A DNA stretch of 64,000 nt. Source: Tomocerus qinae (Eukaryota > Arthropoda > Collembola > Entomobryomorpha > Tomoceridae). The notes below the pieces were generated by a model. It ran no database searches. It was not told the DNA's origin and saw nothing but the letters and a program-made list of their open reading frames with translations. The translations under genes were made by a program, and so were the position numbers. The stretch covers positions 97,960,001-98,024,000 of the forward strand of contig CM034546.1 in the NCBI GenBank assembly GCA_020055645.1, written 5' to 3'. This document shows positions 1-64,000 of the stretch, piece by piece. The first letter of the stretch is position 1, and each line of letters opens with the position of its first letter.

Positions 1-2822
1 CTTAGTTCGAACTTGACTGCTTTAAATTCGGTTCCGACGACCACCTGGAAAAGTGAAATTGCACTTAGGTTAGTGCAAAAGAATGCGACTGTGGCTAAAA
101 CATATAAATCTGTTAGATTCGGACACTCTACCTTCGTTGTATAAATTCTCTTTATAGAGTTGCATTTCTTAATAAGTTCACTTAAGCCATACTTGGACAT
201 TTTTCGACAATGTTTAACATTAAGTACACTTAAGGAGGGGAAGTTCGATCCAATCATCCAGAGTCCGTTATCAGTTACCTGGATAGTGATAATTATGTAA
301 ATATATACTTACAATCAAATACCTATGTACACAAATTATACATAAATAAATAAATAATTTAATCTCACTTTGGAACAATTTTGTAGGACAAGGTTTTGTA
401 CCAAAGGTAGCGCGGAGTCGTAGATACCCACATCCGATATTTGAGGGTTATTTGACAGATCCAAAGATTTCAGCTCTACAGAATAAAATAATTTCAAATC
501 AGGGGCCTGTTGATGTACTAGATAGTTGAATTACTATGTTTAATATTTTATACTTGATAAGTTGCTCAGCTTCGGCCTTGTAGCCGTTAGAACTTCATTA
601 TTTGCACTTTTCTTTGTAGCGTCAAGAAGGGCTTTATCGAGATCAGCTTTTGAGGCTTTCAGACCTATAGCTGCAAAACATGGGGTCAGGCAGCGCCGTA
701 AATCCATGATTGCTTCCCAATTCAAACCAGTAATGTAGGTATCTTGAATATCACAGTTCGGCAAAGCCAACGTCTCCAAATTCGCCAATGTAAAAATATG
801 AGGAACTACCAAATGCATACAGTGAATATACGGTCCACAAATTTCTAACTTGGTTAAATTCTTGAAGGACTCCAAACAAGCAGGATTTTGAAAGCACTCA
901 AGCCAGATATTTTTTTCCGGTAACAAACGCTTAACACAGAGTGAATTGAGATTTTGAGGCAATTCGGTCAAAACAGTCGATTGAATATTTGTTAACGAGT
1001 CTCTAACTAATCTGTCACTATGCGCCGGGGTGAAGCCAAAACAACTGTGAAGGCGATATCTCCAAAATCTTCCACCCCCCACGATGTACTTAACATCTGG
1101 ATCGAGTGCCTATTCAAACAAAAAATATTAGTATCAAAAATCTGTGTACTAATAACTTTATCTGCTCGCTCATTATCTTTTTTCACCTTAGTATCAGAAA
1201 TAAGTAGATGTTTTAGCTCCTTTAAGTTCTTCAGTAGACCTCCTAATTCAATTTTGTCCTCTTTTGAATTTCCAGTGAACTCAAAATTGAAAGTCTTGAG
1301 CGGACTGTTCATAAGAGTCAGGGTCTCTAAGATATTCCGTACATTTTGCACATTCCCATGATCAACGATTTGTAAATTTAGCTTTTCCAATTTCAAGCAT
1401 CGTTCTCGGAGAAATTGCAACAGATTATTCCAGTTTACCTCTCCAGCGACCGGTTTAAGCAAAGTCAGGGAAAGTTGAGTTGGCTCCAATTGTTTCATAA
1501 CTGCACAGTTCTCAGTAAGTTTTTGGAGCATAAGCATTTGAAAAGCATTTCCGTTGAAGGCCATTTTCTTTAGCGACAGAGCGTTTTTCATGATTAACTG
1601 GTGAAACAAAGGTAGAAAATAACGAAAGTATTCCACCGCCAAAGTTGTCCCTTTTCGAAAATAAATAAATATTTGTTATTTTCAATAGTTTAAATATTTA
1701 CTAAATCTAAGTATTGTTCATTAATATCATTGACTAATAATACTAGCTTTCACTTTCACTAGCTTTCACCTGCGGTGGGGACAACAGAAGTTTGAATATC
1801 ATCAATAAAACAGTTTGACAAGCTCAGCTCAGTTAACGTGTTCGGTTTGATTTTCTCAATCAAATAATGCATGAAACAATTTTCGATGACCTTAATGCCT
1901 TCCAAATGTAAAATCCTTATTCCGAGATAGATTTTGGGAACTTCTACTTTAGTAACTGGAGTTTTCCTTGGATTTTCATGAAAATTGTCTACATCTCTTA
2001 GTTTGCAATTACTAATAGTTAACTTGGTCAGAAATGGAGCAAAGTCAACTAGAAATTTTAGGCCTTCACATTCAAAACTACAATTTTTCAGTTCCAAAGT
2101 CTCCAAATAAGTTGCTGTCAACTGCCAGTGTTTCTTGAAAAAGTCATGCCTACGGTGGAATAGAAAGTTTTGAAACGTAACTAGACCCGGCCGCAATGAG
2201 ATTTGAGAATTCCATTGAACTCCAACTTTGTAAAACTTAGTGCTGTATGTTTGCTTGCAACATTTGTGCAATAGTTGATCTATCAGCATGCTATTGAATC
2301 TTGGACTTGCCAGTCGAAGTAGCTTTAAGTCCTCAAAGGAGAGATAATGGCATAGGTTTTGCAAAAATTTCTAAGAAAAAATTAATTTGTGGTAGTTTTA
2401 CATTTTTTAAGGCTGCAATCTCCAATTCTCTATCATTAGTTACCGCTTCCATTGGTTTTATGTAAGACAATTATTATTATTACCTGCAATGATGCATCGC
2501 TAAATTCGTGCCATCGATCTGTAATTCCGTAGTCAACCGCAGCATCTTCCATTTCAATATCACCCACATTCTGCTGCCGTTCCAATTGTTCGATATCTAC
2601 ATGAACAGGAACTCTCATTAACTCTCCCCCACCACCATCACCATCAATAAAGTCAAGATTTGGAAGTTCGTCGTCGGAACTTTCGTCTTCTTCTTCATCC
2701 TCATCGGAATTGTTAGGGTTATCTTCTTCCTCACTGCCGTCTTCACCTGACTCAGCGTCGTCGTCATCGTCATCTTCATCCATTGGTTCGTTTTCTTCAG
2801 GGCGTCTTCCTTCTTCGGCCAT
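1..2822 (-). CDS. F-box/leucine-rich-repeat protein, seven exons, 3' end outside window
   Basis: Probable substrate receptor of an SCF ubiquitin ligase. Exons on the minus strand: 2822-2484, 2370-1770, 1650-1187, 1109-554, 475-369, 278-132, 44-1 (continuing); every junction keeps phase, giving about 750 residues so far. Exon 1 starts at an ATG and encodes a very acidic, D/E/S-rich leader of about 80 residues. The F-box spans the first splice site (about residues 107-150; core YLSFEDLKLLRLASPRF). Leucine-rich repeats follow, for example LETLELKNC, LTELSLSNCF, LKSLDLSNN, and a cysteine-type repeat (LSVLNVKHCRKMSKYGL) as in FBXL/AMN1 proteins. The intron 1186-1110 is only 77 nt, with a TACTAAT-like branch site. 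Without splicing, the ORF appears frameshifted near 1.1 kb, but the 77-nt intron resolves this. The acceptor of exon 3 (CGAAAAG) is purine-rich and is the weakest junction. The class is certain; the FBXL subfamily is not. Confidence 0.87.
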
Positions 2823-5800
2823 TTTCTATTTCAATACACTATATTACGCACTTTTTGATTGAAGTTTTATGATTCGCGAAAAAGAGAAGATTTTTTGGCT
2901 GCTACACTTTTGGTTGGCGTCTCACAAAAACCCTTTCCAGTTTCCGAAATCAATTTTACTGAATTTTACGAAGTCCTTATCGTGAGTAAAATAAATAACC
3001 GTTTCCCTTGGAAACTCATCATTTATATTTTATTTCAATCTACTCGACGAATTGTAAGGAAAGTGGGATTTTTTCCATAGGCGGATAAGACTTTGAAGAT
3101 CAAGATTCTAATATATTCCTAATCATACTAATCAAGTAATAAAATCTGAGGATTATCTTTTATTTTATACTTCTAGTACATTAACGCAATGCTGTTCACC
3201 ATGCAATCACCAATTCGCCCACGAATATGTGTAAAATCCAATATATACCTAGCAGCATGCATATCAATACCAAAGTTCGTGTACATCTAATAAAACCGAA
3301 TGGAAATGACATAGAAAATGGATTCGTGATGGTGTGTACGTGTGCAGTCGTGTGATGAAATCTAATGTGAATTGCACAAGAAAAGAAAAAAGTTGCGGGG
3401 GGATTAATATCCTTTCTATCTTTAGAAATGATGTTCACTCTAATTTTTCTTGTTTCTTTCTGCTTGTGTATTTATATGAGATTATTACAACCATATGAAT
3501 GAAACATTGGTATTGACAAAATAACTAGAAGATATACTGACAAGATATACTGACAAGATATAGAATTTCGCTATAGCTATATTATTAGGTTCCCTTAAAT
3601 ATTCCTACTGCTATAGAGTATAGCTTTAAAAGAAAACGTATTGAAGGAAATGCATGGAAGACATTAGATAACGTTGCAAGAATTGTAATAATATTTCCCA
3701 AATCTTACTGGTAATGTGGTACTGATAAGTAGCACATAGTAAAGTAAAGTATGGCAAGTCAATAGAAAAGGTAGCCCCTAAAAACGTTGTATATGTTGCA
3801 ATGCTAATATCATTCCATTTCCACTGCATATTAAAGCCAGAAGCAAGAAAAGCAGTCTTTTAACACAGTGAGTATACTTACAGAGCTGAATATAAGCAGG
3901 CATGTCAGGTACAGTCCGGAATGCCGGATTATGGAAAAATATCCTATACACTCATCGACGGTCCCTTTCTCCATGCTTTCCCAGTGACAATAATGTTTTT
4001 GCCCGTATAGTAAGTCTGTATTGGAATTGGATATAGAAGGCTGATTAAATGATATTTCTAGCATAGTGGCTATAGTTGGTAATGTTGGTTGCTATTCCCG
4101 CAGGATTGAGTGACAGCCCAATCGGATCTTGGATGATACGAGCTGATTAATGGACTACTATTGCTGGAAAGAGAAAGCATCCAATGGATTCATGTGGAGA
4201 AAGGAAATTCTGTATTTTCCCTTTTCTCCATGGCTTGGCCTTCCGTTAGGTTTCATTGCCCTTCTAATATAATACTCTGCATACTAAGGACAGAGGTTAT
4301 AGAATATTATTTAGTACATCTCTACTTAATTCACATATACTCGCGTATATTTCTCTGCATTCTATAATTGTTATTTTACAGTGCATTGCACAGGACAAGG
4401 CTTTGTGGCTTAAGGCTCTACTTGCGATTAGAATTGAGGCAGATACAATATCTGTAGTTAGCATTCGTTTCTAAAAGGAATCCTTTGGCTCTATCAGTTC
4501 TGGGAGTGATTCAACCGAACCAACTATGAAAATGTCACAATATCATCCATACACAATACACTATGTAGTCCTTTGTTCGAGACCTGAACGAAATAGGAAA
4601 CACGACAGATTGTGAAAGCTGGAGTCCCTGAGTGCAATGGCAATTTGACAATGAAACATTCCAGCATAATTACGTATGTATATGTCATAGTGTGCATCTG
4701 TTGAGCTATTACAAATTATTGCAAGATTGATCTAGGTATATTTTCCATCTATAGGTATAGTAAATGAACATGGATAAACCATAATTACATTTTGATACGT
4801 TATAATATATAAAACTAAATACATTCGTCTTCGTCCATCATTTTGCGGCTCTGAATTTCTGATTTATTTCTACACAACAAATAAGCTGTTTGTAAGGATT
4901 CGAATAAATAGCTATACGCACTTGTGATACTAATTAGACGAATATATTACGTTTCTATTCCAAGTTCTTGCATAACTGTACAAACGAAAGCAGGAACGGT
5001 GATAGAAAATGATACAGGAAACAAAGAATATAAGGATTCTAGAACACATACCAGTAATTGGAGATACAATTATGTGTTTACATAGGGTTTTATTTATGTT
5101 AAGCTGCAACAAAACATTTTTATTTTAACAAAATTTTATTTTATACAGAAAAAAAGAGATTTGTGCAATCACGAGGCTTGATATAATTGATTTTCTGGCT
5201 TTAGTGGGATTGAACAACAATAAATTGTTACTATTTCATAATTTTATCCAAAATTTTCATTTATACCGTATTACCATACTATTTGTAATTGATTTTTTCA
5301 ATCAGAAGATATGAATACAAAAATGGCTTTCAGATTTACACATACTGATACACATGATTTATTAAAATCACAGTGAATTTCAATTTCGGTTCGACAATGT
5401 AAAATTATTGCTTAAATTTTAGGCTGTCTCGAAATGTCAACAAATCGGGTACTATCTGTATAGTCATTGCCTATCTCTACTGAAAGAAATCTATTTCTTC
5501 TGGTCTTCATCTTTTTGCAATACATGAAATGCTATACACATTGAAATGCAACATTCTTATTTATTATGTACATTTATTTAGTCTGAAGGTCTGTATCTAT
5601 CCTATTGAAATCTCTTTTCTCTGTGACAAATGCCGGAAACATGTCATTTCCGTAATCTTTCTCTAACTACGGTATGGTATAAAAAAGGACTCCTTTTTGC
5701 AACATGGAATTTTCCCAGCTCAATATAATCATCATTATCCCACTGTCAATCATCTTCTTGCAATGCTTTCATGTATATTTACATGGCATCCACGAAACTT

Positions 5801-7744
5801 CACCTTGAACTACATTTCCCTTTCCACTTGCACCAAAATGAGACATAATGACTATCAAAGCCTCTTTTCATATTGTGATAACGTTTTTTTGCTTTCACAG
5901 GATATTTATTTAAGAATCACCCGAATATAAGCCATTTCTAAGGTCATTGATGTGTATATTTGAAAAATTGTAAATATTTCATGAATGTAACCTACATTCA
6001 CTGTTCTAACCCCCAGGTTTTGGTCTATTCAAAACATGTTTATTCTATAGACAAGATATTTAATGGAACATTGACATGATGAGAAATTGGGATGACATTT
6101 TTGTAAATAAAAGTTGCAAGCTTTTGCATAGTAATATATTTTTATTAGCAATCTACGATGTTTCAGCTCTTCCAGCACAGACTGACGTTAGTTCTGTGTC
6201 TTTTTATTTGAGGAAATAAATGTTTACCTACAAAATTATGTAACAATTTATCGTATACAACATTCTACATATTTACATTTACAATAGCTACTCAGCTAAT
6301 GGTACATTAAACTTATTCTTTTCATAATTTCTTACATTTACATCTAATTTACCTCTACAAAGTCAATATAGTACATTACTAAGCCAAAATTTATAACATT
6401 ATTATAGTTAAACATCCAAAAAGAGATCTGTGGTTTTCCTGCAAACTGCAAACGTAACAGAGACCACCTATTATATTGACTCTATATTTAGTGTTAATAA
6501 ACACTGATGGTGACAAAGAAGGTTAAAAATTCTTTATCCAAACTCGCAAGCTTTATTTTCAAGGACATCAATCAAAATGCTATTCAATAATGTTTGTGAC
6601 TGTAACAGAGAATTTCGAAAACCAAAATACCACAATAGTGTACGATAAAACACGCAAGTACTAAAGCACTGTATTCAATACATCAATTAAATTCATGTAT
6701 AGTACTTTGATCTAATTCTTAAAGACTAATTAAGTATTGTGGTTTCTCAGAACTAAATTGGCTCAGTAATAATCAAGCTAAGGTTCATAAATTGAGTACT
6801 TGTTCTTGTTGCTCATGCAAAGATTCTGGTTTTGAATACATTTTTGTATAGGAACTATTATTACTAATAATACATCCAGATTCTCATAACATTTCCACTC
6901 ATTAATAGTATTTATAATTCTATTTCCGCTACTTTGATCTAACCACTAGAATATCATTTAAGTAATATCATAATGTACGCACAGTGTATTTGTATTCACA
7001 CCTAACATAATGGAAGACCTTAATTCCATTGACTACAGACCTGTATCCTGTTCCGCCCGCACAATTAACATGAGACGTACCGTTACATCTAGAGCTATTA
7101 TTAGATAAACTATTTACATAAATTAATAGGTTATAGGGTTTACTAATGAATACCGAGTAATACAATTTCTCAGCCCCACTTGTGAATTTCCATTTTGGTT
7201 AGTTTAACTTACTGCGTATGCGTATTATAATTCATAACATTAATGGTTAAAGTGATCAGTCTGACAGTGACCGGTAGTTAGTGAAAACTTAAAACTTAAA
7301 ATATTTAAATGGAACATTTACAGGTGGTAAAATATTTTACGACTTAAATCAATAGGTACTGGTGAAATATATTAGATTGGTTAGGTATACATGACACTTT
7401 GTGCCTTTGTCTACATTGACTACTTTTGTCCATACCAGAAAATAAAAGCGATCTGAATCAATCTATGGATTATTTGATTCTCAGGTACACACATTCACTC
7501 TCTTGGTTAAATACATTATTATGTGTATTGATAATTCAAACAGTATGACTAGGAATACAATATCTAGTTAGCTACTATTGTAATTAGTGTAATAGTTACA
7601 CATACAATTATCATTAGAGGGTATAAACAAGTCTTATCAATTGAAATATGGTCAACAAATAACTTAACGATGCAGTCATAGTTCGCTGGTTAGTTTCAGT
7701 TTGTTCTTATTATAAATTGTAATAAATTTAAGCTTGCTCACAGT
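2823..7744. other. Intergenic, no gene recognised
   Basis: AT-rich sequence with only short open frames that lack conserved motifs and good flanking splice sites. It holds a small direct repeat near 3530-3570 (a 13-bp unit, GATATACTGACAA, about three times). I see no RNA gene. It lies between the starts of two minus-strand genes and probably includes the promoter of the F-box gene just above 2822 and the 3' UTR of the receptor gene just below 7745. Confidence 0.5.
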
Positions 7745-9525
7745 TTATAAAGTAGTTGACACTTGATCACATATCATGAGATAAGTTTGGCCTTGATGTT
7801 GCTTTCTTGCTTCTCCATTGTTACTATTACAGCACTGGACGGTTGTCTGCGTTGGTGAAATTGCTAAAAGACGAACGTTTGAAGCACAACTTGTCATTTC
7901 TCCTTTGTTCTGTTGCTGGTAAAATATATTCATCGTTGGAGGCCTTCCAGTTATTTTCGTCACCATTGAATCCAACAGTCTCAGTACAGCAAGACGTATC
8001 TATAAAACAAAAACACATACTTATAATACACACATGATTATTTATTTCAGTATTTTAGGCCCACATCTGTGTACATGATCTGCTATTCTAGTCCCAAGTT
8101 CATGGTTAACAAATGACAAAGCTATATAGTAGGTTTCAGGGACACGTCAGTCAATCAACTAGGTACTTCCCGAATCATTTTGAATGACCTTCTTTCACGC
8201 TCTGAATGAACGGAAGTTGCACTGATTACTAAAGCCAATGACTGGAGGCAGAGACAAATTTGACGGGTAACTAACATTTTCACAACTTTAGCTTCAAACT
8301 ACACAAAGGAGAAAGTCATATTTCTCCTTCATGTTTCATAAATGCAACTTTCCCTGAGGTTTCACTTGTTTTCAAACAAATATATGTGTATATACATAAA
8401 ATAAATAGTTACTGACTTATATATTGCTTTAATACTGCTACTCGACTTATACTGTGGGCACTTTTTGTTTCTCTCCAGTTTTCTGAATGAAAATAATTGT
8501 TTACATTTTGGTAGTCTGGTATATAAATTAACTTTATTTTGCAACAAAAATGGAATATAGGAAAACTGTAGAAGTAAAGATAACGTGGGAAAAGAAAGTA
8601 TAAAGTTGATTAACAAAGTATTATTAACAAGGGAAAGTTAACTTTCCCCGAATGAATACTCTACAGACAAACTACAGTGAGAAGTAAAAATACTTACCTC
8701 TGAAGAGCGATAACCGTATAACCATGGATTAAGTAAACTACTGAAAACAATTGGTATTGCAGCAAAAATCCTAGATTTGTGATCCATAAGAATTTCAGTT
8801 CCGGCAAAGACGTCAACGATGGCACAGACTTGAATGGGTATCCAACACACAAGTATAGATCCCAAAATTAAAGCGAGAGTAACACCATAACGATGATGAT
8901 GGACAGAAGTGTCAGTGATCTCACATATCCCGCCATTGTTAAGGGAAATCTCAACACTGTAAATTGCTCTGGCATGGCTCCTGGCCACAACGTAAATGTA
9001 ACCGTAGCTGAGAATGGCAGACAGGAGACAAGGTCCATAGAGGAAAACAGTGAGCCAAGCAATGACGACTTCCGCTCCAGCTTCCTTGACGAACAGAAAT
9101 GGAATTAGTCCAATTACGAGAGCGTAGATCCAGCAGGCGAGCACGAATTTCTGGACGTAGGAACTAGTCACAAAATGATTGTACCTCAGAGGTTGAGCTA
9201 CAGATGTAAACCGGTCCAGGGCAATTGCAGCAACGGAAAGTAACGAGGCAGAACAAAATGTTAGGAGAATGGCATAGGGGCCAATGCAGAGTGGTACAGT
9301 GCAATAATCCTCTTGGTCAGTGGGCAATGACCAGTCGACGACCACAGCCACAGGGAGAAATAAACCAAAGCCCAAGTCGGCAGTCGCTAAAGATACTATC
9401 AAAGAGTTCGAAGGTGTTCTCAAACGCTTGAAACGAAACCAAGAACTCAAGATGAGTAGATTTCCCACGACAATTATAGGACTGGACAAAATGAGAAAAA
9501 TACACAGTGTTGAAATGAGCACCAT
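7745..9525 (-). CDS. Class A (rhodopsin-like) GPCR, adenosine-receptor-like, two exons
   Basis: Seven-transmembrane receptor of about 360 residues in the plasma membrane. Exon 1 (9525-8698) encodes all seven helices; it ends GAG|GTAAGT in phase 0. Exon 2 (7999-7745) starts after TTTTATAG in phase 0 and gives helix 8 (YRSSE+IRLAVLRLL) and a hydrophilic tail. Motifs: GN in TM1 (residues 21-22), LATAD in TM2 (46-50), the disulfide Cys about 80, DRF for DRY at the TM3 end (104-106), PLRYN in loop 2, CWIP in TM6, and NPWLY in TM7 for NPxxY. The TM3-TM4 stretch (AIALDRF...PLRYNHFVTSSY) resembles adenosine receptors, which also have very short N-termini. The open frame extends about 17 codons further 5', but only with GTG, so the start is set at the first in-frame ATG. 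An upstream coding exon is possible. Ligand not provable; an amine-type receptor is the alternative. Confidence 0.87.
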
Positions 9526-12500
9526 AGTGTTGCCCGTTAACGTCCTTAGTTTAAAAAGTCGTCCATTCACATTCACTATTCACTGCGTCGGCCTAATTTC
9601 CTAAGTGCACATACTGGATAAACTTTCATTCAAGTTCTAAAGCTTTATGTCGGCTTGTTTAGACTATTTCCCTTTAGGGCCAGCAATCTGCAATAAACAG
9701 CAAGTATACAAACAACGATAATTAGTTTTCATCAAGGGCATACTAAAATTAGGCATCTGTATTTGTTTTGATGCTAAATTTTGCTAAGTACTGTAAAATG
9801 TAAGTTAGAACCCTTTTCATACTACTTACAGATATCATACATTACATAGAATGAGCTAATTGTTCTTTATTGCTTTCTTAATTTAAGCCATGCAAAGCAA
9901 TTAAAATATTAAGTTTGGCAATTATACGCAGTAACCATTCAAGCAGATAAATCCTCGGCAATTTGGAACTATTTTATACTTGTTTTACCATTTTCATTAG
10001 ATTCTTTGATTTATTCCAAATTAGACGCAAGAGAGCTCTTTGGTAGAGACTTTCTTTTAAAATAGTTACTGGGATATTTTGTGGGCAATTTCTATTATTA
10101 TCCGTGCATGCTTTTTCTTGGCAAGTCTACAAATTCAAGGTTGCATATATCCTGAATGCATATGCACGTAGTATAGAATGTACGCAAATGCATATAATGT
10201 ACTTTGTAGTGTTTCGATCAACGAATAGAGCATAATAGTATCACACAAGTTTACTTTGCGTCCCTGCTTCCAAGAAAAAGTTTGCAGGAGACTGTTCAGG
10301 AGACTTTAGTTTGGCTACTATTGCTACTTTCTTATTTTAGTGTCTCGTCTCGTCGTCTTTCGCCTGTTCCTTTGACTCTGAATGTTCCTTTTGCATCAGC
10401 TACTCGATATTCTGGATGTGTGAATAGAAAGAAGCGCGGAGGCTTACTTACGATACTAAAAATGCTTTCCCTTGACTTTCTCTCCAATGCTTAAGAGAAA
10501 GAGAAAGCAACACTAAACTTTTCCCTAATACAGATATACAGAAAAGACTTTAAATGAGCGAGAGAAACCAGAGGCTTTGAGATAAAACTTAAGAAAAAGT
10601 TCCCTGCAGGGTTTGCATACAAATTATACCCAAACCTCCTCCTTTTGGGATCCACTCCTCAAGGTACCACACTATCTTCCCCATCTATCTATAGATACTC
10701 ACTGGCCTGGGAAAAATTGCAAACTTTCATTTTTATTTAGCCGTAGAGGTTCTATCACTCTAATAATTACATCCATACTCAGGATATATCTCTTTCTAAT
10801 AGCATCCCCAAAATTCAGTTATGTTTTCCTTTCATTCAATTAGCTTCTTTTCAGTTTTCCTTATGGATAGGTTTCCCGCTAGCTTTAGAGCCTTAATTAC
10901 GATTAATATCAAAATAATGGTAGCTGAGAGAACTTTTTTTACCTTCAAGCATTTTTCTATCTTCTGTGTCATGATAATGCAAACTTTGTAAACACCCACA
11001 TAAGATTTACTCTCAATATTGTCTTTCCAAATCCATTTATCTTACCTATGTCACAAATGCTACTTTCTGGAGGTCTCCAACCGAAATAGAAGGTTCAAAG
11101 GTAATTGGATTTGTTCAGCACGATTACATATTTTAGCACATTGCTCAAGAATCCTTCACACGGCTGGTTTTAAGTTGTAGTCACATTTCAGTAATTGTGG
11201 CACTCTAGTAAATAACGTGATTATTGGTTTGACAATAATGGTGCAGATCTTTGTGCATGCATTGTGTATTTAATTACATTATACATATTAATAAGTTCCA
11301 CAAGTTTGCTGTATTATTTTAAGGTATAATTTAAATGTATATTTCAATTTGAATAGTGAAACCATATTGAGAGCAGTTCATTAAAGCTACAATGTGGTCT
11401 AAATGGGTTGGTTAAAAAAGTTGACGTTTGTCAAATAAAGAGAACTGTAAAGGAATTCACTTCAAAAGGTTTCTTTCTTGAGTTGGTAAAAGGTTGGTTC
11501 AGTTGCTCTATTTCTAAAAGCAATTTGGCCCTTTTCATTCAACTCAAATTAATTTTTATTCATTCATTCACACCATATAGATTGAAAATCACTTCCACGT
11601 TCGTAGCCAACAAAGACTTTGGAAGTCTTTGACTTTAGGCTCTTTTTGTCTAGAAGAGTTACGAGAATTCCGAATCAAAGTTGAGAGAGTGAGTTGTGCA
11701 GAATAATTCGATTAGAAGTAGTTTTCCATTTCATGCGTGATGAACTCTATCATAGAAATTCAACACCCAACTTTTCCCATTTCCTAGCACTACATTTAAT
11801 CTACCGTATGTACCAAATTTTAACTCGTAGGCTAATATAATTGATAATGTGCTTTTAGCCAGGCGTAGCTTCCAATGATTCACATTTACAATTTTATATT
11901 CACTTTACCTAATTACATTACATACTCTCAACTTTCATTATCCTTACTACAACTTTGAAAATCTTTGTTTACACTCTTAATGAATACGCCTTAACTATCT
12001 AATAGATCAGAATTTCTTCGATCTCAAGAGTAATCTTATTTAATCTAGCAAGTTGTTCCCCTGTCCAACTTTATAAAGTACATGAAAATACTTTTGAAAT
12101 TTCTTAATGAGCCATTTATTTTGTCAAATTGAAAAACTTTTCTCTTAAACAAGTCCAGTCCCCAGGCAATTTTGATGAATAAGAAAAAAATGGACAACAG
12201 ACGACAGCAATCAGGAGCATTTGGCTAAAAAAATCGATAAAGAAGATCATTAGAGGAATTCTGGAACTTACTTGGAAAACATTAACTATTGGCTGTAAAT
12301 TGTTTACGTCTGACTCCATGAAGTGTCTATTGGTTAGTCCTGGTGGTAATTATATTACATGGTCTATATAAATTATAGTGAAATGTTGTATTTGGTATAC
12401 AAAGAGATATAGGAGAAGTCCAAAGCTTGTTTGAAGGATAAATGTCACGAGTAAGAATTCAATGTTGCTTAATAATCCAGTCAGGGACAATATTCTCCTA

Positions 12501-15500
12501 ACATAAATAGCACTTTCTTTTTCCCTACACTAACTTTTCCATAGTGAAAGCACGGGGAGACTGTAGCTTTTTATTCTATTTACTAGTCACTCTCAGCAGA
12601 TAAGCAACTTATAATAATTTTATTTGTTGAAGCATGGGGAATTGAAATAGACTTGCAGTGCAGTGCACCATATAAGCGTAAACTGTAATTCTTTGTGAAT
12701 TTGGTTTTCGATTTACGTTCAAGAATGTAAACGGATTGTGCTTATGGATTGCAATAGGAATGTGTATACGTTTTCCATTTTCAACCCATAAAAATATGTA
12801 CCATCATGAATATATTAATGAAAAACTGTTCAGCAAATACTTGGCTTCGCTACTTTATGGAGAATGCAATTACTTTTGTGAACGACATTTCCTTATCAGT
12901 TTAACATCTTAACAGACATAAGGCATACACATAAGAAGTCAGCTACTTACGTTAATGTAGTTTTACAAATGGATAACCGAATACCCTAGATAACGACTAG
13001 CCATATGTGTATCGTTTAAATACATATGCTGCATACGCAAAAAAGTAAATGTTCTATGTTCCATTCAAGAAACATCATGTTATATGTTTGTAGTATTTGT
13101 GTGTGCAATGGTTGAAGACAGGTTCTAACAAGCAGTCAGTATTTACTTATTCATAAATAACCTTGTAGAGATTTTTACATGTTGAGGAAAAAAGAGATCT
13201 ACCTGAAGGGAATGAAATTCTATTTCAATTTGTGACAGCACTTAGAATAATGCCTCAGACAGCATTATCTACTTGAAATAAAATCACTATTTTCCGTGTA
13301 GCGTAATGTGGAAATTGAATAAGAGAGAGAGAAATCAACTATAGTCTCATGTCAACTTTTCTTAGTGCACAAAAGAGCGTATAGGGCAGACGGGCAGAGC
13401 AGAGAAATAAATTCAATCTAACTGAACAGGATGTGACGCATTAGAGAATTCTTTTGAAGCTCTAATTGAAATTTCTTCTCTGGATAATTTTATCTCCAAG
13501 TAAAAGGAGATATTGCGGACAAGTTTGAAAGAAGAGGAGAGGAACTCTTTATTTGGGTTCGATAGGAAACTGCGATACTCGGGGTCTCTACTATACCACC
13601 ATTAACTAACTGAGCAGTTATTGTAATGTAGCCTCGAAGTGAAAGCTGATGATAGCAATTTGTATGAAAGAAGAGGACAGGACAGGAAACGCATTGAACC
13701 AATAATAGCAGTATAGCAAAAGCGATGTTCACCCACAACAGAACTTCAGCTCAACCGGAATGTCTGACTCACGTCAAGCCAAACTTGAGTTGCTTTGAGA
13801 CGATCGCCCATGAGATAGCAGCCGACAGGACAAGGAAAGCCACAGTCATAGCTCCCTACCCAAGGAAATTGTCTTTACTCTTCACTTGTCATTTATCATT
13901 ATTCATATCCCATATGCTTTCTAAGATATACCGTCGCTAAGTGAATCTCTCCAAACCTACGCTCAACAATCCTTAAAGATTTCTAAAGAAAACGGAAAGG
14001 CTTAGCACAGAAACCACCAAACCAAAATCTTGTCACGTTGATTCATATAGGTGAATACCTAACTGTGTCATATGTAGTAAGTAATAACCCAACAGTTTGT
14101 CAAACTATACAACTCAGATCTCTCGTGTCTTGTCATATCCAACCAAAACTTACTAGAAATAGAATCCTTTTCCCTCCCATTCATTCCGTGTCAATTATAA
14201 TTATACAAGAGCCATAAAAACTTAGGAAGTATAGTATTTCAAGGACATTTTTTACATCACTCGATATCTCATTCATCCCTGTGGTGCCTATTGATAAAAT
14301 CAATAACAATTTTCAGCCGCTAAACATACCCTCGCCTCAGTTAGCTAACGATTTTTAATTGTCCTTACCGGAACAAATTTTATTGACCTGCTAAATATTT
14401 TCAATCATAGAAATCAAACCAAGTATTGAAAAACGTTGATACGGAGCTGGGAAGGTGAAACTAATGAACATTTATATTATTAGCTTAGTCATTGCTGTCA
14501 GGTAGAAAAACAAAAAACATGCAATTGCCATAAAAATTATGTTTTTCAATGATTTGTCAAAAATGTTCTTCAAAGACCAAAACCCAACCTCCAAAGAGGG
14601 TATTGATTGGTGAAGGAAATAGCCGGGATTGGACAGTGCACCATAAAAAGTAATTTACAACTAAGACCCTGTGATTGTACATTAAAGCCTTTTATTCTTT
14701 CACTGACTTTCACCGACTTATCATCAGTACTTTCACCGGCATTTTTACCAAAAAGGAAAGTTGGTAAAATCCTCGTAATATGAAATTAAAAGGAAGCTTA
14801 TCAACTCTATTTTTGTGAAAATGCCATATAGAAGGGAATAAAAGATTCTGATACTCTTTGTAATGCTATATAGCATGTAAGAGTCATCTTAAATGATAAC
14901 AATGGATCCATAATGTATATAGTATTTAGGTAGATGCCTACAATAACTTAGAGACACGACAATCATTTAATCTAAAAGTCGCTGTCTGGCAATTTCACAG
15001 CCATAATAGACTTCATTGTCTAACTCAGTAATACCAAGGGGCATGTACCTTGCTGACAGGTTTAGCCAAGAAACTATTCATACAGTTTGGTATTAATATC
15101 TAACGAAAAGTTTAGGTATCGAGAAAAGTGTAGATAGCCACCTAATAAATCATCGTTGGCTATAAAGTGAGATTTATTTGTGTTTGTGTCTTGTATGGTG
15201 TTCTGCTAAATCGGTATGAAGGATGTTTCTATTTGTGTTGGCAATGAGTGAGGCAGTGAAAGGCTGATAATAAAGAATGACTGTACTTGGTGAATGCAGA
15301 GCTACCCTTAGACAGAAGTACAGACTACTTATGAAATTGATTGTTACTGGGAAATATGTAGTAAGTAGCAATAGGAGCCCAGCCAAGTTTCATCTTTGTC
15401 CTTCAACTATCTTGAACACAATGGATTCTCTGTACTCCTATATTTTGGTTTTCTCTGTTGAAAGTTGTCTGATATCTTGAAGAATGGAGAAAGGACAGAG

Positions 15501-18221
15501 ATACGGAACCATCTGAAGAAATAGAATTTCCTGTCTCCTATTATAGTAGACTGCACACAACAGAACTTTCACACTTGTATTTTATAAAATAGTTTTAACT
15601 TATACTAACCTCGGTGTATACACTATAATTTAGTTTATAGCGGCAATTAACAATAGATCCCTTGTTTAGAAAGTGAGATAGTAAATAAGGATAGAAAATC
15701 CCTTTACAATATTAAGTACAAGCGTATAGTCAAGTGTTCCAAAGTATAAGCTGATGTATTTTATATGAACAATGAAAAGTAATGTGTCCTATTATTAACA
15801 AAGGCAGTTCAAGCTATACGGAGGAGAACATGTGGTCTAAATACATATACATAGGGACTTTGACCATTGCTGTGCAAATAACTGGTTGAATGGGTTCGCT
15901 TTGGTGTTCCTTCTCGCTAACAAGCAGTCATACGGGGAAACTAAGATCATACAGAGTTTTGTGAAAGATGTAATACGTTAGGTACAGCAACATGTTATTT
16001 TTATCGAGTTATTATCTTAGCGGTATTCTTTCATTGGCACATTAGGTGTTGCTTATAGCTAGGTATTAGTTTTCATGTTATGATATTGAAGCATGCTTTG
16101 TTACTTACAGAAAAGTACAAATTGTTAAATAGTAATAATGTTGGTAGACATGACGTAAAAGTACAATACATAGTTGTTGAAATAGACCACTGAGACTGAA
16201 CTCATCTTCGATGTGAGTGAAGACATTCTCATCCCAATTGACTTGACTATACTACAGTGCAGTTCACTCACGTCATACCACTTCATTGCGTTCTCGAAGT
16301 GTTTCTTCCACTATTTGTGTTCCTTCTGTGTATTCTATTGTCTGTTTATTTTCCCTGGACTCTTTTGATATGAGCAAGACTCTACCGGATTGCTTTCCAG
16401 AAAAAGCTTTCCTAAACTCTACTCATGTCACGTCACCGTCAGCTTTTGCCACTTGCCCACTTGCTTTTTGTCTTTTTCGCCTCTACTAATTCAGTTTCCT
16501 CGCTTTTCTTCACTTACAAGGAAGTCTTGGATATCTAAAACTAAAATTATACTCTGAGGTAGAAAGAAACATACATACAGGGTAACCACTTCTTCTTCTA
16601 CTCCTCTTTTGTCCCCTTTTGATGAAGCATTATTACAACTTGCCTGTTTTTAACAATATTCATATCCCAAATTATAATGAAAAATGTCTGATTTAGACTG
16701 GTCATTAAAAGCACAGTCTATAGCTAACTAAATACAACTTACAACTCAACTAATAATCCAATGCCAGAAAATATGGCTGAAGAAAAAATAGCCCTGTGTG
16801 AGTTTGTTCATAGGCTAAAATTATTTTATAACTTCCTACCCTGGACAAAACAACATAGTTATCTCTGAACCAAGAAAAGAACAGAATAAAAGTACCATGT
16901 ATACAACTAAGTACTATACATCTGTCTATATATTTAGTTCACCTATATGCAAGTGCTTATACGTATGAATTTATATATACATGCTTTTGTCCAACTAAAT
17001 AAGTATATCATAAATACATACTACTCTATATATTACATCACCTCTCATGGCATGGAATGGTGTGGCGTGTGTAAGTCTCTTGATGTATTTATTTTGTCTA
17101 TTACCCAACCTACATTTGTCTGTGAAGTTAATAGCATTATAAGGTACATATACCATTACTTTACTGCCCTCGAACACTACTGTGGCTTTGTCTCAAGTGA
17201 ACACAAGTGAGTAGATAGACTTCTGGGCTGGACTCACACTACTTGAGTCAAGTTTATCAGCAAAAGCGCTTTCCTTCTCTACTCAAAGACGACAAGAGAA
17301 AGTAAGAGCGTTAAGGAAAACCTGGGCGAAGACGTGACTTTCTATATGAAAAGGATATCATCTTACATCTTACACTTTCAAACATCAGTCACCTACCATC
17401 CCTCCCACCCACGACTAACATATGTACAGTATAGAAACAAAATTCTTCTCTTTTTACCATTTTACTACCGATAACAACAGCTAGATTTCTAGCCCAAAAT
17501 GTTCTAAAAACAGCAGTTATCAATTTCTTGTCTTCCGATACTTCCCCTAAATACCTAAAGAATGATAAATTATAACAAACCTCACTATTAGTATATTCTA
17601 TCGTAGTATGCTTTAATTTGCATTATTATATGGGGTTCACTCAGGCCAGGGGCTTTTGTTTGAATTTGTGTTTCAACTGAAAATGTGCATATAACATGCA
17701 GTTATATTATTATTTCAATTGATTCTTCAGAAAGTCCCATGAAGTCTAAAATTGACGTTTAAAATAATATATTCATAATAAAATGTAATGCAATGCAACT
17801 GCAAAAATATATAAGTATTGCTTGCATTGAATTGTAATATGGGTATAACTATCTAACTATAAGCAGTAAAACGCGAAATTGCGTTTTGTAGCAGTACTCT
17901 CATGGCTGTAGTATGGCTAAATAGTTTAAATTCCACACTTAGATACATTTATATGACCATTTACGATTTTAAACCGTGAGACTTTCCGACTGACTTTCTT
18001 TGTCTTTGCAAAGCTAACAGACTCGTTCGTGATTTCACAAGGAAATGTGGTTTTGTCTTGGGACTTGAAATTCTGTCTGTTAAATATAAACTACACACTA
18101 TAAAGTACAATAAGTGCTTTACATGACAGTTGATAGTAGAGTTGACGTTGACTCTGGCTTTAATAATAATCCTACACTGTGACGTTCTTTAAATGAAAGA
18201 TTCAATACATGCTACTTCAAG

Positions 18222-18299
18222 GTATACATTCTGTGACTGGAAGGAAGAAAGGATGGAGAAGGGCACGAAGCAAAGCTGCTTTCACCCTGACATCCCAAG
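18222..18299 (+). CDS. Possible 78-nt orphan exon (phase 1-1)
   Basis: An open stretch bounded by TACTTCAAG| and CCCAAG|GTACGA encodes about 26 residues, very basic (SVTGRKKGWRRARSKAAF). Length is a multiple of three and both phases are 1, as in a cassette exon. The acceptor lacks a strong pyrimidine tract and no partner exon was found nearby. I do not recognise the family. It could be a chance ORF. Confidence 0.2.
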
Positions 18300-18474
18300 G
18301 TACGATACAAATATACTACCAAAAAAGACGAAAACTACTTATTCCTTTTGAATTAAAGTGCCTTATATATATACCTGTCTGTTGCACAGATTCTTAAGAG
18401 TACGGAGGAAGTACAATGGAATGATACAAAATTACATCGTAGAAGTATGTGAAAGGAGGAGTAAGACTACTTAC

Positions 18475-18609
18475 TAGATACTTAAAGGCTGACGGCTGAT
18501 GTTTCCCATTCGCACAGGAAAGACAGGAATCTTTCTTATCTACAGTAATTCCATTCTTGGAATTGGAAAGCTTTTGTTCTGGTGAACGAAAACTTTGACT
18601 TGTCAGCAT
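18475..18609 (-). CDS. Possible first coding exon, unknown protein
   Basis: An ATG at 18609 opens 45 codons that end in TATCTA|GTAAGT, a strong donor in phase 0. The peptide is hydrophilic (starts MLTSQSFRSPEQK, contains DSCLSCANGK with a CxxC). No downstream exon was identified on the minus strand, so this is only a candidate. Confidence 0.2.
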
Positions 18610-18868
18610 TCAGCACCATTACACATTACATGACAAGCCACATGAGACTGAGACTACCATTCATTCATCTTAACGGGATCAATGGAAAGAAATAACAATA
18701 GTGTCCACAATAATATGACTTACTATATTTTTATGATTTAGTTATTAATTAACTTTCATATTGCTTATCCATGTAAATGGTGTAATTGTATATTATAACC
18801 ACAGACTCGACAGACTGAGATAAACCAATTTTACCAACCTAACTATATGTCTATGAGTCTATGTATGT

Positions 18869-18876
18869 CTGGGAGG
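18869..18876. repeat. Left target-site duplication of the MULE element
   Basis: CTGGGAGG lies immediately outside the left terminal inverted repeat and is repeated exactly at 20139-20146 outside the right one. An 8-bp duplication fits Mutator-like elements (usually 8-11 bp). Confidence 0.8.
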
Positions 18877-20138
18877 GGTTGTAGGAGAATTCGTCAATAC
18901 AATTTCGACAATTGACAAAGGAGATTTCGACAAGAAAAAGTTTAATATCGACAATGGTAAAGGATTATTCGACAATGACAATGGAGATATCGACAAATCA
19001 AAAATACATAATAATGCAAACATAATATTATAATTAGCAGTATTAGCGTTGTACTTACTTTTAAAATTCCGTAGTCAATGTTAATATTCTGTAGCCTGTT
19101 TATTATATCTTTATAATTCTATTTATGATAATCATAGTGGCCATAACTTATATTGCAGCATTCTCATCACCTTCTGTGTCAGAGGCTTCTTCAATCATTC
19201 TGTTTCTTCTTATAATCTTTTTATCGTTACTGTCTAATAAGTGGGCTATAGCAGCACAATATCGTGCAGTATCAATGGTATTGTAAGTTCCAATGACTTT
19301 CCTTATTCTGCTGTCCAATAGGACATATTTATTGCCAGGTGTTTTCCATAAACCTACATCGATTCGTTGTACAGCTAAATGCCACTTGCTCTCCTCTAAC
19401 TGTAATTTTTCAATGAAACACCAAAATCTAGGATGATACTTTCTAAACCTTAGATTAATCGAGTTATGAAAACCCTCCTGGCTGTTAGTACTACGCGGAA
19501 TCCCTGATAAACTACGCTGGTAGCAATTCCACATGTCTGGAGGGAAAGTTGGTTGACTTGTCCAAGTGCCTATCTAATTCTTTTCAACATATTGAGTGAA
19601 TGGAGTAAGAATTGAGGGGAAAGTAGTTCTGAGTTCTAAAAAACGAATCCTTATTTCATTCTGTGGTACAAATGCTAATGCTATCATGGACCTGAAATTC
19701 AAGCTAATACTTGTGTTTGGGTTAATATATTGTTTTTGCAGACCTAAGTCTTGTATTTTACGATAAAAACACTGACCTAAATGAGAAAGACTGCTGGCTA
19801 GGCTGCCACACTTCTCCTATATGTTTGAAGAAACAATAACTTCAAATAATTTTACGTATGTGGCTTCTGTCTTGATTTTATTATCTTGGACTAAGGGAGA
19901 TTACGAGCGAAGAAACCAAATGAGGAGTTCTAATTTACGTCTTATCAAGTAGAAAATAATACACTACAGACAACATCACAGAATTACAGAGTACAACATT
20001 AGTATATTCCTATTCATTGTCGAATTCCCCATTGACATTATCGATATCTCCTTTAACATTATCGGAATCACCTTTTACCTATTGTCGGAATCACCATTGT
20101 CAATTGTCGAAATTTTATTGACGAAATCTCCGGATACC
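18877..20138 (-). mobile_element. Mutator-like (MULE) DNA transposon, internally decayed
   Basis: A 1262-bp element bounded by terminal inverted repeats of roughly 120-130 bp: left 18877 to about 19005, right about 20015-20138. The outer arms read GGTTGTAGGAGAATTCGTCAAT on the left and GGTATCCGGAGATTTCGTCAAT on the right (reverse strand), followed by the shared ATTTCGACAATTGACA. Each arm contains several divergent copies of a short CGACAATGG / GGAGATATCGACAA-like unit, so the ends are internally repetitive. Flanking CTGGGAGG duplications confirm transposition. The interior encodes the C-terminal half of a MULE transposase on the minus strand. Too short for a full transposase, so probably non-autonomous now. 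Confidence 0.88.
19148..19800 (-). pseudogene. MULE transposase remnant (C-terminal part)
   Basis: Minus-strand frame from about 19800 to 19148 reads through HLGQCFYRKIQDLGLQKQY and MIALAFVPQNEI, both typical of MULE/FLYWCH-associated transposases in animals. It is interrupted by TAG at 19576-19574 and continues in the same frame as PPDMWNCYQRSLSGIPRSTN, then the characteristic NSQEGFHN segment and HPRFWCFIEKLQLEE. Upstream (about 19885-19826) a similar fragment TEATYVKLFEVI is separated by a stop. The catalytic DDE core is mostly absent. The frame is otherwise well kept, so inactivation seems moderately recent. Confidence 0.8.
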
Positions 20139-20146
20139 CTGGGAGG
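20139..20146. repeat. Right target-site duplication of the MULE element
   Basis: CTGGGAGG directly follows the right terminal inverted repeat and matches 18869-18876 exactly. Confidence 0.8.
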
Positions 20147-20214
20147 AGACCCTACGAACGTGCATATATTACGTAACGTAAAACCCCATCCCCAATGTGT
20201 AACGCAAGTGCTGA

Positions 20215-20345
20215 CCAAAAACGTATTGAGGGATTCAAGAAAAGAGATTTTTTTTCTCAAAATAGCAAAAAGTTTCGCGCTCTTCACGATTATTTGCCAT
20301 TTTTGACTCATTTTCTTATAAAAATCCCAAAATGTTTCGAATATA
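20215..20345 (-). repeat. Dispersed repeat, copy 1
   Basis: Read on the minus strand, this stretch contains AAAATGAGTCAAAAATGGC, then ATCGTGAAGAGCGCGAAAC, then a run like TTGCTATTTTGAGAAAAAAA and CTTTTCTTG. The same ordered blocks occur on the plus strand at about 52800-52970. This is an interspersed repeat of unknown class. It starts near the MULE insertion and may extend into 20346-20600, which has C-rich runs (CCCCCTCC-like) similar to the right part of copy 2. Confidence 0.6.
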
Positions 20346-21207
20346 CATGCATAAAATATCTATATTAAATATTATTATATTATTATTGTATAAGCCCCCT
20401 CCGAAACTCAGTTCTGTATACGTGCTTGGTGCTGACTATAACACTTTTGAGTATCTCCTCCCCCCAACAACTGCACACGTAATAAATACAGATTCCTCAA
20501 AAGAAAAAAAGCGAATTACTGCCCCCTTGATTTTTTTCTTTGGGACAGTTTGCACACCTTTTTTTGTAGAATTTAATAACAGGAGTACTGGCTAACAATA
20601 TATAAGTGAAGTACCGATGATTTTTAAGAATTGTTGTTTGTTACTGTAATGGGTGGTCTGCTGAAATTCTTTAGGGTGCTAGGTTCCCCCTTAGCTGGGT
20701 TCACTAGTTCTAAATAACCATAGTCTGAGATTATCAACCCGTATTACTTGTAGGGTAAGTCTAAATGCGCAAGCGCGAGGCACATTACATAAAATGATGA
20801 ACTACACTCTGGGGATAAGAATGTTTCGAAATTAACCCAAATAAATCTTTTGAAATTCAAAGCAGTACTAAGGGCCTAGCAATGTATGTATAGATAATGT
20901 TTGATGTAAATAATGCACAGAATTCGAAAAATGTTTTATAAAACAGAAACGGAAAAGGATCAAGTAATTCTAGCAAAGAACTTTTTAAGGATTTTATTAC
21001 AAGTGGCAATGAAAATTATAATACTACAATAATTTTTATATTAACTAGCATATGATGATGGAATCAATAAATCCATTTAATTTTATCATTGGATACTTCT
21101 GATATTTTTTGACATCATAATATTATCTATTGAATACTAATGGAATTGGAACATAATATGACATGAACTTACAGACAGTTGTTTAAATTTTTGCAAGTGC
21201 AGTTTCT
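20346..21207. other. Intergenic and 3' flank of the AAA-like gene
   Basis: No gene seen. A minus-strand AATAAA (plus-strand TTTATT at 20993-20998) about 210 bp below the stop at 21208 is the likely polyadenylation signal of the AAA-like gene. Confidence 0.45.
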
Positions 21208-22961
21208 TCAGCGATCAAACACACGGACGGCCATTGGTAGTTCTTTGGCCTTCCAATTGTTTATTTCGACGTCAACAGTATGAAAATAGTTCTCATAACT
21301 GGCTACTTTGAAGTTGTCCAATTCTGTTTTTTGGGACAGCATTTCATAAACATATTTGATGAAAATGGCAGTTCGATTTTCGCAAACTTCGAAAATGTTC
21401 TTCATTAGGCGGGTAAAATTTTCGCCAAAATGATACTTTAAGCAGTCCACGCAATTGATAAGTGGAGGGTTTGCCAGTCCTGCAACTTCAGACGCCTTCT
21501 GAGCAAATTTTACGTTTTTCATAAAAACCTGATAGAAAAGCTTCATTATTTCTTTTTCCTGTTCATTTGATTCACTTCTAAGGTGGAAGATTGTGTGGCC
21601 AAAGAACAACTTATGCATTTCTTTGGCATTTTCGAATGGCTTTGTTGACGTGGCCACGAGAAGGATAGGGTAATGTAAAAGATGGTCCAAATTACAATCA
21701 ATAAGTTCTTTAGCAGGTCCAACTGAATACAGAAGGCGATCTATTCGCTCAATGAACAGAATACACGGAGATGTATAAGCTTGCTGAATCGCATTTTCAA
21801 TGGTTTCATTGATTCTTTGGCATTGCTCATTCATGACAATTTCTGTGTGTAGCATATCCAGAGTGAATACCTTGGTTTCCGTTTTTATCCCTGTTTCACG
21901 GACTAAATTCCCGACAAACGGCAGTATTCCAAGTTGTTTCACGTCCCAAAAGTAAATACTTTTGAATGATGTTCCACCCATGTTACTTAATGTACGCTGC
22001 AATACTTGGAGTATTTCATTTTTCATACGACCTACTAATATGTCCAGTGGGTTCGACGGAGTGTATTTAGGCCTAACGGAACAAACATAACATAAAATAA
22101 TGGATAAGCTTCAAACTTCGACCTTAGTAATAAATATGCAATAGACGTTTCCCACAATTCCAGGATAACACAGGCAGGTACTGTAGTCATTTCAATACCT
22201 ATTCATGTTAATTTAGTGACCGGTCACCAATTGTGGGAAACCTTTATACATACACTTTATAAAATCATAAAACCTATTGTAATTAGCATAAAATCAACCA
22301 CTAAATCATCCCTTTTCGTAGCCGTAGCACGATTAACGAAGTCTTATTCCACTTACTTAAACAAATTGGCACCCAGTGCTTGTGGAAGTCGGAAAATTTT
22401 TTCAAGACGAGTTGGCGCTTCCTGCTTTGGATGTCGAGTACAAATCCTGGTACTACATCTTGGTCCTTCCTTTGTCTTTTCTAATGGTCCAGAATTTTCA
22501 CCTTTATCTAACCCGGCCCCATCCCCAGACTTTACGGCCTGACGGCCACCGATCACATGTTCAGAAATTTCAGCCTCTTTGTCACCGACACCGATTTCTC
22601 CAGAATTTTGTTCACGACTTTCAGTGACAGTACCTTCATGTTGTTCCTTTGAATTGTTGTTTTCAATATTTTCATCTGACCCCATTGGATTGGGATTGAC
22701 CGAACCTGAAGATTGAGCAGACGGTTTACAAGATTCCTGTGCAGACGCTGCCCCACTGGCGTCGATTTCTTTTCTAGCAGCAACATGTTTTTTATTTGCA
22801 TAATCTGTCAAAAAGTCTCCTTCGGGGATAGTCGCTTGATTTCTAGAACCAATGGCCGTACCTTCCTGACTATCCTTATCCTGACTAGTTCGTTTTGTTG
22901 TTTCCATTGCAGCCCTTTTAGTGTTAATACCGCTATCAGCCGTTTTCGATCTTTTACCCAT
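21208..22961 (-). CDS. Degenerate AAA-domain protein, ATAD2/Yta7 AAA2-like, two exons
   Basis: About 489 residues. Exon 1 (22961-22357) encodes some 200 disordered, K/S/E/G-rich residues and ends TTTAA|GTAAGT in phase 2. Exon 2 (22072-21208) starts after CCGTTAG; the join restores a Lys codon and reads FKPKYTPSNPLDILVGRMKN. The globular part has FTLDMLHTE, a Walker-B-like strand PCILFIERIDRLLYSVGP and a sensor-1-like strand PILLVATSTKPFE. This order (TLD, then SI/CILF...VGP, then LLLATSxKP) is that of the second, inactive AAA module of ATAD2/Yta7 chromatin proteins. No P-loop (GxxGxGKT) is present, and the Walker-B acidic pair is ER rather than DE, so ATPase activity is unlikely. No bromodomain is visible after it. 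The start ATG at 22961 is the first in frame. Role unknown; chromatin binding would be a guess. Confidence 0.75.
22142..22242. mobile_element. Short MITE-like element with inverted ends inside an intron
   Basis: GTTTCCCACAATT near 22148-22160 is the perfect inverted repeat of AATTGTGGGAAAC ending about 22241, enclosing under 100 bp. A perfect palindrome GTGACCGGTCAC sits inside (22216-22227). A partial second copy of its left half lies at 23224-23262. It lies wholly within the intron of the AAA-like gene. Small non-autonomous terminal-repeat elements look like this. No target duplication could be fixed. Confidence 0.55.
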
Positions 22962-23223
22962 TTTAAGTGATAGACAAGTATCTTCTATAAAATATTTTCG
23001 CTCAATTCAACGACGTGTTTTTGACACCCAGATGACCCAGAACAATGTCCCCTACTTTGCCCCTAGACTGCCTTCTTGCTTTTACGGAAGTAAAACGTTT
23101 TCTTTTTCTTGATATTCCAGGATCACTAGCGGTCGGTAACTGTAACTAACACGTAGCAATAGCCAATTCTTTCAATATATTCCACTTGGCGCCGGCGATT
23201 TCTGCACTGCGCTGTACTCTGTA

Positions 23224-23262
23224 TAGACCTTTCCACAATTCAAGGATAACACAGACAGGTAT
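23224..23262 (+). repeat. Truncated second copy of the MITE-like element
   Basis: ATAGACCTTTCC-ACAATT and GGATAACACAGACAGGTA match the left part of the element at 22142-22180 (ATAGACGTTTCCCACAATT, GGATAACACAGGCAGGTA) with a few changes over about 39 bp. The right half is missing. Confidence 0.5.
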
Positions 23263-26200
23263 CAATGGCCATGGGTGGGGAGCACAGTTATACTACAGGC
23301 ATGGAGCTCTTATATATTAATACTGATCTATTTCTTTGGAGCGATACAAATAATATTATTATTTCTTTCTGTATGGGGAAGCTACATTTCGGTATCTATA
23401 CTTCCAATGTACTTCCCGATTCATCGTGATTTGCATGGTTGTTTTTGTTCCTCTTTTGTGTACACCTTATTTTGATTGTGTAAAAAGGGATTTGTATGTG
23501 ATGTAATCACGGGTAAAGAAGCCTCGTTTCATTGTATTTGGAGCATTATTTGGAATTCGGAGTTTTTGGGCGCTAGTGCATGGTGGTAATTGGGCTTTCA
23601 ATAATAATAACTGTATAATAACTCGTTTATTTTACATTACTTACTTACATTATTGTCTCACTAATTAATAACAGAGGATTAATTTTCATTTAACTGCATA
23701 ATAATTTTTATACTTCAATGAATTGTGATTCGTGCAAGTATTTTGATTCTAAGAAGCTTATTAAAAGTTTACTGTGTACTCCTTTCAGTTTTAATTGGTA
23801 TTACAGTTTACAGATTTTGTACATCAACATAAGTTTATCTTTAGCAAAAAATTTAGTTTTGTCCCAGAATTCGTTACATATATTTATGTACATTAGATCC
23901 ATACATTTTGGTCCGGTATGCTGAACTGTTGAAGTAAAGTATAGGGCATAAAGCAGGGAAAGTTAAGAATAAAAACTATAGAAAGTGCTAGAAAGAACAA
24001 AAACAAGACGGTTGTTTCTACATTCTTTTTGAAATAGCCGTCTTTCATGATGATGCATTCCTGTGGATGAAAATTCTCTGTAGTTTATCCTTTCCTACTT
24101 AACATGCCTAGATATAACATTGTGAAGTATTAGAGTAATATAGAAGCCTTGGAGTGCACTACATAAGTAACCCAGCAAAGAGAGTAAAGACATGCATCCT
24201 TGTAGGAGCAGCTGCATTTCTCTTATGAAGGTTATCAAGTGCAGCTTAAAAAGTATAGTAGTAGTAGTGACTTGAGACTACCCTCCGAATAATATTTCCA
24301 GATCAAACGGCTGAGCACAGAGTAGACATGATAATTAATATCTCCAGTTCTTAACTGCAGTGAAATGTAGTGGAGCAAGCCAAGTCTTTTATTAATGACT
24401 ATACTTTTGACAACAACTGTAATGCTTTCCTATTACACACGGTGAGTTGGGGGAAGGAAGATAAACTGAGAAATACGCGTTCCAAGTTTGGCCGAGTTTA
24501 CATTACACTAGATTCACATTTATATAGTACAGGAGCTAATAATACTTTGACAAGATTAAGGTAGGCACAAGTTAGTACACAAATGTACAAGCAAGTTGGA
24601 GGAGAGACGAGAAACTACATTGACTAACTTTCTATAGATAGTGACTGAAATTACATATATTCTGTATAATAAAATGCCTTATATACACCTACATGCAGCA
24701 GTGCTCACTTAACTCGTTTACATAGACACTTATACTATTTGGGTATGCAAAGAATGCATTTTGTTCAAGTATAATTTTGCTTCTTCATTAAATGTCAATG
24801 TAACAGATCTTTAAATACCTACCTACACACTATAGGTATAATATTTTCCAAGGATAGTATAGCATTTTCAATAGTTACCTAAAATAAAATGAACCAACAC
24901 TTTTTACACCCATATTTCACGAGCGAGCAAGCTTTTCATCACGAAGTCATTCGTTTATCTCCCGAGAAGAATTGAATTGGAAAGATATATGTAACAGTAA
25001 TTTAATATTTTAACGTATATGTATAATGGATGTGACCAAGATGAATTATTAGACATATTATGTGTTTTGTCTACTACAACACAACTAGGCAATCATTCTT
25101 TGTAAGTGTAACTATATTATTTAAAACTATTGGAAGAAGCTTTAGACGATATACCATGCATAATAGTATACTTGCAAGACTATATACTCTGTACATTATC
25201 GCTTCTTTATATAGCTTCAATAGAGCGTAACTGATTGATTACTTGTCTTTGCGCTTTATTACACATTTTTATTTTCATTTTTCTTTTGTTGAACATACTA
25301 TGTACATGCAAGGATTAACGGTGAAAGTGTAGGTAAACAGGAGGTTTGGGTCTACAGTTTACACTATTTAGTCTGAAGGAGATCAAAGTTGTGTCAGTTT
25401 CTTTAATGCCAATATTTGACGTGGTAATATGGTCCATGTCATTGCACGAACAGATCATAATATGTTTTTGGTGTCTAGAGTCTAGCCTACTCGGCTTGTT
25501 AGCTTGAAGTTGCTCTCTTTACTCTTTTGAAGCTTAGTGCTGTTTACTGTGTTTCCACAGGTTTCAATTTCAGTGAAGAAAATCTGAGAATTTGTTGAAA
25601 GGAGGAAGCAGGAGACGCAGTTTAGGAAATGGTGAAAGTTCCAAAAATATAATTGAGTTTTAAATTACCTTTGGATTGAAGACTTGAAATGACATACTCA
25701 CCACTAAGATTGTGTATTTTGTTATATAAATTCTTTTATGTTGTTTGGGTATGCAAATGTTGTATTTCCTTATTTAATATGGTAGAAGCAGCATGTAGCC
25801 AAACTGAGAAGAAAGCTCGTTACAAAAGACAGCAAGTATTAAATACAAATAAGTAGTGTTATGTTATAGTCATTTTCAGGAGCATATCTTCTTCTAGGCA
25901 TGCACCATTGGTAAAACCTGTGTAATAAAAGCCATCAGGATTTTAACAAAAAGTAGAATTTGAAAGCATTACATTAACATCAACAACAGCTCACTTGTCA
26001 GTGTCAGAGTCAGAACGTCTAGAGTGGAATTCCATAGGGCAGAAATGCCAAAGAACGTCAAGCGAAAATAACATGGAGAGAACAAAAATGCTCTCACATA
26101 TTTGGTATTGACTTGCGAAGCCATTGGATGCCAAACAAAAGCAGCCACTGGCAAATCAACGGCAGCTGTAGTCAGATATTCAAAGCATAATAAACGGAGA

Positions 26201-27947
26201 AAGTGTGGGAATGTAATGTATATAGTGTAATGTTAAGTATGAAATAAAAAACTGGAAAGATTCCCTTCGGCTCTGCCACTCAATTCATAATAACGGCTCC
26301 AGTCCCCAAAAACAAAGCAGACAAGATGATTGAAGATTGTGAAATATTTGCAAGGGCATGTCAAGTCCTTCAATCCACACCGTGTAGAACACGCTGACGT
26401 GTTCTGACGCAAACGAGTGCAAGGAAAACCAAAGTCAATGGGAAATGCAGAAAAAACGGATATTTTTTCTCTTAACATAGAATGCAGACTCACTTTACGG
26501 AGATATGCGGAATTTAATTTAGTGGAAATGCTGTCAATGAGTTAGATTTAATCCACACATCAAAAACTACAAAAGTTACCGAACTACTCCGTCAGCCTAG
26601 ATAACTTGAGGTTGCCATTTGATTTAGTAGTCATTGCATACTCTGTCTAACCGTAAAAAATCTCTCGGGTGAAAAATTGCAGACATAAGAGTTACTTAAG
26701 AAGGATATTTATGAGAGCCTATCTTAGATGTTAAACACCCTTATAAAAATAATATCTATATAGATTTCCTTCCTTTCCCTAGTAGTAACACATATTAAAT
26801 AGTTAGTAGTAGTAAACGAAAGAAATAACTCACCGAATCACCAACTCTGAGATTTTCTGACGTGCGTGAGTGCCTTAATAATTTCGATCTCTTTTCAATT
26901 TTTTATTTTCGTGTCTATTCAATGCTCCGTGTCCCATAATATCATTAGTCCCTCCATAGTTTTCATTTGCATGAACGCTGTAATGTAATATGCAGCAGAC
27001 AATTTTCCATCACTGAGTTTTGTACCGGAGTTTCTATTTTAAGCTCTGAAAGCTTTCAGCTTCCTTTCAAATGAAATTTAGATGAAACTGCTGGAACTTT
27101 CTTTTGAATGGATACAATTTCTACTTTAATATTCACTTCTCTTATTTTGTCGTACTAATTTCACATCTCAAAGCAATTTCTCTTAGCACATACTGCGCAG
27201 CACGGACATTACGTCTTTTATTGAGAGCAAGATTTAATTTCCTCTTCTCTGTAATTCATTTATCAACTGCGGAATGATAAAAAGTTATGTAATCAGACAA
27301 ATAGAAAGGAGCTACGAATTTATTATGTTATTTAAGTATCTATTGATTTCAGGAGATGAACTTTGATAAATGTGAATACAATGCTACTATAAGGTACATA
27401 ATAAACATTTCTATTCATGATTGCTGATGTCGCATGTCTTTGAAATTGAAGCTTTCCCTTTTTACCTCCACTCTTCTACGAATCAATCCCATACTATATT
27501 TATATATAGAAGATAATTACGTAAAGAAGCCACAGGTTACTATTTATGGCTTAAGTATACAACTAGATTCTAAAGAAAATGAATGATGCTCTGATCTCCG
27601 CTTTCTCTACCGTGTGGTGAAAGTCAAATGTGAAAGCTCACTTTCGTTATTGCATTCTCCGTCCTATCTATCCAACCAGAAGCTTCTAGAGCCTGGGATG
27701 AATGGAAATATTCACCACCAAACTGAACACAAGCTCCTAACTGGCAACAATGGGGGATAGCGCGACATGAAAAAGAATTAATTAATAAATTATCAAATGA
27801 ACTTCGATTCCCCATTCTCCCTCTTTTTCCACTACATTAAGGTTTACTCCACACAGTCAACGACTGTCTTAAGGGAACAATTTGAAATTCTCTACTGTTA
27901 TTAGGTCATTCAGCGTATAAAATGCAACGTTTCGTTTACAACACGCA

Positions 27948-27976
27948 GTTTACCCCGCTATACAAACGGGGTAAAC
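27948..27976. repeat. Perfect hairpin, 10-bp stem
   Basis: GTTTACCCCG (27948-27957) and CGGGGTAAAC (27967-27976) form a perfect 10-bp stem with a 9-nt loop. It is GC-richer than its surroundings. Function unknown. Confidence 0.5.
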
Positions 27977-30691
27977 GAGAATTTAATGTAATTGTTTGTA
28001 AAGTACGGCAATTAGAAATGTAATTCAATGATGCATGCTTCTCACTTCCATTTAAGCAACAATACTAATTAATATAATTGAAGCGCGGATATAAAAAAGT
28101 TCGAAAGCAGTATTTTACTATAACTTACTACTTACACATGTAATACTGAAGAAGCACTACTTCAACTGTTAAAAATGTACACCAAACAAATGGCACATTC
28201 TAGGTCTGAATGGAAAGTTAAGTTTTGATTTATATTTTATTGTGCTTTCACCAACACAAAGCGAAGGGTTAGTATAATTTTTAGCATGCATTGGATTTAA
28301 ATGGAAATGCAGATTTTACTTATTAACTATTTATAAAAGAATGGGTAATGTACAAGTTTGTTTTGCACTCATAATTCGCAAATAGTAATAATGGTTTTAT
28401 TACCGTTAAATGAGTTGAGGTGATGGAGGAAACTTCAGACTTGACTTTGGTTGCGAAATTCCCCGTAATGAAGATGGCAGGAAAGGAGATTATTTTGCAT
28501 AATTAACATCATATCTGTATCAGCCACAGGTAGTGTAAAACATATTTACACGAGCAAAGTTAGATTACAGGGAAAACGAGAGAGCTAAATGGATAGGTAG
28601 TTTTCTCTTCAGGGCATTTGTAGTGTTAGATATCGCAGTGAAAGTTTGTGAAGGGAAAAGTTGCAATTAGTATATTGTTGTAATGTATTTTTGGTGGACT
28701 GGTAAATGTATGTATGGTCTAATGATGTATCATGTATTGGGATAATGTACCACACACCACACGTTATGTTAGTTCTATTTTTGTAGAGAATGTTCGTGTT
28801 GCTTCAGATGTGTTATGATGTGATGGGGAAATTAATGTTTTTCATCCACCTAGGATTAAAATTACAGACTACAACTCTGAATGTTGTTTTCCTTTCACTC
28901 TCTAGCATGGAATATCCATTAACAAGTCGAGCCGATTAATTAGCTCCCGGGTGCGATTGTCATGCTTTGTTCCATTTAACTCCGGAGTCCATGCCCAACA
29001 CAACCTTCAACCTTCTCCATTCTGATAGTAAGTAGTTGTAGTATTGATGTGTTTATCATGAAATGAACTGTAGTGCATTCTATTTCGATGCAATGTGCTT
29101 TTAAATTAGTGGAATGTCAAATTGCTCAGTCAATTATATAGCAAGCACCACCACCACACCTTTCCAGTGTACTTTCCAGCAGATAATACAGTTTCGGTCG
29201 GTGAACTTACGTTTTCTAATTGGTTATTACTTAATAATTTGTTTTCCCGGTAATACCAATGCAAACTCAAGGAAATTAATTAGTGCTCAGTTTCCTGATC
29301 ATGTTTCATTTTACAAACCGCGGGTTAATACAACTGACAGTAGTTTGCAGCAAAACTGATAATGTACCTCAAGAATGTATTATTAGCTGAGCTCGTCTAG
29401 AGTTTCCAAGTTCTATCATTATCTTTCTACAAAGTTTAACCCTTTGATTGCAAGTCAGGTAAGTGGACTATAAAAAATTATTGTTTTCCTCAGAGCAAGG
29501 TTGTTCTGTAAGATCAGATAAGATGAGCGGAAAGTTATTATTGTCAAGACCCCGAGAGTAGAGACTAGCATAGACAGTATGTAATGGCTCCACATTTAAA
29601 TACATAAGTTTGAAAAAAGTGTTTCTTGGTTTGCGCTTAAAATAATCATTTTATGGCTGATTGCAAATTGCAGTGCGTGGTCTATCGTTTGAGGAATGCA
29701 CTTGTGAATGTTGAAAGGGAGACAAATGTTGCTATTTTAGATGTTGATGGTAAAGCCAAGGTCTTTTCGATCTCTTCGTGCAGTTCGGTAGAAATCGATG
29801 GAAATTAGAGTAATTTCCAGTGAAAAGGAGATTTGTCTGCGTCCACTTCAGTGTGCAGGAGCCTTAGGTGTTGGAAATCGTTTTATTATTCTGAAATATA
29901 ATCCCTTGTCACTAAAGTGAACTCCGTGATATCAAAGGAGCTATAAATATGCAGAGTATATCATATCACTCAAAATATCTAGCTACGTCAGCCACGAAAG
30001 AGCATCAAGTAGAATTCCAGCCTATACAATAGCAAACCAAGTCCAGGGGCTCTTTTGATACTCTCTCACCGATTTCCAGTGAGATTACATTAAAAGTCTA
30101 TAAACTCTTGGAAAGTCAGAGAAGCTGAAAAGTTGAGTCAGATCACACCTACAAGGCAAGAAGCTACTGAACGAAAATTGACTGACTGAGTCTGGAACTG
30201 AATAGTAATGTCCCCGTCTATGAAAGTTTCATATAGTTTCATTTGTATAATACCCAGTTCGATTTAATATTGAATTGATAGACGCTTTTTATTACAGAGC
30301 TGCAACAGCCGGTCAAGGTAATTCAACTTCTGAACTTAAAGAAGAAAATAGTTGTTTGATTGTCAGTTTCGTGTGTGACCGCTCCGGGTCAAATCACCCT
30401 AGACTAGATCACATTCTTGTTCTCTTCAAATTTAATCAAATGTGTAATGCAAACGTCCGAATTTCTTCTGCCACTTTATACCCTGTGCCTTCGTTAACTA
30501 TTTAGGAAAGTAAACTACTATTCGTATTCCAGTTGGCCAGGTGTCGGTAGCTAATCTGTATTTGCAGAGTGTCTTTTCTTTGAGTGATTGCTACAATAAT
30601 ATTATTTTAGCACTGTACAATTTTAATTCAAGGTAAGTGCACAGAAAACACTATTTTACCTCAGTCTTCCCTACAATTAGGTATTTTCTAG

Positions 30692-30859
30692 GTTCAACCG
30701 ATGCCAACCTTTTGTGAAGGATTGAGAATAAGCTTTCACCCGGCGAAAGCAAAGAGAAGACTGACTGCCATACCAGAAACGGATCCTCTTCCAGAAGCTG
30801 GAACGGAGTTTCTCCTTCCTTCATATCTAGCTCAACTGGATCTTACTTCCCTGCTAATG
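30692..30859 (+). CDS. Orphan exon candidate, 56 codons, phase 0-0
   Basis: Bounded by a good acceptor (TATTTTCTAG|) and a strong donor (ATG|GTAAGT), exactly 168 nt and open in phase 0. The peptide is compositionally coding-like (ISFHPAKAKRRLTAIPETD, then LPEAGTEFLLPSYLAQLDL). An internal ATG at 30701 could also start translation. I do not recognise the family and could not connect it with certainty to other exons. If real, it belongs to a plus-strand gene with long introns across this region. Confidence 0.35.
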
Positions 30860-33800
30860 GTAAGTATGTACAGTACATGCACAATGTTGCTCCTTCTATA
30901 TAAATGGAGACTCTCCAGACTTCCCAATTTTCCCTTCCTACTATTTGCGGACGCCTACTACTACATAATGCTGTAGAAATGAATACGATTTGCCTAACCA
31001 AATAAAACCAATATATTCCGTGTATTATATATGTAGGTATACTCCGTTTGAATAGCTAACGATAACTCAGTGCAATGCACAATCAGTTCGGTCTCAACTC
31101 AAGATACGCTTTTCTCTCCTAGTCCATGTGATATGTGATAGAAGAGGAATGTGGTAGTCATGTTATGTTCGTGTCTTCGTGTCCTCTGGATAAACAGAAT
31201 GTCTTAGTGAGGTCGAAGCTGCGGAGAATCATATCTTACTTCACTCTGACTTGCTCCCATTCACAAACAGTACCTTAACAGTATAATCTAAAAGTCCAAC
31301 TTGTTTATACCACCAAAATTGAAATCGCCCTATATCTATATTCTCTATTGCTTCATTCATTGTCATGCCCATCCTCTTTATTTGCAAAAGCTAAATACTA
31401 GACTACATCTAATGATAACATTATCTTCATCTAGAACATGTGAGAATTCTTCATTCGTGTATATTTGGCTTCTCTGTGGTCTTCTGTCACGTTAAATCAT
31501 CCTAAGCTCTACTTGCCTTGCTTTATGATGACGCTAACTATGACCTAAGTTTAGAGAAAACTCAACTAAAATGTTTAGCTAACAGATTTACATCAAACTT
31601 TCCGTTTATATAACGAATAAGGTTCTATTTGAGTTTCTTGACTGCTGTCCTTCATCCTTGTAGTAAACTGTCAGGAGCTGTGTGCAAACTCTATTGCGAC
31701 TACTGCGGAGATCCAGGCACAACATAATCTCACTCAAATATGCACATGTAACAAATTTCAGGAATATTCCGTTTCACCGAACTAACATCTCCAACTAGGA
31801 CCGTGGTTAATTCATTTAGTATTGCATCACATATTATGCTATTGTCAGTTTTAGAACCATATTCCTACATCCCTGGACCCTGGGCATCGCTAGATTGGCA
31901 AAGACCGAAGATTTTCTACTACATGCGCTGTTTACAATTAAATTACATCACCAGCTCCGTAGTGAGCTTTGTTTAGTTGATAGATATCACATTCATCAAC
32001 CTACAATGACTTCTACACTGCTACCAGCACACGCGAATATTTTACTTATTCATGCGCGTAAACATTGTTTCCATTTTTCATATCATCACATCTTCCCAAT
32101 ATCTCGTCGTAGTCATATCTAAAAATCTTAAATCCGCAGTTATTTGTCCTTTGCGAAACAATTTGATTTTCTTAGTCGAGGGAATATCACTAAAATTGTT
32201 GATGTGTGCAAAAGGCAGCTACGCTAATGATGTTGAAACATTCATAAATACATGCGAAGGAGTTCTATCGCTCCTGTTGTTTAATAACGGTAGTGCTCTT
32301 TGCCTGAATCCGCAACTTGCACATTTATTATTATTACACATATAAATGTATAGATCTACGTAAAATCATGTCTTTTGAACTGGTTGCTTAAAAATTCATA
32401 CTACAATATAAATGTATCAATAGGGATACCTTAGAATTTTTTTATGCAATAATACAATCCAGGTTTCATATGTAGGAAAGAAATGTAAGAAATTAAACTA
32501 GAAAGTAAAATCCTTGATAGTACATGTAGTGTTTCCAACAGTACAATTGGTACTACAACTGAACAAAGGAACATAATATTGGCATTTAGTACACCTACAT
32601 TATAGATACTCGTAATAATTATACTAAAAACCAATGAATAAGGAGAAATGCCATGTCAAATATTCACTAAGGTATAAATTGCAAAATAAAAGCGTATGTG
32701 ATATTGAAGAAACGTAGGTTGATGACATCAGATAGTCTTTTAAAAGGCCGTATACAGATGCAACAAATAAAAGAAGTTGGGATGGGCAGTAACGAAAGCG
32801 AATAGAACATAGCTGTAGATAGTTGACAACATTATGGTTAAGTGTAGTCATAGTATGAAATTGTTATAATTTTGGAAACGGGAAATCGTGTATCTTTGAT
32901 GTGATATAGGATTGCATTGTATCGATTATTTGAATTGTGTTCAAAAGACAAGGTCCTTTCAATTCATTTCAATTCTCCTCTGAGTTTCATTCCTGTTTTT
33001 CCTTTGAATACCACAGCAGATACATACATGGGAGGGAGGAAAAGAAACAACGTTATTGCGGTTTTTTATTTTATTGTCTTGCCCTTTGTCTTATTGACTT
33101 GAGTTGAAAGTACGATTGTGTTCAGCTTACTTTAGGTCTTAGTGTGGGAGAAAGACATAAGCTTCGAAAGAAAAGAGCAAAAAGGGTACTTTTTGTTTGA
33201 CTGCCTCGATGTCCCCATTATTGCTTCGTGGGATATTCTCGGATTTCTATTGCTGATTCGTGCTTGTTTCACTGACTGCTGTTTCTCCGTTGACGTTGAC
33301 AGCGTAACATTCATTGCACACATTTACACACAATACAGCATCTACCTACCTCTTAGCCCCGCACAGCACTTTCAATTATAGTGCATCTCAAACTTGCATT
33401 CTGATTGGACTCTCACATGGCTAAATGATTCCTTAACTCGGTGTCAGTATTATTACTTTTTTTCACGATTGTGTAAACTTGACTTATAAATTATAAAAAC
33501 ATGAACCTAAACATAAATTCTGTTTTAAAATATGTTACATCTGTAATAATAATACCTTACATATTTATTATCACTTTAAAATGTTATATAGCATGTGTAC
33601 TTATACCAGATGGATTAATTTTATAGTTGTATTTACTAATAAAGTATTAATGCAAAACAAAATTTCCATTAGTGTAACTACAAAATATTTACCCAACAAT
33701 TTGTACTTACAACTTAATTGCATGTAAATGATACACGAAACACTCATGCATGTAGTATCAGCTTATAATTTCCGACATGACAAGTTTAGTTACCACCGTT

Positions 33801-36800
33801 CACAACAAAAGTGATATTTGCAACTCTGTTCACTTCATAATAATAACATAGTGAGTCATTAATAGGTTACAATAAGCAATGGAAGTGTAGGAGCCTCATT
33901 TTGATATTTGAGGAAGTAGCATTTACTACCTACTTGCACTTATGTAATAGGGGCTTACTAAGTATACATTATGGTTGCGAGGAAAATGTATTACATAAGT
34001 ATGAAACGTGTGGGAAATAGTAACTGTAGGAAGTGTCTCATTATCAGAACTGAAAATCAGTTCATTGTTTCGAGTAGATTACTTTCTCCAGTTGGCTGGC
34101 ATTGCAGATTGTAGTGAAGTTAGATTTGATCGGGAGCTTCAGCTGTGGCATGGTGGTGGTTTATATTCTAGTACTTGGGTAATATTCGTAGTACAGACAG
34201 TTGTAATTGCTTGCTGTTCTTAGAAGTCCTCAACTCTGACTGAGCATTTAGTAGGGAAATCCCTTGGAGCATTGAGAGTAGAATAGCTCCGTCTAACGAA
34301 CCTCTCTTCTGTTTGGCAAGGTTTATTATTGAATCTGGAGGAATATTTTCCCAATGCTTACTCCGCATTTTCTATTGCTCTACCCAGGCAGTTTCACATT
34401 CAAATTGCAAATCTTGGTTCAATAACAATAAGCCACCCACCCACTCGTACACAATAATATTACTATTTTGTGTTTATATACTTAATAGTTTTCCACAATG
34501 GCTTATAGGGTCTAGTCTAAAAAGTAATATTATTTGTACTCCTTGCTTGCCTATTCCAACTTTAATATCGCATTATCATTTTCAATATTTTCTTTCTTGT
34601 TGCTTTTACTGCAGTTTAGTATACGCCCGAAATTGATTCACGAAAAAGTTTTAAAGGGATATGGAACTAGAATCGATTTGATCTTAATAGAATCCAATTT
34701 GAACCAGTGTTGATGTAATACAAGCTACCTATCTAAATAGCAGTACATACAGTCTCCTTATACTAACACTGTGACTAAATGCATTTTCAAAGCGGAGCTA
34801 CTTATATCCCTCTTAGACTAATACTTATGGCTACTGCCACATACAAAATACACACGCTGTAAATACGTCGATGTGAGTTCCATATACCTAAGTCGATGAA
34901 TTCATTCGCTCCAGTTATCATTACAGGTTCAAGTTGACTTGAGACGGGGAATCTTATTCAACTGAAAAATGCCCTTATATCCTTGCATTACGCCCTAAAC
35001 ACACACTGCGTCCCTACCTACTACTTTTGATCCACTTTACATAATAAAGTAGAAAGCAAGTTTTTCCATTAGTCATTTCTTTATGGATTTAGAATTCTCG
35101 ATAATCTTTCTACGAGGTATTTTAAGCATTTGGACTATTTCGAAGATTCTATTCCTAGAAGACATTTTTAATCGAAAAATATACAGTAAGAGCAATCGTG
35201 GGACTTATTTGTAACTTATAATGTTAATTGATTATTATTAACTTTATTAGTCAACATATCCAATTATAATCTGAATACAGTATCATAACTTCTTACAATA
35301 TATTATAGACTAGAACTAACTAACCAACCCGGTGCAGATCCCTATGGAAAAATGAAAACTGGGTGGGAAAAGCTTGCCAATGACGTCATTGGCGAGTGTG
35401 TATTTACATAGAGATCCCCAAGTGGGGGGGGGATTAGGGATCGGCTATAATCATGTATTTTTCCACACATTTTCACTTGTTCCGATCCGAAAGCCCCATT
35501 AATCGAATAATAATATATCATTGACCATTTCTTCTCAGTATACTTTATTATTCTATTTTCCTTCAACTCCAGCGATCTGAAAATAGAATTCAACAAAATA
35601 CTATTAGATATTAAAATGTTTTAACTAGTGTATGTACTGTGAAAGTATTTCAATCCAATCAGCTAAAATATTCCTGTCTGTATCCTATAAGCCTATGGTA
35701 TACTAGGTTTACCTATACTATTACATTACTATAGCCGTACTACGTACTAATGCCAATGCTAAAAATAGTCACCCCGTGCATTATCACCTTAAATTCTAGT
35801 CATATTTCCATTTACAATTCAATTTTTGTCTCTTGCGTATATAGCTTGTTAATATTTCGTTCAGAATCTGTCAGTTGAGGATAGTGGTTTGAACGAATGG
35901 GATAAAGACTGCAATGGCAATAAATAAAGTATAGGGAATTACTGATTGCTGGTGTATGAAGAGTCGTGTCATATAAATATGTTTCGCTCGTCCGTGTTTG
36001 ATTTAAATTGAAATAGGATTGAATGAAATTTTCAAACTCCACTTGATATTCTTTTGGTAGTTACAATTTTGCACAAGGGTTCCATATGTTTTGCTGAAAA
36101 CTCGGTAGTATTGCTACCATATTCTAGAAAATCTATTTCTTCATGGATTTGTTTATTGATTTGACGATAGCACCCAATAATAGTAGAGTGGTTGAGGATG
36201 ATATTTCTTTTGCGTATTTCTTGCAGCGATTGTAAGATTTGACATTTTGATTTTGAAGCCTAGTAAATTCCAGTTTTACTCTGTGCTCTACTGCCTACAT
36301 GGATGTTGTCGTTTACTTATTGTTGATATGTAAGATAGGAATTTATTACACAAATAATCTGTGGAAAATATAAGTTATAAGCTCGCTGATGCACATGAAT
36401 AGGTAGGTCGATATTTTTGAGCTTGACTGACATCGCAAATTGCTTTGTAATCAAGACAAGACGACCTGATATGTATCTATAACATCATTCATTGGGAATT
36501 TCCGATTCGTTGCATCACACAACAAAATATTACTTTTAATACGTATGAAAGTACAAGTGAGTAATAAAAGTAATAACACAAAACTATAATCCATCATTCA
36601 TGCTCTGTCACTATTATTTCTAAGGCAAGGCCGTAGCCAGAAAATAATTTCGGGTGTGGTGCAATTCATTCAAGAAATTGGCATTTTCACCAGAAAAACC
36701 GCTTCTTTCATTTCAGTTCAATAATGTCATGGCATGTTTGCGTGAGACGTTGAGGATTTTTCAATTTTTGTATTCAGTCGTCGGGAATTCTGGGGCATAT

Positions 36801-39162
36801 GAGCCAGTGCCCCCTAGATACCCCTTAAAAATATTCATCCTTGAGGAGAATTTCATCGTAGGGAGGAACCCTCATGTTACCAAAACCAAAATTACAGCAT
36901 AGGATAGCAAAAAGCTATAGGTCGGGTGAATTTCCTACTGACTCACCAACCCACTAAATGTATCAATGAAGTAGACATCCGTTTAGGAATGGAACACCTC
37001 GACTGTTTTGCTCTGCACGCTTCAGTGACATTTCTTTGAAAGAAAAGCTCTTGTTTGAGTAGCCAAGCAGGCTAAACGGGCTTTCACTTTCCAGCTTGTC
37101 ATTTTCACTTCTTGGATAGTGGAGTGAGTCAGGAAGTAGCGTACAGGTTGCAAATTGCAATAGAGTAAGACCAAAGTGGAGTTCCTCGACAAGGCGACTG
37201 TAACTCTGCCGATAAAGTGCACATATCGTGCTCCATTGCATTCCTCCCCAGCTATATTGGTCTACTGGTGGCAACTGATATTATAAAACCGATTTTCTGT
37301 CTCGTCAGCCTATTGTACAATTGTACATTCCAAACAAACATAATGTTATATAATATGTATCTACTAGTCTGAAGGAATGGGGCATTGCATGGATTCTGAC
37401 CTGACGTCATTCATGATCCATATACTGAATTGCAATACTTTTATCAGAACGTCCTACTGTAAACCATTTGATATATAAACTAGGATTGAAAATTCTTTCT
37501 GCCTAGGTATATCTGTTATGGTTTAGCTCGGTGTTGTGTAAATTGTCGATAAGGTGAGGAAATACGGGTAGTTGGTAGTAACTCAGGCCAGACGGCAAAT
37601 TCTATGACAAGGACAACATACTTTCTGCATTATTCTCGACGGTTTACTGTGAGGGTGTTAACAGGACTCAGGCCTTACATTTTAATGCTTCATAGATGTA
37701 TATTCACTACGCAAACTATTTATACGCTAACTTTCACATTGTAGTGTGCTGTGCTACATACACGTGTAGAGACAGGGATGGAGCACGGGACAGTGGAAAA
37801 CACTTTGAGGTTAAATAGGAATTTGGACTTAATCTACTTCAATTCTCTCCTCAACTTTATACATTGCTAGCTACATAATGCATACTTATATAGAATGACA
37901 AACAAATGCCGCTGCTTGCTCCAGACTTAAATCACTAGAGCTCTGCACTTCTCTCATTCCAACACCCATTCACTTGCTTTTCCCTATGCACACACACACT
38001 CTTTTTATAAACCACCTATTTGACTTTTGCTACATCACACTGCTTCTGCTATGATATACTTTACCTCTCTCTACATAGTAAGGAAGTGCATATATGTAAC
38101 AGGCCAGCAAAGATCCGGGCTGTAGAGCGGATGAACTAACCTACCTAAGAATTCTACTCGCAGCCCTAAAAACGATGTTTAAACGTTAGTATATATTATA
38201 GTAACGTCTTAGTCTTAGATCTAATTAGATCAGACCATTTTTGTTTTGATATGTTTATGTTGTGATTTTGTGGTCTGACTTTACTATAACTGAAAAATAA
38301 TGGTATTAAAGAGATTATCTTGATGAATTAAAAACTAAACACTACAATTTTATGTTTATGCACATTTTGTAGCAATGTTGTCAAAGAGGTTGTGAAAGCC
38401 ATATTACGTAAACATGACCAGGATTGGTTCGACAGCCTGATTCTTCACTGGCCTACCACATGCAGGTACTATGTATTTATATGGACCAGAAAACATTTTT
38501 GTTTGAAATAGCAATCCTTCTCCGTCCCTTCATGAATTCGTATCTTTCATGCAGTATGCTCTGTATAAATTTGTATAGAGTGTGGTTTATATGTATGTTA
38601 TGCTTTCTCGCTACAGGCTTTGATAGATTTCGGTTTGAATACATATACAGACAGGATCAACTCAGACTGATTGTGAGTCCTGCTTAAAATATACTTTGTT
38701 TGTCATAACAGTTTATACGGTTCCTTTCATATTTCACTCTCGTACAATTGTAAAGAAAGACCATTGCACTGCCGACTCCACTGTGGCGGTTTTCGTAAGA
38801 TAAGAATTTGCACTATTTGCACAAGGCTTACCCTCAGTAGTGTATTAATGTAATAGCAATGTAGTTCCAAGCATTTGTATGCAGCTTACCACGAGTTCTG
38901 CTTCATTCATAATGCGAAACTATGTTATACAACGGATTGAACGGAGAAACTAGGATGATAAAAATATTATTGGCGTTTTGGTACACTTTCAATACGAATG
39001 TCAATCTATATGGAGAGGAATCAATAATTACCAATCTTTACTTACTAGCTAATAACACGTATCATCATCAGATAGTGCTAACCCTGGTATACTTTTGAAA
39101 TAGGTGATAATGATCACTCTGATACGTTTATTTTAATTACCAGGAATGTCAATAGCGAACTG
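30860..39162. other. Gene-poor interval, no confident gene
   Basis: AT-rich, short ORFs only. Near 36620-36840 there is a stretch resembling a degraded interspersed repeat (CCGTAGCCAGAAAAT, then GTGCCCCCTAGATACCCC), a style of sequence common at the ends of old animal transposons; it is not classified. A G9 run occurs near 35425. Nothing else supported. Confidence 0.35.
39159..39162. repeat. Left 4-bp target duplication of the LTR element
   Basis: ACTG precedes the left LTR and ACTG follows the right LTR at 50475-50478. A 4-bp duplication is normal for LTR retrotransposons of the Ty3/gypsy type. Confidence 0.75.
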
Positions 39163-39618
39163 TATGAGGAGTGCCATCCTCATCGGCCCTTCACCAACCA
39201 CGTCATCATCATATCACTAATATTCTAATTCACCTCCCAACTCCCACAGAGTGTTACTCTGGGAATCTGTCATACTACAGCCAGTCTCAGCCTGGGTGTT
39301 GACCAGTCTTTGTCGAGCTGTTGGAAGGTCTTGGTCGTGTTGCTGTGTGGATCACGGTGCGACTTGAGTTAGTCCTGGTCGGGAATATTCTGTGTCTGGG
39401 AACTTAGAGTAAATCGGATCGAGTCATATTTCAGTTACAATAAACTTATACATTTGCCTGTGTCCAAATCCTATTGTTCTCTCGTGCAGTCATTTCCTCA
39501 CATTCCGATCATAAATCCTGGCATCAAAGGTGAACTGAGTACGAATCATGGGTAGAGAAGGGGTAGTTAGTGCTACAATTCAGTCTAATCAGCTATCTGG
39601 TGACCCAGACTCCTCATA
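39163..39618 (+). repeat. 5' LTR
   Basis: 456 bp, same length as and, by eye, identical to the 3' LTR. Short inverted ends TATGAGGAGT / ACTCCTCATA. Contains AATAAA (within ACAATAAACTT, near 39438), a likely polyadenylation signal. Confidence 0.95.
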
Positions 39619-39620
39619 AA

Positions 39621-39638
39621 TGGTGCGAAACCCGACTC
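39621..39638 (+). other. Primer-binding-site candidate
   Basis: TGGTGCGAAACCCGAC starts two bases after the 5' LTR. TGG complements the CCA end of a tRNA, the canonical position. I do not assign the tRNA species. Confidence 0.6.
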
Positions 39639-41760
39639 TTTTTCATCTTTTCGGACTGCCAAATTTATCTTCGGTTTTGGGGGTGACGGAGTGCTGCTGG
39701 GGCGAGAAGAGATTCGAGAAGGATTGTGTGTGAAGACTTGGACAAAGTGAATACTGCAAGTTGAAACGGAATAGTGCCGAAGAACTAGAACCTACATTAG
39801 TGCTACAAGTTTCGGAGAAATTTGTGTGTTCGGGAGCTACTTGGGAAAATTCGGAGAATTGGACTTTGAAGAAAAACTGGATTCGGGAACTGGACGCTTC
39901 GTCGTGTGTTTACGGAGATTTTGCTTCGGGGGACATGTAACTGGTATCGTTCCAATATTTTATTATTTCTTACATAGCTAAAAAATTGATTTTATTATTT
40001 TCAAGTGTCTAAGCACACAGTTCAAGATAATTTTTATTTTAAAAGAAGCCATGCAATATAATTATTATGGGCAAGTAGTAAAACTTTTTTTTGAAGTCAA
40101 GAAAGCAAAAAAAATACAATATCTATAATTATCGACTAAATTCGGATATTTCACTCATTCTTGTTCCGATTCGGATCATTTCATTCAAAATTTTAAGAAT
40201 TGGAAAAATTATTTTCATTAAATATATATTCTATAATATTTGATGGTACGTGTGTATTGCGTTGAAACAAAGGCACGTACAAGGACATAAGGTCAAATTA
40301 TGCATTCATGGTCTTCTGGGAATATTATGCTAATCAACTTTGTCGTTGAGTCCTAGAGGAAGCTTACTTGGAGTGTTGACCGCTTATCTTCGCTGCGGGC
40401 CAATCAGAAGCTCTAAATCCATCAGGGAAACATAAGTTGCAGTAGAAGAATATACGGAAGAAAATTGTGGTGACCAGCGACATTACTGTGTTGACCCATT
40501 AACAAGACGAAGTTAGGCATATACGAGTGTTCTAGTAGTCGTAAACTTCTCGGAGAGAATCTACATATATGATCGTGTGTAATACGGACTATCTATTTGC
40601 GTGTGTTTCATGCTACATGGATATCTAATATAGCATGTGTGATTACAAGCTATTGCGAGCATAGCAATATAGCATGTGTGATAACAAGCTATTGCGAGTG
40701 TAGCAATATAGCATGTGTGGTTACAAGCTACGACGGATACGCCGAGTGGTATGGAATCAGTTGATTTTAATATTATGGAAATAGTCAGTAACATACGAGT
40801 AGAAGCACATATTTTTATCAATATTGAAGTATAGATAATTTGAAGTCATATTCATAGTATTTTTACTTGGAAAATTTAAGCACAGTATGAATAATTACTA
40901 TAAGCAGAGATATTTTAATTTGGAAAGATAAATTGTTAATTTTGGGGACCAGCACGACTTGGGGAAAGACTCAGCAGTTCGACAGACTCATCGGGGGTTT
41001 TATGGAAATTAGGGACTAGCACAGGGAATTCTGAGCAGTAGTCTAGTACATTGTAAGCAATATACAATTTACAAGTTGGACAGTAATATTATAATCGGTC
41101 AGAATATTCAGAATTTTTCAAGGAAAGACAAGATTAGGCAAAAAGGCTTAGTAAGTTCTGAAGAAGGATATTGACATAAGATTATTGGAAATTTTAATAT
41201 ATTAACGTCAGAGACTAAGGGAATGTCACCGGCGGATAAAGACTTATGTTGAAGTTAACTGTGTTGGTGATAACACAAATTTTACTTAGGGGTCAGGGAA
41301 AACCTCTTGACTGTAAATTCAGTACTCGGAATTTTGGGAATAAGCTGTATGCAAACGAATCAAGAATTAAGGAAATAGTTGAATATCGTTGTTAGAATAA
41401 ATTCTAATCAGAATAGTATATACTCTACCACCCGAAGTAAGTCAGAAAGAAGACAGAAAAAATTTAAATTAATCGCTCATTGGATTATCGAAACATACTT
41501 TACTTAGAAGAAGCATTTATATATACTTTAACATAGAAGATTAATAGAATTCAAGACATCTTTAAGCTTAGAAACGCAGTAGAAACATGAATATTTCGTT
41601 GATGGGACCTTCATCCTTTTTGACTAAATACTTGGATCATTTGCTTAAAACTATTAATGCATACTGACGTTCTCAGAAGATTTAAGAAGGAAGCTTTAAG
41701 AGTATAGTTTGCTCAGAGGTCAATTTTTGTTAAGTTGGATTTTAATACGTCGAGAGAAAA
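39639..41760 (+). other. LTR-element leader, no ORF
   Basis: About 2.1 kb between the primer site and the gag ATG with no long open frame. It includes the 39-bp tandem repeat at about 40630-40735. The length is unusual for a retrotransposon leader. Confidence 0.5.
40630..40735 (+). repeat. 39-bp tandem repeat, about 3 copies
   Basis: The unit begins ATAGCATGTGTGATTACAAG and continues CTATTGCGAGCATAGCAAT; the third copy is partial. It is the first of several tandem arrays in the element's interior. Confidence 0.8.
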
Positions 41761-42369
41761 ATGGAATCTATGTGCGGATGTGGGGTACCTACACCTGAAT
41801 TTAAAGACAATGCTTCAGTATATTTAAATGACTTAGAACTTTATTTTAATGCCATTGGGATACCTAAAGAGAATTGGTTCGACTACTTACCTTATGCGTT
41901 AAGGGGAAACGATTATGAGTGGTTCAAGCATACTATTAAGCAGAATTTCACGTGGGACGTATTCAAATTACTTTTCCTAGAAAGACATAACTTCTATCCA
42001 AATAGGTATAGGAAGATGAGAGAAATATTGTTTCGAAGACAGAGAGAAGATGAGAGCATTGAAGAATTTGTTTATGATTTCGTAAATTCAAATAGCCTAC
42101 TTTTTCCAAATGATAGTGAAGAAGTAACAGTTAAGAAATGTAGGGAGGCATTGCACCCTAGGTTGAAAATATTTACGTGTAGCTTAACAGAGTACACAGT
42201 TGATGCTTTGATTGAATGCGGGAGAATGATAGAAAGAAGTTTAGGAGAATTTACGCGTGAATTCCGTGGAATAGATAAAAACCTACAGCAAGCCGTAACA
42301 GAAGCTCGCCTGAGTAAAAGGGACCGTGTGCACATTTTGGTTGTAATAATAATAGAAATTTTATTTTGA
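41761..42369 (+). CDS. Gag-like capsid protein of the LTR element, truncated
   Basis: ATG at 41761, about 202 residues. Residues about 15-170 match a retrotransposon Gag fold: YLNDLELYFNAIGIPKENW, YALRGNDYEWF, W-x2-FKLLFLERHNF, RRQREDESIEEFVYDF, and a final helix with LTEYTVDALIECGRMIE. Gag forms the cytoplasmic particle that packages the RNA. No CCHC zinc knuckle follows. The ORF ends in a hydrophobic, out-of-frame-looking tail (HILVVIIIEILF) just where a knuckle would begin; the +1 frame there reads KGTVCTFW, as if a zinc knuckle (CxxC) had been broken. So the protein is full in its capsid part but lacks the nucleocapsid. Its last about 60 bp are copied at 46731-46790. Confidence 0.85.
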   Translation: MESMCGCGVPTPEFKDNASVYLNDLELYFNAIGIPKENWFDYLPYALRGNDYEWFKHTIKQNFTWDVFKLLFLERHNFYPNRYRKMREILFRRQREDESIEEFVYDFVNSNSLLFPNDSEEVTVKKCREALHPRLKIFTCSLTEYTVDALIECGRMIERSLGEFTREFRGIDKNLQQAVTEARLSKRDRVHILVVIIIEILF

Positions 42370-42496
42370 TTACTATTATTAAAGAGATTATTAAAGTAAG
42401 CACTAATTCAAACTAGATTATTTAAATCATAATCTATACTATATTATAATTTCCGGGAGTTTGTATTTATGTCTGTGTGTGTGTCCACCCCCAGTT

Positions 42497-43190
42497 TCCC
42501 TATGTTGACACTTCCAGAAGCAGTAAAACCCTATGTTGACACTCCTAGAAGCAGTAAAACCCTATGTTGACACTTCTAGAAGCAGTAAAACCCTACGTTG
42601 ACACTTCTAGAAGCAGTATTGATTATGTTGACACTTCTGGAAGCAGTATTAATTATGTTGACACTTCTAGAAGCAGTAAAACCCAACGTTGACCCTTCCA
42701 GTGGCAGTAAAACCCTGCGTTGACACTTCCAGTGGCAGTAAAACCCTATGTTGACACTTTAAGAAGCAGTAAAACCCTATTGTTAACACTTCTAATAGCA
42801 ATAAATACCTATGTTGACACTTCAAGAAGCAGTAAATCCCTATGTCGACACTTTTAATAGCAATAAATCCCTATATTGACACTTTAAGAAGCAGTAAAAC
42901 CCTATTGTTGACACTTCTAATAGCAATAAATACTTATGTTGACACTTCTAGAAGCAGTAAATCCCTATGTTGACACTTCTAATAGCAATAAATACCTATG
43001 TCGACACTTCTAGAAGCTTAAAAAGCCTATGTTTAAACTTTTATTTGCAGTAAAACCCTATGCTGACACTTCCAGAAGCAGTAAATCCATATTTTGACAC
43101 TTCCGGAAGTAGTTAATCCATGATGACACTTCCAGAAGTAGTAAAACCATATGTTTTCACTTCTAAAAGCAGTAGTAGTACATTGTTATG
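42497..43190 (+). repeat. 31-bp minisatellite array, about 22 copies
   Basis: Unit about CTATGTTGACACTTCTAGAA followed by GCAGTAAAACC (31 bp). Copies vary (CTAGAAG / CCAGTGG / TAATAGC versions) and lose order toward the right. It lies inside the Helitron-like element. Confidence 0.92.
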
Positions 43191-44135
43191 TTAATTAGGA
43201 AGGTGCGGTGAGGTTGAGACTACATGTTGATGAAACCATTATGTTGATTTGGAAGTGACGGGTACGTGGAGACTATACATGTTGTTGAAAAATATATTAT
43301 TTTGGTAGTGGCTCTGGGACATTGAGACTATACATGTTGTGGAAAAAATATATTATTGGGGTACTACAAGGCGATGATACAATTATATTATTTTGGAAGG
43401 GGCGGGGACATGGAGACTGTTGTTGTTGAATGTTGTTGAAAAATTATATCATTGGGGTAGTGGCGGGGAGGTGGAGACCATACATGTTGATGAAACAATT
43501 ATGTTATTTGGGTAGTAGTGGGGAGAAAAAATTGTTAATTGGTCTACGAGGTAGAGACTACATGTCGATGAAAAATTGTCAATTGAAAAGGGGTGGGACG
43601 ATGGATACTACATGTTGATGAAAAATTGTTATTTGAGAAGAGACGTGGAGGTGGAGGCTACATGTCGGTGAAAAAGTTATTTGGGAGGGGCGGGGAAGTG
43701 GATACTACAAGTCGCTGAAACAATTGTTATTTGGGAAGGGGCGGGTAGATGGAGGGTACATGTCGGTGAAAATTTTCGATTTGGAAGTGGGCGGGGTGGT
43801 AGAGACTTCATGCCGATGAAACAATTATGAATTTTGAGAAGGGGCTAGGAGGTGTAGGCTACATGTCGATGCAAAATTTGTTATTTGGGAAGGGGTCGGG
43901 AGGTTGAGGTTGTAAGTTGGTGAAAAGGTTGTTTTTTTGGAGGGGGCGGGGAGGTGGTGACTACAAGTCGCTGAAACAATTGTTATTTGGGAAGGGGCGG
44001 TTATGTGGAGGTTACATGTCGGTGAAAATTTGTTATGGGGAAGTGGAGGCTACATGTCGATGAAAAATTTGTTATTTAGAAAGGGGCGAGGAGGTGGATG
44101 TTACATGTCAGTGAAAAAGTTGTTAATTGGGAGCC
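43191..44135 (+). repeat. G-rich degenerate tandem array, unit about 50-60 bp
   Basis: About 17 diverged units built from GGGGCGGGGAGGTGGAGACT, then ACATGTTGATGAAAAATTGT and ATTTGGGAA. Much more G-rich on the plus strand than its surroundings and variable in unit length. It follows the 31-bp array directly within the Helitron-like element. Short open frames across it are a by-product of the repeats. Confidence 0.88.
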
Positions 44136-44344
44136 CTCTCCCAATTATCACTACTTACTACTATCATTACCAATTATCAGGGAGGTCGAGACTACTGAAT
44201 GGATACGGATTGGCCGAGGTTGTATAGCAAACTTTGGTATTATGAAATATCAGGGCACTTGAGCTTGGGAATATTCATATTTGAATCTTTAATTTTGCTT
44301 TATGTGAGACAGAGCCCTGTCGTAGGACGGGCTAACCAGCTAGT

Positions 44345-45205
44345 TCAATATAAAAATCAACCGAAAAGCAACATTGATTATTGACTATGAAAATCAACCG
44401 AAAATCAAAATTGATTAATGTTGACTATGAAAATCAACAGAAAATCAAAATTCATTAATGTAGACTATGAAAATCAACAGAAAATCAAAATTGATTAATG
44501 TTGACTATGAAAATCATATGAAAATCAAAATTGATTAATGTTGATTATGAAAATCAACAGAAAATCAAAATTGATTAATATTGACTATGAAAATCAACAG
44601 AAAATCAAAATTGATTAATGTTGACTATGAAAATCAACAGAAAATCAAAATTGATTAATGTTGACTATGAAAATCAACAGAAAATCAAAATTGATTAATG
44701 TTGACTATGAAAATCAACAGAAAATCAAAATTGATTAATGTTGACTATGAAAATTATATGAAAATCAAAATTGATTAATGTTGATTATGAAAATCAACAG
44801 AAAATCAAAATTGATTAATGTTGACTATGAAAATCAACAGAAAATCAAAATTGATTAATGTTGACTATGAAAATCAACAGAAAATCAAAATTGATTAATG
44901 TTGACTATGAAAATCAACAGAAAATCAAAATTGATTAATGTTGACTATGAAAATCAACAGAAAATCAAAATTGATTAATGTTGATTATGAAAATCAACAG
45001 AAAATCAAAATTGATTAATATTGACTATGAAAATCAACAGAAAATCAAAATTGATTAATGTTGACTATGAAAATCAACAGAAAATCAAAATTGATTAATG
45101 TTGACTATGAAAATCAACAGAAAATCAAAATTGATTAATGTTGATTATGAAAATCAACAGAAAATCAAAATTGATTAATGTTGACTATGAAAATCAACAG
45201 ATATT
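44345..45205 (+). repeat. 40-bp satellite array A, about 21 copies
   Basis: Unit AAAATCAACAGAAAATCAAA + ATTGATTAATGTTGACTATG (40 bp), nearly perfect. Variant units (CATATG/TATATG in place of CAACAG, then TTGATTATG) recur 240 bp apart (about 44510 and 44750), so six-unit blocks were duplicated as a higher-order repeat. Confidence 0.95.
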
Positions 45206-45250
45206 TAATCTTAATTGATTATGAGTATTAAAATCTAAATCGGTTAATAA

Positions 45251-45419
45251 TGATTATTTAAATTTAAAGGAAATCAAAAAGTGGAAATTTGACTATAAAA
45301 TTGAATAAAAATCCAAAATAGATTTTTTCCATCTTCTAATAGTTATTTTCCGGTTTAATTTGCTTTACTATAAAATCTCAAATTTGGTAGAAGCGGATTG
45401 AAATATTTTATACTATCCC
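45251..45419 (+). repeat. Tail module, copy 1
   Basis: About 170 bp of non-tandem sequence (TGATTATTTAAATTTAAAGG ... AGAAGCGGATTG ... TACTATCC) that recurs at 47454-47621 with few differences. It follows the 40-bp array in both places. Confidence 0.85.
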
Positions 45420-45440
45420 TACTTTACAGCAAAAACTCGA

Positions 45441-45983
45441 ATGAGAATCACTGTCAATCAAGAAGATACTAGAAGAATGAAACGAAATTGTCGTTCTCGG
45501 ACTTGGTTAACTATATCACATTGGGCAGCGCGAAGGTTGCGGCGCCCAATGAGGGCTTGGATTTTGATATTGTTAATTTTGTCCACTCAGACAGTGCAAA
45601 AGGGGCAGTGTCTGATGAGGAGAAGCGAAGTTTGCGTGAAAGAGGCGAGTATTGCCAATAACTTAAGCGAATTTGCAAGTAAGGACATGCTGTGGCCGAA
45701 CGTATTTCGGGAGAAGTATTCTCAGAGGGTTACATCAGCAGAATTGTTGTATTACTTGAGGCTAAGAAAGTTTAAGTTTAAGTATGTATTTAGAATTTCC
45801 AAGGTGCATAAGCTCAGAATACATAGTCAGTTAAAGGTAAAGTTAGGATACAGAAGGAGGTTATTACAGCATAACTTGGTAATAGAGGCTAACGATAAAC
45901 GTATATTAAAGTCAATTATATTCATTGTAACATTACAGAGACTAATACAGAATCAGCATTGTATTTTGAAACTTATTGTTTGA
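45441..45983 (+). pseudogene. Frame-broken gag remnant
   Basis: The longest frame here (180 codons from 45441) has no recognisable domain and is arginine-rich. Another frame reads more like a retroelement: KLSFSDLVNYITLGSAKVA, then VSDEEKRSLRERGEYC before a stop near 45664. The last motif resembles the (E/D)EEKxxLRxxGxC segment found just before Gag zinc knuckles. I infer a decayed 3' part of gag. The 45441 ORF is probably not translated. Confidence 0.45.
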
Positions 45984-46369
45984 ATACTATGTTGTAACTT
46001 TAACTTTTGGTTTGGAGGGATGCAATTGTAGCAACTTTTCTGGTTAAGGACAAATTCAATTTTGTTATTGCCAAATTAATTTTCTTCATAATTTATTCGC
46101 AAGTGAATAAAGTATTATCAGCGAAAGTGTTAAAGATTGCTTAATAATTGTTAGTAAACAAATTATACCGTTAGTGGAGTCAGATGGACTCATGCAGCTC
46201 ATGCTCAGCAGTCATGAGCGATGTTAAATACAATAATATAAATAGCATGTATTACCTTCAAATAAGTTAAAACTATTGTAAACACAGTCAACACAATGTG
46301 GTTTCACTTTAATACCAGTCAACACAGTGTGGTGACTAGAAAATATGTCAACCCAATGAGGTTACGCTA

Positions 46370-46640
46370 CTTTACTATGTATAACAGTGAGGTTACCACA
46401 CTTTACTATGTATAACAGTGAGGTTACCACACTTTACTATGTATAACAGTGAGGTTACCACACTTTACTATGTATAACAGTGAAGTTACCACACTTTACT
46501 ATGTATAACAGTGAGGTTACCACACTTTACTATGTATAACAGTGAGGTTACCACACTTTACTATGTATAACAGTGAGGTTACCACACTTTACTATGTATA
46601 ACAGTGAGGTTACCACACTTTACTATGTATAACAGTGAGT
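46370..46640 (+). repeat. 31-bp tandem array B, about 9 copies
   Basis: Unit GTGAGGTTACCACACTTTAC followed by TATGTATAACA (31 bp), almost perfect for nine copies, then diverging to 46730. It is related in style, and in its TTTACTATGT core, to the array at 47905-48540. Confidence 0.93.
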
Positions 46641-46730
46641 TGACGCTACTTTATTGCATGTGTATTTAGTGAGGTTACCATACTTACTGTGTGTAATAAT
46701 GAGTTGACCATACTTTAATATGTGTAAACC

Positions 46731-46790
46731 TACAGCAAGCCGTAACAGAAGCTCGCCTGATTAAAGGTTAACGTGTACACATTTTGGTAG
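46731..46790 (+). repeat. Duplicate of the gag 3' end
   Basis: AAACCTACAGCAAGCCGTAA and CAGAAGCTCGCCTGA match the gag ORF at about 42280-42340, then TAAAGGTTAACGTGTACACA matches the following bases with changes. This copy is out of any gag frame. It marks the start of a second copy of the module. Confidence 0.85.
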
Positions 46791-46934
46791 ACGAAAAGTA
46801 CTCGCACGTAGCACAAAACCGAGCGTATGGATTTTGATCAAACTTTCAGAATTGGGTCTTTATATATGTAGCTATGACATATTAAAAATTCAGACATTGA
46901 TATTATAAGGAAACGAAGCTATATTATTTGAAAA

Positions 46935-47440
46935 ATAAACAAAAAATCTAAATTGATTAATGTTGACTATGGAAATCAACAGAAAATCAAAATTGATTAA
47001 TGCTGACTATGAAAATCAACGGATAATCAAAATTGGTTAATTTTTACTATGAAAATTAACAGAAAATCAAAATTGATTAATGTTGACTATGAAAATCAAC
47101 AGAAAATCAAAATTGATTAATTTTGAATATGAAAATTAACAGAAAATCAAAATTGATTAATTTTGAATATGAAAATCAACAGAAAATCAAAGTTAATTAA
47201 TGTTGACAATGAAAATCAATACAAAATCAAAATTGATAAATGTTGACTATGAAAATCAACAGAAAATCAAAATTGATTAATATTAACTATCAAAATCAAT
47301 ACAAAATCAAAATATATTAATATCGACTATCAAGATCAATGCATAAGAAAATATATTAATATTGACTATCAAAGTCAATACATAATGAAAATATATTAAT
47401 ATTGACTGTTAAAATCAAGACAAACTTGAAACAGATTCGT
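46935..47440 (+). repeat. 40-bp satellite array A', about 12 diverged copies
   Basis: Same unit as 44345-45205 (AAAATCAACAGAAAATCAAA...) but with many more substitutions, increasing to the right. It is therefore an older or less homogenised copy. Confidence 0.9.
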
Positions 47441-47453
47441 TATTTTAATTTAA

Positions 47454-47621
47454 TGATTATTTAAATTTAAAGGAAATCAAAAAATGGAAATTTGACCATA
47501 AAATTGAATAAAAATCCAAAATAGATTTTTCCATCGTCTAATAGTTATTTTCCGGTTTAATTTGCTTTATTATAAAATCTCAAATTTGGTAGAAGCGGAT
47601 TGTTATATTTTATACTATCCT
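47454..47621 (+). repeat. Tail module, copy 2
   Basis: Near-identical partner of 45251-45419, following the second 40-bp array. Confidence 0.85.
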
Positions 47622-47639
47622 GCTAACAATTTATAGGAA

Positions 47640-47904
47640 ACGCCATTGAAATTTTTAGTGTCCATTTAATGCCAAATTTTCACTTTGACTATCAAAATGA
47701 ACACAAAGTGAGCGCGCGTTATCTCAGTAACCAATAGACCGATTTACTCCCAATTCAATAGGGATCGTCAGTGGTCCATAGGCATTGTTTTTGCCAAGTT
47801 TGGTCAATATCCGTTATTGCTTTCGAAAGTTATCGTGGGGACGGACGGACGGACGTACGGACAGACTGTGTGGTTCTATAAGCTGCCTTATTCAGGCGAG
47901 CTAA
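47640..47904 (+). repeat. Interspersed-repeat-like segment with GGAC run
   Basis: Non-tandem sequence with AGTAACCAATAGACCGATTT and TTATCGTGGGGACGGACGGA(C). Conserved stretches ending in GGAC/GGAC-AGAC runs are common in invertebrate dispersed repeats. Possibly another small nested element; no ends defined. Confidence 0.4.
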
Positions 47905-48540
47905 AAATGGGTTGACTATATTTTACTATGTGTAAAAATGGGTTGACCATATTTTACTATGTGTGTAATGATGGGTTGACCATATTTTACTATGTGTAAC
48001 AATCGGTTGACCATATTTTACTATGTGTAACAATCGGTTGACCATAATTTACTATTTGTAATGATGGGTTTACCATACTTTACTATGTGTAATAATGAGT
48101 TGACGCTACTTTACTATATGTGTATTAGTGAGGTTACCATACTTTACTGTGTGTAATAATGAGTTAACGCTACTTTACTATATGCAATATGTGTGTTGAC
48201 GCTACTTTAGTAGATATAATCAATGTGTTGACTCTATTTAGATATATGTACCTATGTGTTGACCCTACTTTACTATGTGTATGGAGTGTGTTGATGCTAC
48301 TTTACTATGTGTATAGAGTGAGTTGACGCTACTTTACTATATAAATGCAGTGGGTTGACGCTATTTCAATGTCTTTAATAGTGGGTTGACGCTATTTCAA
48401 TGTCTTTAATAGTGAGTTGACGCTACGTTACCATGTATAAAATTTGCAGTTACACTACTTGACTATGTTCAAAATTGTGGTTACCATTCTTTAATATTTA
48501 TTATGCCTGGTTACAATACTTTACTATGTACTGTATAAGA
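47905..48540 (+). repeat. About 31-bp tandem array C, about 20 diverged copies
   Basis: Units of GGGTTGACCATATTTTACTATGTGTAACAAT type, grading into GTTGACGCTACTTTACTATG versions. It shares TTTACTATGT with array B and GTTGAC with the arrays at 42.5 and 44.3 kb. Confidence 0.88.
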
Positions 48541-49274
48541 CCTACCTTAAGGGTACATTAGACATATTCTATTACAGTTTACCAATCCTATTATAATGAC
48601 ACCATTTTAAAAGGTTTATTATGCTTAATTACCAGCGTTTACAGTGTCTATGAAAACAACTACTGAATATACGTGGGATTACGGATGCATCGGAAGATGG
48701 CATAGGTGTGTTTACCTAAGTATAAGGACATCTACATTTCTATTAAACGAACATCAACTTACCATCCATTTCAGCAAACAATAACTATATAGTTCCTTTA
48801 CGAAGATGACTAGCAGCTATGAAAGACAGCTTATAATTCTATAATTTTTGCGGGAAATCGGAAGTCTCATCACATATTACAACTATTTTAAACCATCAAC
48901 TGGAAACAGGATCAGCCATCTTTGGAGGAAAACATCAAAGAACCAGTTGAATTAGACTTACAAATACGCGAGATAGCGCAGACTTGTGTGATCACAATTT
49001 AACACCTAGTGTTGGTAAAAATCAGACCTTTTGGCAAATAATTTACCATCGACGATGTCGGCAAACGAGAGTTAGCGTATCACAATTTCAAAACCTACAA
49101 TCTACTAATTTTTACCCTTCGAAACTATACAACAAAAATTCAGTGGCAAAACTTCAACGAAATCGGGATCGACAGCAAAATTGTTATTTGAAAATTTCTT
49201 TACCTCTCTTTTTTGCAAAAATCTTGCTGCATCTACGACAACAATAAAACTACTAAACGGAAGGAAACGTCTAT
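48541..49274 (+). other. LTR-element interior, no ORF recognised
   Basis: About 730 bp without tandem repeats. One short open frame (48984-49247) lacks recognisable motifs. No integrase or RT motif seen in either direction. Confidence 0.4.
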
Positions 49275-49480
49275 AGAGATGTCATTGAACGAGTTATGGA
49301 CAACTACACTGATGTCATTCGAACGAGTTAATCTTGGAATACAACTACATTGATGTCATTCGAACGAGTTAATCTTGGAATACAACTACATTGATGTCAT
49401 TCGAACGAGTTAATCTGGGACAACTACACTGATGTCATTCGAACGAGTTAATCTAGGAGAACACCAACACCGATGTCAAT
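49275..49480 (+). repeat. 41-bp tandem repeat, about 4-5 copies
   Basis: Unit GATGTCATTCGAACGAGTTA followed by ATCTTGGAATACAACTACATT, with the last copies diverged. Confidence 0.85.
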
Positions 49481-49990
49481 CGAACGAGATCATCAGGAGA
49501 CAACGGACTACGTCGAGACAACATCTTCAAAAATCCTTTCTTACCTGCGAGTCTAAAAACTATAACTTGGGCAAATTGCTCAGCTTACCCAAAATTTTTG
49601 ACTATATGTACATACATTTAATTTCACTTTCAGTTAGGATATATCAGTTTACAGAAACACTAACACACTAAAACTAATTAAGACTATTGTTAAAATAATT
49701 ATGAACATTTGTATAGCATGATATAAGGACACATTTCATTGTTAAAGGCAATTTGATTATAATTTATATATTATGTAATGTATGAATACCATTATTGAAC
49801 AATTACACAACATGCACGTATTACACAATTATATACCACAATTGCATTCGTGAACTATTGAGAAATATGTTATGTATAACGAATTATTGATAGATTTTGT
49901 TTTATGTATGAATTTATGTAAGACGGGGACTGGGAAAATTATTTTGATCTAATTTAACCCTATCATTGTTTTCCTACGTCCACCACAGTC

Positions 49991-50018
49991 GTTAGGGGGG
50001 ACTTTGTCGGGGGGAGTA
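49991..50018 (+). other. Polypurine tract candidate
   Basis: GTTAGGGGGGACTTTGTCGG and GGGGAG directly precede the 3' LTR, the place where plus-strand priming occurs in LTR elements. Confidence 0.65.
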
Positions 50019-50474
50019 TATGAGGAGTGCCATCCTCATCGGCCCTTCACCAACCACGTCATCATCATATCACTAATATTCTAATTCACCTCCCAACTCC
50101 CACAGAGTGTTACTCTGGGAATCTGTCATACTACAGCCAGTCTCAGCCTGGGTGTTGACCAGTCTTTGTCGAGCTGTTGGAAGGTCTTGGTCGTGTTGCT
50201 GTGTGGATCACGGTGCGACTTGAGTTAGTCCTGGTCGGGAATATTCTGTGTCTGGGAACTTAGAGTAAATCGGATCGAGTCATATTTCAGTTACAATAAA
50301 CTTATACATTTGCCTGTGTCCAAATCCTATTGTTCTCTCGTGCAGTCATTTCCTCACATTCCGATCATAAATCCTGGCATCAAAGGTGAACTGAGTACGA
50401 ATCATGGGTAGAGAAGGGGTAGTTAGTGCTACAATTCAGTCTAATCAGCTATCTGGTGACCCAGACTCCTCATA
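50019..50474 (+). repeat. 3' LTR
   Basis: 456 bp, identical by eye to the 5' LTR; followed by the ACTG target duplication at 50475-50478. Confidence 0.95.
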
Positions 50475-50478
50475 ACTG

Positions 50479-53400
50479 TTGGAAAATAATGGTCAATTGG
50501 GTTTCATTGGAATTCATAAGGTCAATTTAATTCAATAAGTTGTACAATTGTCTTCTTGTGAGAAATTATAAAATTTCTGAGCTCCTGTGACATCACCAAT
50601 AATTAAAAACTCATCTTTTTAAATAGCCTTGGCTGTATAAATCTACCAGTTCCGACTGTTCTGAAGCTCGAAATTAGGTCTCAAACTGAGCAACCGTTAT
50701 CCACACATGCTTCTTGTCTCTACAGCCGATTATTTTAGACCGTCGTCATTTGTCAGCATTAGCAATGTATTATTTCTGTGGTCATTGATATTGTTATACT
50801 CGAATTCTCATCTACTCTCTCGCTATTATTAGAGAAAATAAATCTTGTTTTGCCCGCAGGAATCCGGTGACTTGTTTCAAAGTGGTATATAGGTAGGATG
50901 ACTCTACTATTTCAGACTAATAGCATCCAATGTTATGCAAATACTGAAAGATGTCTCAGCAGTAAATAAACATTGGACAGTGCTACTACAAAAATCGGGC
51001 CATCATTGAATAGACAAGCATACGGGTTTATCTCTAATACCAGCATCATAAGTTTGTACATCATTGTATAATTTGTATCTTTAAAACACATTTTGTCATT
51101 TCTCTTGCTTCTGGTTTCAGCATTTAATGCTTTGCAATAACATCTAAAGCAAGCACAGCAAATAAATCAAGAAAAGTCAAGAAAGTATTATCTAAACAGT
51201 TTCTCGACGGTTGGATTTCAGCCTTATTCTATCTGTGACATACAAACACATTATTATTCCTTTTGATGTATGCATATTGCTGTTATATTTTGTGTACTTA
51301 TACTACACAGTGTATCTAAACTCCTTCAAAACTAAGTATACAAGTATATTGTAACAGTTTCCCAGCTTCTTTTGGAGAGTCACCTCGGCATTTGTGGATT
51401 TACCCCAAGTTACGCAGTTTACAAGGTTGTTTACTACGACCAGTGAAGCGAAGAAATCCCAATATGCATTGTATCTCTGATAATAACTCTTAACCTATAT
51501 AGGAAATGTGCAGCCAGGTGATGCGTTTCATGATCCTAATAACTGGAGATTTGTCTTATACCATTTCAATACCCTTGCTTTGCACTGAAATCAAATACTC
51601 CATCTATATCGATTACAATCACGTCCATAATTTATGAAGTATATAGTATCTATATGTAATAGGCAGAAAACTATCATTCAGAAATAAATTGCAATGTTCA
51701 TTTTGTATGATAAGCTAACTGGCAATTTTATAGCATACATTTGTTTTTTGCCTATTGCCAGATTTGGCCTAAAATATAATTCCTACCTATCTATATAAGA
51801 ATAGTGTAGATATAATCTAGTTTTGATAACAAGTTGCTGGGATTAGTGGAAATACGGAAATACTAGTAATGATGACCTTTCACAGGTAACACTGTTTCCG
51901 ATTTAATTGTATAATATTACGGTAGAATTTAGGCGTAGGTACTTACTTCTTCTGTTACACGACAAGTACTCTTAGACAAATGTAGTGTTGCGATCACATT
52001 GTTTGAAATAACTGAATGTAACATGAATGGTAACACCAAGTTACCTACTAAGTTCAAAAGATAATTGAAATACTACTCCAGCCCTTTCCCTCCTTCAGAT
52101 GGCTTCGAATTCTTAGGACAAGTCATCTTTTCTCCGCTGAAACCCGTTAGAGATCGGTAGAAACTTAGAATTTATGTTCTATTTTCAGGTGTACAAATGA
52201 CAATGGTAAAGTTCTAATGCTGAATAATATTCCAAGATCCAATTTACACTTGCACTTATACGTATTCTTGTTTCTGAAGATATCTACTAAACAAATTAAT
52301 TGTAAATCCTTACTGCTTATTTGTCAGGTAAGTGTTACTATTTTGTGTTACGATAAGTAGTAGTTGTAACTTTGGCATTTATATCTAGAATTGAAGTTAA
52401 GGTGGCTGCAGGATTTCCACTTCCGGATATTGGAAGATATTATTTATAGCATTGTCATTTGAAAAATACCAGAAGACCATGGTATCAAAGTTATAAAATT
52501 AAAAGTGTAATTAAACCAAATTGAAATCATAGTCATGAAAATTAAAATAGCACCTGTTACTTTGGATTGAATAACAATTGAATACCCTCGTGTATAACGA
52601 GCAAGCAACACTTTCATTTATACATTAATAGGTACTTAATTTTTAGTTTGTCATCAAAATACCAATCATCACGAAAATTGTGTAGGTTGCTTTGATAATC
52701 ACTCTTGACTCATGATTCTAAATGATTATTAAAACAGATTGCATTTTAGCTATCAACAGTACTGTATTTAGAAATCGATTTCGGTGGGGGCTATGATATC
52801 ATAGGACAATATCTATTAGGCATAATCGCGCGAAGCGCGAAAATTTTTGGCTTATTTTGTCTAAAATGAGTCAAAAATAGCCTAAAAATCACATAAAATC
52901 GCGCGAAGCGCGAAATTTTTTGGTATTTTGAAAAAAATTTTCCTTTTTTCTTGGATTTCGGGGGGGGCTTTAGCCCCCAAAGCCCACCCCCTCAATACAG
53001 CCTTGGCTATCAAGGTCTGATTTTAAATCAGCACGAATCTAATACGGTTGAAGTTCATTCTAAAGCAATTCTAAGTATAAGCCGGAATGGACTGTTTTGT
53101 TAATGGGAAGGTTAATAATAACAGCAATGGTCGAAATAGATGAACCTGTGAAATAAAAAGGAGGTTAAGCTGCACCTTCTAGATCATTATACAATTAGCG
53201 GTGAGTTGGGAAGAAGCGTGCTTGTCCTTCAGTAGTAGAACGATTCTGTGGGTTTTGCCATATGGACTACCATTTAGGAATTGGGGTTATATCAGACTAA
53301 GTGTCCATAAAGTGGACTTGTTCTAGAAGTTCAAACTAGTATATAAGTTGTGAAGCCTTAATTAGACTACTATAGGCATATAGTCAGTAATAATGAGCTT

Positions 53401-53891
53401 AAAAGTTAAATCAATAGGATCCAAACACGGTTGCTCCGAATAAATCTGTAACAGCTTTCATAGGAAATTAGGACAGTGATGAGCGTTTTAATTTTCCTGT
53501 AAGTGATGTATTGACTCATAAATTGGCAAACATTTTCATTTACGTTTTGATTAGTATGTAACTCGTGAAAAGATGAAAATAATGTTGCTGGTAGATTTAA
53601 ACAGGTTTTGTTGGCGTGACTGGCACACGTTAGCACTTAAAGGTTTCCCTATAGCAGACATACATACATATTGGAGAAGCGTATTTTAAAATATATACCT
53701 ACTATTACAGAATTGACTAATCCTTTATGGACAACGGAGTCTGTCTGTAGTAATTATGTATTTCTCCATTGGGACGCCAGTAACAGTAAAAGCACAAATA
53801 TTCTACTGAAAATGTAGCAGTCCACTTTTTTGTTCGCTGAAGACTGGAAGTTGTTTTTGTTGGCCGTTGCTGGTACATAATTGTGGAAATT
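50479..53891. other. Intergenic, includes one dispersed repeat
   Basis: No gene recognised. The only structured part is the repeat at about 52780-53010, listed separately. Confidence 0.4.
52780..53010 (+). repeat. Dispersed repeat, copy 2, with duplicated GCGCGAAGCGCG hairpin
   Basis: Two copies of TCGCGCGAAGCGCGA (52826-52840 and 52899-52913), each able to form a hairpin, flank AAAATGAGTCAAAAATAGCC. Then come TTTTTTCTTGG and a palindromic GGGGGGGCTTTAGCCCCC. The block order matches the minus strand at 20215-20345. Class unknown. Confidence 0.65.
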
Positions 53892-55685
53892 ATGAGTGGG
53901 ACAGTTGAAAAGGAAGAAAATCATCCGTCTTCCAAGGATGTAAACATGGACAGTGAGAAATCCCAGATTTTCTCTTCAGTAAGATTTTCTTTGCATTACT
54001 GTAATTAAAAGACAGTCTGGTGTGAACAGACGTTATTATTTTGGAAATAATGGTTATTTATTATCAAAGATTATCAATGAAGAATGTATTCTAATCCCGA
54101 AGTTGAATTGCAATTCCTTAATGTACAGTGAAAGTTGTGGTAAAAGTTGAAAAAGTACAACATTGACTTCATTTATATTCCTTAGGCAGATGGAAATGAC
54201 AATACGAAGAGTAATAGCAAGAGGAGAAACTCGAACAAATTAGGAAGATGGTTTCAGAGTGTAATGAAGAAAGGAAACTCATCAGAAGAATCGTCTCCTT
54301 CAACTTCAACGCACAACGATGAAAGCATTCGAGGAGTTCAACCCAAGGGCACTGAAATGCAAATAGAAATTCTACATACATTAAGTAAAAGCTCTGATAT
54401 TAAAATGAAACGGTTGCTCCATGCAATGGAGGCCGCTAAGAGGGAACTACTCAAGGAAATTGAATTTAGCCAAGTAAGTTGTCCTTGTAAGTGTATTTGC
54501 TTAAAGGCAGAGCTATTTTACTTAATACATAAGTACCCAAGTAGTATGAGCACAATTATTAACGAACTCATTTCCTTTCAATTCTAAAATCTGAACTAAT
54601 AGAACCAGAATCATAATAATTTACAATGTATCTAGAAAATATCTTATGATGCTATGAATATTTAGGATCAGGAAAAACAATTGGAGAGACGCTCACTGTT
54701 CAGTAGGAAGATTTTAGGGAAACCAAAATTCAAAACAACCTGTGCAAAACCAAGGAAAGGGATTAAATTCAAAAAGCTTCCGCAACTGAGTAATGAAAGT
54801 GAATTGACAAATGCGATAATCGAAATCAAGGAGAAGCATAAGGAGCTGGATGCAATGAATCAGTTGATTGTAGATCTTCGTCAGCAGAAACATAATTTAA
54901 TCGAAGGGAAAAGACAATTGGATATTATGGTCACTAAGCAGAACGAGCACATCAATTCTCTACTACAGGAAGATGGAAAAAATAAAGAGCAGATCACTGC
55001 TTTGACGGCTCATTCAAGTACCCTACTCCAGAGATTGATTTTCGAGCAGAATCATGTTGGAGCTCTGCTAAGAGCAAACAAAGAATTTCAAATCAGATGT
55101 GAAGCTCTCAATGAACAAATTCATAGCTTGAAAACCAAGTTGGAGCAAAAACATAAATGCACTGAGAATCATTTCAAGGAATCTTCTACAATGACCTGTA
55201 ATGGCATTGCAGACAATACTGTTGTGAAGGGAAAATTACGCCTGGATTTAAATGGATCCCGTGTGAAATCAGTATCAGACAAGAAAGTGTACTTGATACT
55301 CGAAGGTAAATTGTTATATTATCATAATTTGCTTATATTTCACTACAAGTTGGTCTGTGTATTTGACATTTGACTTAAAGGCCGTCGATGCTGGGTCCCC
55401 AATCTGAATAACTTGTTTCGTACGGGTAACGTCATTCATAAATGTACTCAAGCGGAAATTGACAGCATTGCAGAAGGGACACCTTTATCTTTCAATGCTA
55501 AATTAATACAAGTGGGTGGGGATGCGCCTGTGTACATGTTTTCCAACGGAGTCCGCAGATGGATTTGGAGCCATTCCATTATGGAGAAGTGCAATTTTAA
55601 TTGGGAGAAAATAGAGAAGATTTCAGAGGGAGAAATGGCTAAAATTCCTTTGGGAGAAACTATTGGAAATAGTAATGTGCTGTGA
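53892..55685 (+). CDS. Coiled-coil protein with C-terminal duplicated RRxW motif domain, four exons
   Basis: About 439 residues. Exons 53892-53978, 54186-54473, 54666-55305 and 55381-55685; all phases agree (0, 0, 1). Start is the ATG at 53892. Residues 1-150 are polar and basic with an amphipathic segment (LLHAMEAAKRELLKEIEF). Residues about 165-300 form a long coiled coil (ELDAMNQLIVDLRQQKHNL and following heptads). The C-terminus has two copies of one motif: KVYLILEGRRCWVPN...I...(E)IDSIAEGTPL at about 332-373 and PVYMFSNGVRRWIW...EKIEKISEGEMAKIPLGETI at about 386-433. I know such (V)YLxxxGxRRWIP...IxxG repeats mainly from bacterial proteins; this is recollection, not a search. No signal peptide or membrane helix. 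Function unknown; the repeat may be a ligand- or cell-surface-binding module. Confidence 0.83.
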
Positions 55686-57011
55686 AATGGCACGTACTTT
55701 TGTGCTTTAAAAGTTTTCCACTTTTCCCAAAGGTATTTCCTGTCTTTAGAACGAGTAGGCGTAGGCATGTCTCTAAAGTTCTAAACATAGATAACATAAA
55801 GTGAAATGTAGTGCAAAATTACTCTATACAAAGAGTTACAGAAAACAAGTCAGTTATTGGACTTTTTATTGTGCTATTTATTTTCTATTTCTTATTTCAA
55901 ATGGCATATACAAGTTTCTTAATTCCTGTATAAATAAGATGTAAATTATTCCTTGTACTGCCCTTATTCCAAACAATATGCTATCTCAGAAGACTCATAG
56001 TAGTACAGAAAGTTTTCTGTGCTCAACCATTTCTGTAAAGTGAATGAATGGTATTTGCATAACGTAAGCGGAAATAGGTACTCATTTATGAATGTTATTT
56101 CCTTGTCCCCAATATGTAATTAATATCAGCTCCATGCTGTCATAATACGATAGTAACTTTACTTTTAGTTGTCGTTTCTATCAAGTCCCTGGTAATCATA
56201 ACTTTGTGTCTGAATTAATGACTCGGTTTTCCTTAAGATAAACTTCTGCATGTACTGCTAATTGAAAACACTAGTTTAATATACTTTTACGTGCTCTTTT
56301 AGTATGCTGAATTTTTATGTACTATATCTATTAGTTGAAATTGCATTGCAACATGATAGTAGTTTTGCAATAATTTTCCTTCGGAGTTATACAATAAATA
56401 TCAGCTTGGTCTGTCGCAGCATCAAATGGATTTATGGAAATTCTCTTTTATTTTCTCCTCCTCTAATTTAAGAACACACTGCCGAGAACAAAACCTACAT
56501 TATAGATCAAACCGTTTCTGTGTATAATTGTTAGCTCTGCCGGTTACTGGGTAATTAACCTAGAATTTATTGAAACTCGGAAAGCTTTTCTGCAATTAAT
56601 TGTTTGTGAGGAGTAAGTAGTATTGTATAGTGTCCTAATAATATACATTGTGGTCTCGGTGTGGTTGACATTTACGTAAAAGAATATTTATGATGTTTAC
56701 GTCTACATTTCTTATTACGAATGATTGATGTCAAAGTACATGGGATGGAATTTCCGTTAAAAATGAACCACACTATGCAATAATCAATTTACCACACATA
56801 CGTACTATTATGACTTGATGTGAAGTACAAATGAAACAAGAAGGCATAGAAAATTAACAATTATTTTACTTTGCATATAATATAGAAAGACTCATCATTG
56901 CTATTTTAAAAACAATTTTTACTCACAAATACAGATACTAAAGAGATAATAACAACAGTATTTAGCATAGAGTGTTGAAACAAGTAGATCAATCATAGAA
57001 TTATTGTTAAA
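55686..57011. other. Intergenic between two plus-strand genes
   Basis: No gene seen. An AATAAA at 56393-56398 might end the coiled-coil transcript, but this is weak. Upstream of 57012 is AT-rich promoter-type sequence with no clear motif. Confidence 0.35.
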
Positions 57012-59199
57012 ATGGCAGAAGTTGAAAGTGCAAACACAGAACCTCCGAGGGAGAGACTTTTGACGTTTAATTTAACTCAATTGGCCACCGACTCAGGTAA
57101 AATCACAAAACAGTTGCACCTTACAAGAGAAGAACATATGGAGCAATTTTATTGCATAATTTTAATTTGTAGAGTCAAAGCAAAAAGAACGAACAAAGCA
57201 CATACATCGTGTAGTTAAGCCTCCATCAAATACTAGGACACGGATGATGTTCAGAAAGACGTCTGATATTTGGGGAAGAAATGACGAACCTGATGGAGAT
57301 ACGTGGAGATGGAGAATAGATGTTGACGATGTTGCAATAAAAAACCCAGCTACAGAAAATCGAAGTACCTGTTGCGATCCTCTGTGGCGTATGTTATTCA
57401 CGAAATAAATAAACTTTGTTATCAATAAATGTCGTCACTACATCATAGTGGCTATACTATATGTAGTAATGCTCTAATTAAATTCAAATTTTAAACAGGA
57501 TGCCTCGGAGGGCGAAATGTCGCAGAAGCAAGGTGGGGCTTATTTATGATAATACTTGACTGGGTTATCGATTTCTCTGTGGGACTTTATTATCTTTACT
57601 CTGGAATGTGGTTCCGTGCAGCCTTAACATTTCTAATAGTATTTGGTGGTGGGGCTATTGTCACTTTTGCAAATTTTAGCCCTCACCAACTAGAGTAAGC
57701 CTTATTAATAATATTTAATAATTCCAGTACTCATTTCTTCATCTCCCATTTATTGTATATTGATCAGTATTTACTAACCTACCATTAATGGACACTAATT
57801 TGGCATATATGAAATATAGACATTCTGAAATCACAAGAGAAATTTGGAAGATGAGCTCAGTCTATGGGATACTTATGTATATCCCCTCTTTCTATCCAAT
57901 TTGCACGTAAGTAATTCATGAGTTATTAATAGCCATCTTCAGAGTACAGTAGAATAAATTATTCCATTCAGGATTTCATCCGCACATTAGGACTTGGTGT
58001 TTTTGATACCATTTTGCATCACCGAAGAATTTTGAATAAATTGGAATAAATAAACAGAAGGAATAATTATTTTGTATTTCAGCACAAGATTGCTCTTGCA
58101 TTATGTAAAAAATCTCGGGTTAGTGGGACTAACTGAAAGATATAAAGGCGAGCTAACCCGAAGACACAATATTGTGGAAGAGAAGGCTCTGTGGGACATG
58201 AGCTGCGAGAGCACATTCGAAGCCTTTCCCCAAGCTGTGTTACAAATCATTATTGTTTTTGATCAATATCTGACAAGTAGTACAAATGCTGAGACTACTG
58301 AGACTAGTACAGTAGCCCAATATCTAGGTAAGGCAAACTTATTAAAGCATCAAGAGCTTTAGGTTCGAATACAAGGAGCTTATAATTCTAATTTATCTTT
58401 ATACTGTAATTGCTTTCCATTAAGTACTATCAAGGATGCATATTAATTATTCAACAGGTTTTATTCTTCCCAGCTTAAGTATTATATTCTCGGTTTATGG
58501 GATATCAATGGCCCCTATAACAGTTATTATGTCTCGGAGTTCAGATTTCGTATTAAAGTTTGGAGAACGGCTTGCGGCTTTTTCCACTCAAGGTCTGCTT
58601 TACCATTTCAACCAAGCAATCCTAAGTTTCCATCTACCTTATTGTTTTCATGTAGCCAATTTACCAGTATGTGACTAGTTCTTCAAAACTTACTTTGATT
58701 TTTAACAGCCCTGCGTGTTTTCTGCTGCGCACTGTTCATAATGGGATGCAGAACTCTACTAAACACTGGAAATTCTCAACTAGTAAATGCATTGGTGTCT
58801 ACTCTGTCGGCTATACTAATCTTTTCTATATTTGATGTACCTTACATTATACGCTACGAGATGGAAAAGCGAAGACCGGACAATTCACTTGACACAATCA
58901 ACACTGTTATTGATGCGATATTCTTCATTACGACTTTAATTGCATTTCAGATATGGATCCTCTCGTGGGTAGAAAGAATAAATGACAATAGGACCATATT
59001 CATAACTACTACAGTTATTTACTGCGTACTTATGGTATTAACCTACTCGGGATTATGTTACTACCGAAATATATCAATACCTTATCGCAATGTCGCAGCT
59101 AGTGTAATAGTGTATGCCTATGTGGGTGTCAAAAGATGGATTCTGTCGGTTTTTGGAATTTCATTACAACGAGATCGATCAGTGGGTCCAGTTGCTTAA
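57012..59199 (+). CDS. XK-related (XKR) membrane protein, seven exons, complete
   Basis: A 484-residue multi-pass protein of the XK family, whose members include caspase-activated phosphatidylserine scramblases (XKR8, worm CED-8) at the plasma membrane. Exons: 57012-57096, 57173-57388, 57499-57694, 57820-57906, 58083-58327, 58458-58592, 58709-59199; all six junctions keep phase. The N-terminal about 100 residues are cytosolic and polar. Then come hydrophobic helices (WGLFMIILDWVIDFSVGLYY, AALTFLIVFGGGAIV), the family hallmark FEAFPQAVLQIIIVFDQ in exon 5 (usually E..FE..PQL.LQ), and further helices in exons 6 and 7. The exon 6 donor (AAG|GTCTGC) is the weakest. No obvious caspase site (DxxD) at the short, basic C-terminus. 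An AATAAA at 59638-59643 is a plausible polyadenylation signal. Which XKR subgroup is not decided. Confidence 0.93.
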
Positions 59200-59637
59200 G
59201 AAGTTGAATTTTCTTAAAAGCAATTACTTATTCTGGGCAAAGTTCATTTAACTTCTAATTTTCTTACTTTATCCATTTTGTTCAAATGTTATAATTATCA
59301 CAATTTTCAAACTTATTGATGGGCCAAAGCCGATTATTGCCATTTACAGCTTTGTTTATTGAAATAACATTCTAAATAGGTTTATTGAAAACTATTCCAG
59401 GTGTCATCATGCACTACTATTAATATCTAATTTATTTTCTAATTAATGTCTACATCTAGATTGTAATGTGTAGTATTTGTGCTGATAAAATTTAACTTTG
59501 ATAGTGTGTTAACGTAAAAGGATTCGAGAGCTATAAGTAGAGCTGGTAGTAAGTAGTACTAGTAGTCTCGTAAGCGAATTCCTTATATTATAGCTTTCGT
59601 GTTTGACTCCAGTAAATCATGAAACAAGTTTTGCACT

Positions 59638-59643
59638 AATAAA
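59638..59643 (+). terminator. Polyadenylation signal candidate of the XKR gene
   Basis: AATAAA about 440 bp after the XKR stop codon and before the next plus-strand gene. Confidence 0.45.
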
Positions 59644-60080
59644 TTAACTAGCAAAAGTCTAAACTGCAATTTTCTCTTTTATAGCATATTACTTCATGTA
59701 AGTTCAATCGACTACGTATCTATAATGTCAGATTTCCATTTAAGATAATGTGTTTTGCTTTTCTCCGCACGCAAGCTCATCCCATTCATATTACCAATGT
59801 ATCTATAGAAGATACATGTATACATTTTGTATAAGTTCAGCCCGTAAACGATGATGAGATTATCATCATTTAGAAATGATGGGCTTACCAACCTATATAA
59901 AGTTTGTACACGCGTAAATTCTGTACACCCTGGGCCAGGTAGATAAAATACGGACTAATATTAATAGGAGCAGAAAGATTTTAAACGAATTACAGTTTTG
60001 ACTGGAAGTTCAGTTCACACTGCGACTTTGACTACTGGTGGACGGTTCAAAGGAGGTTCAAAGACAAGTTGAACTCGAAA

Positions 60081-60651
60081 ATGGCAACTCCTGGGTAAGA
60101 TTACGTTTATTTACTCAAATGATTCAGTTATAGAATCATTTGCATTTTCCTGATCTGATGACAAATACACGTTTGTAGACCAGGGCACTACGAGTACTAC
60201 GTTTTCAACAAACCAGAATGTATTTGGAGACCCATACCAGTCCTATGCTTTTATAACGGCTGCGAAACGTGCATTTCGTGCAAAAAGGATTTATTCGGAG
60301 ACTACTACAGAGGTAAATATTTGGATTTGATATTTTAATTCATACTTCAATATTTTGTAGACAGTCTCACCTTGGCTTACACAGATGAGATGTTATTGCC
60401 CTTTTTAAGACTTGTTTCTAATAGGAAAAGGTGGAATTTGGTGCCATCCTTGCTATAGGATGATAGACCGAGAAAAATTTCCAGCTCAGAAAGTTCGGCA
60501 TTGCTTCTTTTTCCACAAACATATTGGACTTGAGAATATCACGCATCATAAAACAACACTGAAAAGAGTCAAAGCATTAGAGCGGAAAGAGAAAATAATG
60601 CGAATCAAATTCGGAGAAATGCTTGACACGAAAAATCGACCTACGTACTAG
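60081..60651 (+). CDS. Small double-CxxC zinc-binding protein, three exons
   Basis: 124 residues. Exons 60081-60094 (14 nt), 60179-60312 and 60425-60651, phases 2 and 1, all consistent. After a short start (MATPGPGHYEYYVF) comes a CxxC at 36-39 (CISC), a 16-residue spacer rich in aromatic and glycine residues (GDYYRGKGGIW), and a second CxxC at 56-59 (CHPC). This spacing suits one treble-clef or half-LIM zinc site. The C-terminus (about 85-124) is basic and helical (LKRVKALERKEKIMR), possibly nucleic-acid binding or nuclear. I do not recognise a named family. The 14-nt first exon is the least certain part; the other two exons are well supported. Confidence 0.72.
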
Positions 60652-60838
60652 TCCATGTCGTTTTATATGGAAAACTGACGTGTTTATAATATAATAGCGG
60701 CTGGTGTATTCTAAGCAATATACTGATGTGAAACATGCTCGTTACAAAATTAATCTTTATGCATTGTCTAAACTTTTGAGTACACAATTCCGTAACATCT
60801 GAGATTTTTTCATAATGAAGATAGATTTTAAATACAAC

Positions 60839-60844
60839 TTTATT
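60839..60844 (-). terminator. Polyadenylation signal candidate of the FYVE gene
   Basis: Plus-strand TTTATT is a minus-strand AATAAA, about 90 bp beyond the FYVE stop codon (60933). It lies in the short gap between two convergent genes. Confidence 0.5.
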
Positions 60845-60932
60845 GAAGCATTTTATCGTAGTAGGACGGACGAAACATAAAATTAATAAGTCTGTCTATG
60901 AGTGGGTTTTGTAAATATGTGTGGGATAATTG

Positions 60933-63900
60933 TCAAAAATTTGTATCTGTAATTTGGGCAGCTAAGACATTAATCTGTTCTCTCCTGTCTTCACATGAGG
61001 TACAAGTTCGTTGCTTCGTTTTCAATCTGCCATAAAAATAAGAACAAGAATAAATCCCGGGAAGACCACAAAAAACACTCAGACTGAATTATTTGCAGTT
61101 AAAACTTACAAGTGCTAATGATAATTACGCTGTAAAATGAATTTAGGTTTATGTGTAAGAGAAAGAGACAAACCTTGTCTGGGAAATGGAGATGGACGAA
61201 GACTTTCTCTTTGGTACGCACATTTTACAGAAAACTTGATTGCAAACTGAACAATGACTCTTTCTTCGGAGCAGAGAGAAAGTATTGTCACAGCCAGGAC
61301 AAGTTTTAACTGATTTGAGGGCCACTTTTGAACTTTCCAATATGAGTTTCTCCTCAGCTACTTTCTTAATGAAATCGTTGATTACATCCTCCTTCCTAAA
61401 TAGTAGATAGCACTCTGAATTAATTTACAGATCTTAAATATTCAAGCAATTTCGTTAAAATTATATTGTATTGCATATTCCTGTTAGCTAGTACGATGTA
61501 TAAATGTTAGTTTAAGAATTCGTTCATTTTGTCTGTGTATCCCGATAGCTCCCGAAAGCAAAAACCGATATTCACCAAATAATATTCAAACTCATTGCTT
61601 AAGACTTTGGCAAAAGGCTTTTCAAATTTAAGCCATATCGGTTTATTGGCCGCTAACATACCATGACCTCACTTTTTTCCCTTTTAATAGTCAAAGTAAA
61701 AAATAGGCATCAAAATGTTCAAATGCATGTGCAACTAAATATTTTGCTTTTGCTACCAAATACGTACATACTACATACACAACACTACACCTACAGTCTA
61801 CTGTACTAAACAGCCAATTTTAGTGTTATAGTGTGGTTCTAAACCAAGTGTTAGTGTTCTAGAACTAAACCAATGAATTAGTGCTATAAATCAGTGTTAT
61901 AATTAATTATTGTTTTATTGTGAAAAAATGGTTGAATTGTTTCTATAAAGGATTACAACCAATGCATTAGTATAATTTTACGCTACTAAAGCTATAAATT
62001 AATGCTTCTATCCTATCATATCACTCAAAAACATTGTATATTTCTTTAGTACATTCGATGAATCCCCTTAATCAGGTATTTCTTATGTTTAAACAGTGTA
62101 CCCCTTAATAGGGGAACTTTATTTTGTGACTATAGTGGATTCAATTTTCGAAAATTAAAATCTTTTTGCTGAATGCGTAGTAACGATATTAAATTAAGCA
62201 TAGTTAATTAGTATCACAGGCAGAACTATACACAAATGTGTGGAGTACTACCTTTTAAAATTTTCGGATATTGTTTTAGCATCTTGGATTTCTTTATGTA
62301 GTTCCTCAATGGTCTGTTCTTTGTGGCCCAGTTCTTCACGTAATTCAAATTCCACAAGATTTCTATTTTCGATCTGAGTCTTGAGTTTATCATTAGCTTT
62401 CTTATGCTTGGAAACTTGTTGTCTGAGGAGTCTTTCAGTTTCCTTCATCTCCAGTTTAACTTCGACAGCCTCCTTCATCAGTGCTTGATTTTCTCTCTTG
62501 AGAATTTCGAGTCTGAGAGGTAATTGTTTGATAATAAGTCTACCCAGGTAATTTGGATCTGGACTCACTCCACTGAAGCTTCCCTCACTCGAGCTGCTAT
62601 TTTCCCTGTGGTTTTCAGCTTCATCATCATTATCCTCATCGCTCCCATTTCCAATTTCATTGTCAGCGTCAACATAATCAATTCCCGAGCCAGTTTCTAA
62701 TTGTAACTGTAGAGGTGACTGACTTTGTTCTCGAGATACGTCAAACTCGGAAAGGAGGTCGGCGGAATCTCCAATTTCGTCTTCTGTGTCAATCTGTACT
62801 TGCAATTGCATTCCGAATTGACGGTCTTCATAAATGTTATTATTTTGTTGGTCCAAATCTAAACGCTGCACATCTTGAGCTATTTGATGCAGTGGAGGAT
62901 TGTGCGTCGTAATTATGAGATTTGGCGTTAGCACTGAATCCCTTAATGGTAAATTATCCGTTGTGCCTGTCACATCCACTTCATGAACAATCGGCTGCAG
63001 AACTATTTCTGAATTTGGCAGGGAGTCGACAAAATCCACCAACGGTACAGCCACAATATCTAATACAATTTCTGCATTGTGAACTGTCTCTATTCCTCTT
63101 CCGCTCTCGTCGTCATTGTTCTCAGAGTGATTTATTATCACAGGAATCTCCCCACCGAACTGACTCCCATTTTCAGATGAAGGCATTTCCGTGTCGTAGA
63201 CATCGCTTCGTGTCTGGTTAACTGTCGCTTCTGTATCTGCTGTGTACGCGGATGTTGAAGCCTCACCAGTGCGGCTTGTATCTTCTGTGTGCAAAAATTA
63301 TGTTCTAATTAATTTAAACTACATCGCACTGATGTGTTTAGAATTTTGACATGCATTGTATTAAAACTGTACTCAGATAACTAACTACGTTTCCAATTTC
63401 ATGTACCTGCGTAGTTAAGTTAGTAAATACGCTACAAAGTATACGGTTATAGGAGCAAAATAGTATGTTGCTTCAGAAAAAGCAAATCAAAGCACATCCA
63501 TAACAATCAAGAAAACTGTCAACTAAAACTGTCTTTTTTTCGGCATCTTCTTTTGTTTGTAAGATACATTGCAAGAAAAATACTTTACTACGACGTACAA
63601 TTATATAGTGCGCCAAAAAAAGTTGTGTAACATTTTCTATTTTCTCCCGGTGAAGTGATTAGGAGACTAACATGCTTAATACTATAATGTATGTAGGTCT
63701 TTACGTAATGCGTCCGTGAACCAACTGGTGAACTTTTAATGCTTACCGTATGTAAGTCAAATATTTATCATTGTATTCTACAGAGGAGAACAATGATGAT
63801 TAGATTATCTAATGTCTTTTCTCCGCCTACCTGCTACGGCTACAATTAATGTGCAATGTGAATAAAATATTTAGTAAATATATTATGAAGATTACGTTCG

Positions 63901-64000
63901 TAATTTTCCGAATTTTCTGGGTCTGAATCCCTGGAACCATAGTGGTTATGGAGAGCAGCCAATTTGGATGCCAAGGCTGCACTTCGAGCTGTGCTGGCCA
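60933..64000 (-). CDS. Coiled-coil FYVE zinc-finger protein, 5' end outside window
   Basis: Endosomal phosphatidylinositol-3-phosphate-binding class. Minus-strand exons: 64000-63896 (partial), 63284-62252, 61395-61174, 61026-60933. The last two junctions agree exactly in phase (both phase 2). The junction 63896/63284 is plausible but weaker. The large exon encodes an acidic, disordered region (about 240 residues) and then a coiled coil (LEILKRENQALMKEAVEVK to KTISENFKR). The C-terminus has the FYVE cysteine pattern CPGC-x12-CSVC-x4-CKMC-x22-CTSC. The last pair comes only from the final exon, which supports the model. The usual R(R/K)HHCR reads RRKSHCSVC, losing one His, so lipid affinity may be reduced. 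The protein ends soon after the finger. Subfamily (RUFY, FYCO or other) not resolved. Confidence 0.88.

Follow-up and report, generated by a model that had tools for sequence, protein, structure and literature searches.

Within a 64,000-nucleotide stretch of the Tomocerus qinae genome (contig CM034546.1, positions 97,960,001 to 98,024,000; hereafter, the window), positions 39163-50474 are an LTR retrotransposon with identical LTRs, a target duplication and an ORF for a Ty3/Arc-type capsid, in which pol was undetected. We think it likely that the element belongs to a gag-only, non-autonomous Ty3/Gypsy-type LTR family that is TR-GAG-like. The family is probably long-lived, making its own capsid and borrowing pol in trans: given that gag is kept and that no gene for copying enzymes was detected, these enzymes are probably borrowed.

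The two LTRs of the window copy differ at 0 of 456 positions, ACTG is present on both sides, and a PBS-like site and a polypurine tract were located (Table 1), in agreement with the first-pass annotation. Paired LTRs, target duplication and polypurine tract identify an LTR retrotransposon, and the Ty3/Arc-type Gag capsid in combination with a 4-bp duplication places it with Ty3/Gypsy. The inference of a recent insertion in an animal genome is also borne out: the LTRs are identical, close copies have 0-1 LTR differences, and an mtDNA-like COX1 reads under genetic code 5.

Table 1. Features of the window element (positions within the window).
Feature	Position	Strand	Basis or remark
Target-site duplication ACTG, left	39159..39162	+	flanks 5' LTR
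5' LTR, 456 bp, termini TATGAGGAGT...ACTCCTCATA	39163..39618	+	identical to 3' LTR
PBS-like TGGTGCGAAACCCGA, 15 bases	39621..39635	+	2-nt gap after 5' LTR
Native 39-bp array, 2.7 copies	40627..40730	+	TRF; also in L004, L005, L007, L008
gag ORF, 202 codons, Arc/Ty3-type capsid domain	41761..42369	+	Pfam, PDB Arc capsids, sister frames
Insert X1 of another abundant repeat (X), 3' end missing	~42281..45422	+	absent in gag-bearing sisters
Gag C-terminal region remnant, basic	45423..45980	+	corresponds to C-terminal end of sister frames
Native 21-bp duplication, 2.0 copies	46043..46083	+	TRF score 52
Native 31-bp array, left part	46357..46726	+	TRF
Insert X2 of X, inside native 31-bp array	~46727..47902	+	carries 40-bp array
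Native 31-bp array, right part	47903..48431	+	TRF and genome search
Native 41-bp array	49300..49504	+	TRF
Polypurine tract GGGGGGAGTA	50009..50018	+	directly before 3' LTR; same in L004-L008
3' LTR, 456 bp	50019..50474	+	identical to 5' LTR
Target-site duplication ACTG, right	50475..50478	+	matches left copy

Genome-wide, at least 45 LTR matches are related to this element, the window's two included (best 40 of 215 candidates scored). Eight LTR pairs of the family were identified, counting the window, and a ninth, more divergent pair occurs in L027; further copies with the same LTR and recurring native interior, for which the first-pass annotation proposed a search, are thus present. The LTRs differ at one position in L004 and at none in the window, L005, L006, L007 and L008, and each copy has its own 4-bp duplication. 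The five close copies other than the window uphold the suggestion that the family is mobile and, judging from their sequences, the young copies imply its mobilisation. An assembly artefact is rejected as the origin of the native structure, as native parts recur at sites with differing duplications. A divergent subfamily with a similar appearance was also observed.

Four of the five close sister copies encode one intact Gag frame (stop to stop, 619 codons in L004, 682 in L005, 682 in L007 and 651 in L008) and no other separate long ORF. These four sisters, which keep the whole frame, illustrate a gag-only element better than the window copy, in which gag breaks off at about codon 173. The first ~173 codons of the window ORF are native and its tail extends into insert X1. 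The ORF matches Pfam Retrotrans_gag with an E-value of 9.6e-5 and a score of 23.0 bits, slightly under the curated cut-off of 24.1, and solved Arc capsids in the PDB with a best E-value of 4.8e-7. Thus, a Gag domain, as required of a TR-GAG, is present, and its earlier description as capsid-type holds. The longer piece of the C-terminal remnant is 82-89% identical to L004, L005, L007 and L008, and the remnant has no Pfam matches. Pfam detected neither a zinc knuckle nor any other RNA-binding motif in Gag. Compared with the PDB, a four-copy Gag profile matches Arc with an E-value of 0.0015, more weakly than the window capsid alone; positions 395-458 of the whole-Gag profile match RNA helicase at E-values of 0.67 and 0.79. 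In L009 the gag frame is broken by a stop into pieces of 308 and 277 codons, and neither matches a Pfam family. The window capsid, modelled from its single sequence with AlphaFold2, reached a pLDDT of 43, too low to be usable.

None of the 14 forward non-gag stop-to-stop pieces of at least 55 codons in the window interior matches a pol family in Pfam. This profile scan confirms the earlier impression that there is no pol motif, and we reject a hidden pol in these pieces of the window interior; a decayed remnant might still lie in shorter pieces or on the reverse strand. The sole listed Pfam match in these pieces, to NEXCaM_BD (E 0.0065), is below its cut-off. In L005, likewise, all 14 forward non-gag pieces of at least 55 codons lack pol families. 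RT, RNase H and integrase, which a TR-GAG does not carry, are therefore lacking from the forward pieces of this size in both copies. On both strands of L004, L005, L007 and L008, the single non-gag frame of at least 120 codons is a 161-codon frame that overlaps gag in L008. The region from gag to the 3' LTR in these copies spans only 2.6-2.8 kb and consists partly of arrays, and there is little room for pol.

Relatives of gag elsewhere in the genome separate by their surroundings. RT was located within 6 kb downstream of 0 of the 40 gag matches with at least 42% identity versus 36 of the 110 with 35% identity or less (best 150 of 2332 RT candidates; p 2.5e-6), and integrase within 8 kb downstream of 0 of 40 versus 53 of 110 (best 150 of 890 candidates; p 8e-10), where the 40 include fragments of the same elements and thus are not independent. 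In the 36 distant cases gag is 1.6-2.2 kb upstream of RT. One of the 12 matches at 42-45% identity was examined as DNA, as were two of those at 57-69% (L009 and L028). At L035, where gag identity is 45%, a 1.9-kb region beginning 1.66 kb past the start of the gag match has no frame longer than 97 codons.

The exact 15-base PBS occurs at 12 sites in 334 Mb, all in or beside the family (sequence around 11 of them was read directly), compared with none for the reversed control; no element outside the family has the exact PBS in these 334 Mb. Two tRNA-shaped patterns for the PBS primer gave no matches genome-wide, and a tRNA scan of the window and 31 loci (L004-L034) recovered no tRNAs. An autonomous partner sharing LTR or primer site had been envisaged; no pol-bearing helper of this kind was found among the best-scored LTR, RT and integrase candidates and the 12 PBS sites.

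These results bear on the alternative that the copies arose recently by deletion from an autonomous element, one absent from the assembly or from the best-scored candidates, with Gag selected in the parent or regained by recombination. We consider this unlikely. Such a parent might have escaped searches in which the best candidates were scored (LTR 40 of 215; RT 150 of 2332; integrase 150 of 890), and gag is importable, as L005 at least is a mosaic (see below). However, neither RT nor integrase, among the best 150 of each, is linked to any gag match of at least 42% identity, and the exact PBS was found in no element outside the family. Furthermore, L009 shares parts of the 3' region and arrays and has no detected pol, yet its capsid dS to other copies is 1.4-2.0; the loss of pol therefore probably predates the split. 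It is possible, and we propose it tentatively, that this is an old gag-only lineage rather than a recently defective one: pol-less, capsid-bearing LTR groups, down to 42-45% capsid identity, may have persisted in this animal by means of their own selected capsid, with polymerase and integrase borrowed from Ty3/Gypsy elements whose capsids are no more than 35% identical. If so, these groups would act as capsid makers in the manner of satellite viruses, recombining with one another within particles.

Capsid dN/dS was compared in 15 pairs, 14 of which have dS above 0 (dS is 0 for L005/L007). Values of 0.10-0.19, with bootstrap upper limits below 0.5, were obtained for 11 of the 14, comprising 8 of 9 pairs among L004, L005 and L007-L009 and 3 of 5 involving the window. 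The value for L004/L008, 0.59 (0.28-2.41), is indistinguishable from neutral, and those for window/L004 and window/L008 are 0.29 and 0.33 (limits up to 0.62-0.64). The middle region of Gag is looser (0.55-0.68, and 0.97 for L004/L008). These ratios show purifying selection on the capsid domain, which fits the earlier suggestion that the element is packaged by its own Gag. From 1051 to 5050, 15 of 16 tiles of L005 resemble L007 at 99% or above; from 5051 to 7050, 8 of 8 tiles resemble L008, at 99.6-100%. L005 is thus a clear mosaic, as expected from template switching.

Some young copies lack gag. L006 is a 3.7-kb copy without gag and with 0/456 LTR differences, and gag-less L010 has an LTR identity of 99.5%. 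Both would fit the LARD category (at least 2 kb, no coding domain), from which the window, L004, L005, L007 and L008 are separated by a capsid domain. Recent movement of L006 and L010 despite their lack of gag shows that Gag is not required in cis. The family could accordingly be a plain LARD-like passenger in the Gag of a helper, its own Gag kept for another role such as restriction of the helper or Arc-like RNA carrying, a reading we regard as doubtful. It would account for the window copy, which has identical LTRs and yet a cut gag, and it accords with the Arc-like character of Gag. However, most of the young copies bear gag (the frame is whole in 4 of 6), and gag-less copies could receive Gag from their sisters; thus, they are no proof that Gag is dispensable for the family.

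Under the favoured reading of a gag-only family that borrows pol, LTR-driven RNA would be translated to Gag, which would package family RNAs, including those of gag-less L006 and L010, with at least two per particle. An autonomous Ty3/Gypsy-type element would supply protease, reverse transcriptase and integrase in trans; the genome has many such elements, with capsids no more than 35% identical to that of the family. Template switching among co-packaged RNAs could then produce mosaic copies.

TR-GAG elements are defined as having only GAG, or GAG and AP, between their LTRs (PMC6022998), and one of them, AT5TE33540, is reported to transpose in Arabidopsis ddm1 (PMC8704663). As these sources describe them, the plant elements share with the Tomocerus family a single Gag ORF within an LTR element, the lack of pol, mobility and a helper presumed to act in trans; unlike theirs, the host here is an animal. 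AT5TE33540 derives from ATCOPIA63 and is very similar to a family member that is potentially autonomous (PMC8704663), whereas the Gag of the Tomocerus family is of Ty3/Arc type and no such full relative was found here. Also in contrast to AT5TE33540 as reported there, gag matches without RT or integrase downstream (best 150 of each) extend to 42-45% identity. The papers listed in literature searches on TR-GAG were all on plants, and no animal gag-only LTR family was named in the titles and abstract openings listed. The first-pass annotation described gag-only and large non-coding LTR elements as known mainly from plants; 38 non-coding, tandem-repeat-bearing LTR families have already been described from an animal, Culex quinquefasciatus (PMC3286476). 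According to that description, these resemble the Tomocerus family in having young LTRs, PBS, polypurine tract, target duplication and internal tandem repeats with no master copy found, but they are without any coding sequence, whereas gag is kept here, and target duplications are mostly 5 bp in the tabulated families versus 4 bp here.

Arc is a host gene. The family resembles Arc capsid genes in its capsid domain, by sequence, and differs in that the domain is within a mobile, LTR-flanked element. The family offers an example from an animal of Gag and Pol functions that appear to be divided between elements, with selection acting on the capsid although no pol is detectable in the family. It makes testable whether the Gag of a non-autonomous element acts in cis or on behalf of the whole family, and what helper provides pol.

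TRF identified arrays at ten places between the window LTRs, one of them being 2.0 copies of 21 bp, which agrees with the "at least seven" of the first-pass annotation. Five of the ten are in X1 and X2 and, by TRF coordinates, make up ~2.7 kb of the 4.0 kb occupied by arrays. X1 carries arrays of 31, 53, 51 and 40 bp, takes the place of ~0.93-1.08 kb of gag found in sister copies and is absent from all four gag-bearing close sisters; X2 reaches further at its 3' end than X1. The 205-bp 5' end of X2 has at least 40 full-length genomic matches at 98-100% (40 of 40 scored, best 40 of 1139 candidates), and repeat X is abundant elsewhere in the genome. X1 together with a deletion appears to have cut gag in the window copy, and X2 to have split the native 31-bp array. 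That array occurs at 12 genomic loci (13 of 13 candidates scored), all in or beside the LTR family, so this array, the one native array tested, showed no spin-off of satellites. Ten arrays between the LTRs might suggest that all are native to an element that spawns satellites, as the earlier terms "minisatellite-packed" and "generates satellite DNA" implied. This is very improbable, and we reject a single native satellite block, given that half of the arrays belong to an inserted repeat that is absent from the sisters and abundant elsewhere, and that all 12 loci of the native 31-bp array are in or beside family members. The native 31- and 41-bp arrays are positioned like the minisatellites of soybean Gmr9/GmOgre, between coding region and 3' LTR; those are reported as polymorphic, and differ in being part of a plant element and in having about one tenth of their copies outside it (PMC3305785). 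Pieces of X1 also occur in L023, on the opposite strand and ~2.5 kb from an LTR fragment.

The first-pass annotation of the window element rested on identical LTRs, a 4-bp duplication, PBS-like (primer-binding-site-like) and polypurine positions and a capsid ORF, all of which are real (see table). The search it proposed for further genomic copies with the same LTR returned a family. At least 45 LTR matches occur in the 334-Mb Tomocerus qinae genome (40 of 215 candidates scored), and 31 stretches were fetched around LTR matches outside the window. Five full copies are close to the window copy (L004-L008, with 1, 0, 0, 0 and 0 LTR differences, respectively). L009 and L010 form a divergent subfamily whose LTR pairs show identities of 100% (425 positions) and 99.5% (436 positions), respectively; AACT flanks L009 on both sides, whereas L010 shows no clear duplication. 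A further, more divergent LTR pair is present in L027. Five of the ten unpaired LTR matches with ends displayed (L011, L013, L017, L018 and L020) carry the same 4 bp on either side, the pattern expected of solo LTRs. Contig C16 and the chromosome-size contig C1 carry similar stretches (L014, L015) around one 5' LTR, and the left flank is identical too, which would fit a duplication or a haplotig.

Features of the window element and of related copies in the same genome
Feature	Location	Detail
LTR retrotransposon	window 39163-50474	two identical 456-bp LTRs, 10-bp inverted ends
Target duplication	both sides of window 39163-50474	ACTG
PBS-like 15-mer	window element	two-base gap after 5' LTR
Polypurine tract	window element	
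Capsid ORF	window element	202 codons
Repeat X insert X1	window 42281-45422	
Repeat X insert X2	window 46727-47902	
Arrays in X inserts	window, starting at 42498, 43186, 43548, 44349, 46932	
Arrays native by position	window, starting at 40627, 46043, 46357, 47902, 49300	
Flanking duplications	L004; L005; L006; L007; L008	CACT; GTAG; AATT; CTAC; ATAG
Frame	L006, at 5' LTR	123 codons
Second half of split gag frame	L009	277 codons
Overlapping frame inside gag	L008	161 codons
Frame, minus strand	L010	124 codons

The capsid domain comes first in a single stop-to-stop frame of 619 codons in L004, 682 in L005 and L007, and 651 in L008; gag is absent from L006 (3.7 kb) and L010 (3.5 kb). Between the end of gag and the 3' LTR lie 2.6-3.0 kb in the five gag-bearing sister copies, partly filled by arrays. 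Other frames found in a survey of L004-L010 (120 codons or more) are tabulated. Pfam identified Retrotrans_gag under its cut-off and a weak, unrelated NKWYS match, and nothing else, in the window copy, L004 and L005. No pol family was identified in any of the 14 forward non-gag pieces of at least 55 codons in the window interior, nor in the 14 such pieces of L005. Sub-cut-off matches were weak: NEXCaM_BD in both, and apicomplexan microprotein, formate dehydrogenase and kalirin SH3 models in L005 alone.

Selection on the capsid was estimated from 172 codons (NG86, 300 bootstraps) in 15 pairs, 14 of them with dS > 0. In 11 of these 14, dN/dS lies between 0.10 and 0.19 and its upper limit between 0.19 and 0.47; examples are L004/L005 (0.17, 0.08-0.35), L005/L008 (0.17, 0.08-0.33) and window/L005 (0.15, 0.05-0.39). 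All pairs of L009 with five others give 0.10-0.15 at dS 1.4-2.0. Weak or uninformative are L004/L008 (0.59, 0.28-2.41), window/L004 (0.29, 0.12-0.62) and window/L008 (0.33, 0.18-0.64), and L005/L007, with dS of 0, yields no informative ratio. Outside the capsid, pairs with enough changes give 0.55-0.97 in the middle region and 0.36-0.56 in the C-terminal part. L009 has parts of the 3' region in common with the other copies and no detected pol; thus, pol was probably lost before L009 split off. Capsid selection probably acted on elements already without pol, the main caveat being import of gag by recombination.

An autonomous partner sharing LTR and primer site had been envisaged; no helper with the same LTR or PBS was found among the matches listed. 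The window capsid (173 aa) was used as query, and the best 150 of 252 genome candidates were scored: 5 are 87-100% identical, 23 are 57-69%, 12 are 42-45% and 110 are at most 35%. Linkage was assessed against the best 150 of 2332 RT and the best 150 of 890 integrase candidates. Within these lists, none of the gags in the three more similar groups has RT or integrase downstream. In the group at or below 35%, RT follows in 36 of 110 (35 at 1.6-2.0 kb) and integrase in 53 of 110 (51 at 2.9-3.6 kb). The contrast gives Fisher values of 2.5e-6 (RT) and 8e-10 (integrase) when each fragment of an element is treated as a separate case. Among the matches listed, the nearest gags with a downstream pol domain are thus distant ones. 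In L035, 1.9 kb beginning 1.66 kb past the start of a 45%-identical gag hit, no frame exceeds 97 codons. The PBS 15-mer has 12 genomic sites (reversed control, 0). The window and the fetched copies of the family account for 11 of these, and the remaining site precedes a gag of 66% identity by 2.1 kb; two patterns found no primer tRNA for the 15-mer. Three gag-RT-integrase copies on contig C1 (G000 C1:51210539, 51218869 and 51227199) lie exactly 8,330 bases from one to the next, which points to LTR elements arranged in tandem.

The family includes mosaic copies. Compared tile by tile (250 bases), L005 matches L007 at 96.8-100% identity over 1051-5050 (15 of 16 tiles at or above 99%). From there to about position 7050 it matches L008 at 99.6-100% (8 of 8 tiles), and its identity to L007 falls to 71-94%; the LTR tiles of L005 are closest to L004. 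The window copy and L005 are identical over 318 of 318 leader bases and only 89% identical before gag. Template switching between co-packaged RNAs would explain these mosaics, and gene conversion could also produce them. In L005, the change from L007-like to L008-like coincides with the region of the native 31-bp array, a possible hot spot of template switching.

As judged from sequence, then, copies without detectable pol inserted recently, gag was under selection, gag-less copies moved too, and mosaics exist. We infer that the family's Gag forms particles, which would package family RNA, including that of gag-less members; protease, RT and integrase would be taken from an autonomous Ty3/Gypsy element. 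The core of the first-pass annotation, a gag-only animal element mobilised in trans, is well supported at family level, although we infer the trans step.

Its picture of a minisatellite-packed element, by contrast, is not supported as a property of the element itself. TRF placed tandem arrays at ten places between the window LTRs, and five lie within X1 and X2, two inserts of an abundant other repeat, so that the packing is mostly the second repeat's doing. No counterpart turned up in L004-L008 for most of 42370-45422 or for 46728-47901, and the gag frame and 31-bp array are continuous in sister copies where the window carries inserts (L006 is without gag). X2 splits the native 31-bp array into the parts starting at 46357 and 47902, and X1 is accompanied by loss of ~0.93-1.08 kb of gag. 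X1 and X2 start with identical sequence; X2 carries the 11-bp sequence AGCTCGCCTGA ~22 bp from its 5' end and again, inverted, at its 3' end. All 40 scored matches (of 1139 genome candidates) to the first 205 bases of X2 are full-length, at 98-100% identity. Repeat X also has inner 40-bp arrays, and its anatomy recalls Helentron/DINE-1 (PMC4067079). The 31-bp array (47903-48431), the native array searched, has 26 genomic matches at 12 loci (13 of 13 candidates scored); 11 loci correspond to the window copy or to fetched copies of the family, and at the remaining one the array follows a gag of 68% identity at a distance of 2.3-2.6 kb. There is therefore no sign of this array founding satellites elsewhere in the assembly, and the proposed generation of satellite DNA by the interior was not seen for it.

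Gag-only non-autonomous elements are known, for example HeT-A among non-LTR elements. The anatomy of the family fits TR-GAG elements (only Gag, or Gag plus AP, between the LTRs) as defined in PMC6022998. Transposition of a TR-GAG is documented in Arabidopsis ddm1, and that element has a potentially autonomous close relative (PMC8704663). In Culex, 38 LTR families are non-coding, carry repeats and lack a master copy (PMC3286476). No animal gag-only LTR family was found among the matches listed in the literature searched, which is weak evidence of novelty because most subscription papers lie outside that search.

Also present in the genome is mitochondrial COX1 with adjoining frames open under code 5 (L001, G000 C1:36670928), inside the 140-Mb contig that also holds the window, with ND2 before and COX2 after it as judged by eye. 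The code points to an invertebrate host, probably an arthropod given this gene order, which is of arthropod type. The stretch may have entered the nuclear genome recently or reflect a join made in assembly. In the window, a 313-codon frame on the minus strand (8641-9579) matches the rhodopsin-type GPCR family 7tm_1 (E 7e-29).
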